NCBI RefSeq assembly: GCF_020552705.1
Contig: NZ_JAJBZG010000001.1
Span: forward strand, 310,001-374,000
Length of the DNA stretch: 64,000 bases
Direction: 5' to 3'
Source: Christiangramia sediminis
GTDB lineage: Bacteria > Bacteroidota > Bacteroidia > Flavobacteriales > Flavobacteriaceae
Below, piece by piece: positions 1 to 64,000 of the stretch. The position numbers and the translations under genes are program-made. The notes under the pieces are model-generated. The model saw only the letters and a program-made list of their open reading frames with translations. It ran no database searches and was not told the DNA's origin. The first letter of the stretch is position 1. The number at the start of each line of letters is the position of its first letter.

Positions 1-543
1 CATCTGCCTGAGCTTACGCATTTGCTTAGGCCTGGTTCCAAAAATATTATAGACCAGATCTGCAGGATTAGATAAAGATCTCAGTGCTTTTGTAACAGCA
101 TTAGGAGAGCCATCCCCACCTTCATATCCACTATTTAATCCGGAAATGCTATATCTATAATTGTCATAAATTGGAATATTTTTAGCGTCAATTTCCAGAT
201 ATCCGGTAAGTTTTACAGAGTTAACCGTAACTTCCTCAAGCGCAAAGCCTAACTCGGTCATTTTTACTTTTACATTCCCATATTTTAACCAGTCATTGGT
301 GACTCTAACGCGTATAGACCTAAAACCCAGATAAGAAAAATAAAGTGTATCGTTAACAGTAGCCTGCAACTCGAACTCACCATTTTCCCCTGTGGTTGCC
401 CCTTTTACCTGATTAAGGTTTACAATATGTACATTTTCTATGGGTTTATCATTAGCGGCATTCATCACCGTTCCTGACACCATATCCTGTGCAGAAATAT
501 ATCCCGTACTAAGCAGGAAAAATATTAAAAAGAAGTTTTTCAT
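1..543 (-). CDS. Secreted carboxypeptidase-regulatory-like (CarboxypepD_reg) protein, 5' part
   Basis: The gene starts at 543 and runs off the left edge, so only about 181 N-terminal residues are seen. Residues 1-19 (MKNFFLIFFLLSTGYISAQ) are a signal peptide ending in A-Q. Residues 20-100 form a CarboxypepD_reg-like beta-sandwich with the usual 'V-SG-V-A---PIE-VHI' start and 'Y-SYLGF' ending, as found at the N-terminus of TonB-dependent receptors and of many Bacteroidota surface proteins. After it comes 'LEEVTVNSVKL', similar to the approach to a TonB plug, but no plug is visible before the edge. It is probably a periplasmic or outer-membrane protein; the full domain order and role cannot be decided from this fragment. 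Confidence 0.8.
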   Translation of the reverse strand, partial: MKNFFLIFFLLSTGYISAQDMVSGTVMNAANDKPIENVHIVNLNQVKGATTGENGEFELQATVNDTLYFSYLGFRSIRVRVTNDWLKYGNVKVKMTELGFALEEVTVNSVKLTGYLEIDAKNIPIYDNYRYSISGLNSGYEGGDGSPNAVTKALRSLSNPADLVYNIFGTRPKQMRKLRQM

Positions 544-582
544 AGCAATCGGGGCTAAAAATATAAAATCCTTATAAAAAAC

Positions 583-614
583 AATGCCAAACTTGTAGAT
601 TTAAGTTTGGCATT
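583..614 (-). terminator. Rho-independent terminator of the DEAD-box helicase gene
   Basis: Perfect 12-bp inverted repeat: aatgccaaactt (583-594) and aagtttggcatt (603-614), with an 8-nt loop. Read on the minus strand it follows the helicase stop codon and is followed by a GTTTTTTAT tract. Confidence 0.85.
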
Positions 615-625
615 TTGTGTTTTAG

Positions 626-2416
626 TTAGGCTTTAGACCTTCTTCTTTTTACAGAATTCTCAATATTCTTATTTCGGCTTCCTTTTCTAGGACCTTTTTT
701 ATCATTTCTGTCTGATCTTCTTTTCCCGCTGAATTTTCCACCTTTATTATCGTCGAAGCCTTTGGAGTTTCTTCTTCCTCCGCCGCCACCGCCGCGTTCT
801 CTTTTACGACCACCTCTATCAGATTTCTGATCCTTGGTAACTTCAACATTTATAAATCTTCCATTATGGTTAAATTCACTAAATGTTTTCAGAATAAGGT
901 CTGTATGCTGCTCATCTGTATTAAAGAACGAGAAGCTGGCTTTTACATCAACTTTGAAGACATCATCTCTTCCCAGGTTCAATTGTTCCTTAAGGAAATC
1001 TTTCAGACTCATCCAGTCAAATCCATCTTTAGATCCAATATTGATGAAATATCTTATGTTTCCCTCTGAAACTTCCGGTCTTCCGCCCGCAGATTCAGCA
1101 CTTAGATCTGGTGCTTTTTCATAATAATTGAAAAAACGGGTGAATTCTACAGAAAAGAATTTTTTGATCAATTCTTCTTTTGTAAAATCTTCCAGAGCTT
1201 CATTTATAGAAGGTAGATAAGGATCAATATCATGATTGATCTCGGTCTTCTTGATGTCATTCGCTAAATGGAAAAGCTGCGTTTTACAGATCTCTTTGCC
1301 ATCTGGAATAGACTTTTCTTCAAATTTCTGCTGAATGATCTTTTCAACAGTTCTGATCTTACGAACTTCACTTTTTGAAATGATCACCATAGAAACTCCG
1401 TTTTTACCGGCTCTACCTGTTCTACCACTACGGTGAGTATAAGTTTCTATTTCATCAGGAAGTTGATAGTTTATAACGTGGGTAATATCATCTACGTCAA
1501 TACCACGAGCAGCAACATCTGTTGCCACAAGCATCTGGATTTGACGGCTTCTGAAGCTCTTCATTACCAGGTCACGCTGATTCTGACTTAGATCTCCGTG
1601 AAGTGCTGCAGCATTATATCCATCTTCAATAAGCTTTTCAGCAACTTTTTGAGTATCTCTTTTAGTTCTACAGAATATTACAGAGAATATTTCTGGATTA
1701 GCATCTGCAAGCCTTTTTAAAGCGTCATACCTATTACGGTGATTCACGAGGTAATATTCGTGAGAAACGTTAGAAGTTCCCATGTTCTTTGATCCTACAG
1801 TTATTTCTACAGGATTTGTCATGAACTTCTTAGCGATCTTTGCAACCTCCTTAGGCATTGTTGCAGAGAATAACCATGTTTTCTTTTCCTTTGGAGTATG
1901 AGAAAGGATATCCTTAATATCCTCATAGAATCCCATATTCAGCATCTCATCAGCTTCATCTAGCACACAATATCCAATAGAGGAGATGTTTGCCAGTTTT
2001 CTTCTGATCATATCCTGCATCCTACCTGGAGTAGCTACAATAATTTGAGCTCCTCTTTCAATAGATCTTGCCTGATCTGTAATGCTAGCGCCACCGTAAA
2101 CGGCAACTACATTTAATGATTTTTTATACTTCGAGTAATTCTTGATCTCGTTAGTGATCTGTAAACAAAGTTCTCTTGTTGGTGAAAGAATTAATGCCTG
2201 GGTCTTTTTAGAATTGGCATCAATTTTTTGAATTAGCGGAAAACCAAATGCGGCAGTTTTACCTGTTCCGGTTTGTGCCAGCGACACAAGGTCGGTTTCC
2301 TGTTCTAATAAAATTGGGATTGATTTTTCCTGTACTTCACTTGGAGTTTCAAACCCCATGTCTTCAATGGCCTTAAGCAAGTCTGCGTCAAGTCCAAGTT
2401 TTTGGAATGCGTTCAT
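626..2416 (-). CDS. DEAD/DEAH-box RNA helicase with DbpA-type RNA-binding domain
   Basis: ATP-dependent RNA helicase of 596 residues, probably acting in ribosome assembly or mRNA turnover in the cytoplasm. The two RecA-like domains carry all key motifs: AQTGTGKT (about 47-54), PTREL (80-84), DEAD (153-156), SAT (184-186) and HRSGRTGRAG (328-337). Residues about 450-530 look like the DbpA RNA-binding RRM-like domain, and residues 530-596 form a basic Gly/Arg/Lys tail typical of RNA chaperone helicases. It is a single-gene unit with its own terminator and a leader of about 110 nt that can fold. It is close to the CsdA/DeaD group in layout; the exact orthology is not settled by eye. Confidence 0.95.
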   Translation of the reverse strand: MNAFQKLGLDADLLKAIEDMGFETPSEVQEKSIPILLEQETDLVSLAQTGTGKTAAFGFPLIQKIDANSKKTQALILSPTRELCLQITNEIKNYSKYKKSLNVVAVYGGASITDQARSIERGAQIIVATPGRMQDMIRRKLANISSIGYCVLDEADEMLNMGFYEDIKDILSHTPKEKKTWLFSATMPKEVAKIAKKFMTNPVEITVGSKNMGTSNVSHEYYLVNHRNRYDALKRLADANPEIFSVIFCRTKRDTQKVAEKLIEDGYNAAALHGDLSQNQRDLVMKSFRSRQIQMLVATDVAARGIDVDDITHVINYQLPDEIETYTHRSGRTGRAGKNGVSMVIISKSEVRKIRTVEKIIQQKFEEKSIPDGKEICKTQLFHLANDIKKTEINHDIDPYLPSINEALEDFTKEELIKKFFSVEFTRFFNYYEKAPDLSAESAGGRPEVSEGNIRYFINIGSKDGFDWMSLKDFLKEQLNLGRDDVFKVDVKASFSFFNTDEQHTDLILKTFSEFNHNGRFINVEVTKDQKSDRGGRKRERGGGGGGRRNSKGFDDNKGGKFSGKRRSDRNDKKGPRKGSRNKNIENSVKRRRSKA

Positions 2417-2530
2417 TCGTTTTAAATAAGTATTCGATTATAATATGTAAGTGTTACATAAGAAGCGAATCGACATACTTAAACCTAAACTTCCAGTAAC
2501 ACATCCTCACCCTGAGGAATTTTCAAGCGG

Positions 2531-2538
2531 CAAATGTA
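2531..2538 (-). promoter_or_regulatory. Probable -7 element of the helicase gene
   Basis: Read on the minus strand, 2538-2531 is TACATTTG, an exact match to the Bacteroidota -7 consensus TAnnTTTG. It lies 115 bp before the helicase start and would give a leader of about 105-110 nt. A good -33 TTTG is not seen at the usual spacing. Confidence 0.5.
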
Positions 2539-2628
2539 CAGTTTTATTTTTAAATAAAACTAATTAATACAATTTTATTAATTTACTGATATTCAGCGTA
2601 ATCAAAAATGCTTTGACTGACGAGTCTG

Positions 2629-3201
2629 CTATTTGGACAGGTATTCTATCAATTCTTTAAAGGCGATCCCGCGGTGACTGATTTTTGATTTCTCTTCCAA
2701 TTCCATTTCTGCGAAGCTATTATTATATCCGTCTGGAAGAAAGATAGGGTCGTAACCAAAACCTTTATCGCCACGCTTTTTATCTAAGATTCTGCCCTTG
2801 CAAATACCGGTAAAAAGATTCTGATTTCCTTTAAGGTTAAGGGCGATCACCGTTTTAAAACGAGCGGTTCTATCATCGCGTTCTTTTAATTGGCTTAATA
2901 GCTTTTCAATATTGGCTTCATCATTTTTTTCTTCGCCTGCATATCTTGCCGAAAAAACACCCGGGGCTCCTGCTAACGAGTCAACCTCAAGTCCCGTATC
3001 ATCGGCGAAACAGTCATATCCATAATGATTTCTTATAAACTCAGCTTTAATTATGGCATTTTCATCAATAGTGTCTCCGGTTTCTTCAATATCTTCATGA
3101 CAGTCTATGTCGCTAAGAGAAAGTAATTCTATGTGGCTAGGTAGCATGCTTTTTATTTCCCTGAATTTATTAGGGTTATGCGTGGCGAAAACTAATTTCA
3201 T
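2629..3201 (-). CDS. rdgB: Non-canonical purine NTP pyrophosphatase (RdgB/HAM1)
   Basis: 190 residues, full length for the RdgB/HAM1/Ham1p family. The enzyme hydrolyses dITP, XTP and ITP to the monophosphates and so keeps deaminated purines out of DNA and RNA. Family signatures are present: N-terminal 'FATHNPNKFREI', 'ADDTGLEVDSLAGAPGV' around residues 65-83, and C-terminal 'GFGYDPIFLP' followed by 'SHRGIAF'. It lies 9 bp downstream of rlmH on the same strand, so the two are very likely cotranscribed. Nothing is missing from the active site. Confidence 0.96.
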   Translation of the reverse strand: MKLVFATHNPNKFREIKSMLPSHIELLSLSDIDCHEDIEETGDTIDENAIIKAEFIRNHYGYDCFADDTGLEVDSLAGAPGVFSARYAGEEKNDEANIEKLLSQLKERDDRTARFKTVIALNLKGNQNLFTGICKGRILDKKRGDKGFGYDPIFLPDGYNNSFAEMELEEKSKISHRGIAFKELIEYLSK

Positions 3202-3210
3202 AAATTATAA

Positions 3211-3684
3211 TTATCTGTGGTGGTAAGGTTCATTTTTAAGGATCGTGAAAGCTCGGTACAATTGCTCGGTAAAAAATAATCTTACCATTTGATGGGAAAA
3301 GGTCATTTTAGAAAGCGAAATTCGGGAATCGGCTCTTTGATAGACTTCGTCTGAAAAACCATAAGGGCCGCCAATTACAAAAATTAGTCTTTTTAAGCCT
3401 GTATTCATACGTTTCTGAATATATTCTGAAAAGTTCTCCGAGCTGAATTGTTTTCCATTTTCATCCAGTAAAACTATGAAATCTGAATTCTGAATTCCGG
3501 AAAGAATTAATTCTCCTTCCTTTGATTTTTGTTGATTTTCATCCAGGTTTTTGGTCTTTTTAAGGTCAGGAATTATCTCGAATTCAAACTTAATATAATG
3601 CTGAAGCCTATCTGAATAGATTCTTATAAGTGTTTCCAGTTCTTTTTTATCTGTTTTTCCAATACAGACTAATTTTATCGTCAT
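3211..3684 (-). CDS. rlmH: 23S rRNA (pseudouridine-1915 N3)-methyltransferase RlmH
   Basis: 157 residues, the normal size for RlmH (YbeA family), a minimal SPOUT-fold methyltransferase that modifies helix 69 of 23S rRNA on the assembled ribosome using S-adenosylmethionine. The knot region is clear: 'FVIGGPYGFSDEV' (SAM-binding glycine loop) and 'LSKMTFSHQMVRLFFTEQLY' close to the end, with a C-terminal 'EPYHHR' typical of the family. It is the first gene of the rlmH-rdgB unit and divergent from nadC. Confidence 0.97.
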   Translation of the reverse strand: MTIKLVCIGKTDKKELETLIRIYSDRLQHYIKFEFEIIPDLKKTKNLDENQQKSKEGELILSGIQNSDFIVLLDENGKQFSSENFSEYIQKRMNTGLKRLIFVIGGPYGFSDEVYQRADSRISLSKMTFSHQMVRLFFTEQLYRAFTILKNEPYHHR

Positions 3685-3717
3685 CCCGTGATTTTAGTAC
3701 AGACTTTACTACATTTA

Positions 3718-3725
3718 CAAAAATA
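3718..3725 (-). promoter_or_regulatory. Probable -7 element of rlmH-rdgB
   Basis: On the minus strand 3725-3718 reads TATTTTTG (TAnnTTTG). It lies 34 bp before the rlmH start, in the short divergent gap to nadC. Confidence 0.5.
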
Positions 3726-3735
3726 AGCAGAGAAA

Positions 3736-4593
3736 ATGATCTCACCGGAACAATTTGAAAAAGAAATTGAATTAATAATAAAAAATGCAATCAGGGAAGA
3801 TGTTGGTGATGGTGATCACAGTTCTCTGGCCTGTATTCCGCAAAGCGCAAAAGGTAAAGCCAAATTACTGGTAAAAGACCAGGGGATTTTGGCGGGCGTT
3901 GAATTTGCACAGAATGTTTTTTATTATGTAGATAAAGATCTGAAGGTAGATGTCCTGTTGAAAGATGGAGATGCTATTAAAAGAGGAGATATAGCTTTTT
4001 ATGTAGAAGGATCTTCTCAATCTATTTTAAAATCTGAAAGACTTGTTCTTAATGCGATGCAACGTATGAGTGCTATCGCTACTAAAACTTCAGAATTTGT
4101 TCAGAAACTGGAAGGTACAAAAACCAAAATTCTCGATACGCGTAAAACAACACCAGGAATACGGGCACTCGAAAAATGGGCTGTAAAAATAGGAGGTGGT
4201 GAGAATCATCGTTTTGCCCTTTACGATATGGTGATGCTTAAGGATAATCATATAGATTTTGCAGGAGGAATTACAAAAGCTATAGAGAAAACCAAAGCTT
4301 ACCTTCAAGAAAAGGATCTGGACCTTAAGATTATCGTAGAAGCTAGAAATATACAGGAGATCAAGGAAATTTTGAAGTCTGACGGGATTTATAGAATTCT
4401 AATTGATAATTTTAATTACGAGGATACTCGCCGGGCAGTTCAACTAATAGATGGTAAGTGCTTTACCGAATCCAGTGGAGGTATTACTTTAGAAACAGCT
4501 AAAAGCTATGCCGAGTGCGGTGTGGATTTTGTCTCAAGCGGGGCGTTAACCCATTCGGTTTATAATCTTGACCTGAGCTTAAAAGCCGTATAA
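3736..4593 (+). CDS. nadC: Carboxylating nicotinate-nucleotide diphosphorylase (quinolinate phosphoribosyltransferase)
   Basis: 285 residues. It converts quinolinate and PRPP to nicotinate mononucleotide, CO2 and PPi in de novo NAD synthesis. The conserved core 'ILDTRKTTPGIRALEKWAVK' followed by 'GGGENHRFALYDMVMLKDNH' (about residues 130-175) carries the substrate-binding Arg, Lys and His residues, and 'ESSGGITLE' plus 'VDFVSSGALTHS' form the C-terminal phosphate-binding loops. It is followed after a single base by the BrkB-type gene, so these two probably form one operon. No nadA or nadB is in the window. Confidence 0.97.
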   Translation: MISPEQFEKEIELIIKNAIREDVGDGDHSSLACIPQSAKGKAKLLVKDQGILAGVEFAQNVFYYVDKDLKVDVLLKDGDAIKRGDIAFYVEGSSQSILKSERLVLNAMQRMSAIATKTSEFVQKLEGTKTKILDTRKTTPGIRALEKWAVKIGGGENHRFALYDMVMLKDNHIDFAGGITKAIEKTKAYLQEKDLDLKIIVEARNIQEIKEILKSDGIYRILIDNFNYEDTRRAVQLIDGKCFTESSGGITLETAKSYAECGVDFVSSGALTHSVYNLDLSLKAV

Positions 4594-4594
4594 A

Positions 4595-5518
4595 ATGGCT
4601 CCACAAAAAGCGATCAAAAGCAGACTTGAAGAATTTTCCAATTGGTGGAAAAGGAAATCCAAGAAGATAATTCTTCCCGGTCTTGAAGGTTTATCGCTTT
4701 ATAATCTCTGGGTTATCTATTGGGGAGGTATTGTAAGAGGGACTTTTTCCACCAGGGCAAGTTCCATAGCCTTTAGCTTTTTTATGGCAATTTTCCCTTT
4801 TCTTTTATTTGTACTGAACCTGATTCCCTACATCACTTTTATAGATGATTTTCAAATAGAGTTTCTGCTATTCATGGATACTTTATTACCACCGGAAACA
4901 TCTGATTTTTTTGGAAATATATTTGAGGATATAGCCAGTACTCCCCGGGGTGGATTATTATCGGTTGCTTTTATTTTATCGATTTTTTTAATGACCAATG
5001 GGGTCAATGCGATATTTACAGGTTTTGAATTTAGTTATCATACCAGAACAAATCGTTCCATACCGCGGCAGTATGCCGTCGCCGGGGGAGTTTCACTTAT
5101 ATTGGCATTGTTGTTGCTTATATCTGTAATAGGAGCAGTTTATATAGCCTATGCTATTGACGATCTAAGTAGTTTAGGGATCGTAAATACAGATGGTTTT
5201 GGAGCTGATCTTATTAAATATATAGGATTTGTAATTTTAATATACACAGCCGTTGCAATTTTATATTACTTTGGAACCAGGGAAGCAAGACAGGCCAGGT
5301 TCTTTTCAGTAGGAGCTTTGTTTACTACGGTATTAATAATGATAACCACGGTTTTATTCAGTATTTATATAACAAATTTCTCAAATTATAACGAATTGTA
5401 CGGGTCTATTGGTGCATTATTGATCTTGATGTTCTATATATGGCTCAATTCCAATATGTTGCTTTTAGGTTTTGAATTAAATGCATCATTAATAAAACTG
5501 AAGAAAAATTTTAAATAA
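4595..5518 (+). CDS. YihY/BrkB family inner-membrane protein
   Basis: 307 residues of the YihY/virulence factor BrkB family (an old label as RNase BN is wrong for this family). About six membrane segments are visible, roughly at residues 48-70, 95-110, 118-140, 155-180, 205-228, 240-262 and 270-295, with the family feature 'GGIVRGTFSTRASSIAFSFF' before the first full segment and 'YGSIGALLILMFYIWLNS' near the end. Function is unknown. The start follows the nadC stop by one base, suggesting translational coupling. Confidence 0.9.
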   Translation: MAPQKAIKSRLEEFSNWWKRKSKKIILPGLEGLSLYNLWVIYWGGIVRGTFSTRASSIAFSFFMAIFPFLLFVLNLIPYITFIDDFQIEFLLFMDTLLPPETSDFFGNIFEDIASTPRGGLLSVAFILSIFLMTNGVNAIFTGFEFSYHTRTNRSIPRQYAVAGGVSLILALLLLISVIGAVYIAYAIDDLSSLGIVNTDGFGADLIKYIGFVILIYTAVAILYYFGTREARQARFFSVGALFTTVLIMITTVLFSIYITNFSNYNELYGSIGALLILMFYIWLNSNMLLLGFELNASLIKLKKNFK

Positions 5519-5546
5519 CTTTAAACCAATTAAAACCAAATTTATA

Positions 5547-6107
5547 ATGAAAACACTATTAGTTGCAATTATCGCTTTTATGAGTACAGGTTTAATTTCT
5601 GCCCAGACTGAAGTTGGTGGGGTTAAACTTCCAAATTCTGAAACCTATCAGGGACAAAGCCTTACTTTAAATGGAGCAGGCGTGCGAGAGAAATTATGGA
5701 TAGACCTGTATGCAGGGGGACTGTATCTTGCGAAAAAAACTTCAGATGCTGCGGAAGTAGTCTCTTCCAATGAGCCTATGAGTATTAAACTTCATATAGT
5801 TTCTAAGCTGATCACCAGTGATAAAATGATTGAAGCTGTAAATGAAGGTTTTGAAAATGCTACCGGAGGTAACACAAAACCTCTTGCTTCTGAAATTAAA
5901 AAATTCAAAAGTTTCTTTATGGAAGAGATCAAAAAGAATGATGTTTTTGATATTGTTTATTTACCTGAGACAGGAGTGACTGCTTATAAAAACGATAAAG
6001 AATTAGGAACTATTGAAGGGATGGCCTTTAAAAAAGCACTGTTTGGTATCTGGTTCTCTAACAGACCTGCAGATGACGATCTTAAAGAAGCCATGCTAGG
6101 TAAATAA
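5547..6107 (+). CDS. Secreted chalcone-isomerase-like domain protein
   Basis: 186 residues with a signal peptide (residues 1-19, ending 'GLISAQ'). The mature part matches the chalcone-isomerase-like domain seen in bacteria: 'VGGVKLPNSETYQGQSLTLN', 'GAGVREKLWIDLYAGGLYLA', and 'LGTIEGMAFKKALFGIWFS' near the end. Bacterial members are periplasmic and are not known to make flavonoids; a lipid- or fatty-acid-binding role is an inference from the fold. It lies 28 bp after the BrkB gene and one base before the DUF2147 gene, so the last two are almost surely cotranscribed. Confidence 0.88.
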   Translation: MKTLLVAIIAFMSTGLISAQTEVGGVKLPNSETYQGQSLTLNGAGVREKLWIDLYAGGLYLAKKTSDAAEVVSSNEPMSIKLHIVSKLITSDKMIEAVNEGFENATGGNTKPLASEIKKFKSFFMEEIKKNDVFDIVYLPETGVTAYKNDKELGTIEGMAFKKALFGIWFSNRPADDDLKEAMLGK

Positions 6108-6108
6108 T

Positions 6109-6531
6109 ATGAGAGCAGCGATATATTTTATTCTTTTTATGAGTATGATGATCCCTGCCCAGGCACAGGAAGTGATTGGGAAATGGGAGAATACCAATGA
6201 AGAAGGAAAGGTGAATTCCATAATCAAGATCTACGAAAAAGGAGATAAGATTTATGGGAAAGTAGACCGAATAATGAAAGAGGAAGATAGAGATCGCATC
6301 TGTACTAAATGTGAAGGAGATCTGAAAGATGAGCCTATTGAAGGGATGGAGCTAATGAAAGGTCTTAAGAAAGAAGGTGATGAATATGTTGGAGGTACTA
6401 TTGTAGATCCAAAAACAGGAAAGGAATATCGCTGTAAAATATGGCTGGATGATGAAGATCCAGATGTATTGAAAGTAAGAGGTTATATATCATTTTTTTA
6501 TAAAACCAAAACATGGCGTAGAGCTGAATAA
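6109..6531 (+). CDS. Secreted DUF2147 domain protein
   Basis: 140 residues. Signal peptide at residues 1-19 (ending 'IPAQAQ'). The mature protein is a complete DUF2147 domain: 'VIGKWENTNEEGKVNSIIKI' at its start, a Cys pair 'CTKCEGD' in the middle, then 'GGTIVDPKTGKEYRCKIWL' and 'LKVRGYISFFYKTKTWRR'. The family is common in Bacteroidota and Proteobacteria, is periplasmic and has no established activity. It follows the chalcone-isomerase-like gene with a one-base gap. Confidence 0.9.
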   Translation: MRAAIYFILFMSMMIPAQAQEVIGKWENTNEEGKVNSIIKIYEKGDKIYGKVDRIMKEEDRDRICTKCEGDLKDEPIEGMELMKGLKKEGDEYVGGTIVDPKTGKEYRCKIWLDDEDPDVLKVRGYISFFYKTKTWRRAE

Positions 6532-6597
6532 TATTTCAGAAAATTAAAAGCTGCTTTTAAAGTTTCAGGTTACTTTTAAAAAACTAAAGATTCTTAA

Positions 6598-6605
6598 TAT
6601 TTTTG
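6598..6605 (+). promoter_or_regulatory. Probable -7 element of priA
   Basis: TATTTTTG, an exact TAnnTTTG match, 69 bp before the priA start. A start of transcription near 6611 would place the hairpin at 6624-6644 in the priA leader. Confidence 0.5.
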
Positions 6606-6623
6606 AATTCGATAGTTGAGAGT

Positions 6624-6647
6624 AAGTTGCTTTAGAAGCAGCTTTTT
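6624..6647 (+). terminator. Hairpin with T-tract in the DUF2147-priA gap
   Basis: Inverted repeat aagttgctt (6624-6632) and aagcagctt (6636-6644), one G-U pair, 3-nt loop, followed by more T. It may terminate the upstream nadC-DUF2147 transcripts or act inside the priA leader. Confidence 0.5.
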
Positions 6648-6673
6648 CTATTATATAAATCAATAAATCATCA

Positions 6674-9127
6674 ATGTCTTATTTCGCCGATCTAATTCTT
6701 CCTTTGCCGCTTGATAATCGCTTTACTTATAGCCTTACTCAAGAAGAAGCTGAATTTATCCAGCCGGGAATGAGATTAGCAGTTCAGTTTGGGAAAAATA
6801 GGGTTTATACTGGGATTGTAGCAGAAATTCATCAGAATCCGCCAGAAGTTTATGAAGCTAAGCCAATTCACCAGATACTTGATGAAATACCTCTATTAAC
6901 CAGAGAACAACTTACTTTCTGGCACTGGATCGCCAGTTATTATTTATGTGCGGAAGGGGATGTGATGCGGGCAGCCTTACCGGGTGCTTTTTTACTTGAA
7001 AGCGAAAGTATCGTAAAGCTTGTTAAAGATGCCCCGCCAGATACGGAAGAACTCAACGATGACGAATATCTGGTAGTAGAAGCTTTGCAGCGACAATCTT
7101 CCATGAAAATCCAGGAGATTGAGCAATTACTGGACAGAAAAAAAGTATTGCCGGTCATCAATAAACTTGTGGCTAAAAATCTGGTAGATCTAAACCAGGA
7201 GATCTATGAGCAATTTAAGCCAAAACAGCTAAGATACGTAAGACTAAATCCGGCTTATGAAGCCGAAAGTGAGATGCATCAACTTTTAGATGATCTTTCA
7301 AGAGCTCCAAAACAAAGAGAGATCTTATTATCTTATTTTTCAATTACCGCGCAATCTAAAAGGCCACTTAAGGTAAAAAATTTATTAGAAGAATCTGGCG
7401 CGAGTAATTCCATCTTAAAAAGCCTTATTGATAAGAATATATTTGAAGAATTTTTTGAGGAGACAGATAGAGTTGTTTTTTCAGGGGAAATCAGTCAGCA
7501 CGAGATACATTTAAACAAAATACAGCAGGAGGCATTTGACGAAATTCAGGAGAATTTCAGGCAAGACCAGGTCTGCCTGCTTCATGGAGTAACATCTTCA
7601 GGTAAGACTGAAATTTATATTAAGCTAATAGAAGAGGTCATAAATAAAGGGAAACAGGCCTTATATCTGCTGCCGGAAATTGCTCTTACCACGCAATTGA
7701 TTAAACGGCTTCAGAATTTCTTTGGAGATAAAGTTTTGGTCTATCACAGTAAATATTCTGTAAATGAAAGGGTAGAGATCTACAAAAAAGTGATGGATAA
7801 TTCTGAAAAGGGGAAAATAATAATAGGAGCGAGGTCCTGTATATTTTTACCATTTCAGGATCTTGGTTTGATCGTGGTAGATGAAGAACATGAGTCTACT
7901 TTTAAGCAGTTTGATCCTGCGCCCCGTTATCATGCCCGGGATGCCGCTGTGGTACTGGCAAATATGTTTAAAGCGAATATTGTGCTGGGATCTGCGACTC
8001 CTTCCATAGAATCCTACTTCAATGCCGAGCATAATAAATATTCTCTGGTAGAATTAACCAGGCGTTTCGGAAACGTTCTAATGCCAGAAGTTGAAATTGT
8101 AGATATCAAGACCGCTCATAGAAAAAAGAAAATGACCGGTCATTTTTCTGAAAGGCTTATCGCAGAAATTCGGGAGAGTTTGAAGGAGGAAGAACAGGTG
8201 ATCCTATTTCAGAATAGAAGGGGTTTTTCTCCCATTCTGGAATGTAATACCTGCGGTCACTCCCCACAATGTCCTAACTGTGATGTAAGTCTCACCTATC
8301 ATAGTCATAATAACCAGTTGCGCTGTCATTACTGTGGATATCATATCGCTATGCAACACCAGTGTATGGCCTGCGGAAGTAATGAGGTGAGCACGAAAGG
8401 CTTCGGGACTGAACAGGTGGAAACAGAACTTAAAGCGCTTTTTCCAAAGCATAAGATTGGCAGAATGGACCAGGATACCACCAGGGGAAAGCATGGTTAT
8501 GAAAAGATCATTCAGGCTTTTGAAGATCATGAAACCGATATATTAATAGGTACGCAAATGTTAACCAAGGGACTTGACTTTAGAAAAGTAAGTCTTGTGG
8601 GAATTATGAATGCCGATAACCTTTTGAATTTTCCCGATTTCAGGGCACATGAAAGAAGTTTTCAATTAATGTTGCAGGTAGCGGGAAGATCTGGCAGGAC
8701 CAAGAAAAGAGGGAAGGTGCTTATTCAAACATATAATCCGCATCATCAGATCATTCAGCAGGTCTCTACAGGGGATTATTCAGAAATGTACAAAGAGCAA
8801 CTGGAAGATCGATACCAGTATCAATATCCGCCATATTTCCGGTTAATACGGTTAACCCTAAAATGCAGGGATTACTCCAAAACAAACGAAGCTGCAGAAT
8901 GGCTGGCCAGAGCTTTAGAAAATGTTTTTGACAGGTATGTTCTCGGTCCGGAGTTTCCACCTGTAGCGAGGATAAGAAATGAATATTATAAGAACATCCT
9001 TATCAAGATCCCTCAAAAACAGTCATTAGGAAAAACTAAGAAAATGGTACATCGTATTCTTAATAGTTTTAAGGCTATTGGTGCATACAGGTCGGTAAGA
9101 GTAGTGGTGAATGTTGATCCGCAATAA
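6674..9127 (+). CDS. priA: Primosomal protein N' (replication restart helicase PriA)
   Basis: 817 residues. PriA recognises stalled forks and D-loops and reloads the replicative helicase. An N-terminal DNA-binding region ('YFADLILPLPLDNRFTYSL') is followed by the helicase core with Walker A 'GVTSSGKTE' (about residues 305-313), 'LLPEIALT', the DEEH box ('VVDEEHE'), 'LGSATPS' and 'QVAGRSGR'. Eight cysteines between about 523 and 570 (CNTCGHSPQCPNC, CHYCGY, CMAC) form the two zinc sites inserted into the second helicase domain. It is complete and probably transcribed alone. Confidence 0.97.
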   Translation: MSYFADLILPLPLDNRFTYSLTQEEAEFIQPGMRLAVQFGKNRVYTGIVAEIHQNPPEVYEAKPIHQILDEIPLLTREQLTFWHWIASYYLCAEGDVMRAALPGAFLLESESIVKLVKDAPPDTEELNDDEYLVVEALQRQSSMKIQEIEQLLDRKKVLPVINKLVAKNLVDLNQEIYEQFKPKQLRYVRLNPAYEAESEMHQLLDDLSRAPKQREILLSYFSITAQSKRPLKVKNLLEESGASNSILKSLIDKNIFEEFFEETDRVVFSGEISQHEIHLNKIQQEAFDEIQENFRQDQVCLLHGVTSSGKTEIYIKLIEEVINKGKQALYLLPEIALTTQLIKRLQNFFGDKVLVYHSKYSVNERVEIYKKVMDNSEKGKIIIGARSCIFLPFQDLGLIVVDEEHESTFKQFDPAPRYHARDAAVVLANMFKANIVLGSATPSIESYFNAEHNKYSLVELTRRFGNVLMPEVEIVDIKTAHRKKKMTGHFSERLIAEIRESLKEEEQVILFQNRRGFSPILECNTCGHSPQCPNCDVSLTYHSHNNQLRCHYCGYHIAMQHQCMACGSNEVSTKGFGTEQVETELKALFPKHKIGRMDQDTTRGKHGYEKIIQAFEDHETDILIGTQMLTKGLDFRKVSLVGIMNADNLLNFPDFRAHERSFQLMLQVAGRSGRTKKRGKVLIQTYNPHHQIIQQVSTGDYSEMYKEQLEDRYQYQYPPYFRLIRLTLKCRDYSKTNEAAEWLARALENVFDRYVLGPEFPPVARIRNEYYKNILIKIPQKQSLGKTKKMVHRILNSFKAIGAYRSVRVVVNVDPQ

Positions 9128-9128
9128 A

Positions 9129-9151
9129 AAAGCCATTTAAAAAATGGCTTT
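9129..9151. terminator. Hairpin between convergent priA and LytTR genes
   Basis: Perfect 10-bp inverted repeat aaagccattt (9129-9138) and aaatggcttt (9142-9151) with a 3-nt loop, starting right after the priA stop. The T-tract is short on both strands, so efficiency is uncertain. Confidence 0.6.
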
Positions 9152-9177
9152 GATCAAATTATATGTAGGTATTGGTT

Positions 9178-9891
9178 TTATTGTTGAATTGCACTTAAAG
9201 CCTCAATAAGGTTTGCTTTCTTATGTCTGCTCAAGGGTAACTTCTCCTTATCTATCTCTATATTCTTGCTGTTATATCTTTCAATCTTTTCAAGATTTAC
9301 GATGTAAGATTTATGGGTTCTTAGAAAACGTTCATTTGGTAGTTGTTTTTCAAAAGACTTCATGGTAGCAAGAACTACAAAATTATCTTTTTCAGTAACA
9401 AATTTCACGTAGTCTCCAAGCGCCTGAATATATTTAAGCTTGCTCAAAAATACTTTTCTATTCTTAAGGTTGCTTTTCACAAATATAAAGTCATCGTCTT
9501 CCGGAACCGGGGTTTGATGTTTAAGTTTGTATAAATTTACCGCCTTGTTAACTGCATTATTAAACCTGTCTTTGGTAACTGGTTTATGAATATAATCTAC
9601 CGCATCATAATCGAAGGCCTTAAAGGCGTATTTTGTTTTACCGGTTACGAATATAATTTGTGGTTTATTCGGAAGATTGTCCAGAAGTTCGAACCCAGAT
9701 AAAATAGGCATTTCTATATCCAGAAAAATAAGATCGGTTTCAGTATCAAGCAGTCCATTCTTGGTCTCGATAGCATTATTATATTCGGCTACCAGCTTTA
9801 AATTTGGATGGTCTTTTATCAACTTGACTATTGATAGCCTTTGGAGGCTAGAGTCGTCTACAACAGCACATTTAAGTAAAACTTCTTCCAC
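9178..9891 (-). CDS. LytTR-family response regulator
   Basis: 237 residues. Residues 5-125 are a receiver domain with the acidic pair 'VVDD' at 11-13, phospho-acceptor Asp58 in 'DLIFLDIEMP', and the conserved Thr and Lys ('VTGKTK', 'HKP'). Residues about 135-235 are a LytTR DNA-binding domain with 'FVKSNLKNRKVFLSKLKYIQ', 'FLRTHKSYIVNLEKIERY' and 'LPLSRHKK'. It is a single gene without an adjacent kinase, so its partner is unknown. It is divergent from the rpsF operon. A second LytTR regulator, with a kinase, is at 46153-46914. Confidence 0.93.
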   Translation of the reverse strand: MEEVLLKCAVVDDSSLQRLSIVKLIKDHPNLKLVAEYNNAIETKNGLLDTETDLIFLDIEMPILSGFELLDNLPNKPQIIFVTGKTKYAFKAFDYDAVDYIHKPVTKDRFNNAVNKAVNLYKLKHQTPVPEDDDFIFVKSNLKNRKVFLSKLKYIQALGDYVKFVTEKDNFVVLATMKSFEKQLPNERFLRTHKSYIVNLEKIERYNSKNIEIDKEKLPLSRHKKANLIEALSAIQQ

Positions 9892-9995
9892 AGTCTATAG
9901 GTTAGTTGTAAACAATATTACTCATTAAAAATAAGAAATACAAGGCTAAAATTTATTTCATCGGTAAAAATAGTGTTTTATCCTTCTTAAGAAGC

Positions 9996-10026
9996 TTTGA
10001 AATATGGATAATTAATTCTATTTTTG
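9996..10026 (+). promoter_or_regulatory. Promoter of the rpsF-rpsR-rplI operon
   Basis: TTTG at 9996-9999, a 19-nt spacer, then TATTTTTG at 10019-10026. Both boxes and the spacing match the Bacteroidota housekeeping promoter. The leader would be only about 20-25 nt. Confidence 0.8.
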
Positions 10027-10054
10027 CACCCGATTTAATTTAAAGTTAATTTAT

Positions 10055-10393
10055 ATGAACAACTATGAAACTGTTTTCATCTTGAATCCCGTTTTATCTG
10101 ATGAGCAGATAAAGGAGACAGTTAAGAAATACGAAGATTTTCTTGTTTCTAAAGGAGCTGAGATGGTAGCTAAAGAAGATTGGGGCCTAAGAAAACTGGC
10201 TTATGCAATCCAACACAAGAAAAGTGGTTTTTATCACTTATTTGAATACAAAGCTCCTGGTGACGCGATTGAGCCGCTAGAGTTAGAATTCAGAAGAGAA
10301 GAGCGTATGATGCGTTATTTAACTGTGAAGTTAGACAAGCATGCTATCGCCTGGGCTGAAAAAAGAAGAAAACGTAACAAGGAAAAAGCGTAA
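10055..10393 (+). CDS. rpsF: 30S ribosomal protein S6
   Basis: 112 residues, typical S6. The N-terminus '[17 protein letters not shown]' and '[21 protein letters not shown]' (about 42-62) are the family signatures, and '[17 protein letters not shown]' forms the last strand. S6 binds S18 and the central domain of 16S rRNA on the small subunit. It is the first gene of the S6-S18-L9 operon, with two bases between its stop and rpsR. Confidence 0.98.
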
Positions 10394-10395
10394 CC

Positions 10396-10695
10396 ATGGC
10401 AACATCTATTGAACAACAAGCAAAAGGAAAAAAAGACGGAGAGATCAGGTATCTTACTCCTCTTAATATAGAAACAACCAAAGCTAAGAAGTACTGTAGA
10501 TTTAAAAGATCAGGTATCAAGTATATTGATTATAAAGATCCTGATTTCTTAATGGGCTTTGTAAACGAGCAGGGTAAATTGTTACCTCGTCGTTTAACAG
10601 GAACTTCTTTGAAATTCCAGAGAAAAGTGGCTACAGCTGTAAAGCGTGCTCGTCACTTAGCATTAATGCCTTACGTAGGTGATTTATTAAAATAA
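10396..10695 (+). CDS. rpsR: 30S ribosomal protein S18
   Basis: 99 residues, with the family core '[20 protein letters not shown]' and the basic '[20 protein letters not shown]' followed by '[12 protein letters not shown]'. S18 forms a heterodimer with S6 in the platform of the 30S subunit. It has an extended N-terminus relative to E. coli S18 (about 25 residues, [20 protein letters not shown]), which is usual in Bacteroidota. It sits between rpsF and rplI. Confidence 0.98.
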
Positions 10696-10707
10696 AAAGA
10701 GGCAGTT

Positions 10708-11157
10708 ATGGAAGTAATACTTAAAAAAGACGTAGATAATTTAGGTTTTAAAGATGATGTAGTAGCTGTTAAGAACGGTTACGGTAGAAATTATCTTATT
10801 CCACAAGGATATGCTGAACTGGCAACTCCTTCTGCAAGAAAGGTTTTATCTGAAACTTTGAAGCAGCGCGCCTATAAAGAACAAAAGCATATTGACGAAG
10901 CTAAAAAGCAAGCTGAAAAACTTAATAACCTTGAAATAAAAATATCTGCCAAGGCAGGTGCAGGTGATAAGCTTTTTGGTTCCATCACTAATGGAGATTT
11001 AGCTGATGCTCTTGCGAAAGAAGGTGTAGAGATCGAAAAGAAATATATTAGCATCGCTGGTGGTAACATCAAGCGTCTGGGACAGTATGATGCAACTTTA
11101 CGTTTTCATCGTGAAGTAGTTTCTAACTTTAGCTTTGACGTTGTAGGAGACGCTTAA
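10708..11157 (+). CDS. rplI: 50S ribosomal protein L9
   Basis: 149 residues. The N-terminal domain 'MEVILKKDVDNLGFKDDVVA' plus 'VKNGYGRNYLIPQGYA' is diagnostic, followed by the long connecting helix (about residues 45-75) and the C-terminal rRNA-binding domain with 'KLFGSITNGDLADAL'. L9 binds domain V of 23S rRNA near the L1 stalk. It is the last gene of the operon; a strong terminator follows. Confidence 0.98.
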   Translation: MEVILKKDVDNLGFKDDVVAVKNGYGRNYLIPQGYAELATPSARKVLSETLKQRAYKEQKHIDEAKKQAEKLNNLEIKISAKAGAGDKLFGSITNGDLADALAKEGVEIEKKYISIAGGNIKRLGQYDATLRFHREVVSNFSFDVVGDA

Positions 11158-11175
11158 TTTATTTTACTTATAGAA

Positions 11176-11211
11176 AAAAGCCTGCTCATTATTTGAGTGG
11201 GCTTTTCTTTT
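11176..11211 (+). terminator. Terminator of the rpsF-rpsR-rplI operon
   Basis: 13-bp stem aaaagcctgctca (11176-11188) and tgagtgggctttt (11194-11206) with two G-U pairs and a 5-nt loop, followed by a T-rich tract. Confidence 0.85.
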
Positions 11212-11306
11212 TTAGTGAAACTGAATTTTGATCTTGAGCAAAATTCATAGTTGAACTAATCCCGAAGAATTTCGGGATCTCATTAAAATTAATGGAAATT
11301 ACCCTT

Positions 11307-11780
11307 ATGAAATACGCAAGACTAACAAAAGAGCAGCTGGAAGAAATGCATCAGGAGTTTATTAATTTCCTGGCAACACAATCTATTACTGCAGATGAAT
11401 GGGAGAAGATAAAAAAAGAAAAACCCGAAGCAGCTGAAGAAGAGCTTGATATTTTTAGCGATCTTATCTGGGAAGGTGTTTTAAACAAAGTGGAATACCT
11501 GGAACATTTTTCACCTAATCAAATCTTTCTTTTTCATATTAGTACCGCTACTATTGAATTAATAGCGATCAAGATCGAAAATGAAGCTATAGATATTACC
11601 ACCAGAGAAGGTTACCAGTGGCTGCAAACAAATTTAATGGACGATGCGGTGAATATTTATACATCTACCAGAGCTATCAGTGTCGACAGGAATAAGGATA
11701 TTTTTGCGTTGATCAAGCAGGGTGCAAATATCACCCAGGGTGAGCTGTATGCTTTTTTCCAGAATGTGGTAAAGGGTTAA
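11307..11780 (+). CDS. DUF6495 family protein
   Basis: About 157 residues from the ATG at 11307 (MKYARLTKEQLEEMHQEFIN). An upstream in-frame ATG at 11292 would add five residues; I prefer 11307 because the family starts with M-K-Y-A-R-L. It is a small acidic soluble protein conserved in Flavobacteriia, with alternating helices and the segment 'FSDLIWEGVLNKVEYLEHFS' near the middle. No catalytic motif or signal peptide is visible and its function is unknown. It is not obviously in an operon, since the L9 terminator lies upstream and the next gene is convergent. Confidence 0.82.
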   Translation: MKYARLTKEQLEEMHQEFINFLATQSITADEWEKIKKEKPEAAEEELDIFSDLIWEGVLNKVEYLEHFSPNQIFLFHISTATIELIAIKIENEAIDITTREGYQWLQTNLMDDAVNIYTSTRAISVDRNKDIFALIKQGANITQGELYAFFQNVVKG

Positions 11781-11854
11781 AATTTACCAATGAATCGATG
11801 TACTAATGAAAAAAATTAATCATTGGTTAATTGTTTCATTCTTTCATTGGATTG

Positions 11855-13093
11855 CTATTCATAACGAAGCGATTCAATAGGATCTTGCTTTGCAGCCTTG
11901 GCCGCGGGATAACTTCCTGCAAGAATGGCTACGAGAATCGTAATTCCAGTTGCCCAGAACATAGCTTTCCATGGAGTGGTAAAGGCAAAGTCCAGAGAAG
12001 TAGCGACCGCATAACCAATTAGAATTCCCAGAAAAATACCCAGTAAACCTCCAATTTGACCAATTACCAGAGTTTCTAGAAAGAACTGGGTAGCAATGGT
12101 GTTTTTCTTTGCTCCTAAAGCTTTTCGAACCCCGATTTCACGGGTTCTTTCAGTAACGGTCACCAGCATGATATTCATCAATGCTATAGAAGAACCGAAA
12201 ATGGTAATGATGGAAATGATCCATGCAGCTACATTTAATGCCCCGGTAATAGAAAGAATGCGGTTAATAAGATCATCACTTCTTTCCAGACCAAAGTTAT
12301 TTTCTTCTTTAGGATTCAATCCGCGAATATTTCTGAAGGTTATAATTGCTTCATCCATCGCCGCGTCAAGCAGTTCTTTATCTTCAACTTTTACACTCAA
12401 ACTGTAATTGATATTAGGTTGAGAGAAAATAGAACGTGCGTGTTGTATAGGAATAAACACACGTAGATCCTGATTGTTACCAAAAGTACTTCCTTTTGAT
12501 TCCAGAACTCCAATCACTTTAAACTTAGCACCGCGAACACTAATAGTTCTATTTACCGGATCAAAACCTTTAAAGATTCCGTCCTTAAAATCTGAACCTA
12601 TAACCGCAACATTGTTATTGTTTTCGATATCAAAAACATTGAATTCGCGTCCATCTTCTACTTTAAGTCCGGAGTTTTCCAGGTAATATTCGTTGACTCC
12701 CAAAACCGATATTTCAGGATCGGTTTTTTCATTTTCGTATTTAATTTCGGCTGAACCTGTTCCTGTGAATGAAATGGCAGTTTCAGTATATGGGTATTCA
12801 AATTTTTCTTTAAACTCCTTTACTTCACGATAGCTGATAATTGGGTTTACTTTTCTTTCTTCATTTCCAAAACTCTGCGTTCTGAATTCATAACGCTGAA
12901 GGTTGAATGTATTGGAACCCATGGAAGCGAAATCTTTACTGATGGTATTTTCCAAAGCTGCTACCGCACTTAAGATACCTACGAGCGCCGTAATACCAAT
13001 AGCGATAATTAGAACCGTTAGAATGGTTCTTAATGATTGATTTCTGATGGAATTAAGGGCTATCCTTATATTTTCCCGAAAAAGTGAAAACAT
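11855..13093 (-). CDS. ABC transporter permease (MacB/FtsX type)
   Basis: 412 residues. The layout is that of MacB-type permeases: a membrane helix near residues 20-42 ('TILTVLIIAIGITALVGILS'), a large periplasmic MacB_PCD domain (about 45-270), then the FtsX domain with three helices (about 285-310, 335-365 and 375-398) and the conserved 'ERTREIGVRKALGA' loop. Such permeases work with a cytoplasmic ATPase in mechanotransmission, lipoprotein or peptide export. No ATPase gene is adjacent; a LolD-like ATPase lies far away at 36397-37056. Confidence 0.93.
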   Translation of the reverse strand: MFSLFRENIRIALNSIRNQSLRTILTVLIIAIGITALVGILSAVAALENTISKDFASMGSNTFNLQRYEFRTQSFGNEERKVNPIISYREVKEFKEKFEYPYTETAISFTGTGSAEIKYENEKTDPEISVLGVNEYYLENSGLKVEDGREFNVFDIENNNNVAVIGSDFKDGIFKGFDPVNRTISVRGAKFKVIGVLESKGSTFGNNQDLRVFIPIQHARSIFSQPNINYSLSVKVEDKELLDAAMDEAIITFRNIRGLNPKEENNFGLERSDDLINRILSITGALNVAAWIISIITIFGSSIALMNIMLVTVTERTREIGVRKALGAKKNTIATQFFLETLVIGQIGGLLGIFLGILIGYAVATSLDFAFTTPWKAMFWATGITILVAILAGSYPAAKAAKQDPIESLRYE

Positions 13094-13162
13094 GGGCTAA
13101 TTTTTCTGGCTAATAGATTAGACTCTAAAATTAGAACTTTGTTACTTAAAATTTCAAATTTG

Positions 13163-13192
13163 TTTGGGTTCACTTAAAAATTAAGATATTTG
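13163..13192 (+). promoter_or_regulatory. Probable promoter of hisS
   Basis: TTTG at 13163-13166, 18-nt spacer, then GATATTTG at 13185-13192, one mismatch from TAnnTTTG, followed by CACTCC. The leader would be about 30 nt. Confidence 0.55.
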
Positions 13193-13227
13193 CACTCCTA
13201 ATTAGCAAATTCAGCTTAACACATATC

Positions 13228-14601
13228 ATGGCACAAAAACCATCTATACCAAAAGGTACCAGAGATTTTTCACCCGAAGAAGTCGCGAAGAGAAATTATA
13301 TCTTCAATTGTATTCAAACAGAATTTAAGCGTTTTGGATTTCAACCCATTGAAACACCAAGTTTTGAGAATTCTTCCACCCTTATGGGGAAATATGGAGA
13401 TGAAGGAGATCGCCTTATATTCAAAATTTTGAATTCTGGCGATTTTCTTAAAAAAGCTGATAAGGATGCCTTAACTGAAAATGATAGTATAAAGCTTACT
13501 TCTTCTATTAGCGAGAAGGCCTTACGCTATGATCTTACCGTTCCTTTTGCCAGGTATGTGGTGCAACACCAAAATGAGATCGAGTTTCCGTTTAAGCGCT
13601 ACCAGATGCAACCGGTATGGAGAGCAGATCGCCCTCAGAAAGGAAGATTCAGAGAATTCTATCAATGCGATGCAGATGTTGTGGGGAGCAACAGTTTATG
13701 GCAGGAAGTTGAATTTATCCAGTTATACGATTCGGTTTTTAATAGTCTTGGTTTAGAAGGGGTAACTATAAAGATCAATAATAGAAAAGTTCTTTCCGGT
13801 TTTGCTGAAGTGATCGGGGAGCAAGACAAACTGATTGATTTCACGGTTGCGCTGGATAAACTTGATAAAATAGGGGAGGAAGGCGTAAAAAAAGAAATGC
13901 GTGAAAAAGGTATTTCTGAAGAGGCTTTACAAAAGATTCAGCCAATCTTCAATTTAAAGGGAAGTTTTGCTGAAAAGATCCAGGGTTTAAGCTCTATTCT
14001 GAAGGGGTCTGAAACCGGGCAAAAAGGAATCCAAGAATTAGAATTTATTCAAAATGCCATTCAGGAAATGCCTCTAAAAACGGCAAAGCTTGATCTGGAT
14101 GTCACTTTAGCCCGCGGACTTAACTATTACACCGGAGCCATCTTTGAAGTATCTGCTCCTGAAAAAGTAAAAATGGGATCTATTGGCGGAGGTGGACGTT
14201 ATGACGATCTTACCGGCATTTTTGGATTGAAAGATATGAGCGGAATTGGAATTTCATTTGGTCTTGATCGTATATACCTTGTGCTGGAAGAGCTGGAGCT
14301 TTTTCCAGCTACGGTAACTGAAAATACCAAAGTTCTTTTTATCAATTTTGGAGAAAAAGAAGCTTTGTATGCTATGAAAACAGTGGAAAAACTTAGAGGA
14401 GAAAATATCACAGCAGAAATTTATCCAGACGCCGCTAAAATGGGGAAACAGATGAAGTATGCCGATAAAAGGCAAATTCCATATGTAGTCCTGGCCGGCG
14501 AAGAAGAGATGAATAATCAAAAATACACTTTAAAGCACATGAAATCTGGCGAGCAATCAAGTCTTGATTTTGCTGGGCTTAAAAGCAAACTATCCAGCTA
14601 A
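13228..14601 (+). CDS. hisS: Histidine-tRNA ligase
   Basis: 457 residues. Class II aminoacyl-tRNA synthetase that charges tRNA-His. Motif 1 lies in '[18 protein letters not shown]', motif 2 in '[20 protein letters not shown]' (about residues 130-149), the HisA histidine-binding loop is '[14 protein letters not shown]', and motif 3 is '[13 protein letters not shown]'. The C-terminal 100 residues form the anticodon-binding domain. It is convergent with an aldo/keto reductase whose stop codon is only two bases away, with no terminator between them. Confidence 0.98.
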
Positions 14602-14603
14602 AT

Positions 14604-15557
14604 TTATTTTTTGCTTACCTCATTTAGACGATCCATTTCCTCTGTGGTAAGCTCATTGTCAACTGCTTCTTCAAAGCTTTTTAGATGTTCAGATTTGGTG
14701 GCACTGGCAATGGGAGCCGTTATTCCGGGTCTTTGCATAATCCACCTCAATGCTACAGCAGCCTGGGAAATATTATAATTGGCAGAAATATCTTTCAGGG
14801 ATTTTAATACATTTTTTCCTCGCTGATCAAAATAATCTTTTAAGAATTGCTCCCGCTTGGTTCCTTTAATATCTTTTTCTTCAGAATATTTCCCGGTGAG
14901 AAATCCGCTAGCCAGAGAGAAATAACTGGTTACACTCAGATTGTTCTTTTTGCATATCTCCTGTATCTCACCTTCAAATTTATCACGAACCATTAAACTA
15001 TATTCTGGCTGAAATACCTCATATTTTGGCAAATTACTCTCAGAGGCAGCCTGCAGGGAAGCTTTAAGTCTTTCCGGAGAAAGGTTTGAAGCTCCGATAT
15101 ATCTTACTTTTCCCTGGTCTATCAGTTTTTCATAGGCTTCCAGGGTTTCTTCTACTGGAGTTTTATCGTCATCCCAGTGCGTGAAATAAAGATCTATATG
15201 ATCTGTTTGCAATCGGGTTAACGAGTCTTCTACTGCTTTTAAAATATGATTTTTAGATATATTTTTATCACCTCCCTGTTGCATACTGGATCCAACTTTG
15301 GTGGTTATGGTGATCTTATGTCTGTTACCCCGACGTTTAATGTATTTTCCAATAATAGATTCTGATTCTCCTCCAGAATTTCCGTCAGCCCACCTTGAGT
15401 ACACATCTGCAGAGTCTATCATATTAAAACCCATGTCCAGAAGTTGGTCCATCAACTCAAAAGATTCCTTTTCATTTACGGTCCAACCAAAAACATTTCC
15501 TCCAAAAACTATTGGAGCGGTATATAGATCTGTTTGTCCTAATTGTTTCTTTTCCAT
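14604..15557 (-). CDS. Aldo/keto reductase
   Basis: About 317 residues from the ATG at 15557 (MEKKQLGQTDLYTAPIVFGG); an ATG at 15566 would add three residues. It is an NADPH-dependent (beta/alpha)8 reductase of the Tas/YghZ-like branch. The catalytic tetrad is recognisable: Asp and Tyr in 'DSADVYSRWADG', Lys in 'ITTKVGSSM', and His in 'LYFTHWDDD'. The C-terminal cofactor site has 'ITAPIASATKSEHL'. The substrate cannot be read from sequence. Confidence 0.93.
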   Translation of the reverse strand: MEKKQLGQTDLYTAPIVFGGNVFGWTVNEKESFELMDQLLDMGFNMIDSADVYSRWADGNSGGESESIIGKYIKRRGNRHKITITTKVGSSMQQGGDKNISKNHILKAVEDSLTRLQTDHIDLYFTHWDDDKTPVEETLEAYEKLIDQGKVRYIGASNLSPERLKASLQAASESNLPKYEVFQPEYSLMVRDKFEGEIQEICKKNNLSVTSYFSLASGFLTGKYSEEKDIKGTKREQFLKDYFDQRGKNVLKSLKDISANYNISQAAVALRWIMQRPGITAPIASATKSEHLKSFEEAVDNELTTEEMDRLNEVSKK

Positions 15558-15707
15558 GTTGATCATTTTACGATAATATAATAGAAAGCTTCTAAATCTC
15601 CTATGGATAACTGATATCTTAGAGTTTGTTTAACAGGTCTTGTTTTATTCTTAACTAATTTGAGTAGGGAATTTGCTTAACTTAAAGGAGAAACCAAAAA
15701 AACAGTT

Positions 15708-16253
15708 ATGAGGATTTTTATAGTACTTTTTTTATTTCCAGCCTTATTAAGCGCGCAGAAAATTGCAGATATGTTCACTCTTTCTTCTGCCGGATTTGAA
15801 GATTCTGTTATAAGAGAATATCCTGGTAAATCTGATTCCGAATTATTTTTAGCCACCAAGAGGTGGGCAGATAATATTATTTCAAATTCGAGCGATGCAA
15901 TTAGCAGGGAGATAGATGATCAATATCTGGAATACAAAGTTTTTGTCCCCCAGGCTTTTTCAATTGAAGATAATGGACGAACCTTTACCTGGGACGCCAT
16001 GTTTGATCTTGCCTTTAAGTTTAAAGATGAAAACATTAGGTTTGATGTAGAAATCGTAGAACTTTCAAGTCCGGATGCACCTACCTTTCAAATTGTAGGC
16101 GGGATGAATGACTGGGCTTTTTATGCTGAGAATAATCAACCATATCCACTCACCTCTGATGCCAGAAAGATTATGGAGGAAATTGTAAATGATTTTATAA
16201 GAGGTGTTTCCGCATATGTGAATAGAGATGCAGAAATTCCACCTAAAAAGTAA
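15708..16253 (+). CDS. Secreted DUF4468-like protein
   Basis: 181 residues with a short signal peptide (MRIFIVLFLFPALLSAQ). The mature part starts with a DUF4468-type pattern ('REYPGKSDSELFLATKRWAD', then a region of beta strands 'EYKVFVP', 'RTFTWDAMFDLAFKFKDENI'). DUF4468 domains have a TBP-like fold and no known function. The match rests on the pattern of the first 70 residues and is moderately sure. It is a single gene facing terC on the other strand. Confidence 0.65.
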   Translation: MRIFIVLFLFPALLSAQKIADMFTLSSAGFEDSVIREYPGKSDSELFLATKRWADNIISNSSDAISREIDDQYLEYKVFVPQAFSIEDNGRTFTWDAMFDLAFKFKDENIRFDVEIVELSSPDAPTFQIVGGMNDWAFYAENNQPYPLTSDARKIMEEIVNDFIRGVSAYVNRDAEIPPKK

Positions 16254-16314
16254 GACCCCATTCAAATAGCTATACTTTTTTATTCGGGAAAACTCTAATG
16301 ACTTATAAATCAAA

Positions 16315-17307
16315 CTATGAACCGGATTCTTTTAATTCAGATTTAGGGGTGTGATTTAATGATAATAGTATAGATCCTGCCAGTACTACAGCAATGAACA
16401 CAAGGGATATCCAGATAGGAATCTCCCATTTTTCACTGATTAGGAATTTTATACCCACAAAGGCCAGTATAATCCCCAGCCCTTCATTAAGAAAGACAAA
16501 ACGGTCTTTCATATCTGCCAGAAGAAAATATAAGGCTCTAAGGCCGAGAATGGCAAAAGCATTGGAACTTATAATAATAAATTTATCGCGGGTTACTGCA
16601 AGAATTGCCGGGATAGAATCAAGAGCGAAAATAATATCGGTTAATTCTATTATTATTAATACTACAAAAAGGGGGGTAGCTATACGTTTTCCATTTTCTC
16701 TAACAAAAAAATTGTCCTTTCTATAGCCTTTAGTTTGTCGGATCACTTTATTTACCCATTTGAAAATCCGGTTATTTTCAGGATGAGTATCGGAGATATC
16801 ACTTTGAAATATTTTATAAGCCGTGAATAAAAGAAAGGCGCCAAAAACGTAAATGATCCAGTGAACACTTTCAATGAGAGCAATTCCTCCTAATATAAAA
16901 GCAACTCTTAAAACAAGTGCGCCAAAGATTCCCCAGAACAATACTTTATGCTGATATTCTTTCGGAACCTTAAAATAGGTAAAAAGAACAGCCCATAAAA
17001 AGACATTATCCATAGATAATGATTTTTCAATAAGATAGCCGGTGATGTATTCACCCGCGGCGGCTGCTCCCTGCCACCAGGCAATGACTCCGGTGAAGGC
17101 AATCCCCAGACTTATCCAGCCGGCGCTATACCATGCCGCTTCTCTTGTATTGATTTGATGAGGTTTTCTCATTACTACTTTTAAGTCTACAATCAAAAGG
17201 ACTAAGATAAAAGCAGCAAAAGATATCCATATCCAGTTATCTATCTCTACATTAGCTGTTGATGGTTGTGCTTGAATTAGAAGACTTGAAAAATTCAGGA
17301 TCTGCAT
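16315..17307 (-). CDS. TerC/Alx family integral membrane protein
   Basis: 330 residues with about nine membrane segments. TerC/Alx signatures: 'WIWISFAAFILVLLIVDLKV' at the start, 'ITGYLIEKSLSMDNVFLWAV' (about 88-107) with the conserved acidic residues in the membrane, and the repeat 'VVLIIIELTDIIFALDSIPAI' (about 210-230). The family is linked to tellurite resistance and, for Alx and YkoY-like members, to manganese export. Which metal it handles here is not known. It lies between a DUF4468-like gene and tRNA-Met. Confidence 0.94.
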   Translation of the reverse strand: MQILNFSSLLIQAQPSTANVEIDNWIWISFAAFILVLLIVDLKVVMRKPHQINTREAAWYSAGWISLGIAFTGVIAWWQGAAAAGEYITGYLIEKSLSMDNVFLWAVLFTYFKVPKEYQHKVLFWGIFGALVLRVAFILGGIALIESVHWIIYVFGAFLLFTAYKIFQSDISDTHPENNRIFKWVNKVIRQTKGYRKDNFFVRENGKRIATPLFVVLIIIELTDIIFALDSIPAILAVTRDKFIIISSNAFAILGLRALYFLLADMKDRFVFLNEGLGIILAFVGIKFLISEKWEIPIWISLVFIAVVLAGSILLSLNHTPKSELKESGS

Positions 17308-17413
17308 GGGGACAATACATTTTGGTCAAATAAAAGTTATTTATGACAAAACTCCCCTGACTTTAAAATAAATATAACAGCTAAAATGAAAGTTTAAGAA
17401 GAGTTTTAAACTA

Positions 17414-17443
17414 AAAAATCCCTTCAGATTTGAAGGGATTTTT
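17414..17443 (-). terminator. Terminator of tRNA-Met
   Basis: Perfect 13-bp stem aaaaatcccttca (17414-17426) and tgaagggattttt (17431-17443) with a 4-nt loop, five bases after the tRNA 3' end on the minus strand and followed by a T-tract. Confidence 0.88.
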
Positions 17444-17448
17444 GATAG

Positions 17449-17522
17449 TAGCGAGACCGAGATTTGAACTCGGGACCTCCGGGTTATGAATCCGACGCTC
17501 TAACCAACTGAGCTACCTCGCC
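17449..17522 (-). tRNA. tRNA-Met (CAU)
   Basis: 74 nt on the minus strand from G1 (17522) to discriminator A73 (17449). The cloverleaf is complete: acceptor GGCGAGG with TCTCGCT (G-U at pairs 1-72 and 7-66), D stem GCTC/GAGC, anticodon loop TTCATAA with CAU, T stem CCGGG/CTCGG with loop TTCAAAT. The 3' CCA is not encoded. The first pair is G-U rather than the C-A mismatch of initiator tRNA and the anticodon stem lacks three G-C pairs, so it is read as elongator tRNA-Met; a tRNA-Ile2 (lysidine) reading is less likely. Confidence 0.95.
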
Positions 17523-17598
17523 ATAGCATTTTTTCTATTTTCGAATTCCGCTAAACCCTTTGTGATAAAAGGCTTCACAGGATTTCCCAATGCGGGTG

Positions 17599-17629
17599 CA
17601 AATATAAAAACAATTTGTATTGGCACAAA
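17599..17629 (-). promoter_or_regulatory. Promoter of tRNA-Met
   Basis: On the minus strand TTTG (17629-17626), a 19-nt spacer and TATATTTG (17606-17599), followed by CACCC. Both boxes and the spacing are ideal. The precursor would carry a 5' leader of about 70 nt. Confidence 0.82.
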
Positions 17630-17711
17630 CTTTATTTTCTAAAATATTTATTTTGATTTCTTTTTATCTTTCTAATTAATATCTATATTGCCCGAAACTA
17701 ATTAATCAAGA

Positions 17712-18098
17712 ATGGAAGAAAAGATAAAATACGAAATGGAGTTTCCTATTCAAGCTTCTCCTTCATTACTATACCAATATATTTCAACTCCCTCAGGTTT
17801 AAGTGAGTGGTATGCCGATAATGTGAATTCCCGTGGGGAATTTTTTACTTTTATATGGGAAGGTAGTGAGGAAAAAGCTAAGCTTGTTAGCAAAAAAAGT
17901 GACGAGCGCATTAAATTCAAATGGCTTGATGATGAAGACACTCCTTATTTTTTCGAATTACGCATACAAGTAGATGATATCACTAAGGACGTATCCCTAA
18001 TGATCACCGATTTCGCCGAAGATGATGAAGTAGATGAAGGGAAGATGCTTTGGGATAATATGGTTTCAGATCTTAAACAGATTCTAGGATCAGCCTAG
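17712..18098 (+). CDS. START-like (SRPBCC fold) domain protein
   Basis: 128 residues. The pattern 'EFPIQASPSLLYQYISTPSG' followed by 'LSEWYADNVNSRG', 'FTFIWEGSEEKAKLV' and the C-terminal helix 'MLWDNMVSDLKQIL' is that of the START-like SRPBCC family conserved in Bacteroidota. The fold has a hydrophobic cavity, but the ligand is unknown. It is a small soluble acidic protein with no signal peptide. A hairpin with seven T lies 27 bp downstream, directly before the next start codon. Confidence 0.88.
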   Translation: MEEKIKYEMEFPIQASPSLLYQYISTPSGLSEWYADNVNSRGEFFTFIWEGSEEKAKLVSKKSDERIKFKWLDDEDTPYFFELRIQVDDITKDVSLMITDFAEDDEVDEGKMLWDNMVSDLKQILGSA

Positions 18099-18116
18099 AT
18101 TTCATATTATAAATAG

Positions 18117-18124
18117 TAACTTTG
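18117..18124 (+). promoter_or_regulatory. -7 element just upstream of the aminotransferase
   Basis: TAACTTTG, an exact TAnnTTTG match, touching the terminator hairpin that starts at 18125. No good -33 box is seen. Confidence 0.5.
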
Positions 18125-18149
18125 CCCCGTTTTTAAACGGGGTTTTTTT
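18125..18149 (+). terminator. Terminator hairpin adjoining the aminotransferase start codon
   Basis: Stem ccccgttt (18125-18132) and aaacgggg (18135-18142), then seven T (18143-18149) that end at the ATG at 18150. It fits termination of the START-like gene. Confidence 0.75.
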
Positions 18150-18995
18150 ATGATCAATCTAGACGGAAAATTAGTTAAGAAAGAAAATGCAAAACTATCG
18201 GTTTCTAATCGTGGTTTCGCCTATGGAGATTCAGTATTCGAGACAATTCGTGTAATTAGCGGGAAAATAATGTTCTGGGAAGATCATTATTTCAGGTTAA
18301 TGGCCTCTATGAGAATAATGCGAATGGAGATCCCATCCAGTTTCTCTCCTGAGTTTTTAGAGGACGAAATCAAGGATATTATTGAAGCAAATGACCTTTC
18401 AACTTCACCTGCCAGAATAAAATTTGCCGTTTACAGGCGACAGGGTGGTTATTATACTCCCGCCACCAGAGAAATCGGCTATGTAATTAGCGCCGAAAAG
18501 ATGGAAAATTCATTCTATCTTTTTAACGATGAGCCGTATGAGATTGAGCTTTTTAAAGATCATTATGTAACCAGCGGACTACTTTCAACTATAAAATCAA
18601 ATAATCGCGCAGTAAATGTTCTTGGGAGTATTTATGCCAGTGAGAATGGATATGATAATTGTTTACTCCTAAATGAAAAGAAGAGTGTAGTGGAAGCTCT
18701 TAACGGAAATCTTTTCCTGGTTAAGGGAACTACTATCAAAACGCCTCCAATTAGTGATGGAGTACTTAATGGAATCATTAGAAAGCAGCTTATCAATATC
18801 CTGAAAAAAACTGAGGAGTATACTTTAGAAGAAACTTCTATTTCCCCATTTGAGCTTCAAAAAGCAGACGAATTATTCATTACCAACGTAGCTAAAGGAA
18901 TTCAGCCGGTAAGCAAATATCGAAAAAAGGAGTATGCTCATAAAGTTTCAAAGGAACTTTTGAGTAAACTTAATGTAAAAGGAAGATTGGGTTAA
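18150..18995 (+). CDS. Class IV PLP-dependent aminotransferase
   Basis: 281 residues, full length for fold-type IV aminotransferases (branched-chain aminotransferase, D-amino acid aminotransferase and aminodeoxychorismate lyase). The start 'NRGFAYGDSVFETIRVISGK' (about 20-40) is diagnostic, the PLP lysine lies in 'STIKSNNRAVNVLGS' (about 152), and 'ADELFITNVAKGIQPV' binds the cofactor phosphate. PabC-like or BCAT-like activity cannot be told apart by eye, so no symbol is given. The gene overlaps the 3' end of yqgE by four bases on the other strand. Confidence 0.92.
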   Translation: MINLDGKLVKKENAKLSVSNRGFAYGDSVFETIRVISGKIMFWEDHYFRLMASMRIMRMEIPSSFSPEFLEDEIKDIIEANDLSTSPARIKFAVYRRQGGYYTPATREIGYVISAEKMENSFYLFNDEPYEIELFKDHYVTSGLLSTIKSNNRAVNVLGSIYASENGYDNCLLLNEKKSVVEALNGNLFLVKGTTIKTPPISDGVLNGIIRKQLINILKKTEEYTLEETSISPFELQKADELFITNVAKGIQPVSKYRKKEYAHKVSKELLSKLNVKGRLG

Positions 18996-19552
18996 TTGTA
19001 AGTGGGATTTTCAGGTGAGTTAGACCAGAGCATATATTCGCCACCCAGTTCCAGCATTTTGTCTTTCCAGAAAGAATTGTAGGGTTTTTCAAGCAAATCT
19101 TTGTTGTCTTCGTTTACGGTGATCACCCAGGAACGAGAATGTAATTCTTCTTCTAGCTGGTCTGCATCCCAACCGGAATAACCTAAAAAGAACTTGATCT
19201 GTGTGTCATCTATCAATTCCTTTGCAATAAGATCCATGACAGCTTCAAAGTTGCCACCCCAGTAAATTCCATGTGCTATTTCAATACTGTCTGGAATAAG
19301 ATCAGGGATCTTGTGAATGAAGTACAAATTGTCCTGTTCTACGGGCCCACCGTTATAAACCTTAAAATCACCCTTTACATCAGGGATAAGGTCTTTAAGG
19401 GTAAAATCTAGAATTTTGTTCAAAATAAATCCAACAGATCCATTATCTGAATGGTCAGCAAGGAGGACAACAGAACGATTAAAGGATACATCTCCAATAA
19501 TTGATGGTTCTGCGACCAAGAGATGCCCTTTGGTTGGTTTTAACGCGATCAT
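18992..19552 (-). CDS. YqgE/AlgH family protein
   Basis: 186 residues. The family markers are 'KGHLLVAEPSIIGDVSFNRS' at the N-terminus, 'VGFILNKILDFTLKDLI', 'VYNGGPVEQDNLYFIHKIPD' and 'FFLGYSGWDADQLEEEL'. YqgE/AlgH is a compact soluble protein of unknown biochemical role; the name AlgH comes from alginate regulation in Pseudomonas. The stop codon overlaps the convergent aminotransferase. HU is the next gene upstream on the same strand, but a terminator separates them. Confidence 0.95.
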   Translation of the reverse strand: MIALKPTKGHLLVAEPSIIGDVSFNRSVVLLADHSDNGSVGFILNKILDFTLKDLIPDVKGDFKVYNGGPVEQDNLYFIHKIPDLIPDSIEIAHGIYWGGNFEAVMDLIAKELIDDTQIKFFLGYSGWDADQLEEELHSRSWVITVNEDNKDLLEKPYNSFWKDKMLELGGEYMLWSNSPENPTYN

Positions 19553-19626
19553 TATAGCAGTCTTTATATCTAAACTAATTATTTAATACAATAAATGCAA
19601 TTCAAATCTTAATTTTTTGTATAAAA

Positions 19627-19650
19627 AAAGCCTTCCCACAGGAAGGCTTT
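19627..19650 (-). terminator. Terminator of the HU gene
   Basis: Perfect 10-bp stem aaagccttcc (19627-19636) and ggaaggcttt (19641-19650) with a 4-nt loop; on the minus strand it is followed by seven T. Confidence 0.88.
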
Positions 19651-19672
19651 AAATCTTTACTAATACAAATTA

Positions 19673-19945
19673 TTAGTTCACAGCTTTTTGTAAATCTGCT
19701 CCGGCCTTAAATTTCACTACGTTTTTAGCAGCAATTTTAATAGTTTTTCCGGTTTGTGGGTTTCTTCCTTCACGAGCAGCTCTTTTAGATACAGACCAAG
19801 ATCCGAATCCTACTAATGATACTCTATCTCCTTTTTTAAGGGACTTTTCTACGTTTTCAAGGAAAGACTCTAATGCTTTTTTCGCTGCTGCTTTAGAAAT
19901 TCCAGCGTTTTCAGCCATTGCATCGATTAAATCTGTTTTGTTCAT
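19673..19945 (-). CDS. HU family DNA-binding protein
   Basis: 90 residues, the standard HU length. It binds and bends DNA as a dimer in the nucleoid. Signatures: '[20 protein letters not shown]' at the start, '[20 protein letters not shown]' in the middle (about 42-61) and the arm '[20 protein letters not shown]', with the DNA-intercalating Pro at 'RNPQTG'. It is a single gene with an ideal promoter and a terminator, consistent with high expression. Confidence 0.97.
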
Positions 19946-19996
19946 AATTTGAATTTTAAATTAATTGTTGGTTAAACATTCTGTTAAACTGGTATA

Positions 19997-20027
19997 CAAA
20001 TTTATACGGATTTCTTGTTCATGCAAG
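19997..20027 (-). promoter_or_regulatory. Promoter of the HU gene
   Basis: On the minus strand CTTG (20027-20024), a 19-nt spacer and TAAATTTG (20004-19997), about 50 bp before the HU start. Confidence 0.75.
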
Positions 20028-20130
20028 TAATGACAAGGGAAAAGCCCGTATTTGTTAATAACTTGGTTGTATTGTTAATAAAGATAATTGTTTTTTATTA
20101 AAATGCAACAAATTCAGTGTTAATAAGGCT

Positions 20131-21078
20131 TTAGCGCATTTTGGCTTCCGGAGCAAAATTAAAACCATTTAAAAGTGCTTTGGAGAGCATTTTTCTTTTC
20201 CCCGGTAACTGTATTTCATTTATTAAAATATAGCCATTTGTGGCAGCAACTTTTATCTTATTCTCATTAATGGTAATAGTACCATTGGGCAGATGATGCT
20301 CCTGTTGTATTTTTTCAATATCATAGATCTTTACCTTTTGTTCTTCTGTAGAATTTTCCAGATAGCACCATGCACCCGGATAAGGATTAAGTCCTCTAAT
20401 TAAATTATAAATCCTTTCTACCGGGGCATTCCAGTCGATCTTCGTATTGTCTTTATCAAGTTTTGGGGCGTCCTTTAATGCATCAGAGTCCAGTTGTTTT
20501 TCAGTCCTAACCTTATTGTCTGCAATAACCTGAAGTGTTTTAACCACCAGGTTCGATCCCATATCCATTAATCTATCATGAAGAGATTCTACATTCTCTG
20601 TCTCATTAATTTTTATTTCTTTCTGAAGGATCATCTCACCGGTATCTATTTTCTCATCCAGGAAAAAAGTGGAAACACCGGTTTTTACTTCTCCGTTAAT
20701 AATAGCCCAGTTAATAGGGGCAGCTCCGCGATACTGAGGCAGGAGGGAAGCATGCAGGTTAAAGGTCCCATATTCGGGAAGACTCCATACAGACTTTGGA
20801 AGCATTCTAAAAGCAACAACTACCTGAACGTTGGGTTCTAGAGCCTGAAGTTCATTTTGAAACTCTTCAGATTTTAAATTTGTGGGCTGCAATACATTTA
20901 GATTTTTGGAAAGCGCATAGCTTTTTACGGCACTTTCTTTAAGTTTTCTACCCCTTCCCGCAGGTTTATCTGGTGCAGTAATTACGCCCACCACATTATA
21001 ACCGGCATCAAGGATAGCTTCCAGACTTTTTACAGCAAACTCGGGAGTTCCCATAAAAACAATTCTAAGGTCTCTCAT
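20131..21078 (-). CDS. fmt: Methionyl-tRNA formyltransferase
   Basis: 315 residues. It formylates initiator Met-tRNA using 10-formyl-tetrahydrofolate. The N-terminal domain has 'RIVFMGTPEFAVKSLEAIL' and the active site 'NLHASLLPQYRGAAPINWAI' with catalytic His109; 'DTGEMI' (about 146-151) completes the site. The C-terminal tRNA-binding domain begins near residue 205. The start overlaps the recQ stop by four bases (ATGA type), so the two are translationally coupled in an AAA ATPase-recQ-fmt operon. Confidence 0.97.
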   Translation of the reverse strand: MRDLRIVFMGTPEFAVKSLEAILDAGYNVVGVITAPDKPAGRGRKLKESAVKSYALSKNLNVLQPTNLKSEEFQNELQALEPNVQVVVAFRMLPKSVWSLPEYGTFNLHASLLPQYRGAAPINWAIINGEVKTGVSTFFLDEKIDTGEMILQKEIKINETENVESLHDRLMDMGSNLVVKTLQVIADNKVRTEKQLDSDALKDAPKLDKDNTKIDWNAPVERIYNLIRGLNPYPGAWCYLENSTEEQKVKIYDIEKIQQEHHLPNGTITINENKIKVAATNGYILINEIQLPGKRKMLSKALLNGFNFAPEAKMR

Positions 21079-22976
21079 TTATTCAATATTTTATACTTGT
21101 TATTTTCTGTACGATCTAATACTCCCTTTTCACAGAGAAGTCCTAATACTTTTATTATTGATCCTTCTGAATATTTCAGATGGGCTACGATCTCTCTTGA
21201 ATTCTTTGGACCATTTTTTAGAAATCTCAGGATTCCTAAATAAATCTCGTTCATATCATCCCTGGATAATTTTTTGTTCACTCTATTACAAACCGAACAT
21301 TTCCCGCAAGGCTCAGGATCTTTCTCTCCAAAATATTTTAATAGCTGAACCTGCCTGCAAACCTGGTCATTTTCTACAAAATCTAAGACTGCCATAATTT
21401 TAGCTTTTTTCGTATTGTTATACTCCCTGATAAAAGCTGAAACAGGATTTATAGTAGCATCATCTTCTCTCGGAAGCAAATAAACAATACTGGCATCGTG
21501 CTTTGAAAGCTGAAATTCTATGATCTCTTTTTCATCTAATTCTTCAAAAATTTTCACACATTCCTTTTCTGAAATATTTGATTTCTCACTGACCGAAGCT
21601 AAATTAAAAGGGATCAAATTCTCAAAAACACCCCCATAATTTCTTAAGATGGTTTTAATAATATTCGCGTAGCGTGGATTTTCATCCAGATAATTGTCCA
21701 GGTGGTTTCCTGAAAGTAGGATCCTTATTTCCGTTTTCTTCTGATAATTTTGCGATAATCTTAGAATACTACACCTGTCCAGTAATTGTAGGGCGTTAAA
21801 TGTCTTATGCGAATTGAATTTATATTGATTGCAAAAACTTGCAAAATTGAAATCATATTCAGTATTCTCACCTTCTCCAAAGGCTATTCTAAAATATGCA
21901 TTCAACTTGCGGTATACCAGTTTTACATCCTCTACAGAAGCAAGATTGTTCAGGAACTGATTTTTTAGAACAGGGACATCCCCGGCATTAGTTAGAATAA
22001 TGGCCTTAGCAGGTTTGGAATCTCTTCCTGCTCTTCCGGCTTCCTGAAAATAACTTTCCATACTTTCCGGAAGGTCTATATGGATAACAGTTCTCACGTC
22101 GGGTTTGTCAATTCCCATCCCAAAGGCAGTAGTAGCCACCATTACGCTGGTCTTATTTGTTAGCCATTGTTCAAATTTCTTAGATTTATCTTCTTTCTTC
22201 ATACCGCCATGGTAGGCAGCGGCCGTAATTCCATTTTTATTTAAGAATTCGCTGATCTCCTGGGTGGCATTTCTACTTCTAACATAAATTATTGCCGATT
22301 CATTATTTAGAATTTGCGTCAAACGAAAATATTTATCCTCCGTTTTAATTACATCATACTGCAGGTTAGATCTTTCAAAAGATTTTTGATGAATTTCAGG
22401 TTCTTCGAGGTTTAACTGTTCGCAGATGTCTTTTACAACTTCTTTGGTGGCGGTGGCGGTAAAAGCCGCGATCCTTACATCCGGTAATAAATCCCTTATT
22501 TCAGCAATGTTCCGGTAAGCAGGTCTAAAGTCATGTCCCCACTGCGAAATACAGTGAGCTTCGTCTACAGCGATCAGGTTGATATTCATCTGCTTTAGTC
22601 GCTCACGCACCAGTTCCTGTTGCAATCGTTCCGGAGAGAGATAAAGAAATTTATAGTTTCCGAAGATGCAGTTATCAAGATTTCTATCCAGATCGGCATA
22701 GGAGATACCTCCCGTAATGGCCATGGCTTTGATATTCTTCCGCTGAAGGGAATTTACCTGGTCTTCCATTAAAGAGATCAAAGGAGAAACCACCACACAA
22801 ATTCCTTCCTGCATCAGAGTAGGAACCTGGAAACAAATAGATTTTCCTCCCCCGGTAGGAAATAGGGTGAGTGTATCCTTTCCTTTCAGAATAGATGCTA
22901 TGACTTCCAATTGTTGAGCTCTGAACTCACGGAAGCCCCAGTATTTTTCTAATATTTTTAAAGCTTCCTCTTGCAA
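21075..22976 (-). CDS. recQ: ATP-dependent DNA helicase RecQ
   Basis: 633 residues. 3'-5' DNA helicase for recombination and fork repair. Motifs: 'FRAQQLEVI' (motif 0), Walker A 'PTGGGKSICFQVP' (40-52), 'DEAH' (138-141) followed by the aromatic-rich loop 'CISQWGHDFRPAY', 'AFTATAT', and 'QEAGRAGRD'. A four-Cys zinc site (CRQVQLLKYFG...CGKCSVC) and a winged-helix region follow. No HRDC domain is obvious; the C-terminus instead is a short winged-helix-like segment. It lies six bases after the AAA ATPase gene and overlaps fmt. Confidence 0.95.
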   Translation of the reverse strand: MQEEALKILEKYWGFREFRAQQLEVIASILKGKDTLTLFPTGGGKSICFQVPTLMQEGICVVVSPLISLMEDQVNSLQRKNIKAMAITGGISYADLDRNLDNCIFGNYKFLYLSPERLQQELVRERLKQMNINLIAVDEAHCISQWGHDFRPAYRNIAEIRDLLPDVRIAAFTATATKEVVKDICEQLNLEEPEIHQKSFERSNLQYDVIKTEDKYFRLTQILNNESAIIYVRSRNATQEISEFLNKNGITAAAYHGGMKKEDKSKKFEQWLTNKTSVMVATTAFGMGIDKPDVRTVIHIDLPESMESYFQEAGRAGRDSKPAKAIILTNAGDVPVLKNQFLNNLASVEDVKLVYRKLNAYFRIAFGEGENTEYDFNFASFCNQYKFNSHKTFNALQLLDRCSILRLSQNYQKKTEIRILLSGNHLDNYLDENPRYANIIKTILRNYGGVFENLIPFNLASVSEKSNISEKECVKIFEELDEKEIIEFQLSKHDASIVYLLPREDDATINPVSAFIREYNNTKKAKIMAVLDFVENDQVCRQVQLLKYFGEKDPEPCGKCSVCNRVNKKLSRDDMNEIYLGILRFLKNGPKNSREIVAHLKYSEGSIIKVLGLLCEKGVLDRTENNKYKILNK

Positions 22977-22982
22977 ATTTGC

Positions 22983-23516
22983 TTAAATCTTATCTAAAAT
23001 GAAATTAGTACGCTCTTCCACAGTCAGTTTAGGAACTTCAATCGGGTTGTAGCCATACCTTTTATACGTAGAATAAAGATAAGACGAAATTTTTAAGGCT
23101 TCTTCATAAGTCTCATAACGCTCGTTATCGCTTTGGTAAATATCTTTCCAGGGAGGAAGTATAAAGATCTGGTCATAGCGGTTATTTTCGCATGTTTTAT
23201 TGAAAACCTCCGGATAGTCAGTTTTAAAATAGTCCATATAGGCTACTACATCGGGTAAACCGCGATCTAAAAAAATATGATCAGATGCCGCTTCTGAAGC
23301 CTCTGCAAACTGATTCAATCTGCCTTCAAGCAACATTTCGCTAAATAACAGGGGTTTCGTCAGAAATAACTGGTCTATTCCTTCTTTCTGAGCTTCAAGT
23401 GTAACCTGCCGGGATATCTCATGAAGGCAAATTTCACCTTGCTCTTCGAGTTTATGGACGATGGATGATTTTCCGGTTCCCGGGCCACCGGTAATAACAA
23501 TCTTTTTATTTTTCAC
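22983..23516 (-). CDS. Small AAA_28-type ATPase (NadR-kinase-like P-loop protein)
   Basis: 177 residues. The P-loop 'ITGGPGTGKSSIVHKLEEQG' (residues 8-27) is followed by 'HEISRQVTLEAQKEGIDQLF' and 'IFLDRGLPDVVAYMDYF', the usual pattern of AAA_28 proteins related to the kinase domain of NadR. A nucleoside or nucleotide kinase role is possible but not shown. It is the first gene of the operon with recQ and fmt, which may only reflect shared transcription. Confidence 0.87.
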   Translation of the reverse strand: MKNKKIVITGGPGTGKSSIVHKLEEQGEICLHEISRQVTLEAQKEGIDQLFLTKPLLFSEMLLEGRLNQFAEASEAASDHIFLDRGLPDVVAYMDYFKTDYPEVFNKTCENNRYDQIFILPPWKDIYQSDNERYETYEEALKISSYLYSTYKRYGYNPIEVPKLTVEERTNFILDKI

Positions 23517-23567
23517 CCCGCAAATTTCGACATTTGGATTTGATTATAAAAATGGGATGATTCCTTG

Positions 23568-23575
23568 TATCTTTG
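23568..23575 (+). promoter_or_regulatory. -7 element of the DUF493 gene
   Basis: TATCTTTG followed by CACCG, 24 bp before the start codon; an AAGGAG ribosome-binding-like sequence lies at 23586-23591. The spacing to upstream TTTG sequences is longer than usual. Confidence 0.55.
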
Positions 23576-23598
23576 CACCGAACCGAAGGAGAAAAACT

Positions 23599-23892
23599 AT
23601 GAGTGAATCAAGGAACCCCGAAGAATTTTATGCAAAACTTAAGAAGCAGCTTCAGGATACGGCTATGTGGCCGGCAGAATATCTTTATAAATTTATCGTT
23701 CCTACTAAAGGAGATAAAGTTAACCAGGTAGAATCTATTTTTAATGATATGGGAGCAGTGATAGAAACCAAAAAATCCAAAAAAGGTACCTATACCAGTG
23801 TTTCCATAAATGTTAGGATGAAAAACCCTGACGCGGTTATTGAAAAATATATGGAAGTAGCTGAAAAAGTAGAAGGAGTGATATCTCTTTAA
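23599..23892 (+). CDS. DUF493 family protein (YbeD-like)
   Basis: 97 residues from ATG 23599 (MSESRNPEEFYAKLKKQLQD). An open frame extends upstream to 23461, but that part lies inside the divergent ATPase gene and upstream of the promoter, so 23599 is chosen; an AAGGAG sits eight bases before it. The small ACT-like alpha/beta fold is marked by 'WPAEYLYKFIVPTKGDKVNQ' and 'KKGTYTSVSINVRMKNPDAV'. DUF493/YbeD proteins are predicted ligand-binding regulators of unknown role. Confidence 0.92.
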   Translation: MSESRNPEEFYAKLKKQLQDTAMWPAEYLYKFIVPTKGDKVNQVESIFNDMGAVIETKKSKKGTYTSVSINVRMKNPDAVIEKYMEVAEKVEGVISL

Positions 23893-23994
23893 ACCTGAAT
23901 ATAAAAGAATCTTTTTGTTGTGCTTCTTTAGTAATATTTAGTATTTTGCAGGCAGGAGTAAACTTCAATAAAATTACCTAATTAAACTTCAATT

Positions 23995-24636
23995 TTGACA
24001 AACGCATTAGAATATAACTCTGAAAGGAGTAAACTGATAATTCCCGAATATGGAAGACATCTTCAAAAAATGGTGGAGCACACCGTTAATATTGAGGATG
24101 ATCAGGAAAGAAATAAGGTTGCCAATTCAATTATAGCAGTAATGGGGAATATGAATCCTCATTTGCGTGATGTGCCAGATTTTCAACATAAACTTTGGGA
24201 TCAGTTATTTATTATAAGTGATTTTAAACTGAATGTAGAGTCACCTTTTCCAAAGCCAACTCGCGAAATGCTTGCCGAGCGACCTGAGATGCTTGAATAT
24301 CCTGAGAATAATCCCAAGTACAGGTTCTACGGAAATAACATCAAGCGCATGATAGATGCGGCTAAAGATTATGAAGAGGGGGATTTTAAAGAAGCCCTGG
24401 TTCTTACCATCGCCAATCACATGAAGAAATCTTATCTCAACTGGAACCGGGATTCAGTAGACGATGAAGTGATCTTTAATCATCTTAATGAACTTAGTAA
24501 CGGTAAAATAAGTCTTAAGAATATTGATGAAGATTTAAGTCGTGCTTCAGACCTGGTTCGAGATGCAGGTAAAAAGAAATATACCAAGAGTAGCAATAAA
24601 AAAACCGGCCGAAAAGGAGGCCGCAAACGCCACTAA
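23995..24636 (+). CDS. DUF4290 domain protein
   Basis: 213 residues, read from a TTG start at 23995. The next ATG is well inside the conserved region 'LEYNSERSKLIIPEYGRHLQ', so TTG is the only start that keeps the family N-terminus. The domain is helical, with 'NPHLRDVPDFQHKLWDQLFI' and 'NHMKKSYLNWNRDSVDDEVI' as conserved stretches. The last 20 residues are strongly basic (KKTGRKGGRKRH), which suggests nucleic-acid contact. Its function is unknown. It is followed 15 bp later by murA, so it is likely in one operon with it. Confidence 0.88.
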   Translation: MTNALEYNSERSKLIIPEYGRHLQKMVEHTVNIEDDQERNKVANSIIAVMGNMNPHLRDVPDFQHKLWDQLFIISDFKLNVESPFPKPTREMLAERPEMLEYPENNPKYRFYGNNIKRMIDAAKDYEEGDFKEALVLTIANHMKKSYLNWNRDSVDDEVIFNHLNELSNGKISLKNIDEDLSRASDLVRDAGKKKYTKSSNKKTGRKGGRKRH

Positions 24637-24651
24637 ACTCAACAACTTTTA

Positions 24652-25965
24652 ATGGGAACTTTTCAAATTGAAGGCGGTCATCGTTTGAGCGGGGAAATTC
24701 AGCCTCAGGGAGCCAAAAACGAAGCACTGCAAATCTTATGTGCGGTATTGTTAACTGGAGATACAGTTACTATCCATAACATTCCAAATATACTTGATGT
24801 AAATAAACTTATTAGTCTCCTTCGCAATCTGGGGGTTAAGGTTGAAAATATTGGAAAAGGCAGCTATACTTTCAAAAGTGATGCGCTTGATATGGACTAT
24901 CTTAACAGTGAACAGTTTAAGATTGATGGAGGTGGCCTTAGAGGCTCCATTATGATCGTTGGGCCAATGCTGGGAAGATTCGGCAAGGGATTTATACCTA
25001 AACCCGGTGGCGACAAAATTGGAAGAAGAAGGCTGGATACTCACTTCGAAGGTTTTATGAAGCTGGGAGCAGATTTCAGATATAATAAAGAAGAAAGATT
25101 TTACGGGGTAGAAGCACCTAACGGACTTAAAGGTGACTTTATGCTTCTGGAAGAAGCTTCGGTAACGGGAACAGCAAATATTGTTATGGCTGCGGTCCTT
25201 GCTAAAGGAACCACGACCATTTATAATGCGGCTTGCGAGCCCTATCTTCAGCAGTTATGTAAAATGCTGAATTCCATGGGCGCTAATATCAGCGGCGTAG
25301 GTTCTAATCTATTAACCATAGAAGGAGTTGAAAAGCTTGGAGGATGTGAACATACAATTCTTCCTGATATGGTAGAAATTGGATCCTGGATAGGATTGGC
25401 AGCAATGACTAAAAGTGATATTACTATAAAGAACGTAAACTGGGGAATGCTGGGTATTATTCCCACCACCTTCAGGAAATTAGGGATAACTGTAGAAAAG
25501 AAGGGAGATGATATTCATATTCCTGCCCATGAAGATGGTTATGAAGTGCAGAGTTTTATTGATGGTTCTATTATGAATATTAGTGATGCACCGTGGCCGG
25601 GATTTACGCCCGATCTTTTAAGTATCATGCTTGTAGTAGCGACTCAGGCCAGGGGAAGCGTTCTTATTCACCAGAAAATGTTTGAAAGCCGCTTGTTCTT
25701 TGTAGATAAGCTTATAGATATGGGAGCAAAGATCATTCTTTGCGATCCCCACCGGGCAACAGTAATAGGTCATGATTTTAAGTCACAGTTAAAAGCGACT
25801 ACTATGACCTCACCTGATATCAGAGCGGGAATTTCTTTATTAATTGCGGCACTATCAGCAAAAGGAACTTCTACCATACATAATATTGAACAGATAGATA
25901 GAGGATACGAGCATATCGTAGAACGCCTGCAGGGAATTGGAGCGAAAATTACGAGACTGGATTAA
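24652..25965 (+). CDS. murA: UDP-N-acetylglucosamine 1-carboxyvinyltransferase, Asp-type active site
   Basis: 437 residues. First committed step of peptidoglycan synthesis: enolpyruvyl transfer from PEP to UDP-GlcNAc. Two inverse alpha/beta barrel domains are recognisable ('GAKNEALQILCAVLLTGDTV', 'LLEEASVTGTANIVMAAVLA', 'PTTFRKLGI', 'FESRLFFVDKL'). In the catalytic loop the usual Gly-Gly-Cys is 'PGGDKIGRRRLDTHF': residue 121 is Asp (codon GAC at 25012-25014), at the place of Cys115 in E. coli. Asp at this site is known to give fosfomycin insensitivity in other bacteria. It follows the DUF4290 gene closely and ends at a strong terminator. Confidence 0.96.
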   Translation: MGTFQIEGGHRLSGEIQPQGAKNEALQILCAVLLTGDTVTIHNIPNILDVNKLISLLRNLGVKVENIGKGSYTFKSDALDMDYLNSEQFKIDGGGLRGSIMIVGPMLGRFGKGFIPKPGGDKIGRRRLDTHFEGFMKLGADFRYNKEERFYGVEAPNGLKGDFMLLEEASVTGTANIVMAAVLAKGTTTIYNAACEPYLQQLCKMLNSMGANISGVGSNLLTIEGVEKLGGCEHTILPDMVEIGSWIGLAAMTKSDITIKNVNWGMLGIIPTTFRKLGITVEKKGDDIHIPAHEDGYEVQSFIDGSIMNISDAPWPGFTPDLLSIMLVVATQARGSVLIHQKMFESRLFFVDKLIDMGAKIILCDPHRATVIGHDFKSQLKATTMTSPDIRAGISLLIAALSAKGTSTIHNIEQIDRGYEHIVERLQGIGAKITRLD

Positions 25966-25986
25966 CCCGGATATTTATATGAAAAT

Positions 25987-26015
25987 AAAAAGCTGCTCGA
26001 ACGAGCAGCTTTTTT
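25987..26015. terminator. Bidirectional terminator between murA and the convergent gene
   Basis: Perfect 13-bp stem aaaaagctgctcg (25987-25999) and cgagcagcttttt (26002-26014), 2-nt loop, T-tract on the plus strand and an A-rich left flank for the minus strand. Confidence 0.9.
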
Positions 26016-26035
26016 AATGCTTAAATCTTAAATAA

Positions 26036-27562
26036 CTAGACTTCTTCAGTCTTCGCTTTTTCCTTATTTTCCTTATAATGAAATAGATTTTTTTCTTTAA
26101 TCATGGCAGTAGTTCTTTCGGGCAGCATTGACTCCCAACCTTCTTCACCTTCAGAAATCATTTTTAATACTTCCCTGGAATAAACATCCATGATTTCGGG
26201 ATTGTAATCTTTAATATCCTCTACACGTCCGTTGTACTTGAAGAACTTATAAAGCTCCTTCATTCTAGGATGTACTTTTAAGCTCTCACTAGTAGTGATC
26301 TCTCCGGTTTCAGGATTCTTAAGTGGGTAGAGATAAACTTTAAGATCTTTGAAGAATAATTTACCAAAAGCCTCCAGAATACCACCACTTAAATGACGGT
26401 AATACTTTTCGTCAAATACGTCTATGAGGTTTTGTACACCCATTGTAAGACCCATTCGTTGTTTAGAATATCTGGAAAAATATTCCACTACTTTAAAATA
26501 TTCCTGGAAATTAGAGATCATAACTGTTTGACCTAGCGAACAGAGTAATTCTGCACGGTCCATAAAGTCTCTTTCATCAATTTCTCCTTCAGCTCGAAGG
26601 TTGGATAAAGTGATCTCGAAAATAATTTCAGTATTTTCTTCAGATACTTTACTCTCCTTCAAAAACATTTCCTTGGAACGTTCATACATGTCCATATTCA
26701 CCTTGGTAACAGGTCTAAAGCTACCTCTAAGAGCCAGAATGTTCTTTTTGTAAAGGATCTTTGCCGGAAGCACATTATTTCCGTCAGGGCCGAACATTAC
26801 GGCTTCTGTCATTCCGTTCTTTACCAGCTGCAGACTCATAAGCCTGTTGTCTACATTTTCAAATCTTGGACCTGAAAAATTGATAGTATCTATTTCAATC
26901 TGATCCTTGTCTATATGATCATATAGATATCGAAGTAGTTTTTTAGGATTGTCATATTTATAATAGGCACCATAAATAAGGTTAACACCTAAAATTCCCA
27001 ACGTATTTTGCTGATGTCTCGCATCATTTTCATGAAACCTTATATGAAGAAGAATTTCATTGTAATCTTCACCCGGCTCTACCTGATATCTAACTCCAAC
27101 CCAACCATGACCTTTATACTTCTTGGCAAAATCTATGGTTGCCACGGTATTCGCATAGGTGAAAAATAATTTATTAGGATGCTTATCACGTGAAATCCTT
27201 TCTTCTATAAGACCGGTTTCGTGGGAAAGCATTTTCTTAAGTCTAGCTTCGGTAACATAACGGCGGTCATTCTCTACACCATAGATCGCGTCACTAAAGT
27301 CTTTATCATAAGCACTCATCGCTTTGGCAATAGTACCAGAAGCTCCACCTGCCCGAAAAAAGTTACGTACTGTTTCCTGACCTGCACCAATTTCTGAAAA
27401 CGTCCCGTAGATATTTTCATTTAGATTGATACGAAGGGCTTTGCTATTTATTGAAGGAACATTTTCAAATTCCTTATCGCCCATTATAGTAATTGGCATA
27501 TTTTTGCTTTTAAATAAACAGTTTTGTTTGAATACTTCAAAAGTACTAAAAGCGGTAGCCAT
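26036..27562 (-). CDS. Large conserved protein of unknown function
   Basis: About 508 residues from the ATG at 27562. An open frame reaches 27649, but that part overlaps the divergent hydrolase and is rejected; an ATG at 27499 (MPITIMGDKEF) is an alternative because the conserved part begins soon after it with 'ALRINLNENIYGTFSEIGAG'. Other distinctive stretches are 'QETVRNFFRAGGASGTIAKA', 'MSAYDKDFSDAIYG', and 'LGILGVNLIYGAYY'. There is no signal peptide, membrane segment, HxGH nucleotidyltransferase motif or P-loop. The C-terminal half mentions long helices and ends in a Lys/Glu-rich tail. I recognise it as a widely conserved family but cannot name an activity. Confidence 0.8.
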   Translation of the reverse strand: MATAFSTFEVFKQNCLFKSKNMPITIMGDKEFENVPSINSKALRINLNENIYGTFSEIGAGQETVRNFFRAGGASGTIAKAMSAYDKDFSDAIYGVENDRRYVTEARLKKMLSHETGLIEERISRDKHPNKLFFTYANTVATIDFAKKYKGHGWVGVRYQVEPGEDYNEILLHIRFHENDARHQQNTLGILGVNLIYGAYYKYDNPKKLLRYLYDHIDKDQIEIDTINFSGPRFENVDNRLMSLQLVKNGMTEAVMFGPDGNNVLPAKILYKKNILALRGSFRPVTKVNMDMYERSKEMFLKESKVSEENTEIIFEITLSNLRAEGEIDERDFMDRAELLCSLGQTVMISNFQEYFKVVEYFSRYSKQRMGLTMGVQNLIDVFDEKYYRHLSGGILEAFGKLFFKDLKVYLYPLKNPETGEITTSESLKVHPRMKELYKFFKYNGRVEDIKDYNPEIMDVYSREVLKMISEGEEGWESMLPERTTAMIKEKNLFHYKENKEKAKTEEV

Positions 27563-27577
27563 ACAAAAAAATATATT

Positions 27578-27585
27578 TACTTTTG
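27578..27585 (+). promoter_or_regulatory. -7 element of the MBL hydrolase gene
   Basis: TACTTTTG, an exact TAnnTTTG match, 19 bp before the TTG start at 27604; the leader would be about 12-15 nt. Confidence 0.5.
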
Positions 27586-27603
27586 TGCTAAAAATAACAC
27601 GGC

Positions 27604-28365
27604 TTGGACGTAACATTTTTAGGAACAGGAACCTCGCAGGGAATACCAATCATTGGCAGTGAGCATCCGGTATGCCTTAGTGATGATACAAAAGATAAGA
27701 GACTTCGTGTTTCTATTCTCATTAGCTGGAACAACTTAAATATCCTGGTTGATTGTGGTCCCGATTTTAGACAGCAAATGCTGGCTAATAACGTAAAGAA
27801 ACTCGATGCAATATTCTACACACACGAGCATAACGACCATACCGCAGGGCTTGACGATATAAGACCTTTCTTCTTCCGCCAGGGAGATATTCCGGTATAT
27901 GCTCATAAAAGAGTGCTTAAAGCTCTTAGAAAAAGATTTGATTATATTTTTACTACGGAAAATAAGTATCCCGGTGCGCCCGGTGTAATTGAGCACACCA
28001 TAGAAAATAAACCTTTTAATTTTCATGGTTTAACGGTAACTCCGGTTGAGTTTATGCATAACCGATTACAGGTCTTTGGTTTTAGGGTAGAAGATTTTGC
28101 TTATTTAACAGACCTTAAGAGTATTGAAGACGAAGAAGTAGAAAAATTACGGGATTTGAAGGTTTTGGTAGTGAGTGCGCTTAGAATAGAACCGCATCAC
28201 TCTCATTTCAATCTTGAAGAAGCTCTGGAGTTTATTAAAAAAGTTAAACCAGAAACGGCTTACCTCACACATATTAGTCATATGCTGGGTTTTCATGAAG
28301 AAGTAGAAAAAACACTTCCTGAAAATGTTTATCTGGCTTACGATAATTTAAAAATTAAAGTTTAG
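27604..28365 (+). CDS. MBL-fold metallo-hydrolase (PhnP-like)
   Basis: 253 residues, read from TTG at 27604. An in-frame TAA at 27595-27597 and the absence of another start before the first conserved strand ('VTFLGTGTSQGIPII') decide this start. The two-metal site is intact: 'THEHNDH' (His74, His76, Asp78, His79), then His in 'EFMHNRLQ', Asp in 'YLTDLKS' and His in 'YLTHISHMLG'. It resembles PhnP-type phosphodiesterases; the substrate is not known. The next gene starts two bases after its stop, so they form an operon. Confidence 0.92.
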   Translation: MDVTFLGTGTSQGIPIIGSEHPVCLSDDTKDKRLRVSILISWNNLNILVDCGPDFRQQMLANNVKKLDAIFYTHEHNDHTAGLDDIRPFFFRQGDIPVYAHKRVLKALRKRFDYIFTTENKYPGAPGVIEHTIENKPFNFHGLTVTPVEFMHNRLQVFGFRVEDFAYLTDLKSIEDEEVEKLRDLKVLVVSALRIEPHHSHFNLEEALEFIKKVKPETAYLTHISHMLGFHEEVEKTLPENVYLAYDNLKIKV

Positions 28366-28366
28366 A

Positions 28367-28864
28367 ATGGGTAATAAGATATTAATGTATCTGTTTATTT
28401 TCAGTCTTTTGTTTACCATCTTCATTTATGTGAATGATAAAAGAATACTGGATGCAAAACAGGAAAGGATAGAAAGTCTGGAAGATAAACTGGCTGAAGT
28501 GGAAGCAGACGCTGAAATTTCCAGTGCTACTGTTGAAGATGAGGATTATTTCAGCCTGAAAAATAATGAAGATGCAATTACCTATTTCGAAGAAAAAGGT
28601 ATAGATACTGAAGATCTTATTCTGAAAATAGAAGATGCGATCATCAGTAAAAATAAAGCCGGGGAAGACAACCCGATAGTTCCAATGGATGGAATGGAAG
28701 GTAATATGCGCATCAATAAAGTGAAAGTACTAAACCACAAATGGGTCATCGCCGATTTTACCGATGGAACTTATTGGGGGGAAGTTTTTTTAAGTTACGA
28801 AGTTGCCGAGGATGGAGAGATAAAATTCTTTTCCGAAAAATCTTTTATTTACCCTCTTTATTAA
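28367..28864 (+). CDS. Membrane-anchored protein with coiled coil, unknown function
   Basis: 165 residues. Residues 4-22 form a single hydrophobic segment (ILMYLFIFSLLFTIFIYV) that probably anchors it in the inner membrane. Residues 28-52 are a charged coiled coil ('AKQERIESLEDKLAEVEADA'). The C-terminal 70 residues look like a small alpha/beta domain ('VKVLNHKWVIADFTDGTYWG'). I do not recognise an enzyme motif. It follows the MBL hydrolase gene with a one-base gap and overlaps the end of the convergent esterase gene by four bases. Confidence 0.75.
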   Translation: MGNKILMYLFIFSLLFTIFIYVNDKRILDAKQERIESLEDKLAEVEADAEISSATVEDEDYFSLKNNEDAITYFEEKGIDTEDLILKIEDAIISKNKAGEDNPIVPMDGMEGNMRINKVKVLNHKWVIADFTDGTYWGEVFLSYEVAEDGEIKFFSEKSFIYPLY

Positions 28865-29517
28865 AGTCTTTTAATTAACCAGTCTTTAAGTTCAAAGAAG
28901 TTTTGGGGAGCGACTCCATGACCCACTGGAAATTCTGAATAAGAGTTTTCAATGCCTAATTTATCAAAAAAAGGCTTGGTCTTCCTGGCCCAATCTACGG
29001 GGATCACCTGATCTACGGAACCGTGGGAACAGTAAAATTTCAAATTTGAAAAGTCATTTTTCTCAAAACCATTTTTTATAATGCCCTGGTTTATATATCC
29101 GCTTAAAGCAATAACATTCCTGATTTTTTCGGGATAGGAGAGAGCTACCGCGTAGCTAAGAATACTTCCCTGGCTAAAGCCAAGCAGGTTGATGTTTTCT
29201 GGATCTACAGGATATTTTTCGATGATCTCATCTATAAAATCACGAATAGTTTCACGAGAAGTGATAGCCTGCACATCATCACTAAATTTACCATCGTTAT
29301 TATCCCAGTGAATTGCATACCAGGCATTCCCGTAGGGCTGTATGGAATAAGGAGCCTTTGCCGATATTATAAAAAGCTCATCTGGTAATTCATCTGCAAA
29401 AGAAAACAGGTCGTTTTCATCACTTCCATAGCCGTGAAGCAAGATTAGAACGGGTGCTTTTGCGATTTTCTTTTTTGGTTTTCTAATTATATGTTGTAGT
29501 GAAAATTCTTGTGTCAT
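28861..29517 (-). CDS. Alpha/beta hydrolase, carboxylesterase/phospholipase type
   Basis: 218 residues, the usual length of the YpfH/lysophospholipase-like esterases. Nucleophile Ser115 lies in 'LLGFSQGSILSYAVALSYPE', the oxyanion loop in 'LLHGYGSDEND', the catalytic Asp in 'GSVDQVIPV', and His in 'YSEFPVGHGVAPQ'. There is no signal peptide, so it acts in the cytoplasm on small esters. Its start overlaps the DUF4870 stop by one base (TAATG), the last gene of a four-gene minus-strand operon. Confidence 0.92.
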   Translation of the reverse strand: MTQEFSLQHIIRKPKKKIAKAPVLILLHGYGSDENDLFSFADELPDELFIISAKAPYSIQPYGNAWYAIHWDNNDGKFSDDVQAITSRETIRDFIDEIIEKYPVDPENINLLGFSQGSILSYAVALSYPEKIRNVIALSGYINQGIIKNGFEKNDFSNLKFYCSHGSVDQVIPVDWARKTKPFFDKLGIENSYSEFPVGHGVAPQNFFELKDWLIKRL

Positions 29518-29840
29518 TATGAAATTGTACTAAACCATTTTTGAAATAGAGGTCCTAGAAAAGGCACCTCGCGTGTTTCTCCTTTTATCGCCGTGATTAA
29601 TCCATATCCCCATAAAACTATGAAGCAAAGATAAAAAGCACCTATAATAAAGCCCTGATCAAATAAACCCATCAAAGCTCCAATGAGATAAAAGGTAATA
29701 TTGATGCCAAATGCCTGTCTAATATGAAAACTGGCAAATTTATCTTTGGGATCCATGTTCATAAAGTAAGCGATGATCGTCCCAATTATTGTAATATAGG
29801 CAACGATAGCTGTAGTTTTTGCCTGACTCGTAACTTCCAT
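29517..29840 (-). CDS. DUF4870-type small membrane protein
   Basis: 107 residues with about three membrane segments ('TAIVAYITIIGTIIAYFM', 'INITFYLIGALMGLF', 'FIIGAFYLCFIVLWGYGLIT'). The cytoplasmic loop 'DKFASFHIRQAFGINI' matches the family pattern 'FHARQAL', seen in DUF4870 proteins and chloroplast Tic20-like relatives. Function is not known. It lies 11 bp after the dihydroorotase-like gene and overlaps the esterase start by one base. Confidence 0.85.
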   Translation of the reverse strand: MEVTSQAKTTAIVAYITIIGTIIAYFMNMDPKDKFASFHIRQAFGINITFYLIGALMGLFDQGFIIGAFYLCFIVLWGYGLITAIKGETREVPFLGPLFQKWFSTIS

Positions 29841-29851
29841 TACTTTAAAAT

Positions 29852-31102
29852 TTATTTGAGAATTATACCTTTTTGAGTAATTATTCCTAGTGTTTTTCCT
29901 TTAAGTTCTTTATGCAGAAATATACTGTTTTTAGAGGTTGATAATATATCCTTTTCAGTAAAACTGTAAGTTTCATCCGGAACAAATAAACTGAGATCGG
30001 CAATCTCCCCTTCCTTGATCTCATGCTCCTCTATACCAAAACGCTTTTTTCCCTTCGTAAGCAACTGAATGGCTTCTTCAGTTTCAAAGATCTTGCAAAG
30101 TGCTCCAAAAGCTGATTCCAGACCTATACTTCCAAAAAGGGCATTATCAAACTCCACTTTTTTGTGTTCTACATCAATAGGATTATGGTCTGTGGTGACC
30201 ATATCTATGGTTCCGTCTTTAAGTCCCTTTATTAAAGCTTTTGTATCCTTTTTGGTTCTAAGTGGAGGCAACACCTTAGAATTAGCATCAAACTCCTTTA
30301 ATTCCTCATCATTAAGCACAAGATTGTGAATAGCCACACTGCAGCTCACATCAAGACCTTTCTTTTTAGCTTCTTTAATGAGCTTAACAGATTTTTCCGT
30401 GGAAATGGTTGGAATATGAAGTTTGCCACCGGTATATTCCAATAAATAAAGATCCCTGGTAATCTGTAACTCTTCCGCAAGATTGGGAATTCCTTTTAGT
30501 CCCAGAGAAGTACTGTTTTCATGTTCATTTACAATCCCGTTACCCGCGATTCTATTTTCCTGCGGAAAACTCTGCACCAGGGCATCAAAATTTTGAGCAT
30601 ACTGTAAAGCGATCTTTAATAAATTAGGATTGCGAAGTGGGGTTTTATAATCCCCAAAACTAACTGCGCCGGCTCCTTTCATGTCTAATAGCTCGGCCAG
30701 GTCTACACCTTCACTCTTACTAGTTAAAGAGCCAATAGGATATAGATTAACCGCATGTTCTGCTGCCTTTGCTTTTACTGCTGCAATACTGCCACTATGA
30801 TCTAAAACCGGATTAGTTAGAGGATTCAATGCCACCGCAGAAAAACCAGATTTTCCTGCTGTATCTAGTCCGTTGGCGATGGTTTCCCTTTCTTCGAATC
30901 CAGGTTCTCCAAAACTGACACTACTGTCAAACCAGCCACGGGAAACATGAAGGTTTTTAATATCTATTTCTTTATCAGCTTTCTCTGTAAGGTTTTTTCC
31001 AATTTTTTTTATAAGTCCTCGATCAATAAAAATATCCAGTTTTTTCTTGTGATGAGTTGAATTTTCATCCAGGATCGTAACCGATTTTATGAGTAGCTTC
31101 AT
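29852..31102 (-). CDS. Dihydroorotase-like amidohydrolase without the canonical metal ligands
   Basis: 416 residues from ATG 31102 (MKLLIKSVTILDENSTHHKK); an upstream open frame to 31171 lies inside the BatA gene. The start overlaps the BatA stop by four bases. The layout is that of type I dihydroorotases, with 'REPGF' kept as 'GEPGFEERETIANGLDTAGK' and 'TTDHNPID' near the end. However, the HxH zinc motif (normally D-x-H-V-H-x-R) reads D-S-S-V-S-F-G, and the usual 'LHVxHVS' site reads 'LHIPTISTE' with one His missing. It is therefore unlikely to hydrolyse dihydroorotate by the usual two-metal route; a scaffold role like that of the inactive PyrC' of Pseudomonas aspartate transcarbamoylase is an inference. 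Confidence 0.85.
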   Translation of the reverse strand: MKLLIKSVTILDENSTHHKKKLDIFIDRGLIKKIGKNLTEKADKEIDIKNLHVSRGWFDSSVSFGEPGFEERETIANGLDTAGKSGFSAVALNPLTNPVLDHSGSIAAVKAKAAEHAVNLYPIGSLTSKSEGVDLAELLDMKGAGAVSFGDYKTPLRNPNLLKIALQYAQNFDALVQSFPQENRIAGNGIVNEHENSTSLGLKGIPNLAEELQITRDLYLLEYTGGKLHIPTISTEKSVKLIKEAKKKGLDVSCSVAIHNLVLNDEELKEFDANSKVLPPLRTKKDTKALIKGLKDGTIDMVTTDHNPIDVEHKKVEFDNALFGSIGLESAFGALCKIFETEEAIQLLTKGKKRFGIEEHEIKEGEIADLSLFVPDETYSFTEKDILSTSKNSIFLHKELKGKTLGIITQKGIILK

Positions 31103-33018
31103 TTGAAGAATTTTATAAGTAGCATTTCGATCGCTAAAAAGATCAGGGCAAAAATAACAAACCATTTCCAAAGTGCTGTAATTTGTGAGGCTGCATTTGT
31201 TTCAGAAAAATATTCTTCTACTGAATCATAGACCCGAAGATTATTTATTTCTGAAATATCGGTATAGGTGAGTCTACTTTCGCTACGGTCAAAATTAAAG
31301 CTAATATTGCCAATCACGGAGGCAGTATTGGAAACCTCATAATTTCCGGCTTCCAGAGAAATATTATTGGTGCTTATTTCAACCCGGTTACTGAAATTCT
31401 GTTGTTGCGGAATTATATCAAATTCCGGTTTAGTGATATGCATCACCTCATCTTTACCTAACTCTACTGGAATATCGATCTTGTTCTCCTTTCCGGTTTC
31501 ATAATAGAGCTCATTTTTCTTTAAGGCATTGAGACCTATCTGGTATAGAACCGGGACTATTAAGGGTGAGTTGGTAAAGTTTGAATTGGTTGAATTTAAA
31601 GGAGCCGTGAACAAATATTCAGAATCTGCGCCGATAAGAAAGGCCTGTCCATCCTGATATCTCAAAATTGCATTCGATGAAATTGCATTGTAAGAGGAGA
31701 GAACCTTTGGGTATTCAAAATTATCGGTTCTGTTTTCAAAAACACCTTCCAGCAGTGGGTGATCATATACAATCCCCGTTATTAATCTTTCCGTTTCAGT
31801 CTTTTGTCCTAAAGCAGGAAGTTCCAACCGATTTAAAAGCTGCCCGTAATTGGTTGCTTTTACCGGGGGAATAATGATCACGGAAGCACCATTCTGCTGA
31901 CTATTGCTCAAATTATTGAGTAACGAAGAGGAGATTTCATCTACTTCATTCAGAATGATCAGATTTGCCGAATTCAGCTGATTATAATCAATTTGATCTG
32001 AAGAGAAATTAGAAGTTTCAAATTCTGGTTCCGTATAGATTCTGGTGAGAAACTCAAAATCGGAATTTGAAATGATCACCGTGTTTACCGGTTTGTTCTC
32101 ACTAATATTAAAAAAAAGTTTATTGTCGTACCTAAGTCCAGAATCTTCAATTTCTATTCTTCCGTTGCTGATTTTTTCATTTTGAAGTCGGAAACTGATC
32201 TTAGCCTGACCATCTTCAAAATTTTGCACGCTACTACGTCCAAGTAATTCTTCCGCATTAAAAATTGAGATGGTTGCCGGTTCATTGATCTCCTTGTTAG
32301 CCTTTACCAGGATACTTAGAGAGATGTTCTCGGGATTGGAGTCTTCAATATAGGCACTATCAATACTAATATTGGATATTTTCTCAGGAGTTCTTTGGAT
32401 AAAATGATATTTGAAATTATCCTGGTTAATTTCTGAAGGATTACCTAGTGAAGTCTGGAAATCGGAAATTATGATCAGTTCTTTTTCCGCTTGACCGTAA
32501 TCTTTAAAATAATTTTCTGCCTTTAATTGAATTTCCCTGAAATTGATTTGTTCATCTGTGAAATCAATTTCCTGGAGTTCATTTTTAAGTTCAGGAGTTG
32601 GTCGGTTAAAGAAATTCTCGTTATTAGTAAAAAGTCCATATTCATTCTCCTCTTTTAAATTCTCCAATAATTGGTTCACTGATGTCTGCAATAAACCAGA
32701 TTGCTCTTTCGAAGCCTGCATGCTGAAAGAATTATCAAGATAGATTAGCGTACGAGAAGCTGTTAATGCCTTATTGCTGGCGGGAATAAAGGGTTGAGCA
32801 AAAGCCAGGACCAGACAGGTTATCAATAAAAGACGCGTTATTAGAATTAAAAATTTCTTTAGGCGGGAACTTTTACGTGTTTCCTGAATTACCTTTTTTA
32901 GAAATTTTACATTCGTAAAATCTTCTTTCTGAAATCTTCTTAAACGAAATAAATGAACTATCAGCGGTATTACTAAAAGAAATAGCGCATATAGTAATTC
33001 CGGATGTTGAAAATGCAT
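31099..33018 (-). CDS. BatA/VWA-like membrane protein
   Basis: 639 residues. The N-terminus 'MHFQHPELLYALFLLVIPLI' plus 'VHLFRLRRFQKEDFTNVKFL' is the BatA N-terminal domain, with a second membrane helix at about 58-80 ('FLILITRLLLITCLVLAFAQ'). It is followed by a VWA-like region ('TLIYLDNSFSMQ', a partial MIDAS motif D-x-S-x-S) and a long periplasmic part, and ends in a C-terminal membrane helix (about 617-637). Such proteins occur near Bacteroidota Bat operons; here the other bat genes are absent. It is the first gene of the operon with the dihydroorotase-like protein. Confidence 0.88.
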   Translation of the reverse strand: MHFQHPELLYALFLLVIPLIVHLFRLRRFQKEDFTNVKFLKKVIQETRKSSRLKKFLILITRLLLITCLVLAFAQPFIPASNKALTASRTLIYLDNSFSMQASKEQSGLLQTSVNQLLENLKEENEYGLFTNNENFFNRPTPELKNELQEIDFTDEQINFREIQLKAENYFKDYGQAEKELIIISDFQTSLGNPSEINQDNFKYHFIQRTPEKISNISIDSAYIEDSNPENISLSILVKANKEINEPATISIFNAEELLGRSSVQNFEDGQAKISFRLQNEKISNGRIEIEDSGLRYDNKLFFNISENKPVNTVIISNSDFEFLTRIYTEPEFETSNFSSDQIDYNQLNSANLIILNEVDEISSSLLNNLSNSQQNGASVIIIPPVKATNYGQLLNRLELPALGQKTETERLITGIVYDHPLLEGVFENRTDNFEYPKVLSSYNAISSNAILRYQDGQAFLIGADSEYLFTAPLNSTNSNFTNSPLIVPVLYQIGLNALKKNELYYETGKENKIDIPVELGKDEVMHITKPEFDIIPQQQNFSNRVEISTNNISLEAGNYEVSNTASVIGNISFNFDRSESRLTYTDISEINNLRVYDSVEEYFSETNAASQITALWKWFVIFALIFLAIEMLLIKFFK

Positions 33019-33037
33019 ATTCAGGAATAAGGTTTCT

Positions 33038-33045
33038 CAAATATA
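33038..33045 (-). promoter_or_regulatory. -7 element of the BatA operon
   Basis: On the minus strand 33045-33038 is TATATTTG (TAnnTTTG), 20 bp before the BatA start. No TTTG at -33. Confidence 0.5.
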
Positions 33046-33067
33046 GAAAATGAAAAGTGATTGAGCG

Positions 33068-34270
33068 TTAAAACCTTTTGATACAGAATTTAAAATTACT
33101 TCCCTGCCCGGATTCAGATTCTAAAGAGATACTTCCCCCCATAGATTCGATGAGTTTTTTAACGGTAGCCAGGCCGATGCCGCTCCCAAGATTGCCTTCA
33201 CGGTCGGCAGTTTCCAGCGTGGTGAATAATTTGAAGATATCATTGAATTTTTCCTTTGGAATACCTTTTCCATTATCTTTTACTTCGAAAAAATAGAATT
33301 CTTCGTTTTTGGAAAATCCGATATCAACTTTTCTAACTTCTTTATCGTTATATTTTAAAGAATTACTTATCAAATTCATGAAGACCTGAGTGAGGGCAGC
33401 CTTATTCACATTATGAAGCATTACATCGTCTGGGTATCTAATCTCTATATCATCTGAAACCTGATAAAGATCTATGATCCCTTTTAGCAGTTTTCTAAAA
33501 TCTACATTCGTGTAATCTTTTTCCATGACGTGGTCACTTCGGTAAAAACTTAGAATACCGTCTATATAATTTCGAAGAGAGTAAGAGGACTCCACCAGAA
33601 ATTCCAGATACTGTTCTGTGTCTTCATCAAACTTGCCTTTGTTTTCATCTTTTAAAAGTTCGCTTAAAGAAATAATATTGGCGAGTGGAGATTTAAGATC
33701 ATGAGAAACCAGGCTGGCGAATTTTTCCAATTCTCCATATTTCTCTTTCAATTTATTTTGAACGTGGTAGAGTTTATTCTTCTGTTTTCTGAACTCAAAA
33801 AGTTTTAGAGTTTGCTGGGCTAAGGCCTTTAATGCCTTTATTTGCTGTTCAGATAACTGTTTTTCTTCAGTATCAAAGATGCAGAATACGGCAATGGCGT
33901 GTCCCTGGGGATTATGTAAAGGTACGCCTGCATAAAAAGAAAATTCACGGTCATAGATACCTTTAGCCTTTTCAAATACTTCAGGATCCCGGGAACGATT
34001 AAGAATAAAAATATGTTCTTCCCCATGAATAGCTTTATCGCAAAAAGAATTTTTCCGGTCTATTTCCTGTATTTTGGCACCATAGACAGATTTGTTCCAG
34101 ATTCTCTGATCATCAACTATACTGATCTTAGCTACCGGCACATTACAAATTACGGCAGCAAGGAACGTAAGATTATCGTAATCTTCGTCCGGCCCGGAAT
34201 TTAGAATATTATATTCCTTCAATGCAGCTATTCTCAGCGTTTCATTGAAAGGAACTAGTTTATGTTGCAT
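33068..34270 (-). CDS. Soluble GAF-domain sensor histidine kinase
   Basis: 400 residues without membrane segment. Residues 20-155 form a GAF domain ('LTFLAAVICNVPVAKISIVD', 'YAGVPLHNPQGHAIAVFCIF'). After a coiled coil at 158-182 the HisKA box 'FASLVSHDLKSPLANIISLS' has phospho-acceptor His190, followed by the ATPase: N box 'NLISNSLKYND', G1 'DNGKGIP', and G2 'GSGIGLATVKKLIESMGG'. It is a cytoplasmic kinase. An adjacent regulator is not present. It is a paralogue of the kinase at 34332-35549, 61 bp upstream on the same strand. Confidence 0.94.
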   Translation of the reverse strand: MQHKLVPFNETLRIAALKEYNILNSGPDEDYDNLTFLAAVICNVPVAKISIVDDQRIWNKSVYGAKIQEIDRKNSFCDKAIHGEEHIFILNRSRDPEVFEKAKGIYDREFSFYAGVPLHNPQGHAIAVFCIFDTEEKQLSEQQIKALKALAQQTLKLFEFRKQKNKLYHVQNKLKEKYGELEKFASLVSHDLKSPLANIISLSELLKDENKGKFDEDTEQYLEFLVESSYSLRNYIDGILSFYRSDHVMEKDYTNVDFRKLLKGIIDLYQVSDDIEIRYPDDVMLHNVNKAALTQVFMNLISNSLKYNDKEVRKVDIGFSKNEEFYFFEVKDNGKGIPKEKFNDIFKLFTTLETADREGNLGSGIGLATVKKLIESMGGSISLESESGQGSNFKFCIKRF

Positions 34271-34331
34271 GCCCCATTAGAATCTTGTTTTAAAGTTATT
34301 TAAAAAAAAATAACTTTTACATAAAAAAATC

Positions 34332-35549
34332 CTAATCTACTGCTTCGTGGCGTTTTATGCTAAATTCGAATAGAGCACCCTTATCTTTTTCTGAAGTTAA
34401 CTGGATGCTACCCCCAAGACTTTCAATTAATTTTTTAACTGTAGAAAGACCTATACCATGGCCTTTTCTTCCACGTCTATCTGCAACTGCAGCGGTGGCA
34501 AAAAGATCAAATATCTTTGTTTGTTCCTCCCGTGGAATTCCAATGCCATTATCGCTAATGCTAAAGTTGAAGAACTCACGGTTCTCAGTACAATCTATTT
34601 CAATAATAATCCTTTCCTGATTATTGTATTTAAGACTGTTGCTGATAAGGTTCATAAAGATCTGACCAAGCGCAGCACTGTTCCCATAGAGTTTGAGGTT
34701 GTTATCGGGTAAATTGATCTCACAATTCTCTGCGATTTGAAGAAGGTCTATGATATCTTCAAGAAGATCATTTAGAAAAAACTCTTCTTTAAGTACTGAA
34801 TTTGTCGTGCTACTGGAATAATGCTCTAGCAGTCCGCTGATGTAATCACTTAAAGTAAGGCCTGAATGTTTTAAGTAATCTATATATTCCAATCCCTGTT
34901 TATCTAATTGGTCATTATACTTAGCCTTCAGCATATCTGCCGTAAGAATAATATTGGCCAGAGGCATTTTTAGATCGTGCGAAACGGTGCTCGCAAATTC
35001 GGTAAGAATTTTATTATTCTGGTCAACCTCAAGTTTTAGATCTTCAAGTTTCTTGTTCTTTCTTCGCAATTCAAAAAGTATTTCCACCTGTTTGCCTAAT
35101 GCTTTTAAAGCGGTTTTTTGATCTTCGTCTAAAAAATGCTCTTTAGAATCATATACACAAAGTGTACCCATGGCTAGACCTTTATTGTCCAGAAGAGAAA
35201 CACCGGCATAATATCTTATAGAAATGTCCCCGGTAACAATTGGGTTATTCTTAAATCTTTCATCTTTTGTGGTATCAGGGATTTCCAGGAGGGTATTTGG
35301 CTCTAATATGGTATGTCCACAAAAAGATATTTCGCGGCTGGAGCCTGAAAGCTCAGTTCCAAACTTGGATTTAAACCAGCTTTGCTCTGAACCAATTAAA
35401 TTAATTGCTGCAATTGGGGTTTTACAAATATAGCTTGCCAGTTTTGTGATACTATCGTAGGCTTCTTCGGGAAGGGTTTCAAAAATATCTAATTCTTTAA
35501 GAGAATTCAATCTCTCTACTTCATTAACAGGCACTGCAGGACTAATCAT
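34332..35549 (-). CDS. Soluble GAF-domain sensor histidine kinase (tandem paralogue)
   Basis: 405 residues with the same layout as its neighbour: GAF domain (about 20-155; 'ITKLASYICKTPIAAINLIG', 'YYAGVSLLDNKGLAMGTLCV'), coiled coil, HisKA with His191 in 'FASTVSHDLKMPLANIILTA', and ATPase motifs 'NLISNSLKYNN', 'DNGIGIP' and 'GHGIGLSTVKKLIESLGG'. There is no signal peptide or membrane helix. The two genes are in tandem, and most likely arose by duplication; no response regulator is next to them, so both may act on distant partners. Confidence 0.94.
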   Translation of the reverse strand: MISPAVPVNEVERLNSLKELDIFETLPEEAYDSITKLASYICKTPIAAINLIGSEQSWFKSKFGTELSGSSREISFCGHTILEPNTLLEIPDTTKDERFKNNPIVTGDISIRYYAGVSLLDNKGLAMGTLCVYDSKEHFLDEDQKTALKALGKQVEILFELRRKNKKLEDLKLEVDQNNKILTEFASTVSHDLKMPLANIILTADMLKAKYNDQLDKQGLEYIDYLKHSGLTLSDYISGLLEHYSSSTTNSVLKEEFFLNDLLEDIIDLLQIAENCEINLPDNNLKLYGNSAALGQIFMNLISNSLKYNNQERIIIEIDCTENREFFNFSISDNGIGIPREEQTKIFDLFATAAVADRRGRKGHGIGLSTVKKLIESLGGSIQLTSEKDKGALFEFSIKRHEAVD

Positions 35550-35604
35550 TTAAGAAAAAATTAAGAAAGTTAAAATAACTCAAATTTGAGGAGAATTCCA
35601 AGTG

Positions 35605-36375
35605 CTAGAACTGTCCTTTTTCAAAGACACCTAAACCAAAAAGTGCGAAGTCATATTTCACAGGATCCCGGGGATCCATACTTCTTAAATTCTTATCTAA
35701 TTCAGCTAGGGCTTTGGAATCGTTCATTTTTCGCTTCAGCAGTCCCAATTTCCTTGCCACGTTTCCGGAGTGCACATCTAAAGGGCAGGAAAGTTGTGAT
35801 GGAGATATAGTTTTCCATAATCCAAAATCTACCCCCTTTTCATCATTTCTTACCATCCACCTCAGGAACATATTAATGCGTTTTGCGGCTGATTTTTTTA
35901 AAGGATCACTCACGTGTTTTTCGGTCCTTTTTAGATGCGGCAGTTCAAAGAAAATGTTTTTAAAATGATGAATTGCAGGTTGTAAGCCTTTAGCGGTGGC
36001 GTAAGTATTAAAAATACTTTCTAATCCTCTATGCTTGGAATAAATATTCTTCAAGGCTGTAATAAAATACTTTAGATCTTCAGCATTAAAAGTTCTGTGA
36101 ACAAATCCGTCCAGGTTATCCAGATCACTTTTCTCATGGTTTAAAATAAAATCCAGCGGGCTCATATCCATGAGCTTCATGAGTTTCTCTGAATTATTCA
36201 GAATACTTTTTCTGTTTCCCCAAGCTATAGTTGCTGTTAGAAATCCGGCAATTTCAATATCCTCTTTCTGGTGGAATAAATGCGGGATTTGAATAGGATC
36301 AGATTGTATAAATTCAGGAGTATTATATTTTTCAACTTTGAAATCGAGAAAAGACTTTAATTCAGATTTATTCAA
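35605..36375 (-). CDS. TIGR02757 (DUF2400) family protein
   Basis: 256 residues, typical length for TIGR02757, a family common in Bacteroidota. Marked by 'LKSFLDFKVEKYNTPEFIQS' at the start, 'ATIAWGNRKSILNNSEKLMK', 'FLRWMVRNDEKGVDFGLWKT' and 'CPLDVHSGNVARKLGLLKRK'. The last two stretches resemble the helix-hairpin-helix and catalytic region of DNA glycosylases (N-x-A-R-x-L), which suggests a DNA-related role, but no activity has been shown. It is followed 21 bp upstream by the LolD-like ATPase on the same strand. Confidence 0.9.
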   Translation of the reverse strand: MNKSELKSFLDFKVEKYNTPEFIQSDPIQIPHLFHQKEDIEIAGFLTATIAWGNRKSILNNSEKLMKLMDMSPLDFILNHEKSDLDNLDGFVHRTFNAEDLKYFITALKNIYSKHRGLESIFNTYATAKGLQPAIHHFKNIFFELPHLKRTEKHVSDPLKKSAAKRINMFLRWMVRNDEKGVDFGLWKTISPSQLSCPLDVHSGNVARKLGLLKRKMNDSKALAELDKNLRSMDPRDPVKYDFALFGLGVFEKGQF

Positions 36376-36396
36376 AAACCTATTGAGTTTAAAAGA

Positions 36397-37056
36397 TTAA
36401 ACAATCTCACCATCTACCATGGTAAGTTTCCGGTCGGCCATATTGGCCAGTTCCTCGTTATGTGTAACGATCACAAAAGTTTGATCGAACTCATCCCTTA
36501 AACGAAAGAATAATTTGTGAAGATTTTCAGCAGATTCGCTATCAAGATTTCCGGAGGGTTCATCCGCAAAGATTACCGCGGGATTATTTATAAGGCTCCT
36601 AGCCACGGCAATTCTCTGTTGTTCACCACCACTTAATTCACCTGGTTTGTGAGAGGCTCTGTTCTTCAGCCCCAGAAAATTTAAAAGTTCCATAGCTCTT
36701 TTCTCAGCCTCTTTTCTGGGAGTTTTTTTTATAAATGCAGGAATACAAATATTTTCTAGAGCAGTAAATTCTGGTAATAACTGGTGAAACTGAAAGATAA
36801 AACCAATGTGTTTATTCCTGAACCTGGAAAGCTCCCTGGATTTTAAGCCATAAATATCGGTACCGTTTATCTTAAGTTCAGAATTCTTCTTTTTTGAGGG
36901 TTTATCCAGCGTCCCCATTATTTGCAAAAGAGTTGTTTTACCAGCTCCCGAAGCACCCACTATAGATACGATCTCACTTTTTTTAATATGAAGATCCACA
37001 GATTTTAATACATGCAGGTCTCCGTAATATTTATGAATGTTTTTGGCAATTATCAT
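36397..37056 (-). CDS. ABC transporter ATP-binding protein (LolD/MacB-ATPase type)
   Basis: 219 residues. Walker A 'GASGAGKTT' (about 34-42), Q-loop '[20 protein letters not shown]', signature 'LSGGEQQR' (about 142-149), Walker B '[13 protein letters not shown]' and H-loop 'VTHNEELA'. The 'GTLDKP' spacing after Walker A and 'SGNLD' are those of the LolD/MacB group that works with MacB/FtsX-type permeases. No permease is adjacent; the permease at 11855-13093 is a candidate partner, but this is a guess. Confidence 0.94.
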
Positions 37057-37108
37057 TTAGGAAAAATAAGAGCACCGAAAATAGCCAAATTAGCCAGATT
37101 CCCCAAGT

Positions 37109-39547
37109 TTAACTCTGGAATAAGTTCTTAACCCTATTGTAATCTATAAAATAAACAACACGCAAGCTTAAATTATGCCTTGCAGGCTGGGCAAAAAGAT
37201 TGTCCAAACTCTTATTAAAATCCAGATAGCTAAGTTTATCCTCCTTAAATATGGCATTTCTGTAGAGTAGAACGGCTTCACTACCGGGAGCAAAACGCCA
37301 CCTGTAGCTTAGATCCAGGTTCCAGATATTGAAATTAGCATCGGGATTGTTTCTATCGGTGATCTGGTAATTTATAGGATTTAATTTTCCCTGGCCCATC
37401 AATTCGGTATAACTGTCTTCTAAAAAACTGGCGGTAGACCAGAAGTGCCTGAAACTTAAATTCAATCCCTGGTTTGTATTGAAATTATAAGTACCATTAA
37501 GGGAATTTTCGATACTTTTTTGATCCCTTATTCCAAATATTACCTGATCACTGGTCTGGTTTACATAACTAGGCCTGTCATTTTGATAGGAATACTGGAA
37601 TTCATAGATCATATTGAATTTGTCACTAAATCGGTATCTGGGTTCAAGACTAAGATTAAAATCACTCTGGGAAGATTGATGATATTCTTCAAAGTAAACT
37701 CTAATGTCATAAGCAAAAGTCTTTCTGTAATCTGTAGAAACGAAAGCGTTCAGGCTTCCAAATGGTTTATACAGGATATAAGTATTTTCAGCTCTGGGTT
37801 CAAAATAATCCCTGAATTCAGAATTTATATCCATTGATCCTCCGAAAGCAAATCTCTTTCGGGTCATTCCAAAGAATTCTCCACCAATTCCCGTATTCAC
37901 CGGTACGTCTGGCCTGTATCTTCTAAGATGTTGCCCATATAAGCCAATTCTATAATTGTTATAATTTCCGGTTGGTTCAAAGATCTGGTAAGAGGCACTC
38001 CAGGAAAAGTTGTTGTAATTATTGGTGAAATTTATTCCCAGATCATTAATATCGAAAGTTTCGTTAGCAAATTCATTAGAAAGATTATAGCGAATATTTC
38101 CCTTGGTGCGTTCCACCGATAGAAAAGAAGCGAAACCTGTCTTGTTTTGTCCAGGAAGATTGACGTTACTCATTTTCGCCTGACCTTCAAAATTGAAAGA
38201 ATTGTTCTTGTTATAAATATCGAATAGAAAGCCGGTAACATTTCCATCTCTAAAATGCCCATCCCGGGTTACATTAGTATTTGTCAATGAAATGGAGGAA
38301 TTTTTATTAAAACGCTGATCCAGCACCAGAATATTATAATTCGCAACAGACTCCGTTACTTTTCTTCTGGTATTGCCTGTAATAGTATCCCGAAAAAGGG
38401 CTTCCTGTTTATCTGTAATTGCATTAAAGAATCCAATTCCGAGACCTTTGTCCGTCCGTCCGGATACTTTTAAAGCGTTTAAAAGATCAGCTTTATCTGG
38501 GTTTTCAATAATCTCTTCATTCTCCAGAGCTTCCCTTTGCGCATCATTAAATCCCAAAGGTGTGCTACCCACTCTTCTTGAATAAAAGAGATTTCCTTTA
38601 TTGAATAGCTCTGTTCCTTCCGTAAAAAAAGCCCTGTTCTCGCCAAATATCTGTTCAAAAGGTCCCAGGTTTAATTCTACCTCGTCAAAGGCGGTTTGTC
38701 CAAAATCTGGTACCAGGGTCATATCTAAGGTAAATGAATCATTGATCCCGTATTTAAGATCCATCCCCGCATTAAAATTAAAGTTGGTATTCCCATCGAA
38801 CTGGTCCAGCACCAGGGAAGTAAAAGGGTAAAGGCTAAGGCGTACCGGCGGATTAATATTGGAAATCCCTGTCAATAGACCAGTGTATTGACTCATTTGT
38901 CCCACAGATTTATCGATGTAATTCCAAACATAAGTAGCGTTTAAATGGGTAATCTCCCTGGCGAATTGAATTCCCCATAGCTGCTTTGGCTTCTCCGGAA
39001 ATCTCAAGGCCGAATATGGTATTTTCATTTCTACATACCATCCATTTTCATCTTGAGACACGGCTGATTCCCATACTACGTTATAGGCGTAATCTTCATT
39101 AGTTCCAGTCATTCTCGCATCTGCCTGAGTTCCGGTAGAAGTGACAATAAATCTCGTTTGGTTCTCTCCGTCATCATAGGTATTAATGTCTATAAGAAAG
39201 TATTCAGATTGATTTAAGTTATCCCTCTGCGTAAACTGACGCATTGTTTTTTCAGGATTACTCTCTTTCATAATCGCAGCCACATAGATCGCTTCATCAT
39301 CATAAAGAATCTTTGCAGTGGTTGCGTGTGATTCCGGGATTTTATCCCCATCACCAGGTTCTACCATCACAAAATTATTTGCATCAGCGGCTTTTTCCCA
39401 AATTTGGTCATTGGGAATTCCGTCAATTTTTGGAGAGCTTATAATTCTATTCGCATTATAAATCTTTCTCTCTGTAGGTATATTTTGGGAATATGAGTAT
39501 AGACTGGAAATAAAAAGAATTAAAAATAGACTTCGATTTAGGGGCAT
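37109..39547 (-). CDS. Outer-membrane DUF5916 protein with CBM9-like domain
   Basis: 812 residues. Signal peptide at 1-21 (ending 'LYSYSQ'). Residues about 35-215 form a carbohydrate-binding family 9-like sandwich ('RIISSPKIDGIPNDQIWEKA', 'EDAIYVAAIMKE', 'VEMKIPYSALRFPE'), followed by the DUF5916 part, which has alternating beta strands up to the end ('LRVVYFIDYNR'), consistent with an outer-membrane barrel. Its role is unknown; carbohydrate or peptide binding at the surface is likely. It has its own well-formed promoter and no partner genes. Confidence 0.92.
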   Translation of the reverse strand: MPLNRSLFLILFISSLYSYSQNIPTERKIYNANRIISSPKIDGIPNDQIWEKAADANNFVMVEPGDGDKIPESHATTAKILYDDEAIYVAAIMKESNPEKTMRQFTQRDNLNQSEYFLIDINTYDDGENQTRFIVTSTGTQADARMTGTNEDYAYNVVWESAVSQDENGWYVEMKIPYSALRFPEKPKQLWGIQFAREITHLNATYVWNYIDKSVGQMSQYTGLLTGISNINPPVRLSLYPFTSLVLDQFDGNTNFNFNAGMDLKYGINDSFTLDMTLVPDFGQTAFDEVELNLGPFEQIFGENRAFFTEGTELFNKGNLFYSRRVGSTPLGFNDAQREALENEEIIENPDKADLLNALKVSGRTDKGLGIGFFNAITDKQEALFRDTITGNTRRKVTESVANYNILVLDQRFNKNSSISLTNTNVTRDGHFRDGNVTGFLFDIYNKNNSFNFEGQAKMSNVNLPGQNKTGFASFLSVERTKGNIRYNLSNEFANETFDINDLGINFTNNYNNFSWSASYQIFEPTGNYNNYRIGLYGQHLRRYRPDVPVNTGIGGEFFGMTRKRFAFGGSMDINSEFRDYFEPRAENTYILYKPFGSLNAFVSTDYRKTFAYDIRVYFEEYHQSSQSDFNLSLEPRYRFSDKFNMIYEFQYSYQNDRPSYVNQTSDQVIFGIRDQKSIENSLNGTYNFNTNQGLNLSFRHFWSTASFLEDSYTELMGQGKLNPINYQITDRNNPDANFNIWNLDLSYRWRFAPGSEAVLLYRNAIFKEDKLSYLDFNKSLDNLFAQPARHNLSLRVVYFIDYNRVKNLFQS

Positions 39548-39577
39548 TGATTGTTGAATTGTTATTTAATAACCAGC

Positions 39578-39609
39578 CAAATGTATTATTGTTATTAATA
39601 TTGGGCAAA
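39578..39609 (-). promoter_or_regulatory. Promoter of the DUF5916 gene
   Basis: On the minus strand TTTG (39609-39606), a 20-nt spacer and TACATTTG (39585-39578), 31 bp before the start codon. Confidence 0.7.
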
Positions 39610-39639
39610 ACTTTTCTTTAAAATCAAGTTAAACTGAGA

Positions 39640-39668
39640 TTGTTTTGTTTATTAAAAAGTTAGTTTTG
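39640..39668 (+). promoter_or_regulatory. Promoter of msrA
   Basis: TTG at 39640-39642, an 18-nt spacer and TAGTTTTG at 39661-39668, 25 bp before the msrA start. It is back to back with the DUF5916 promoter. Confidence 0.65.
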
Positions 39669-39693
39669 CTAAACAAAAAAGTATATTGTTTGT

Positions 39694-40236
39694 ATGAATG
39701 AGTTAAAATTGAAGAAGGCCACCTTAGCGGGAGGATGTTTTTGGTGTACGGAAGCTGTTTTTCAAAGACTGGACGGAGTAGAGAACGTTAAATCTGGTTT
39801 TACAGGAGGAGAGATCAAGAATCCAGCATATCGTGAAATAATAACAGGAAGAACCGGCCACGCAGAAGCTATTCAAATGGAATTTGATCCCAATACTATA
39901 AGTTTTGAAGAATTGTTACTTGTATTCTTCTCCACGCATGATCCAACTACTTTGAACAGGCAGCAAAATGATGTGGGTACTCAGTATAGAAGTGCTGTTT
40001 TTTACCATGATGAAGAACAAAAGAGAAAGGCAGAAGAGGTAATAACTTTGTTAGAAGAAAAAAAGATGTTTGAAAAATCAATCGTTACAGAAGTAAGCGA
40101 GGCATCAGAATTCTATGTTGCAGAACTAGAACATCAGGATTTTTACAATCAACACAGGCAGCAACCCTATTGTCAATATATTATCGATCCTAAGATCACC
40201 AAGCTAAATAAATTATTTTCTGATAAATTGAAATAA
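39694..40236 (+). CDS. msrA: Peptide-methionine (S)-S-oxide reductase
   Basis: 180 residues. It reduces the S-epimer of methionine sulfoxide in proteins. The active site '[12 protein letters not shown]' has catalytic Cys15 and Cys18; '[20 protein letters not shown]' and '[20 protein letters not shown]' plus '[12 protein letters not shown]' are family landmarks. A C-terminal resolving Cys may be in 'QPYCQYI'. There is no signal peptide, so it is cytoplasmic. It is followed seven bases later by folE, with which it probably shares a transcript. Confidence 0.97.
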
Positions 40237-40243
40237 AAATTTT

Positions 40244-40840
40244 ATGTCCTATAAATATTTTGAAGAGTATGATCAAGAGATCACTGAAAGCATGAAAAAT
40301 AATTTTCATGAGATCATAAAAGGTGTAGGTGAAAATCCCGATAGGGAAGGAGTTCTGAAAACTCCGGAAAGAGCAGCCAAAGCCATGCAGTTTCTTACCC
40401 AGGGGTATTCTATGGATGCCGAAGAGATTCTTAAACAGGCGGTATTTGAAGAAAGCTACGATGAAATGGTAGTGGTTAAAGATATAGAGCTATACTCCCT
40501 TTGTGAACATCATATGCTTCCTTTCTTTGGAAAGGCTCATATAGCTTATATTCCCAATGGAAAAATTATAGGTTTAAGTAAACTGCCCAGGGTAGTGGAT
40601 GTATTTGCACGTAGACTACAGGTTCAGGAACGGCTTACCCATGACATTCTGGAATGTTTGAATAAAACCTTGCAGCCCCAGGGGGTAGCCGTGGTCATTG
40701 AAGCTGTGCATATGTGTATGATGATGAGAGGAGTACAGAAACAGAATAGTGCGACTACCACTTCAGGTTTTAGGGGACAATTCAAAAAAATTGAAACCAG
40801 AAATGAATTTCTAAAACTTATCAGCTCCGACCTTAAATAG
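40244..40840 (+). CDS. folE: GTP cyclohydrolase I
   Basis: 198 residues. First step of folate/pterin synthesis: GTP to 7,8-dihydroneopterin triphosphate. The zinc ligands are present: Cys87 and His90 in '[12 protein letters not shown]', and Cys158 in '[14 protein letters not shown]', along with '[15 protein letters not shown]' and '[20 protein letters not shown]'. The enzyme is a decamer in the cytoplasm. It lies between msrA and a small membrane protein, all on the same strand and closely spaced. Confidence 0.97.
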
Positions 40841-40882
40841 GCTTTGGCACCTTATTTGATTTATGTAACTAAAATAAAAAAA

Positions 40883-41185
40883 ATGAGATTATTTAGAGAT
40901 AAAACTTTTATAAAAGGACTTGCTTATGATCTGGCCGGTATGGCTACTGTTGCAATTCCTCTATTTGGTCCCTTTCTGGATCTTATCTGGGCGCCATATG
41001 CTGCTAAGAAAATGAGAGAAATGTATCCTGGCAAAAAAGGTAAACTTGCATCTGTGCTTGTATTTGTAGAGGAGATTCTACCGGGAACTGATATTATACC
41101 AACTTTCACCTTAATGTATTTGTATACTTATGTATGGAAGAAAGAACCATCAAGAGTGCAGATGATTGAAGTTGAAAGTTATTAG
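40883..41185 (+). CDS. Small membrane protein of unknown function
   Basis: 100 residues from ATG 40883 (MRLFRDKTFIKGLAYDLAGM). The open frame reaches back to a TTG at 40844, but that TTG sits in a TTTG box-like sequence and adds an unconserved stretch, so the ATG is preferred. Residues about 14-40 ('DLAGMATVAIPLFGPFLDLI') and 58-82 ('VLVFVEEILPGTDIIPTFTL') are hydrophobic and probably form two membrane segments. I do not recognise the family. It ends at a terminator. Confidence 0.78.
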   Translation: MRLFRDKTFIKGLAYDLAGMATVAIPLFGPFLDLIWAPYAAKKMREMYPGKKGKLASVLVFVEEILPGTDIIPTFTLMYLYTYVWKKEPSRVQMIEVESY

Positions 41186-41207
41186 AGTTTGTTTAATTAG
41201 TTAGAAG

Positions 41208-41241
41208 AAAAAGGCTGTCAGAATTTAGACAGCCTTTTTTT
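41208..41241 (+). terminator. Terminator of the msrA-folE-membrane protein unit
   Basis: Perfect 12-bp stem aaaaaggctgtc (41208-41219) and gacagccttttt (41228-41239), 8-nt loop, seven T. The A-rich left side may also serve the convergent gene. Confidence 0.88.
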
Positions 41242-41269
41242 ATATCTATAAGGAAGAATTCTTCGAGAT

Positions 41270-41908
41270 TTATTCCATTTCAAGCTTTTTGAGCTCTTTA
41301 TAATTCTTATTCAATCTTCTAAGGAGTATACCATAAACCACTCTGTAAATAAGCCAGATAATGCCAAGAAGAATGGCAAGCACCAATAAAGTTCCACCTA
41401 TAAATATAAACCACTGACTCATGTCAAATTCCATATTGGTAGTGGTAGCCTCGGCAGTAGTGGCGTGATTGCGAAGCATTAAATAAAGGGTAACTAAAAA
41501 TACCACCGCACTGGAAATTAATATAAACCCAATATAATGTTTAACGGTTTTACGGGTTCTCAAAATACTCTTCATTAATTTGGAAGCACTGTCTGTACTT
41601 GAGATTTTTTTATAATTCATATAAAATTTATATATGAAGTAAAAGGTAATAGCATAAGTAAAAATATAGACTCCAATAATAAATTCAGTGAGTTTATATT
41701 TTTCCATTTGCAGCCAGTATTCTTCATCGGCCAGTACAAAATTTAATACAGCTCCCAGTAGAAATTCAATAATACTAATGATAAATATCCATTTAACAAT
41801 CGAAGAAGATTTCTTCCAGATCATTTTATAGATTTCATCGTAGGAAAGATGAGGCAGATTCTTTTCCTGCTTTTTCCAATCCTTTTTTAATAGATCTAAA
41901 TCATCCAT
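41270..41908 (-). CDS. Four-helix membrane protein, putative partner of the ECF sigma factor
   Basis: 212 residues. The soluble N-terminus 'MDDLDLLKKDWKKQEKNLPH' plus 'LSYDEIYKMIWKKSS' is followed by four membrane segments (about 38-58, 72-95, 120-142, 165-192). It starts six bases after the sigma factor gene on the same strand. Proteins with this layout follow ECF sigma genes in many Flavobacteriia and may hold the sigma factor at the membrane, but no anti-sigma zinc motif (HxxxCxxC) is visible. The anti-sigma role is therefore an inference from position. Confidence 0.75.
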   Translation of the reverse strand: MDDLDLLKKDWKKQEKNLPHLSYDEIYKMIWKKSSSIVKWIFIISIIEFLLGAVLNFVLADEEYWLQMEKYKLTEFIIGVYIFTYAITFYFIYKFYMNYKKISSTDSASKLMKSILRTRKTVKHYIGFILISSAVVFLVTLYLMLRNHATTAEATTTNMEFDMSQWFIFIGGTLLVLAILLGIIWLIYRVVYGILLRRLNKNYKELKKLEME

Positions 41909-41914
41909 AACATA

Positions 41915-42409
41915 TTAAGGATTTATGAGGTTCTTTAATTTGGTTTTTACCCGGTTCATTTTCACTCTCGCATTAACTTCGGTGATCCCAAGGGTATCAG
42001 AGATCTCGGCATAATTTTTATCTTCCAGGTATAAAAAAATAAGTGCTTTGTCAATATCGTTTAGCTGCCTTATGGCATCATACATCAGTTTTAAATGTTG
42101 TTCAACTTCGTCGTTATATTCTTCAGACTTTATTTTAAAATGTACGCTGTCATAATCCTGGGTGCGTATGCTTCGTTTTTTCTTTCGGTATAAAGTAATT
42201 GCTGTATTAAGAGCCACTCTGTACATCCAGGTGCTAAATTTAGAATCACCTCTAAATTTTGGGTATGCTTTCCATAACTGAATCGTAATTTCCTGAAAAA
42301 GATCATTATGAGAATCTTTATCATTGGTATAGATACGGCAGATCTTGTGCGCAATATTCTGGTGTTTCTCCAGATTGGTTACAAACTGATGTTCTAATTC
42401 TTTGTTCAC
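41915..42409 (-). CDS. ECF-type RNA polymerase sigma factor
   Basis: 164 residues. Region 2 is 'ICRIYTNDKDSHNDLFQEIT' plus 'IQLWKAYPKFRGDSKFSTWM' with the typical 'STWMYRVALNTAI'; region 4 is 'AIRQLNDIDKALIFLYLEDK' with the helix-turn-helix 'NYAEISDTLGITEVNARVKM'. The protein is complete and belongs to the Bacteroidota ECF group. Its target promoters are not known. It is cotranscribed with the membrane protein at 41270-41908. Confidence 0.93.
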   Translation of the reverse strand: MNKELEHQFVTNLEKHQNIAHKICRIYTNDKDSHNDLFQEITIQLWKAYPKFRGDSKFSTWMYRVALNTAITLYRKKKRSIRTQDYDSVHFKIKSEEYNDEVEQHLKLMYDAIRQLNDIDKALIFLYLEDKNYAEISDTLGITEVNARVKMNRVKTKLKNLINP

Positions 42410-42508
42410 GAATCCTTGGTTAGCTTATAATAGGTAGTTAATATACCGGTGATGTTACAAAAAACTTTAATTTAAAGTTAATCCATCCCTCATTACTTCT
42501 ATAAATAG

Positions 42509-42516
42509 TAAATTTG
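42509..42516 (+). promoter_or_regulatory. -7 element of the NDH-2 gene
   Basis: TAAATTTG (TAnnTTTG), 20 bp before the start codon at 42536; the leader is about 14 nt. Confidence 0.55.
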
Positions 42517-42535
42517 ATCTAAACCAGCCGAATTT

Positions 42536-43843
42536 ATGAATATTCCAAGAACTGACTTACCCAGAGTAGTAATTATAGGAGGTGGTTTTGCCGGTATGGC
42601 ACTCGCCAGAAAGATCTTAAAAGAAGACATGCAAATGGTGATGTTGGACAGGCATAATTACCACACGTTCCAACCACTATTATATCAGGTTTCCACCTCA
42701 GGGCTTGAGCCAGATTCTATCGCCTATCCATTGCGAAAGATCACCCGGTCGAGTAAAAAATGTTTTTTCCGTCTTGCTGAAGTAAAATCCATTTCTGCGG
42801 AAAATAATACCGTGCATACCAATATTGGGGACCTTATCTATGATTACCTGGTAATTGCCACAGGTTCCAAGACTAATTTCTTTGGAAACGAGAGTATTGA
42901 AAAACATGGTATGTGGATGAAAACGGTTCCACAGGCTTTAAATATCAGGAGTCTTATTCTTGAGAATCTTGAACAGGCTACCATTACCGAAGATCCTGAA
43001 AAAAGAAAGGCATTGCTGAATTTTGTTCTAGCAGGTGCCGGTCCCACCGGAGTCGAATTAAGTGGAGCTATAGCTGAATTAAGGAATCATATCGTTCCTA
43101 AAGATTATCCAGATCTTGATCCAAACGAAATGAATATTCATCTGCTGGAAGGTCTGGACAGGGTTTTGCCACCTATGAGTGAGCACGCCTCTAAAAAAGC
43201 GCACGAAATGCTTGAAGAGCTCGGCGTGAAGATTCATCTAAATACCATGGTGGAAAATTATGATGGCCATTTGGTTGAAACCAATACTAAACTTTCTATT
43301 AAGACTGAAACTTTTATCTGGTCTGCTGGGGTTACCGGTGCACCAGTAGAAGGTTTAAACGCTTCAGCCCTTGTTGAAAAGGCAAACAGGTATGAAGTAA
43401 ATGCCTTTAACCAGGTGAATGGTTATGAAAATATATTTGCAATTGGAGATATTGCCCTAATGCAATCTGAAGAATTTCCAAAAGGGCATCCTATGGTTGC
43501 TCAGCCCGCTATTCAACAGGGTAAACATTTGGCCAAGAATATAAAACATCTTATAAGGGGACAAAAACTTGAGCCTTTTGAATATTTTGATAAAGGCACC
43601 ATGGCCACGGTTGGCAGGAACAGGGCAGTAGTAGATCTTCATAAATGGAAATTCTCTGGTTTCTTTGCCTGGTTTGTGTGGATGTTTGTACATCTATGGT
43701 TTCTTGTAGGCTTTAGAAACAGGACAGTGACTTTCTTTAACTGGATATATAATTATGTGAATTTTGATAAAGCTGCCCGGTTAATCATTCGTCCTTTTAA
43801 GGGCCGGGAAGAAACAATGACTATGGATAAGGATAAAGTATAA
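42536..43843 (+). CDS. Type II NADH dehydrogenase (NDH-2-like FAD/NAD oxidoreductase)
   Basis: 435 residues. It passes electrons from NADH to quinone without proton pumping. The FAD site is 'VVIIGGGFAGMALARKIL' (11-28), followed by 'HNYHTFQPLLYQVSTSGLEP', the NAD site 'NFVLAGAGPTGVELSGAIAE' (about 160-179) and the second FAD motif 'NIFAIGDIAL'. The end of the protein ('GFFAWFVWMFVHLWFLVGFR') is amphipathic/hydrophobic and would attach to the inner membrane. It is probably transcribed alone from the promoter just upstream. Confidence 0.95.
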   Translation: MNIPRTDLPRVVIIGGGFAGMALARKILKEDMQMVMLDRHNYHTFQPLLYQVSTSGLEPDSIAYPLRKITRSSKKCFFRLAEVKSISAENNTVHTNIGDLIYDYLVIATGSKTNFFGNESIEKHGMWMKTVPQALNIRSLILENLEQATITEDPEKRKALLNFVLAGAGPTGVELSGAIAELRNHIVPKDYPDLDPNEMNIHLLEGLDRVLPPMSEHASKKAHEMLEELGVKIHLNTMVENYDGHLVETNTKLSIKTETFIWSAGVTGAPVEGLNASALVEKANRYEVNAFNQVNGYENIFAIGDIALMQSEEFPKGHPMVAQPAIQQGKHLAKNIKHLIRGQKLEPFEYFDKGTMATVGRNRAVVDLHKWKFSGFFAWFVWMFVHLWFLVGFRNRTVTFFNWIYNYVNFDKAARLIIRPFKGREETMTMDKDKV

Positions 43844-43849
43844 AAAAAA

Positions 43850-43871
43850 AAGGCTGCCAAATGGCAGCCTT
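43850..43871 (-). terminator. Terminator of the hemerythrin gene
   Basis: Perfect 10-bp stem aaggctgcca (43850-43859) and tggcagcctt (43862-43871) with a 2-nt loop, a run of A on the left (U-tract on the minus strand). It lies six bases after the stop of the convergent NDH-2 gene. Confidence 0.85.
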
Positions 43872-43876
43872 CTCAA

Positions 43877-44311
43877 TTATCTATTCTTTCTGATCTCGTT
43901 ATTATAACTATCTGCCAGATCTGTTTTTTGTTTATCGGTAAGTACTTTTCCAGCCATCTGGAAAACTTCATGTTCTTCTTCTTCTAAATGGTGAATCAGT
44001 TGATGTTCCAGATCTTTTGCCAGTTTTAACCAGTTTGAGGCGTCCATCTCGGTATCTTCCATTTGCTCAACCAGCTCATCCATTTCATGATGTTCTGCAA
44101 CACTATGGCGGGCTTTTTCCTGCGTCATATCTTTCTTCATTAAAGGAACGTAAAAGTGACGTTCTTCTGCATCTTCGTGGATCTTTAATTCATGTTTTAG
44201 ATTTTCGAAGAGCTTTTTGCGGTCTTCGGTTTTTCCCTCGGTCTTTATCAGTTTGTCTATGAGGTGTCTCTGGATTTCATGTTCCTGTCTTAATGCTTCA
44301 AATATGGTCAT
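43877..44311 (-). CDS. Hemerythrin/HHE cation-binding domain protein
   Basis: 144 residues. HHE-type four-helix bundle with the ligands in order: 'LRQEHEIQRHLIDKL' (His10, His14), 'LKHELKIHEDAEERHFYV' (helix 2), 'ARHSVAEHHEMDELV' and 'HQLIHHLEEEEHEVFQMA'. Such domains bind a di-iron centre and can sense oxygen or iron or protect against oxidants. There is no signal peptide. It is a single gene with its own terminator. Confidence 0.9.
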   Translation of the reverse strand: MTIFEALRQEHEIQRHLIDKLIKTEGKTEDRKKLFENLKHELKIHEDAEERHFYVPLMKKDMTQEKARHSVAEHHEMDELVEQMEDTEMDASNWLKLAKDLEHQLIHHLEEEEHEVFQMAGKVLTDKQKTDLADSYNNEIRKNR

Positions 44312-44490
44312 TTACTTAATTTTTTGTATTTGTTCCAAGTTATTCAATTTAATGTTAAAGAATATTTAATTTTAGAATTGAAAAGCTAAAACTATTGAAT
44401 TGACAGTTCAGCGTTAAAATATGACGGTTCAGAATTTTAATTTTCAAAACAAGCTATGAAGTTTTAATATTTGTTTCCTCATCAAAATTT

Positions 44491-45816
44491 ATGAAGCTAT
44501 TATTTAAAATATTAAAAATTACAGTGATCATCTGTTTAATGGTAGTACTAATAGATACTACATTTTCAAACAGGCCGCTGGAGAGACTTCTTCAAGTTGA
44601 ATTGTGGGGAATGTATTTAATGTATACGTTCGTCCTTACCAGTATCAATGGGTTATATTTTTATTATTTCAGTGAAAAAATAGGTTGGGAGGGAGCCAGT
44701 TTAAAAAGGGTTTTGGGCGCAGCTATTGGTTCTATCATTTTAACCCTTATAGGCTTTTTCTTTTGTAGAATGATAGATAAAACTTTAATCAACGGGCAAT
44801 CTGTTGAGGAGTTTCTAAGCAATGAATCTATAAACAATTACTTATTTCCTTTACTATTCACTGCAGTAGTCTCCATGTTTTTTCATTTGGTCTATTTCTA
44901 CAAAGCCCTTCAGGAAAAGAGAGTTAAAGAGCAAAAGATCATTGCAGGTACGGCTTCAGCTAAATTTGATGCGCTAAAAAATCAATTAGATCCCCACTTT
45001 TTATTTAACAGTCTTAATGTACTGGCATCGCTTATTGATGAAAATCCAGATCAGGCACAGCGGTTCACAACAGGTTTATCTAAAGTTTACAGGTATGTTT
45101 TAGAACAAAAAGATAAAGAATTAGTGAGTCTTGGAGAAGAACTCAAATTTGCAGATACCTATATCAAGCTTTTGAAAATGCGTTTTGAAGATAGTATCTT
45201 CTTTGATATTCCTGAAAAACTTTCTAATGAAGATGCCAAAGTGGTTCCCCTTTCTCTGCAGTTATTACTTGAGAATACCATTAAACATAATATTGTTAAT
45301 GAGAGCAATCCCTTAAGAATAAAAATTTATGAGGCTAACGACTATCTTATTGTGGAGAATAACTTTCAGAAAAAGGATGTTTTAAGCAGCAGGAAAGGAG
45401 TAGGGCTACATAATATTGTAGATCGATATAATTTAGTGACTGAAAGAAAAGTGCTAATAGAAAAAAACGATGATATTTTCAGGGTAAAATTACCCGTACT
45501 AACTCAACAAATTTCAATTATGGATACCAACGAAATTAACCAGGAAAATGCCTATTTTAAAGCAAAACAGCGAGTGAAAGAGATCAAGGAGTTTTATGGA
45601 AATCTTATTTCTTACTGTGTAGTGATTCCCTTCTTAATATTTATCAACTATTATACTTACTGGGAATTCCAGTGGTTCTGGTTTCCACTATTTGGATGGG
45701 GTATTGGATTAACAATTCACGCATTCTCCATATTTGGTTATGGCTCTAATTGGGAAGAACGTAAAATACAGGAGATCATGGAGAAAGATCAGCAACAATC
45801 AAAATCATGGAGGTAA
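44491..45816 (+). CDS. LytS-type membrane histidine kinase with C-terminal 2TM domain
   Basis: 441 residues. Four membrane segments (about 5-22, 40-60, 76-95, 118-137) are followed by a His_kinase core with His169 in 'LKNQLDPHFLFNSLNVLASL' and the ATPase motifs 'LQLLLENTIKHNIVNESNPL' and 'GVGLHNIVDRYNLV'. From residue 344 (Met, codon at 45520) begins a 2TM domain: 'KAKQRVKEIKEFYGNLISYC', then 'WGIGLTIHAFSIFGYGSNWE' and 'ERKIQEIM'. The fused 2TM domain is homologous to the separate protein encoded next. It overlaps that gene by ten bases (or one base from the alternative start). Confidence 0.9.
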   Translation: MKLLFKILKITVIICLMVVLIDTTFSNRPLERLLQVELWGMYLMYTFVLTSINGLYFYYFSEKIGWEGASLKRVLGAAIGSIILTLIGFFFCRMIDKTLINGQSVEEFLSNESINNYLFPLLFTAVVSMFFHLVYFYKALQEKRVKEQKIIAGTASAKFDALKNQLDPHFLFNSLNVLASLIDENPDQAQRFTTGLSKVYRYVLEQKDKELVSLGEELKFADTYIKLLKMRFEDSIFFDIPEKLSNEDAKVVPLSLQLLLENTIKHNIVNESNPLRIKIYEANDYLIVENNFQKKDVLSSRKGVGLHNIVDRYNLVTERKVLIEKNDDIFRVKLPVLTQQISIMDTNEINQENAYFKAKQRVKEIKEFYGNLISYCVVIPFLIFINYYTYWEFQWFWFPLFGWGIGLTIHAFSIFGYGSNWEERKIQEIMEKDQQQSKSWR

Positions 45817-46130
45817 TGGAAAAGGATTTTAAAAAAGAGTTCAGCTATAAAGCTGCTCAAAAACGGGTAAAGGATATCAAAGGCTTTTATGTTCATTTAA
45901 TAGTCTATTTATTTATCAATACGGCAATTTTAATTGTTACCACCAGGGGTGAAGGATTGATAAACGGATTGGGAGATATTTCCAGTTATTCTACTGTTTT
46001 CTTCTGGGGAATAGGTTTATTAGCCCATTGGGCAAGTGTATTTGGTCCTAGTTTTATCTTTGGAAAGAAATGGGAAGAGCGTAAGATTAAGGAATTGATG
46101 GACCGTGAGAAGAAGCAGATTTGGAAATAA
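45807..46130 (+). CDS. 2TM domain protein
   Basis: 107 residues from ATG 45807, or 104 from ATG 45816, which overlaps the kinase stop as TAATG. The whole protein is a 2TM domain: 'AQKRVKDIKGFYVHLIVYLF', a second helix 'YSTVFFWGIGLLAHWASVFG', and 'KWEERKIKELMDRE'. It shares about half of its aligned residues with the C-terminal domain of the kinase. Its role is unknown; position suggests it modulates the kinase or forms a membrane complex with it. The LytTR regulator starts 22 bp downstream. Confidence 0.88.
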   Translation: MEVMEKDFKKEFSYKAAQKRVKDIKGFYVHLIVYLFINTAILIVTTRGEGLINGLGDISSYSTVFFWGIGLLAHWASVFGPSFIFGKKWEERKIKELMDREKKQIWK

Positions 46131-46152
46131 TTATAGATCAATATTCTAAAGC

Positions 46153-46914
46153 GTGATAAAAGTTATAATTATTGAAGATGAAAAACCCGCTGCAAGAAGA
46201 CTTCAGCGTATGCTTTCAAAACTTGGAATAGAAACAGATACTATGTTGCATTCGGTGGCTGAATCTATAGAGTGGTTTAGTAATAATGCACATCCAGATC
46301 TTATATTTTTGGATATACAGCTCAGCGATGGTTTATCTTTTGAAATTTTTGATCATGTAAAGACTGAAAGTGCTATTATATTCACCACTGCTTACGATGA
46401 ATATGCTTTAAAGGCATTTAAGCTGAATAGTATAGATTATCTATTAAAACCAATAGATGAAGAAGAATTACAAGTCGCCATTAATAAGTTTAAAAATACC
46501 CAGCAGCCATCAGAAAATATTAATGTAAAGGAGCTTAGGTCATTATTAAATAATTCATCTACCGGAAAAAAATCTTATAAATCACGCTTTACCGCACAAA
46601 TAGGACAGCACATAAAACTTGTGGAGGTTGCTGATATTGCCTGTTTTTATTCTGAAAATAAAGCCACTTATATTCATTGTTTCTCCGGCAGGAATTATCC
46701 CATTGAAGTTCCCCTGGAACAACTTGCCGATGAGCTTGATATGGAGCGGTTCTACCGGATTAATCGTAAATGTATTTTGAATATCAATGCAATTAAAGAC
46801 ATTGTATCCTATACAAATTCAAGATTAGAAATAAAACTTGATAATTTTAATGAATTTCAACTCATAGTAAGCAGAGAAAGGGTTAAAGACTTCAAGACCT
46901 GGCTAAATAGCTGA
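46153..46914 (+). CDS. LytTR-family response regulator of the adjacent kinase
   Basis: 253 residues from GTG 46153. The receiver domain has 'VIIIEDEKPAARRLQRMLSK' with acidic residues 8-10, phospho-acceptor Asp54 in 'PDLIFLDIQLSDGLS', 'FTTAYDEYALKAF' and 'LLKPID'. The LytTR DNA-binding domain (about 145-250) shows 'AQIGQHIKLVEVADIACFYS', 'FYRINRKCILNINAIKDIV' and 'LIVSRERVKDF'. It is the last gene of the kinase-2TM-regulator operon and is most likely the target of the LytS-type kinase at 44491-45816. Confidence 0.93.
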   Translation: MIKVIIIEDEKPAARRLQRMLSKLGIETDTMLHSVAESIEWFSNNAHPDLIFLDIQLSDGLSFEIFDHVKTESAIIFTTAYDEYALKAFKLNSIDYLLKPIDEEELQVAINKFKNTQQPSENINVKELRSLLNNSSTGKKSYKSRFTAQIGQHIKLVEVADIACFYSENKATYIHCFSGRNYPIEVPLEQLADELDMERFYRINRKCILNINAIKDIVSYTNSRLEIKLDNFNEFQLIVSRERVKDFKTWLNS

Positions 46915-47058
46915 AAGTGAAATGTTAAAATTCAATTTTTAAAAACCAGCCCGTATTTACTTTCGTATATCTTAATACATAAACTCTAGGTTTGTTTGAA
47001 TAATTTATTTGGTCAAATTATGTCGATTTTGAGTTTTTGATTTTTTTGGTTGGTTAGA

Positions 47059-47095
47059 TACCTGGAGCTAGAATTCCTTTTGGAATTTCCAGGTA
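47059..47095. other. Interrupted hairpin in the 46918-47100 gap
   Basis: Arms tacctgga (47059-47066) and tccaggta (47088-47095), then an asymmetric five-base bulge (gctag) and an inner stem aattcc (47072-47077)/ggaatt (47082-47087) around TTTT. There is no T-tract on either side, so it is not a typical terminator. Confidence 0.5.
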
Positions 47096-47104
47096 TTCTA
47101 CAAA

Positions 47105-47138
47105 AAATAAGCCTCATGCTTTCGCATGGGGCTTATTT
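47105..47138 (-). terminator. Terminator of the sigma/anti-sigma unit
   Basis: 15-bp stem aaataagcctcatgc (47105-47119) and gcatggggcttattt (47124-47138) with one G-U pair and loop tttc; an A-run on the left gives the U-tract on the minus strand. Confidence 0.85.
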
Positions 47139-47162
47139 GATATATTGGTACTTAAAATCGGT

Positions 47163-47969
47163 CTAGGGTGCCGCAACTGCTCCCAGTACATAAAGTTGAT
47201 CCATTGTTGGAGATTCACTACCTCCTTCAGGTTCAAGAGTAATTCCAAATGCTTCAGACTCATTGGCATTTTCAAGCGCAAAGATCTTATTCTCATCTAC
47301 GGTGAAATCAGCCAAAAGACCAATACTGGTAGGGGTTAAAGGTTCGAGCTTTAACGACCATACCTGGTAAACTTTTCCTCTAGGAGGTTCAGGAAGATCT
47401 TTCGCATCTATATATGCGGTATTCTCTTTTTTGTTCCAGTAAACAGCTGCATAAGCTCCCGGATCTACATTTTGTCCCTGTAACGATATTTTTGAAACAT
47501 CTTTGTCTCGAAGTACCGCAAGCAGTTCCTCAGTCTTTTCAGCATCATCCCTGGCATCGGCAATCTGCTGTTCCATTCTGGCATTACGAGCTTGTTCGGT
47601 ATTGAGTTGTTCACGAAGATTATTTCTATCTTCAAATACGAAGAAGAGTCCGATAAGCAAAAGAATCGTTGCAGCCCAGCCGAAGTATGAAACCCAATCT
47701 GTTTCCTTTTTCCTTTCAATATTGATAACAGTATTATCAGATTTATTTGATAACTTCTGTTTTATACTCGCTAGCAATGCCTCTGCATTGTAAGACGGAG
47801 CAACTGCAGCAGATAATTTCTGTAAAGCAATTTCAATTTCCTCAACTTCTATACGAATTTCAGGGTGTTCCTTTAATGCCCGGGTTACCTCAAGACTTTC
47901 GGCTTCGGTAAGGGCTCCGTAAACATAGAGTTCGAGTACTCCAGATGATATGTATTCCTGTATATCCAT
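47163..47969 (-). CDS. RskA-type membrane anti-sigma factor
   Basis: 268 residues. The cytoplasmic part begins 'MDIQEYISSGVLELYVYGAL', continues with 'TEAESLEVTRALKEHPEIRI', then one membrane helix at about 93-112 ('WVSYFGWAATILLLIGLFFV'), a coiled-coil segment (about 115-150) and the RskA domain ('SLQGQNVDPGAYAAVYWNKK', 'KVYQVWSLKLEPLTPTSIGL', 'FGITLEPEGGSESPTMDQLY'). It lacks the HxxxCxxC zinc motif. The start is three bases after the sigma factor stop, so the two are coupled. Confidence 0.92.
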   Translation of the reverse strand: MDIQEYISSGVLELYVYGALTEAESLEVTRALKEHPEIRIEVEEIEIALQKLSAAVAPSYNAEALLASIKQKLSNKSDNTVINIERKKETDWVSYFGWAATILLLIGLFFVFEDRNNLREQLNTEQARNARMEQQIADARDDAEKTEELLAVLRDKDVSKISLQGQNVDPGAYAAVYWNKKENTAYIDAKDLPEPPRGKVYQVWSLKLEPLTPTSIGLLADFTVDENKIFALENANESEAFGITLEPEGGSESPTMDQLYVLGAVAAP

Positions 47970-47972
47970 TTT

Positions 47973-48503
47973 TTATTCTACTAAGATTTCCCGAAGTTTA
48001 TTGATACAAGCCCTGTTCTTTGTTTTAACAGTGCCTAAAGGCATATCAAGTTCTTCGGCTGTTTCCTTTTGTGTAAATCCTTGAAAGAACAACAGGTCTA
48101 TTAATTTCTTACATACCGGTTTTAAAATATCGATATATTTTTTAATTCCTATTGCATCTGCCTTCGATGAAAAATTAGAACTGCTCTCCAAAATATCTAC
48201 GAAATTATCTGCCTTCAGGTTTTTTTGCGAGTTTTTATGACTTTTAGATCTTATTTGATCTATAGACGCATTTCGGGCAATATTAAGTACCCATGTAAAA
48301 AACCTTCCTTTATCTGAATTGTAAGAAGAAGAATTATTCCAGATTTTTAGAAAAACATCCTGAAGTATCTCTTCAGCAACTTTTTCATCGTGTACGATGC
48401 TATATATTATTCCGTAAGTACTCTCCGAGTATAATTCATAGATTCGTTCAAAAGCCCTCTGGTTACCGTTTTGTAATTCGAGGATTAATCCGTCTTGCTG
48501 CAT
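47973..48503 (-). CDS. ECF-type RNA polymerase sigma factor (SigK-like)
   Basis: 176 residues. Region 2: 'NQRAFERIYELYSESTYGII' and 'DEKVAEEILQDVFLKIWNNS', with 'GRFFTWVLNIARNASIDQIR'. Region 4: 'CKKLIDLLFFQGFTQKETAE' and 'LDMPLGTVKTKNRACINKLR', typical for the group paired with RskA-type anti-sigma factors (SigK-like). It is followed directly by its RskA partner. The Cu/Zn superoxide dismutase gene lies 92 bp upstream on the same strand with a terminator between. Confidence 0.94.
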   Translation of the reverse strand: MQQDGLILELQNGNQRAFERIYELYSESTYGIIYSIVHDEKVAEEILQDVFLKIWNNSSSYNSDKGRFFTWVLNIARNASIDQIRSKSHKNSQKNLKADNFVDILESSSNFSSKADAIGIKKYIDILKPVCKKLIDLLFFQGFTQKETAEELDMPLGTVKTKNRACINKLREILVE

Positions 48504-48549
48504 AGGTGTTATTTGAGGAACTAAATATAACTTTAAATAATAAATAAAA

Positions 48550-48571
48550 AAAGCGGCAATTAAGCCGCTTT
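48550..48571 (-). terminator. Terminator of the superoxide dismutase gene
   Basis: Perfect 8-bp stem aaagcggc (48550-48557) and gccgcttt (48564-48571), 6-nt loop, followed on the minus strand by TTTTTTATTT. Confidence 0.82.
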
Positions 48572-48594
48572 AATACTTCTAATTTTTAGAAAGC

Positions 48595-49188
48595 TTACAT
48601 CTTGATAACACCACAACCTACTCGGGTTCCGGCTGCACCAGATGGTTGAGAAGTATAATCATCTACACCATCATGAACAATCACGGCTTTACCTAAAATA
48701 TCTTTTTTATCATCTCCACAATCAATGCACCATTCATCTGTACTAAAGTTAACGGTACCGTTTCCATTGGCATCTACTTCAAAATTGCCAATATCTCCTT
48801 TGTGGTATCCATCTGCGCTTCCCCATTCACCATGTTGGGCATCTGTTGGGTTCCAGTGGCCTCCGGCAGATTTACCGTCGGCAGCAGAACAATCTCCTTT
48901 TTCGTGGATATGAATAGCATGCGTACCTTCAGCAAGTCCTGAAATAATAGCAGTCATAGAGACTTCACCATTTTCTTCAGTAAAAACAACATTTCCGCTC
49001 AGGTTTGAATCGCTAACAGCCTGCAGAGAAACTTTAACTTTTTTTACTTCTTCCTCTTTTTGGGTTTCCATATCAGAATTCATTTCAGATTCTGACTGTG
49101 CATCCATTTCTTGTTCTTTTTTCTCATTCTTACATCCGGTAAAAATTAATCCCGCGCAAAGAATAAGAGATAAACTAATTCGTTTCAT
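48595..49188 (-). CDS. sodC: Cu/Zn superoxide dismutase lipoprotein
   Basis: 197 residues. Lipoprotein signal with Cys19 in 'AGLIFTGCKNEK', then an acidic linker of about 30 residues rich in Glu and Ser. The catalytic domain carries copper and zinc ligands: 'EGTHAIHIHEKGDCSAADGK', 'GGHWNPTDAQHG', 'DIGNFEVDANGNG', 'KAVIVHDGVDDYTSQPSGAA', and a disulfide pair (Cys in 'GDCS' and 'GTRVGCGVI'). It removes superoxide in the periplasm or at the surface. Single gene. Confidence 0.95.
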   Translation of the reverse strand: MKRISLSLILCAGLIFTGCKNEKKEQEMDAQSESEMNSDMETQKEEEVKKVKVSLQAVSDSNLSGNVVFTEENGEVSMTAIISGLAEGTHAIHIHEKGDCSAADGKSAGGHWNPTDAQHGEWGSADGYHKGDIGNFEVDANGNGTVNFSTDEWCIDCGDDKKDILGKAVIVHDGVDDYTSQPSGAAGTRVGCGVIKM

Positions 49189-49297
49189 AGTTTGGATTGG
49201 TTTAATATTACTATTATTAAACTAAATTAAGCCTATTCACAGGTATCACCAAAGATTTAAGGATAGCTTAACAAAGGCTGTGAAGCTATGAATTTTA

Positions 49298-50509
49298 CTA
49301 ATCTATTAGTTTGGTAATGATCTGTGCTTTGGAAGATAAAGTCTTGTGAACAGGACATTTGTCTGCAATTTCCATAAGTCGTTCTAATTGTGTTTTATCC
49401 AGATCTCCTTTTATGGATATTTCTCTTTCAAAACTGTCGATCTTAGCCATATCGTTCTCACAGTTCTCACAATCTTCTGCGTGTTTTTTTGAGTAGCTAA
49501 CATGAGTTTCCACGTTACTGATCTCCCATTCTTTTCTACGCGCATACATTTGGATGGTCATAGAAGTACAGGCTGCCAATCCGCTGGACACTAATTCGTA
49601 AGGATTTGGTCCCAGGTCACTGCCACCTACTTTAACCGGTTCATCGGCAATAAGATGATGATTGCCTGCTATAATCTGAGTTGTAAACCCGGAAGCCCCA
49701 AGATTGGCCATTACTTCATGATCTGTTTCTAACTCAGGAGTTTTTGGCTCTTTGATATATTTACTTGCCCATGCCGAAATTACTGTTCCAACATATTCTG
49801 AATCTGCTTTGGTACTTAACATATGATCTGCACCATCCAGGGAAACAAAACTTTTAGGATGCCATGCAGCTTTATATAGTTCTTCGGCATGATCTATGGA
49901 AACTATTTCATCTTGCGGGGAATGCATTATCAATAATGATTTTTTAATATCTTTTAAAGCCGAAGCATCCTGATTCTTTTTAAGATCATTGATAAATTGT
50001 TTCTTGATCTTGAAACTGCGTCCTCCGATCTTAATATTCGCAAAACCTTCTTTTTCTATTTCCTCCAGGCTTGATTCAAAATGTTTCTGAACGTGAGAAA
50101 GATTTGATGGCGCATTAATGGTGACCATACATTTAACTGATTCAAGTTTTTTTGAAGCGAATAGGGCAGCAGCGCCTCCGAGAGAATGCCCGATGATCAT
50201 TGACGGAGCCTTATACTCTCTTTCTAGAAATTCAGCAGCAGCCAGCAAGTCGTCTACATTGCTTGAAAAGTTTGTGTCTTCAAATTCACCCTCACTATCT
50301 CCGAGACCGGTAAAATCGAATCTTAAAATTCCATAACCTTTAGAAGCCAGGCTTTTACTGATATTTGAAGGTGCATGGAAGTTCTTATTGCAGGTGAAAC
50401 AATGAGCAAAAAGTATAAAATTTGCAGGTTGGGTATTGGTAGGTAATTCCAGAACACCTTTAAGTTCTTTTGAATCAGAATTTTTAAAACTGACTTCTAG
50501 CTTTTGCAT
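49298..50509 (-). CDS. Bifunctional alpha/beta hydrolase-OsmC family protein
   Basis: 403 residues with two domains. Residues 1-250 are an alpha/beta hydrolase with nucleophile Ser109 in 'MIIGHSLGGAAALFASKKLE', 'FDFTGLGDSEG', Asp in 'SPQDEIVS' and His in 'DGADHMLS'. Residues about 270-403 are an OsmC/Ohr domain: 'NPYELVSSGLAACTSMTIQM' with a catalytic Cys, and the second Cys in 'IADKCPVHKTLSS'. The OsmC half is likely a thiol-dependent (organic) peroxidase; how the hydrolase half relates to it is unknown. It has no signal peptide. This fusion is known in other bacteria. Confidence 0.93.
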   Translation of the reverse strand: MQKLEVSFKNSDSKELKGVLELPTNTQPANFILFAHCFTCNKNFHAPSNISKSLASKGYGILRFDFTGLGDSEGEFEDTNFSSNVDDLLAAAEFLEREYKAPSMIIGHSLGGAAALFASKKLESVKCMVTINAPSNLSHVQKHFESSLEEIEKEGFANIKIGGRSFKIKKQFINDLKKNQDASALKDIKKSLLIMHSPQDEIVSIDHAEELYKAAWHPKSFVSLDGADHMLSTKADSEYVGTVISAWASKYIKEPKTPELETDHEVMANLGASGFTTQIIAGNHHLIADEPVKVGGSDLGPNPYELVSSGLAACTSMTIQMYARRKEWEISNVETHVSYSKKHAEDCENCENDMAKIDSFEREISIKGDLDKTQLERLMEIADKCPVHKTLSSKAQIITKLID

Positions 50510-50557
50510 AATTACAGGGTTTTCATTTCAAACAGAGCCTAATATAAGGCAATAAAA

Positions 50558-50581
50558 AAAGCTGCCGTAAAAGGCAGCTTT
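50558..50581 (-). terminator. Terminator of the DUF1080 operon
   Basis: Perfect 9-bp stem aaagctgcc (50558-50566) and ggcagcttt (50573-50581) with a 6-nt loop; U-tract on the minus strand. Confidence 0.85.
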
Positions 50582-50602
50582 AAAAAATATATAAATTCTA
50601 AA

Positions 50603-51352
50603 TTAAAGTTCTTTAATCTTTATATTTCTAAACCATACCGGGTCACCATGATCCTGTAGAGCGATATGTCCTTTTTTAGTGGCTCCAAAACCTTCCCATT
50701 CACTGAATTTGGATTTGCTTACCATTTCTTTCCATTCATCTCCCTGTACCGGGAATTCAACTACTTTGGTTCCATTTAGTTCTACCCAGCCTTTATTTTT
50801 GCTGTAATCTATATGAATCACTTCCTTGTTCCATTCGCCTGCAGGTTTTGTCGCATCCTCGCTTGGCGCAACCATATCATACAAAGCACCGGCAGTGCGA
50901 TTTAGTCCATTTTTAGCATCAGGATGTCTTTCATTGTCCAGCACCTGAATTTCAGGACCTGTTAAGTATGGTTCATCATATTTTTCTTCTTCCTGAACAG
51001 CCCACATAATCCCGCTATTTCCAGCTTCTGATATTTTCCATTCCAGAGATAATTCAAAACTTTCAAATTCATCTTCAGTAATAAGATTCTCTGATCCCGA
51101 TCTTTCTCCTTCAGAAGGTGTGAAAGAAATCGTGCCATTTTCAGCCTTCCACTGGTTGGAAATTGAATCCTTATTAAAAGCTTTCCATCCCTGAAGATCT
51201 TCACCATTAAAAAGCTCCTGCCATTCTGATTCCTGATTTTCCTCTTTAATTTCGGTGTTTTCAGCAACTTTGGTTTCTTCAGCTTCTTTATTTTCATTTT
51301 TACATGCGGTGAAAGCAAGTATTGAACATCCTATTATTAATATTTTTTTCAT
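50603..51352 (-). CDS. DUF1080 (3-keto-disaccharide hydrolase type) lipoprotein
   Basis: 249 residues. Lipoprotein signal with Cys17 in 'CSILAFTACKNENK', an acidic linker, then a complete DUF1080 beta-sandwich: 'EWQELFNGEDLQGWKAFNKD', 'GSENLITEDEFESFELSLEW', 'SEAGNSGIMWAVQEEEKYDE', 'GPEIQVLDNERHPDAKNGLN' and a C-terminal 'HIALQDHGDPVWFRNIKIKE'. Members of this family cleave 3-keto-glycosides after ring oxidation. Surface or periplasmic location follows from the lipid anchor. It is the last gene of a five-gene operon. The exact substrate is not known. Confidence 0.92.
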   Translation of the reverse strand: MKKILIIGCSILAFTACKNENKEAEETKVAENTEIKEENQESEWQELFNGEDLQGWKAFNKDSISNQWKAENGTISFTPSEGERSGSENLITEDEFESFELSLEWKISEAGNSGIMWAVQEEEKYDEPYLTGPEIQVLDNERHPDAKNGLNRTAGALYDMVAPSEDATKPAGEWNKEVIHIDYSKNKGWVELNGTKVVEFPVQGDEWKEMVSKSKFSEWEGFGATKKGHIALQDHGDPVWFRNIKIKEL

Positions 51353-51362
51353 TTTAATTGTT

Positions 51363-52415
51363 TTAAATTCCTAATATTCGTTTTAGTTTATTTTCGTCTA
51401 CTTCAGATCCTGAGAAATCATCAAATCTTTTTTGAGTGGCTTCAATAATATTACTGGCTATAAATGGCGCACCTTCTTTTGCTCCCTGTTCCGGAGATTT
51501 TATGCAACATTCCCATTCTAATACTGCCCAAACATCACAACCATATTCAGTTAGTTTAGAAAATATGGTTTTGAAATCTACCTGTCCGTCGCCGGGATGT
51601 CGATATCTTCCGGCCCGGTCTTTCCAGTCTCCGTAACCACCAAACATTCCTTTTTTTCCGGTGGGATTAAATTCAGCATCCTTTACATGGAACATTTTAA
51701 TAAAATCGTGATAATGGTCTATATACTCAATATAATCAAGCTGCTGAAGCACGAAGTGACTGGGATCGTATAATATATTTACTCTTTTGTGATTATTGGT
51801 GGCATCCAAAAAACGTTCAAAAGTAACCCCGTCATGAAGATCTTCTCCCGGATGTATTTCATAGCAAACGTCTACTCCCTGTTCATCAAATTCATTCAGA
51901 ATAGGCATCCATCGTTTCGCTAATTCGTTAAAGCCCATTTCCAGAAGACCTTCCGGTCTTTGAGGCCAGGGATGAGCAGTGTGCCATAAAAAGGAACCGC
52001 TAAAGGTTCCATGAACATCAATTCCCAGATTTCTACTTGCCTTTGCCGCATATTTTAATTGCTGTATGGCCCAGTTAGTTCGTTTTTCAGGATTGTTTTT
52101 ATATTCATCCGGGGCGAAATTATCAAACATGATATCATAGGCAGGATGTACCGCTACCAGTTGTCCCTGTAGGTGAGAACTTAATTCGGTGATCTCTAAT
52201 CCATAGGATTGAACCTTTCCTTTAAGTTCATCACAATAAGTTTTGCTTTCAGCTGCTTTTTTCAGATCTATAAGTCTCGTTTCCCAGGTTGGGATCTGAA
52301 TTCCTTTATAACCTAAACCTGAAGCCCATTTACATAAACCGTCCAGAGAATTGAAGGGTTCCTTGTCATCCATGAACTGAGCTAAAAAAACAGCTGGTCC
52401 TTTAATAGTCTTCAT
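51363..52415 (-). CDS. Cytoplasmic sugar phosphate isomerase/epimerase-like TIM-barrel protein
   Basis: 350 residues of the AP-endonuclease-2 (xylose isomerase-like TIM barrel) superfamily. No signal peptide. The metal site is plausible: Glu in 'VCYEIHPGEDLHDG', Asp in 'ILYDPSHFVLQQ', His in 'KMFHVKDAEFNPT' and Glu in 'WAVLEWECCIKSP'. Besides epimerases, the superfamily contains keto-sugar lyases and C-glycoside deglycosidases; which of these it does is not shown. It lies ten bases upstream of the DUF1080 gene and 12 bases after the Gfo/Idh gene. Confidence 0.9.
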   Translation of the reverse strand: MKTIKGPAVFLAQFMDDKEPFNSLDGLCKWASGLGYKGIQIPTWETRLIDLKKAAESKTYCDELKGKVQSYGLEITELSSHLQGQLVAVHPAYDIMFDNFAPDEYKNNPEKRTNWAIQQLKYAAKASRNLGIDVHGTFSGSFLWHTAHPWPQRPEGLLEMGFNELAKRWMPILNEFDEQGVDVCYEIHPGEDLHDGVTFERFLDATNNHKRVNILYDPSHFVLQQLDYIEYIDHYHDFIKMFHVKDAEFNPTGKKGMFGGYGDWKDRAGRYRHPGDGQVDFKTIFSKLTEYGCDVWAVLEWECCIKSPEQGAKEGAPFIASNIIEATQKRFDDFSGSEVDENKLKRILGI

Positions 52416-52427
52416 TTTTGTTTTTTT

Positions 52428-53564
52428 TTAATCTTCTAAGTTTATCCAAACATTCCCTTTTTTATGAGAATCGACGGTTTTTTCTATAAAATTCATTCCG
52501 CGTAAGCCATCATTTAATTTAGGATAGGCTCCTTCATGTTTCGACCTATCCTTGATAGCCATGGCTACCCCGTAATAGATATTCCCCATGGAATCGAAAA
52601 TCCCTTCAGGATGTCCGGGTGGAAGTTTAGTTCCTTCCAGAGAAAACTCACTATTATATTCGTGGCCCGGTTTTAAAACCTGAAGTGCCATCCCTTCTTT
52701 TAATAAATAAAGATAATTGGGATTTTCCTGTTCCCATTTTAAACCGCCATTATCCCCGTAAACCTGAACCGTAAAATTATTCTCTTCTCCGGTAGCGATC
52801 TGGCTGGCCCTCAACACTCCTTTGATATTTTCCTGAAATCTAAGCAACACCGTTCCGTCAATATCCATAGGATTATCTTCATAAAGATAATTGAGATCTG
52901 CCAGCACTTTATCAACGTTTAGTCCGGTAACATATTCCGCCATATTGTAGGCATGCGTACCAATATCACCAATACAGCAACTAATACCCGACTTTTCAGG
53001 ATCCAGTCTCCAGGTGTTGGATCTTTTTTCCTTATCGTGGATCAGCGGGTTTATCCAACCCTGATAATATTGCACATCTACCTTCTGGATCTTTCCGATT
53101 TCTCCGTTTGCGATCATGGTTTTCATTTGCCTGATCATAGGATATCCGGTATATGTATAAGTGACCGCAAATATGGTATTGTTTTTTTGCTGAATTTCAT
53201 TCAGAATTTTAGCTTCTTCATAGGTGATGGTCAGCGGTTTTTCGCAAATAACATTGTACCCGTTCTCCAGCAATTGCTTTGCCATGGGAAAATGTAGAAA
53301 GTTGGGGGTAAGTACTGAAACAGCCTGAATTTTTTGATTTTCCGGAAGTTTAGCTTCCTTCGCAATCATGTCATCAAGATCCTTATAAATCCTTGAACTA
53401 TCAAGCTGAAGCTTTTCTCCAAACTTTAAGCTTTTTTCATGCTGTACGTCAAAGACTCCTCCAACAATTTCGAACTGATCGAACATATTCGCGGCTACTC
53501 TGTGCAGAATTCCTATCAATGAATCTTCTCCGCCTCCTAATATTCCGAGTCGTATTTTACTCAT
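52428..53564 (-). CDS. Gfo/Idh/MocA family NAD(P)-dependent oxidoreductase
   Basis: 378 residues. N-terminal Rossmann fold: 'RLGILGGGEDSLIGILHRVA', 'SVLTPNFLHFPMAKQLLENG' and 'VICEKPLTITYEEAKIL' with the family Glu-Lys-Pro motif (about residue 112). The C-terminal domain has 'DIGTHAYNMAEYVTGL' with the conserved Asp and His that act on the substrate. The family oxidises or reduces sugars at a ring hydroxyl with NAD(P), including 3-keto-sugar interconversion. It has no signal peptide and is cytoplasmic. Confidence 0.93.
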   Translation of the reverse strand: MSKIRLGILGGGEDSLIGILHRVAANMFDQFEIVGGVFDVQHEKSLKFGEKLQLDSSRIYKDLDDMIAKEAKLPENQKIQAVSVLTPNFLHFPMAKQLLENGYNVICEKPLTITYEEAKILNEIQQKNNTIFAVTYTYTGYPMIRQMKTMIANGEIGKIQKVDVQYYQGWINPLIHDKEKRSNTWRLDPEKSGISCCIGDIGTHAYNMAEYVTGLNVDKVLADLNYLYEDNPMDIDGTVLLRFQENIKGVLRASQIATGEENNFTVQVYGDNGGLKWEQENPNYLYLLKEGMALQVLKPGHEYNSEFSLEGTKLPPGHPEGIFDSMGNIYYGVAMAIKDRSKHEGAYPKLNDGLRGMNFIEKTVDSHKKGNVWINLED

Positions 53565-53574
53565 AAAGTGTGTT

Positions 53575-54810
53575 TTATATTTCTATATCTTTCTTATCTA
53601 TCTTTTCATTCTTAAAGAATAAAGCAAAAAGTAACATAACTAAAAAGGCAAATGCTGCCGGATAAATCCAGATGGTTTCCCAGTCGTGCATTTTTTCTCC
53701 TGTAAGATAAGCATTCGTGATAAGTCCCGCTACATAAAAACCTATAAGCATCCCAACTCCATAGGTAGCCAGAGTGATTAATCCCTGTGCGGAACTCTTA
53801 TATTTTGATCCTGCTTTAAAATCTGTATAGATCTGTCCTGATACAAAGAAGAAGTCATAGCAGATTCCGTGAAGAGCAATACCTGTTAGGAGCATGAATA
53901 TGAGTTCTCCTGAATCACCATACGCGAAGAGAAGATACCTGATAGTCCATGCGAGCATTCCTGCGATAATGGTTAATTTGAAACCGAACCTTTTAAAGAA
54001 AAAGGGCAACAATAACATAAATAATACTTCAGAAGCCTGGCCGATGGTCATTAAGCCTGTAGGATTATCAACTCCAATTTCCGAAAGGAATGGATTCGTA
54101 TTCTGATAATAAAAAGCCAGAGGGATACAGATCAATACTGAAGCTACAAAGAACATTAAGAAGTTACGGTCTTTTAATAATCCCAGAGCATCAAGTCCAA
54201 GAGTTTCTACGATACTTACTTTTTTTGACCTGTCTGCCGTTGGTGGTGTTTTAGGAAGGGTGAAACTGAAAAGTCCTAGAAATGCGGAAGCTATACTCAC
54301 CATAAGGAAGGTATATTTTAGCAACCCATCCTGACGTCCCTCTGCAGCATCCCAACTTAACCAGCTAATTACAAGACCAGCGACAATCCAGCCAACGGTT
54401 CCAAAAACCCTGATAAAAGAGAATTCTTTCGCCGGATCTTTCATTTGATTAAAACTAACTGAATTCACCAGGGCCAGCGTAGGCATATAAGCGATCATAT
54501 AACCCAGAACTAATGGGTAAAATTCTATAAAATCTGTGCTTTGATACATCAGATATAATAGAACGGCTCCCACCAAATGTAAAATACCAAGAATTCTTTC
54601 AGCATTGAAAAACCTGTCGGCAATTAGTCCAATTATAAAGGGGGCTATAATAGCTCCCCATGATTGGGTTGAAAAAGCTGTGGAAATTTGAACGTCTGTT
54701 GCTTCCAGATTGTATCCAAGATAAGTTCCAAGTGTTACAAACCAGCCTCCCCAAATGAAGAATTCCAGAAACATCATTAGGGAAAGTTGAAATCGTATAA
54801 GTTTATTCAT
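53575..54810 (-). CDS. MFS sugar/nucleoside transporter (NupG-like)
   Basis: 411 residues with 12 membrane segments. It belongs to the nucleoside:H+ symporter-like MFS group ('FQLSLMMFLEFFIWGGWFVT', 'LGTYLGYNLEATDVQISTAF', 'GAIIAPFIIGLIADRFFNAE'). In Bacteroidota this subgroup is regularly found in sugar catabolic clusters beside Gfo/Idh and TIM-barrel genes, so a monosaccharide or keto-sugar is a likelier substrate than a nucleoside; this is inferred from context. It lies ten bases after the Gfo/Idh gene and 20 bases from the secreted isomerase gene. Confidence 0.9.
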   Translation of the reverse strand: MNKLIRFQLSLMMFLEFFIWGGWFVTLGTYLGYNLEATDVQISTAFSTQSWGAIIAPFIIGLIADRFFNAERILGILHLVGAVLLYLMYQSTDFIEFYPLVLGYMIAYMPTLALVNSVSFNQMKDPAKEFSFIRVFGTVGWIVAGLVISWLSWDAAEGRQDGLLKYTFLMVSIASAFLGLFSFTLPKTPPTADRSKKVSIVETLGLDALGLLKDRNFLMFFVASVLICIPLAFYYQNTNPFLSEIGVDNPTGLMTIGQASEVLFMLLLPFFFKRFGFKLTIIAGMLAWTIRYLLFAYGDSGELIFMLLTGIALHGICYDFFFVSGQIYTDFKAGSKYKSSAQGLITLATYGVGMLIGFYVAGLITNAYLTGEKMHDWETIWIYPAAFAFLVMLLFALFFKNEKIDKKDIEI

Positions 54811-54830
54811 AATCTAAAAGGTTGGTGGTT

Positions 54831-55829
54831 TTAAAGTTCACTGCCGGCTTTAATTAATAAATCTTTTGTGGCCATAATGCCTTTTTCTGCAGAAATATCG
54901 CTTCCTTCAAATTCAACTCCTATATAACCTGAGTATCCGGCATCCTTTATTATCTGAAGCATTTTTTTATAATCAATAAGATCTTCATTCCCTTTTTCAT
55001 CAAAAGTGTAAGACTTAGCACTAACAGCTTTTGCGTAAGACATCAGTTTTTCAACTCCTTCATATCTTGGAAATTCTTCAACGCATTTCGCATTCCATCT
55101 TTCTCCCCCTTCACGTTTTAGACAGAAATTTCCAAAATCGGGAAGAGTACCGCAATTCTCCATATTAACTTCCTTCATCACTTCTACAAGGAGATCGGCA
55201 TTTGAAGATAAATACCCATGATTTTCTACCAGGACATTAATTCCTTTTGTTTGGCCATATTCTGAAAGCTTTTTTAAGGCATCCACAGAATTGTTTTTCC
55301 ATTCTTCAGCATTATCACTTCCGAATAAATTTACACGTATAGAGTGACAACCAAGGTACTGGGCAGCATCTATCCATTTTTTATGATTTTCTACAGATTT
55401 ATTTCTTTCTACGGAATCATTTATGGCAAGATCGCCTTCGCCATCTATCATTAATAATAAATTTTTAACCCCATATTTTTCGCTTCTGGCTTTAAGAGTG
55501 TCCAGAACTTCTTTCATCTTCGCTTCGGGATTTTCAGCATTTTTGATTGGGCCAGCGTAAAAACCTGTAACGTATTCTATACCTTCAAAACCCATTTCGC
55601 TTGCTTTTTGAGCAAAATCCATAGGATCCAGTTCCTTATTCTCAATTTGTGTGTGTAAAGACCATTGTGCAAGAGATAATTTGAAAAATAACGAATCCGA
55701 AGCTGGTTCTGGATTTTCTTCCTGGGCTATATCAGATTCATTTTTTTTAGTCTCCTTACAGGAGACCAGAGATAAAGAAAACGTAGTTAAAACCAGGATT
55801 AATAATAGTTGAAAGGATTTTAATTTCAT
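54831..55829 (-). CDS. Lipoprotein of the sugar isomerase/epimerase (xylose isomerase-like TIM barrel) family
   Basis: 332 residues. Lipoprotein signal with Cys24 in 'FSLSLVSCKETKK', an acidic linker to residue 45, then an AP-endonuclease-2 barrel: 'LAQWSLHTQIENKELDPMDF', 'EMGFEGIEYVTGFYAG', 'GVKNLLLMIDGEGDL', 'VLVENHGYLSSNADLLVEVM', 'GTLPDFGNFCL' and 'GYIGVEFEGSDISAEKG'. An extracytoplasmic enzyme of this family would act on a sugar after it crosses the outer membrane. It is the first gene of the minus-strand operon and faces the GMC gene. Confidence 0.9.
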   Translation of the reverse strand: MKLKSFQLLLILVLTTFSLSLVSCKETKKNESDIAQEENPEPASDSLFFKLSLAQWSLHTQIENKELDPMDFAQKASEMGFEGIEYVTGFYAGPIKNAENPEAKMKEVLDTLKARSEKYGVKNLLLMIDGEGDLAINDSVERNKSVENHKKWIDAAQYLGCHSIRVNLFGSDNAEEWKNNSVDALKKLSEYGQTKGINVLVENHGYLSSNADLLVEVMKEVNMENCGTLPDFGNFCLKREGGERWNAKCVEEFPRYEGVEKLMSYAKAVSAKSYTFDEKGNEDLIDYKKMLQIIKDAGYSGYIGVEFEGSDISAEKGIMATKDLLIKAGSEL

Positions 55830-55928
55830 AGTTATGGGATTGAATAGTATGTCTTTGATTTAGTTAAGAAAAATGAAAAATAAATGTAGGCTTTTTTTTA
55901 AAGATGTAAAATAATCCCTTTAAATTTA

Positions 55929-55936
55929 TATATTTG
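55929..55936 (+). promoter_or_regulatory. -7 element of the GMC oxidoreductase gene
   Basis: TATATTTG (TAnnTTTG), 42 bp before the GTG start at 55978, in the 148-bp divergent region between the two arms of the locus. Confidence 0.55.
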
Positions 55937-55977
55937 AAAGACTTCGAGCTTAATTTTTATCAATAAAATAATCAATT

Positions 55978-57681
55978 GTGAGTAACTATTACGAAAATGA
56001 CAATTATGACGCCATAGTTGTTGGAACAGGCATCAGCGGCGGATGGGCTGCTAAGGAGCTTTGCGAAAAAGGATTTAAAACTCTGGTTTTAGAAAGAGGA
56101 AGAATGGTGGAGCATGTTAAAGATTATCCAACCATGAATGACGATCCCTGGGACTATAAATTTAAAGGACAGGTTCCTCGGGAAGAAAAGAAACGCCAGC
56201 TTAAGCAAGCAAGAACAGGGTATACGGTAGCTGAACCTAGCAAACATTGGTTTGTAGATGATATTAAACATCCCTATAACGAAGTAAAGAGATTTGACTG
56301 GATGCGTGGTTACCACGTTGGTGGTAGATCTATCATGTGGGGAAGACATAGCTACAGATTGAGCGATATGGATTTTGAAGCCAATAAAAAAGATGGTCAT
56401 GGTGTAGACTGGCCTATTAGATACAAAGATATCGCACCCTGGTATGATAAGGTTGAATCTTATATAGGTGTATGTGGTGAAAAGTTGGGGCTAAGTCAGT
56501 TGCCTGATGGGCAGTTCCTTCCGCCCATGGATCTTAATTGCGTGGAAGATTATTTTAGGGAAAGTATTGCCGAGAATTTTGATGGTCGGGTAATGACCTC
56601 AGGAAGGGTAGCTCATATAACCGGAGATAAAAAGTTTGAAGGTCGGTCTAAATGTCAATTTAGAAACCGATGTATTAGAGGTTGTCCTTATGGAGCATAT
56701 TTTAGCAGTAACTCTTCTACCTTACCTGCAGCCGAAAGGACCGGAAATATGACCTTAAGACCTAATTCAGTAGTAAGCCAGGTTGTATATGATCCTGAAA
56801 CTAAAAAAGCTTCCGGAGTTAAGGTTATTGATGCTAATACAAAGGAAACTATGGAGTTTAAGGCCAATGTGATCTTTCTTTGTGCTTCTGCAGTTGCTTC
56901 AACAAGTATTTTAATGCAATCTAAATCTGATAGATTTCCTGACGGAATGGGTAATGATTCGGGTGAGCTGGGACATAATGTTATGGATCATCACTTCAAG
57001 GCAGGTGCTTCAGGAAAGTATGACGGATTTGAAGATTCTTATTATAAAGGTAGAAAACCTAATGGTATCTATTTGCCAAGATTCAGGAATTTGAATGATA
57101 ATGATAAAAACCTCGGATTTCTGAGAGGTTATGGGTATCAGGGGGGTGCAAGTAGAGGTGACTGGTCTAGTAGCATAGCTGAGGCAGCTTATGGAGAAGA
57201 TCTTAAAAAAGCGATCACACAACCAGGAGGATGGACCATGGGACTTATGGGCTTTGGAGAAACCCTGCCATATCATGAAAATAAAATGACTCTGGATTAT
57301 AATAAACTGGATGAATGGGATCTACCTACAATAACTTTTGACGCAGAGTTTAAAGAAAATGAACTCAAAATGAGGGAAGATATGGTCTCCCAGGCAGTAG
57401 AAATGTTAGATAAAGCAGGTTTTAAAGATGTGAATGGGTACGATGATATTGGAGCACCTGGATTAGGAATTCATGAAATGGGGATGGCTAGAATGGGTCG
57501 TGATCCAAAAACATCTGTATTAAATGGGAATAATCAGGTTCACGGAGTTCCTAATGTATATGTGACAGATGGAGCTTTTATGACCTCTGCAGGGTGCCAG
57601 AATCCATCTTTAACGTATATGGCAATGACCGCCAGAGCGGCAGATCATGCTTCAAAGAATTTCAAAAAGTCTAATGCTTAA
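55978..57681 (+). CDS. GMC family FAD oxidoreductase with putative 3Fe-4S site
   Basis: 567 residues from GTG 55978; no ATG lies before the FAD motif. FAD-binding 'DAIVVGTGISGGWAAKELCE' (11-30) begins the protein, without its own signal peptide. 'CQFRNRCIRGC' gives Cys226, Cys232 and Cys236, the C-x5-C-x3-C pattern of the 3Fe-4S cluster in FAD-dependent glucose dehydrogenases (such as that of Burkholderia). The active-site His is in 'GLGIHEMGMARMGRDP' and Asn in 'SAGCQNPSLTYMAMT' (C-terminal GMC motif). It is expected to oxidise a sugar or glycoside; the small subunit follows 11 bases later. Confidence 0.93.
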   Translation: MSNYYENDNYDAIVVGTGISGGWAAKELCEKGFKTLVLERGRMVEHVKDYPTMNDDPWDYKFKGQVPREEKKRQLKQARTGYTVAEPSKHWFVDDIKHPYNEVKRFDWMRGYHVGGRSIMWGRHSYRLSDMDFEANKKDGHGVDWPIRYKDIAPWYDKVESYIGVCGEKLGLSQLPDGQFLPPMDLNCVEDYFRESIAENFDGRVMTSGRVAHITGDKKFEGRSKCQFRNRCIRGCPYGAYFSSNSSTLPAAERTGNMTLRPNSVVSQVVYDPETKKASGVKVIDANTKETMEFKANVIFLCASAVASTSILMQSKSDRFPDGMGNDSGELGHNVMDHHFKAGASGKYDGFEDSYYKGRKPNGIYLPRFRNLNDNDKNLGFLRGYGYQGGASRGDWSSSIAEAAYGEDLKKAITQPGGWTMGLMGFGETLPYHENKMTLDYNKLDEWDLPTITFDAEFKENELKMREDMVSQAVEMLDKAGFKDVNGYDDIGAPGLGIHEMGMARMGRDPKTSVLNGNNQVHGVPNVYVTDGAFMTSAGCQNPSLTYMAMTARAADHASKNFKKSNA

Positions 57682-57692
57682 ATAATAGAATC

Positions 57693-58337
57693 ATGAAAAG
57701 GAGACAAGCCTTAAAAAATATAGGACTAGGAGCAGGGATTTTTATTGTAGGTCCTTCAACGTTAAGCTTATTGCAAAGTTGTAAGAACGAGCCTGAATAT
57801 GACTGGCAACCTACCTTTCTATCGGCATCTCACGGTTTTGCACTTCAGAGAATACTGGATATAATATTACCAGCTACAGATACTCCGGGAGCATCAGATC
57901 TTAATATAGCCCAATTCATAGATTCTTATATGGATCAGGTGGCAGATGAGGAAAGACGAAATCGATTTGAACGATCGGCAGGATCTTTTTCAAAAGCCTT
58001 TAAAGCTGAATATGATAAGGAGCAGGGGGAAGGAAAAGACGAAGAATTTGAGAATTTGATCAAGAAATATCTGAAAGCTACACCTGCAGAAAAAAAGGAG
58101 TATGCTAAAAGAAATACGGAAACCCAGGATGCTCAAAAACAGCAATCAGACATGGAAATTGATCCTGATGCAGGAGCATATGCTTATTTAACCACGGTTA
58201 GAGAAATGGGGATCTGGGCCTGGAAGAATAGTGAAGAGATCGGGGAGAATGTATTATGGTACGATCCAGTTCCAGGTGAATATATTCCTTGTGGCCCTGT
58301 TTCAGAATTAGGGAATGGTAAAGCAATGTCCCTCTAG
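57693..58337 (+). CDS. Gluconate 2-dehydrogenase subunit 3 family protein, Tat-exported
   Basis: 214 residues. The N-terminus 'MKRRQALKNIGLGAGIFIVG' with Arg-Arg and a hydrophobic stretch, ending 'LSLLQSC' (Cys30), is a Tat signal that also fits a lipobox. The remainder is the gluconate_2-dh3 domain: 'LQRILDIILPATDTPGASDL', 'FIDSYMDQVADEERRNRFER' and a C-terminal 'WYDPVPGEYIPCG'. In this enzyme class the small subunit carries the export signal and takes the folded GMC subunit through the Tat pore. It follows the GMC gene directly. Confidence 0.93.
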   Translation: MKRRQALKNIGLGAGIFIVGPSTLSLLQSCKNEPEYDWQPTFLSASHGFALQRILDIILPATDTPGASDLNIAQFIDSYMDQVADEERRNRFERSAGSFSKAFKAEYDKEQGEGKDEEFENLIKKYLKATPAEKKEYAKRNTETQDAQKQQSDMEIDPDAGAYAYLTTVREMGIWAWKNSEEIGENVLWYDPVPGEYIPCGPVSELGNGKAMSL

Positions 58338-58393
58338 ATTGCGATTTTAATAAGTTTTTCTTTACTTATTAACAATTGTGAGTAAAATTTTAT

Positions 58394-58450
58394 TTTTTAT
58401 TGAATTTATAATAATTAGGTGATAATTAATTAATTTTTATCGAATTTATA
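58394..58450. repeat. 17-bp direct repeat upstream of susC
   Basis: tttttattgaatttata (58394-58410) and tttttatcgaatttata (58434-58450) differ at one base and start exactly 40 bp apart. They lie in the AT-rich 283-bp gap 58338-58620, about 170-225 bp before the susC start; the remainder of the gap holds no gene. Operator function is a guess. Confidence 0.55.
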
Positions 58451-58577
58451 GCGTATTTCGATTATTGCTAATAATTCTATGTTTTTTTTGTGTAAATTTT
58501 ACATATAAATACTTCTAAAAATTTATTTCATAAAACCTAATTGTTTTATTAACAAATATTTGCATAATTTTATCCTA

Positions 58578-58597
58578 ATTCAGATATTTTTCTGAAT
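58578..58597. promoter_or_regulatory. Palindrome in the susC leader
   Basis: attcaga (58578-58584) and tctgaat (58591-58597) form a 7-bp inverted repeat with a 6-nt loop ending 23 bp before the susC ATG. Confidence 0.4.
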
Positions 58598-58620
58598 CAT
58601 TCCAACTAAAACTTTAATTT

Positions 58621-61600
58621 ATGAAACAAATTATCTTCAGGGGCTTTTTGTTTGCGGCTATCTTCCTATTTTATGGAATGGTCAATGCACAACAAACGGT
58701 CTCCGGGACAGTTACCGATGAATCTGGTCCGCTTCCCGGCGCAACAGTAGCTATTAAAGGAACTTCTACCGGTACTACTACTGATTTTGACGGAAACTAC
58801 ACTTTAAACGATGTGCCCGATGATGCTACACTTGTTTTTAGTTTTGTAGGTTTTGTAACTCAGGAAGTAGCTCTTAATGGTAGAACTACTATTAATGTCA
58901 ACCTAGCTACAGATGCATCAGAACTTGAAGAAGTAGTGCTAATTGGTTACGGGCAGACTACAGTGCGGGATGCAACGGGAGCAGTTGCTTCAGTTAGTGC
59001 TGCAGAATTCAATAAAGGTAATATATCCTCTCCCGAGGAGTTAATCCAGGGTAAAACTGCGGGGGTGCAAATTACCCAGGCCAGTGGTGAACCTGGAGCA
59101 GGCGTGGCGCTTCGTATTCGAGGTACAACTTCCGTAAGATCCAATAATAATCCTCTTTTTGTAGTAGATGGAGTACCTCTAGCAGGAGGTGATACAGCAG
59201 CAGGAACAGGAGACCTTGGTTTTGGTTCCAGTTCTGCCAGAAACCCTCTAAACTTTATTAATCCAAGTGATATAGAAAGTATAAGTATCCTAAAAGATGC
59301 ATCAGCAACGGCTATTTATGGTTCGAGAGGTGCAAACGGAGTGGTAATTGTTCAAACTAAATCTGGTAGAGGAGCTCAAGGTGGAGCTTTTACATATGAT
59401 GCTTCCTTAAGTGTTGCATCTCCAGCTAATGAATTTGATTTATTAGACCGTAACGAGTATTTAGATGCTATTGAACAATTTGGAGGAGATGTGGAAGCTC
59501 AGGATTTTGGAGCTGACACAGATTGGCAGGATGTTATTACCAGAACTGCAATCTCTCAGAATCATGCGTTGTCTTATATGAATAATTATAATTCAGGGAA
59601 CGTTCGTGTTTCTTTTGGATATAATGATATAGAAGGTGTGGTAGAGAATTCAGCTTTAGAACGAATTACGGGAAGAGTAAATGCTAACCATAGATTTTTT
59701 GATGATAAACTAAACCTTAGTTTACAATCAACCATATCCAGAGTTAACGATAAAGCTGCTCCTGTTACAAATACTGCAGGATCTTCAGGAGATTTAATAG
59801 GATCTGCTTATTACGCAAACCCAACCTGGCCAGCAACTTTAGATTTTTCACCGGGTGGAGGTAACTTAAATCCTTTGCAATTACTAAGATTTTCTAATGA
59901 CGAAACTGAAACCGACAGGGTTTTAATCAATTTTTCTGCAGATTATGATATCCTTCCAGCACTTAATGCAAAAGTTACCCTTGGATATGATAAATCTGAG
60001 TCAGAAAAAACAGCTGTAGTTTCAGGTGATATTACCGGAGTAACTAATGGTACTCCTGGGAATGGGAGAGGTTTTATTTTTGATAGAGAACTTACCAATA
60101 CCCTTTTTGATTTTGTATTAAACTACGAGAAGGAATTTGAAAATTCCAGCTTTACGGCATTAGCAGGATATTCTTATCAAAAATTCGATAGTCAGGGAAG
60201 AGATGCTTCTGCCTTTGGATTTGCTACTACAAACCTGGGTGAGATGGCTAATAATTTCAGAAGTGATCTTGATGCCCTTGCAGGTACTATAGACCGTTCA
60301 TATAATCAATTTTATTACAGCAATGCAGGATTTTTTGCTGATGGACTTTTCCCAGAAATTTACCAAGGACAGGAATTTACTGCTCCCGGAAGTGTGTCTC
60401 TACAATCTATAACCAATGGAACATTTGATAATTATGACGAATTACAGTCCTTTTTTACGAGACTGAACTATTCATTGATGGATAAGTATTTATTTACTTT
60501 CACATTAAGAGCTGATGGTTCTTCAAGATTCGGACCTGAAAATCAATATGGTTATTTTCCATCAGGTGCATTTGCATGGAAGATAGATCAGGAAGATTTC
60601 ATAAATAAGGAAACCTTCTCTACGTTGAAACTTCGTCTTGGTTACGGTATTACAGGAAACCAGGAAGGACTTGGATATGGGAACTTCACAATTAGAAGAG
60701 TTTTGAACGGATACGGGATTAATAACGGTGGCGATATAACCGGGGGTGGTCTTGGAACCGCTGGTTTTGCAAATCCTGATCTTAAATGGGAAGAAACCGC
60801 ACAGGCAAATATTGGTCTGGATTTCGGATTTTTCAATGATAGGTTATCAGGAAGTTTGGATTTCTATCACAAGGATACTCAGGATCTCCTATTGGAAGCT
60901 CAAAATGCCCAGCCAAGCCCGGCTCCCTCTTCTTTTAGAAATATTGATGGAAGCGTGATAAATAAAGGGGTGGAATTTGCTATTGATTATGATATTTTTG
61001 ATGATGAAGACTTCTTTTGGAATATAGGATTTAATATAGCTTACAATGATAATGAATTACAGGATTTTGATGGCTTAATTGAAAGTGCTCAGATTTCTGG
61101 ACAGGGATTAACAGGAGCTTTTGCGCAACTGTTGGCTGAAGGAAGACCATTATTTTCTTATTATCTAAGAGAGTTTGCAGGTTTTGATGAAAACGGAATA
61201 TCTATCTATCCAAATGGTGATGAACAGGAATTTGTAGGTAAGAGTGCTTTACCAACTACCAATGTAGGTATTAACACCAGAGCAGAATATAAGAACTGGG
61301 ATGCGTCCTTATTCTTCGCTGGTCAGTTTGGACATTATATTTATAATAATACCGAGAATGCATTTTTCACAGCAGGAAGTATTAATGGAGGAAGAAATGT
61401 AATTCAGGACGTGCTTACAAATGGAGAATCGGCTGCGAATGCACCAGATGTTTCTACCAGATTTTTGGAAAGTGGTGATTTTCTTCGTTTGCAAAATGCC
61501 AGTCTGGGATATACATTTGACTTAGGTGAAAATTCTTTTCTTGATAATTTCAGACTCTATGTGAATGGCCAGAATCTATTTGTTATTACAGATTATAGTG

Positions 61601-61719
61601 GTTTAGATCCTGAAGTAAATACTCAAACTCCGCTGAATGGTATTCCAACAGCAGGGATTGATTATACAGCTTATCCAAGACCAAGAACATTTACTTTTGG
61701 TTTTAATGCTAAATTTTAA
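58621..61719 (+). CDS. SusC/RagA-type TonB-linked outer-membrane receptor
   Basis: 1032 residues. Signal peptide at about 1-24 (ending 'GMVNAQ'), then a CarboxypepD_reg domain ('VSGTVTDESGPLPGATVAIK', 'TDFDGNYTLNDVPDDATLVF'), the TonB-linked motif and plug ('LEEVVLIGYGQTTVRDATGA', 'RIRGTTSVRSNNNPLFVVDG', 'DASATAIYGSRGANGVVIVQ'), and a long barrel ending in 'YPRPRTFTFGFNAKF' with terminal Phe. With the next gene's SusD partner it forms the nutrient importer for an oligosaccharide or glycoside. It lies 283 bp after the gluconate-dehydrogenase-like subunit gene, with probable own control. Confidence 0.95.
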   Translation: MKQIIFRGFLFAAIFLFYGMVNAQQTVSGTVTDESGPLPGATVAIKGTSTGTTTDFDGNYTLNDVPDDATLVFSFVGFVTQEVALNGRTTINVNLATDASELEEVVLIGYGQTTVRDATGAVASVSAAEFNKGNISSPEELIQGKTAGVQITQASGEPGAGVALRIRGTTSVRSNNNPLFVVDGVPLAGGDTAAGTGDLGFGSSSARNPLNFINPSDIESISILKDASATAIYGSRGANGVVIVQTKSGRGAQGGAFTYDASLSVASPANEFDLLDRNEYLDAIEQFGGDVEAQDFGADTDWQDVITRTAISQNHALSYMNNYNSGNVRVSFGYNDIEGVVENSALERITGRVNANHRFFDDKLNLSLQSTISRVNDKAAPVTNTAGSSGDLIGSAYYANPTWPATLDFSPGGGNLNPLQLLRFSNDETETDRVLINFSADYDILPALNAKVTLGYDKSESEKTAVVSGDITGVTNGTPGNGRGFIFDRELTNTLFDFVLNYEKEFENSSFTALAGYSYQKFDSQGRDASAFGFATTNLGEMANNFRSDLDALAGTIDRSYNQFYYSNAGFFADGLFPEIYQGQEFTAPGSVSLQSITNGTFDNYDELQSFFTRLNYSLMDKYLFTFTLRADGSSRFGPENQYGYFPSGAFAWKIDQEDFINKETFSTLKLRLGYGITGNQEGLGYGNFTIRRVLNGYGINNGGDITGGGLGTAGFANPDLKWEETAQANIGLDFGFFNDRLSGSLDFYHKDTQDLLLEAQNAQPSPAPSSFRNIDGSVINKGVEFAIDYDIFDDEDFFWNIGFNIAYNDNELQDFDGLIESAQISGQGLTGAFAQLLAEGRPLFSYYLREFAGFDENGISIYPNGDEQEFVGKSALPTTNVGINTRAEYKNWDASLFFAGQFGHYIYNNTENAFFTAGSINGGRNVIQDVLTNGESAANAPDVSTRFLESGDFLRLQNASLGYTFDLGENSFLDNFRLYVNGQNLFVITDYSGLDPEVNTQTPLNGIPTAGIDYTAYPRPRTFTFGFNAKF

Positions 61720-61729
61720 AAAATTGATC

Positions 61730-63331
61730 ATGAAATATTCGAATTTAAAATTTTTAATCCTCGGTGCCTTAGCATTAAATATAAGCTCATGTACCGACCT
61801 TGAAATTGAGGAAACTGATTCCTTAATTGTAAATCAAACCGGAGAATTTACCGGTGTTGAAAATGTAGATGCTACTTTAGATGGTATTTACGATACTTAC
61901 CGAGGGCAAATTGCTACTCAGGAGAATCTTTATGCCTTAAATGAGGTTAGTACAGATGAATTATTAGTGCCAACCCGTGGGACAGACTGGGGTGATAATG
62001 GACTATGGAGATCTTTACACCAGCATACCTGGTCATCTATCCATCCTTTTGTAAGAAATGTGTGGAATGATCAGAACTCCAATATTTTCCGTACTACGGA
62101 AGTTATTGATGAAAGAAGTAATCCTTCTCCTCAACAGGCTGCTGAAGCAAGATTTTTAAGAGCTTATAGCATGTTCTGGATCATGGACCTGTATGGACAG
62201 GTGCCTTTTAGAGCACCAGATGAGGGGATTGAGATAGATCCTATAGTTTATACCCGCCAGGAAGCATTCGAATTTATTTTGGATGATCTTACTACCGCCA
62301 TGGATGACCTTCCTACTATTGGCCCAGGAGAAGGTACCATGCGAGCAAATAAAGCAGCAGCGCATTTTCTATTAGCAAAATTATATCTTAATAAGCATAT
62401 TTATCTTGGAACCGATTCTGCTGCTCCGGCAGATATGGAAATGGTTGTAGAGAATGTAGAGGCAATTGAGGATATGGGGTTCGGTCTCGTAGAAGGTTAT
62501 TTTGGAATTTTTTCTCCAAAACTTGATAATGAAACTATTTTCCATACTAATGCAGACTGGGGAAATAAAATATGGAATACTTTACATTATAATCAGAATT
62601 CTCCAGGAAATACTGGCGGTGGATGGAATGGTTTTACCACTTTATCTGAATTTTATGATCTATTTGAAGGAGATCCTAATACTAACTTTCCGGGAGATGG
62701 ACAGGAAGAAAGAAGAGGTTTTGTTCCACTAGCAGGGACACCTATGAGTGGTGATATAGATTTTGATGGAGACGGCATTCCAGAAGAAGATACCGATTCA
62801 GATGGATTTGTAGATGCATCAGATATTGGTTTTGGTTTCCTTATTGATAATCAATATAATCTTCAGGGAGAAACTAAAAAGAACCGTCAAGGAGGAGATC
62901 TTTCTTATACAAAAGAATTGCCTGGTTTATTAGGTAATAACGAAGATACCGGAATCCGGGTTATAAAATATCACCCAACAAACGGAGCATTTACGGGACA
63001 TCACATTTTATTCAGATTTTCAGATGCTCATCTTATGAAGGCCGAAGCTATTATGAGAGGTGCTGCAGGAGATGCAACTTCATTAGTTAATCAGTTAAGA
63101 GAATTGAGAAAAGCCTCTCCGCTTTCCAGTGTAACTGAACAGGATATGATTGCTGAAAGAGGTAGGGAGTTATATGGGGAATATTGGAGAAGAAACGATC
63201 AAATACGTTTTGGTACCTTTACCAATACATGGTCTTTTAAAGACAGTACTGAAGAATTCAGGGTACTTTATCCTATACCTGCCTCTGCAATTATTTCAAA
63301 TCCTAACCTTACTCAGAATGAGGGTTATTAA
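61730..63331 (+). CDS. SusD/RagB-type substrate-binding lipoprotein
   Basis: 533 residues from ATG 61730 (MKYSNLKFLILGALALNISS); an open frame to 61637 lies in susC. Lipoprotein Cys21 in 'LNISSCTDLE'. SusD family features: 'GVENVDATLDGIYDTYRGQI' early, TPR-like 'QAAEARFLRAYSMFWIMDLY', 'FRAPDEGIEIDPIVYTRQEA', and the C-terminal 'LYGEYWRRNDQIRFGTFTNT' and 'YPIPASAIISNPNLTQNEGY'. Between about residues 341 and 366 an Asp-rich insertion (D-x-D-x-D-G repeats) looks like a calcium-binding loop. The gene starts ten bases after susC. Confidence 0.94.
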   Translation: MKYSNLKFLILGALALNISSCTDLEIEETDSLIVNQTGEFTGVENVDATLDGIYDTYRGQIATQENLYALNEVSTDELLVPTRGTDWGDNGLWRSLHQHTWSSIHPFVRNVWNDQNSNIFRTTEVIDERSNPSPQQAAEARFLRAYSMFWIMDLYGQVPFRAPDEGIEIDPIVYTRQEAFEFILDDLTTAMDDLPTIGPGEGTMRANKAAAHFLLAKLYLNKHIYLGTDSAAPADMEMVVENVEAIEDMGFGLVEGYFGIFSPKLDNETIFHTNADWGNKIWNTLHYNQNSPGNTGGGWNGFTTLSEFYDLFEGDPNTNFPGDGQEERRGFVPLAGTPMSGDIDFDGDGIPEEDTDSDGFVDASDIGFGFLIDNQYNLQGETKKNRQGGDLSYTKELPGLLGNNEDTGIRVIKYHPTNGAFTGHHILFRFSDAHLMKAEAIMRGAAGDATSLVNQLRELRKASPLSSVTEQDMIAERGRELYGEYWRRNDQIRFGTFTNTWSFKDSTEEFRVLYPIPASAIISNPNLTQNEGY

Positions 63332-63349
63332 TCAATAATTTAACTGTAT

Positions 63350-63380
63350 AAAAAAGAAGGCAATTATGCCTTCTTTTTTT
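63350..63380 (+). terminator. Terminator after susD
   Basis: Perfect 13-bp stem aaaaaagaaggca (63350-63362) and tgccttctttttt (63367-63379), 4-nt loop, followed by more T. Confidence 0.9.
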
Positions 63381-63531
63381 ATTCAATATTTCTATATTTA
63401 ACAATATTTTATAAAAAAATTCAGCAAAATTTAAATTGGTTTGAAAAGGGATTTTAAAACATTTTCATGCCCTATAATGACTTTAGTTTAGCTTTATAAA
63501 AAGTTATTTTCGAAGACCCTAAATGCAGATT

Positions 63532-64000
63532 ATGAGATTCTCTTCCTTCATAAAATTATTATTTTTCTTTTTTCTAATTTCCTGTGGATCCGATTCTGAA
63601 GAGGAAAATCAGGAAAAGCAGAAAAGTGATGAAAATACCTTGTATACCTTACTCGATTCAGAGGAAACAGGTATTGCATTTATAAACGAAGTAAAGAACA
63701 GCCCCGATTTCAATATTTTTAAATACCGTAATTTTTATAACGGTGGTGGTGTTGCAATTGGTGATATCAATAATGACGGCCTACCGGATATCTATCTTAC
63801 GGCCAATATGAAACCCAATAAACTTTACCTTAATAAAGGAAATTTCAAATTTGAGGATATTTCAAAATCCGCCGGCATAGAAGGGAACAAGCCGTGGTCT
63901 ACCGGTGTAAATATGGTAGACATCAATCAGGATGGTTTACTGGATATTTATGTGAGTAACGCTGGTAATATGGAAGGTGATAATCACAATAACGATCTCT
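63532..64000 (+). CDS. FG-GAP/VCBS-repeat lipoprotein (CRTAC1-like), 5' part
   Basis: About 156 N-terminal residues, cut by the right edge. Start at ATG 63532 (MRFSSFIKLLFFFFLISC); ATG 63523 (three residues more) is possible. Lipoprotein Cys18 in 'FLISCGSDSEEE'. The mature part has FG-GAP repeats with Ca-binding Asp loops ('GGGVAIGDINNDGLPDIYLT', 'MVDINQDGLLDIYVSN') as in CRTAC1/UnbV proteins, which in Bacteroidota often run to about 1100 residues and lie beside SusC/D genes. Role unknown; surface binding is likely. It begins about 200 bp after the susD terminator. Confidence 0.88.
   Translation, partial: MRFSSFIKLLFFFFLISCGSDSEEENQEKQKSDENTLYTLLDSEETGIAFINEVKNSPDFNIFKYRNFYNGGGVAIGDINNDGLPDIYLTANMKPNKLYLNKGNFKFEDISKSAGIEGNKPWSTGVNMVDINQDGLLDIYVSNAGNMEGDNHNNDL

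Follow-up and report, generated by a model that had tools for sequence, protein, structure and literature searches.

Three described systems provide the background for this locus. The four-enzyme glycoside pathway of Agrobacterium tumefaciens comprises GlycDH/TAT, AtOGE, AtHYD and Gfo, the evidence for AtHYD as a hydratase being termed preliminary by its authors (PMC10628242). LacABC-DUF1080 is a lactose/salicin 3-keto system of Caulobacter and Pedobacter, accompanied in Caulobacter by a transporter, two epimerases and a reductase (PMC9007349). In Bacteroides thetaiotaomicron, BT2157 has been called a 3-ketotrehalose hydrolase (PMC9007349), and a further report states that disaccharide use there needs BT2158, a periplasmic glycoside 3-dehydrogenase (PMC11300592).

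The 64,000-nucleotide stretch of Christiangramia sediminis DNA analyzed here (the window) carries a gene cassette of the type known from Agrobacterium (PMC10628242) and from the LacABC-DUF1080 systems (PMC9007349). We consider it likely that positions 50603-58337 form a seven-gene cassette for oxidative glycoside degradation acting by the mechanism proposed below, with SusC/SusD onward constituting a separable module (Table 1). The genes named in the preliminary description are real, their families being recovered by Pfam at the same positions; the two operons, which it had called facing, are divergent. The five genes of the minus-strand operon (50603-55829) are separated by gaps of 10-20 bp. 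The plus strand is probably not a single unit, because of the AT-rich gap between SUB3 and SusC and the locus comparison, which shows that SusC opens the separable module. Promoter-like sites in the divergent region were not commoner than in shuffled sequence.

Table 1. Features of the cassette and the adjoining module (window positions)
Feature	Coordinates	Strand	Evidence
DUF1080/PF06439 lipoprotein	50603..51352	-	PF06439 E 2.4e-51
HYD, TIM barrel without signal sequence	51363..52415	-	PF01261; match to 8ro4
GFO, Gfo/Idh/MocA oxidoreductase	52428..53564	-	Pfam; PDB 3v5n E 8.5e-92
MFS transporter, NupG/Nuc_H_symport type	53575..54810	-	PF03825 E 8.5e-117
TIMlp, TIM-barrel lipoprotein	54831..55829	-	PF01261
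Divergent intergenic region, 148 bp, presumed promoters for both operons	55830..55977	.	position
GMC, FAD/Fe-S glycoside-3-dehydrogenase-type large subunit	55978..57681	+	PF05199/PF00732
SUB3, Gluconate_2-dh3 small subunit	57693..58337	+	PF13618 E 1.9e-16
AT-rich gap, 283 bp, left boundary of separable module	58338..58620	.	locus comparison
SusC, separable module; type differs among species	58621..61719	+	TIGR04056; trees
SusD, separable module	61730..63331	+	PF07980, PF14322
First FG-GAP/UnbV_ASPIC lipoprotein, start only (runs past window edge)	63523..64000	+	Pfam

Like the Agrobacterium pathway, the cassette pairs a GMC-type dehydrogenase with a Tat-signal partner (a likeness of family and motif, the GlycDH sequence lying outside the comparison) and holds two TIM-barrel proteins, one matching the hydratase 8ro4 by sequence, with a Gfo/Idh/MocA gene in the same operon. 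Unlike that pathway, it has in addition a DUF1080 lipoprotein and a NupG-like MFS transporter, and its TIM-barrel lipoprotein is without a sequence match to AtOGE. With LacABC-DUF1080 it shares a GMC gene and small subunit beside a DUF1080 gene, likened here by family rather than by LacABC sequence, whereas no cytochrome gene, LacB-type or other, occurs among the ORFs of at least 100 aa in the cassette. The BT2157/BT2158 pathway uses the same family of cleaving enzyme, PF06439, but here oxidation is assigned to GMC, and GFO falls far under the curated cut-offs of the BT_2158 (39.4 against 750 bits) and BT_2159 (22 against 650 bits) families.

Along its entire length, HYD matches the solved structure 8ro4, deposited as "2-hydroxy-3-keto-glucal hydratase" (residues 1-350 on 1-349, E 2.6e-159, 533.8 bits), which points to a route of C3 oxidation, cleavage, hydration and reduction; its residues E186, H188, D217, H243 and E300 are near-invariant in an alignment of 67. 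The cassette probably breaks sugar bonds by prior oxidation of the sugar, not by hydrolysis. The earlier suggestion of a 3-keto-glycoside pathway without hydrolases, in which an FAD/Fe-S enzyme carries out periplasmic oxidation, finds family-level support in the HYD match, PF06439, the C-X5-C-X3-C motif of GMC and the Tat lipoprotein SUB3.

In the first step, GMC, exported and tethered by SUB3, would oxidize the C3 hydroxyl of the glycoside in the periplasm, its electrons passing via FAD and an Fe-S cluster to an acceptor presumably encoded elsewhere, either a cytochrome or a copper protein. GMC has fructose dehydrogenase and FAD-GDH as its best PDB matches, with C-X5-C-X3-C aligned and near-invariant (alignment of 81); it has no signal sequence of its own and is the sole match to itself in the genome. 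SUB3 carries a Tat-like RR and a lipobox Cys30, with R3, R4 and C30 near-invariant (alignment of 72); phmmer gave no PDB relative at E<=0.1, and Foldseek gave its predicted model no significant structural relative. Matches to PF13442 number five in the genome, four of them above the cut-off and none near the cassette, and the cytochrome of a Hymenobacter cassette had no better match than one of 24% identity, on a different contig.

In the second step, the DUF1080 lipoprotein, with or alternating with TIMlp, would cleave the 3-keto-glycoside by elimination or hydrolysis, to judge from family membership, releasing the aglycone or second sugar. The DUF1080 protein is, by sequence, a candidate periplasmic 3-keto-glycoside cleaving enzyme: its family bears the name "3-keto-disaccharide hydrolase," its PDB relatives include 8rr2 and 8tda, its lipobox Cys17 is near-invariant (alignment of 70), and the genome has no second PF06439 match at E<=0.001. 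TIMlp, whose lipobox Cys is likewise near-invariant in the alignment, is a candidate eliminase or epimerase related to C-glycoside deglycosidases and epimerases; with its predicted model (pLDDT 89.0), Foldseek ranked 4ovx first, followed by DgpB-C and DfgA-B. Its E202-x-H204 aligns, weakly, with the deglycosidase E-x-H, and it carries S-A-K where deglycosidases have H-A/F-K, the beta7 His being replaced by a Ser (Ser270) that is invariant in 32 sequences. In AtOGE-type Mn eliminases, the metal ligands are H or E, D, H and E, with a catalytic His (PMC10628242). Compared with these, TIMlp has E202-x-H204, D231 and E306/E308, and Ser at the beta7 His; AtOGE is absent from its 17 PDB matches at E<=1.

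We propose that the NupG-like transporter then imports the released keto-sugar or 2-hydroxy-3-keto-glycal. HYD would convert 2-hydroxy-3-keto-glucal to 3-keto-glucose by hydration, as its strong match to 8ro4 suggests, and GFO would reduce 3-keto-glucose to the hexose. In NCBIfam, GFO scores best against levoglucosan dehydrogenase (97.8 of 650 bits); given the order of the Agrobacterium pathway, the reading that we prefer is that of a keto-sugar reductase acting last, over that of a parallel oxidase.

GMC homologs occur in 163 of 299 sampled Flavobacteriaceae genomes. The view that the combination of genes is unusual is not supported; the cassette is widespread and has been described before (PMC9007349, PMC10628242). 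HYD, GFO, TIMlp and SUB3 are all present at 65 of 80 named loci (50 of 56 among those of at least 20 kb) and all six partners at 56; at least one of the four is missing at 15, short contigs counted in, and three Gillisia loci are without HYD, GFO and MFS. The combination of glycoside hydrolase genes past the edge and oxidative genes missing from relatives, which would have spoken against the earlier suggestion, did not occur. One Pseudoalteromonas plasmid and one Hymenobacter plasmid carry HYD relatives flanked by GMC, small subunit, Gfo and DUF1080 genes. In the Pseudoalteromonas operon, GMC, DUF1080 and GFO are 31%, 36% and 43% identical to those of the window, and BLAST at E<=1e-3 matched neither the MFS, the small subunit nor the second TIM barrel; neither Hymenobacter TIM barrel matched TIMlp. 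Judged by sequence similarity, partners outside Bacteroidota are not all homologous to the window genes. On an Azospirillum plasmid, HYD and Gfo are accompanied by an ABC transporter, and the 17 kb covered include no annotated GMC. The present analysis places a widespread marine gene set on a named pathway, and turns the labels "sugar phosphate isomerase" and "DUF1080" in Flavobacteriaceae into testable enzyme steps.

SusC and SusD start a separate module of ~14.1 kb, which continues to about 8.4 kb past the window edge with two FG-GAP/UnbV_ASPIC lipoproteins, a relative of vanadium-dependent haloperoxidases and a GyrI-like protein. Like the polysaccharide utilization loci of Flavobacteriaceae, for which this clade is known, it has a SusC-SusD pair; unlike them, it has no CAZyme gene (no GH, PL or sulfatase by Pfam) and carries FG-GAP/UnbV_ASPIC and haloperoxidase genes instead. 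In the Christiangramia-Salegentibacter-Gillisia group, this second uptake/haloperoxidase module adjoins the cassette but is separable from it. Of 24 close relatives, 12 have a homologous module in the same place, five have it in inverted orientation and five lack it, and in two (L117 and L118) a different SusC with ASPIC occupies the site; none of 55 other named loci has the module. Empty sites measure 84 bp from SUB3 to a lipid-kinase gene (L113) or 129-251 bp (L120-L122, L124). The SusC sequences at the site fall into at least three deeply split types, and their tree conflicts with that of GMC, each being highly supported. The view of SusC/SusD as a fixed part of the oxidative locus is not supported, and a neighboring pair should not be assumed to belong to such a locus.

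The variation of the SusCD pair between species suggests exchange. It is plausible, if somewhat short of an even chance, that the adjacency is instead a neutral relic of one ancestral insertion in the clade, with later inversion and loss, and that the SusC discordance stems from fast divergence or from ancestral tandem SusCD copies that were lost differentially. The confinement of the module to the clade and the empty sites fit this, and rapid divergence is seen in other envelope proteins here (in L108, TIMlp has 52% identity, compared with 93-94% for GMC). However, fast divergence by itself does not produce the highly supported tree conflict; outside this site, the window genome did not yield the other SusC types, the next-best matches (ranked by E-value) having 41% and 38% identity and short N-terminal stretches reaching 47-48%; and in L107 and L108 SusC stays similar in its 5' part and is dissimilar over most of the remainder.

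More tentatively, and compatibly with the cassette reading, cassette and module could form one utilization locus, SusCD importing the glycoside that the oxidative enzymes cleave. The module adjoins the cassette in 17 of the 24 close relatives, in two orientations, L117 and L118 carry SusC of another type there, the Pseudoalteromonas operon has a TonB-dependent receptor nearby, and the plus strand in 55700-58800, which spans the SUB3-SusC gap, yielded no terminator-like site. Against this stand the inversions, the empty sites and the restriction to the clade. Moreover, the haloperoxidase occurs in 128 of the 299 genomes, and in 20 stretches of 20 kb centered on it, a cassette gene appears in one (GMC in L097), whereas SusC or SusD is kept with ASPIC-ASPIC-haloperoxidase in 10. 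We think it unlikely that the interval from SUB3 to the lipid-kinase gene serves as a specificity slot, in which exchangeable SusCD-FG-GAP/UnbV_ASPIC-haloperoxidase modules set the glycoside captured for a constant cassette and TIMlp, with S-A-K for H-A-K, represents a new class of periplasmic 3-keto-glycoside eliminase acting with the DUF1080 protein. Such an exchangeable slot is the remaining point of interest, and a site with differing SusCD next to constant enzymes allows a direct test of substrate switching.

Gfo/Idh and AP_endonuc_2 families often feature in inositol catabolism, and HYD and GFO show weak NCBIfam similarity to IolE and IolG, but action of the cassette on cyclitols or free keto-sugars is very improbable, as these scores (62.4 and 61.3 bits) lie far under the curated cut-offs of 290 and 355, HYD matches 8ro4 as described, and PF06439 with GMC/Gluconate_2-dh3 suits 3-keto-glycoside chemistry.

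The reported lack of classical glycoside hydrolases, polysaccharide lyases and sulfatases holds well past the window edge. In a 20-kb right-flank stretch starting 1 kb before the edge (L004), all 11 ORFs of at least 120 aa were scanned with Pfam, yielding no PL or sulfatase and one GH, a GH15 at L004 17695-19491, 16.7 kb past the edge and outside the module. This GH15 gene adjoins a trehalose-phosphate synthase/phosphatase gene.

The preliminary description had treated SusC and SusD as part of an oxidative utilisation locus. We find instead that they belong to a separable module of about 14.1 kb, comprising SusC, SusD, two FG-GAP/UnbV_ASPIC lipoproteins, a vanadium haloperoxidase and a GyrI-like protein. 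It stands beside a cassette encoding a DUF1080 lipoprotein, a TIM-barrel hydratase homologue (HYD), a Gfo/Idh/MocA protein (GFO), an MFS transporter, a TIM-barrel lipoprotein (TIMlp), a GMC oxidoreductase and its Gluconate_2-dh3 small subunit (SUB3). The two operons, formerly described as facing, are divergent. Terminator-like sites were sought on the + strand of the SUB3-SusC gap and none was found; the frequency of promoter- and terminator-like sites did not exceed that in shuffled sequence.

Gene layout of the region and its continuation (L004, 20 kb from 1 kb before the right edge)
Feature	Position	Strand	Remark
Cu/Zn SOD lipoprotein, alpha/beta hydrolase-OsmC fusion, ECF-type sigma factor and anti-sigma, LytTR regulator	46153-50509		left flank
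DUF1080/PF06439 lipoprotein, HYD, GFO, Nuc_H_symport MFS, TIMlp	50603-55829	-	spacing 10-20 bp
GMC, then SUB3	from 55978	+	
SusC and SusD	58621-63331	+	283 bp after SUB3
Two FG-GAP/UnbV_ASPIC lipoproteins, vanadium haloperoxidase, GyrI-like protein	L004:523-9422		past right edge

An initial survey of 40 loci from the family, Flavobacteriaceae, suggested nearly no linkage between SusCD and the cassette. This reading was narrowed because a set of named loci, the 80 best-ranking of 589 confirmed stretches and partly from the same genomes, revealed linkage in the Christiangramia-Salegentibacter-Gillisia-Zunongwangia-Salinimicrobium group. Among the 24 closest loci (GMC identity at least 80%; L123, a 3.9-kb contig, excluded), a homologous module lies beside the cassette in 17, in the same direction in 12 (L107-L112, L115, L116, L126-L128, L160) and inverted in five (L114, L119, L125, L129, L130); another SusC/ASPIC takes its place in two (L117, L118), and the module is absent from five (L113, L120-L122, L124), where SUB3 is followed by a lipid-kinase gene 84 to 251 bp away. 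Similarity of L113 to the window extends up to 58336, interrupted once (55635-55880), and restarts at 72439 (contiguous numbering), at the lipid kinase, making L113 an empty site for the module. None of the remaining 55 loci of the best 80 carries it. The left flank is mostly kept among the 24 close loci, with 20-24 ORFs in each of clusters u0-u4.

The haloperoxidase is present in 128 of 299 family genomes. In 20 hand-picked loci centred on it (10 best, 3 near GMC, 7 from genomes outside the GMC match list), SusC or SusD (at least 46% identity) is kept with the ASPIC-ASPIC-haloperoxidase genes in 10 (L087-L089, L092-L094, L096-L099) and a cassette gene is seen in one (GMC in L097). Haloperoxidase and GMC occur within about 20 kb in at least four other genomes (G100, G113, G148, G197; listings inspected by eye). 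A literature term search for UnbV with SusC, SusD and haloperoxidase listed nothing that looked relevant.

Past the right edge, the PAP2 protein matches the vanadium-dependent haloperoxidase 4cit (E 6.1e-194), and beyond the GyrI-like gene come genes for a lipid kinase and an APP1-type phosphatase, among others. The lack of glycoside hydrolases noted for the visible part continues for some distance beyond the edge: among all 11 ORFs of at least 120 aa in L004, the sole such gene is a GH15, which starts 16.7 kb past the window and adjoins a Glyco_transf_20/Trehalose_PPase gene.

The SusC genes at this one fixed site comprise at least three deep types, and their grouping disagrees with that of the adjacent GMC genes. 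Both trees cover 13 loci with same-direction SusC (the L160 GMC, an over-long ORF of 700 aa, was trimmed in the alignment). In the GMC tree the window joins L107 (97/94), both lying in a five-member group that also holds L108, L109 and L160 (98/94); in the SusC tree it joins L110 and L111 (100/100), L107 falls with L115 (Salegentibacter), L112 and the Gillisia loci, and a third deep type is made up of L108, L109 and L160. We read these differences, from the tree conflict, as having probably arisen by recombination exchange of SusCD. The discordance may also reflect differential loss rather than exchange. Fast divergence is seen in other envelope proteins here too (L108 TIMlp, 52%). The SusC types of L107 and L108 were sought elsewhere in the window genome and not found; their next-best matches by E-value have 41% and 38% identity, with short N-terminal stretches at 47-48%. 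It is the exchangeable SusCD module that deserves further attention.

The cassette itself belongs to an already known kind of system. For Agrobacterium, PMC10628242 describes the same order of chemistry, with evidence that its authors call preliminary where the hydratase is concerned; for Caulobacter, PMC9007349 describes a LacABC-DUF1080 cluster with a transporter, two epimerases and a reductase, and gives Bacteroidetes examples. The alignment of HYD with 8ro4 ('2-hydroxy-3-keto-glucal hydratase') spans the full length, and PF06439 is named 3-keto-disaccharide hydrolase. The closest PDB relatives of GMC are the large subunits of fructose and glucose dehydrogenase; cysteines of the former line up with its C226, C232 and C236, and these three residues are near-invariant across 81 aligned sequences. 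R3, R4 and C30 of SUB3 are near-invariant (alignment of 72), in keeping with a Tat-exported lipoprotein that would carry GMC out. The SUB3 model (pLDDT 74.9) has no Foldseek match at E <= 0.001, and the family assignment is supported by the Pfam match alone. By eye, no signal sequence was seen in HYD or GFO. Two other readings, GFO as an NAD-type BT_2158/BT_2159 dehydrogenase and an inositol-type role for GFO and HYD, were dropped with scores far under the cut-offs.

The predicted structure of TIMlp (pLDDT 89.0) has as its top Foldseek match 4ovx, of unnamed function, followed by the C-glycoside deglycosidase subunits DgpB-C and DfgA-B, an isomerase and epimerases. E202-x-H204 matches the deglycosidase E-x-H in weak alignments, and the deglycosidase H-A-K or H-F-K is S-A-K in both TIMlp and 4ovx, invariant in 32 sequences. 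TIMlp could act either as an epimerase or as an eliminase whose metal site is altered.

GMC homologues (E <= 1e-50) occur in at least 163 of 299 sampled family genomes, in a search scoring up to four candidates per genome in most rows; the closest named locus among the matches listed is a Christiangramia MAG (96% identity). HYD, GFO, TIMlp and SUB3 are all present in 65 of the best 80 of 589 loci (50 of the 56 that reach 20 kb), and all six partners in 56. For the family-genome samples, stretches of about 20 kb outside which partners may lie, the four occur together in 13 of the 20 closest loci and in 14 of a second 20 taken from across the ranking. The Gillisia cassettes (L126-L128) have DUF1080, TIMlp and a Gfo/Idh protein of about 490 aa with a Tat-like start, without HYD, GFO and MFS. 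A further TIM-barrel protein with a Tat-like start (cluster c0; PF01261 in the representative) occurs in 21 of 40 family loci, its gene in other genera often coming after SUB3, the place of SusC in the window.

A Pseudoalteromonas plasmid has one gene run, Gfo-HYD-MFS-DUF1080-GMC-small subunit-TIM, and a Hymenobacter plasmid a similar set plus a c-type cytochrome. Their respective identities to the window are 68% and 67% for HYD, 31% and 56% for GMC, 43% and 38% for GFO, and 36% and 26% for DUF1080; at E <= 1e-3 no match was found for the MFS, small subunit or second TIM barrel of Pseudoalteromonas, or for the TIM barrels of Hymenobacter. By sequence comparison, these sets are not full orthologues of the cassette. 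HYD homologues on plasmids are spread widely across phyla. They occur in 349 plasmid records, 98 at 60-80% identity; nine of the ten commonest genera shown are Proteobacteria.

Regarding the electron acceptor, the PF13442 profile has five matches in the window's own genome, four over the cut-off and none near the cassette, and the Hymenobacter cassette cytochrome finds nothing there but a match of 24% identity on a different contig. A plastocyanin/azurin-family protein (cluster c4; PF00127 in the representative), present in 11 of 40 family loci and, in other genera, encoded downstream of the GMC genes in the reverse orientation, is a possible acceptor.
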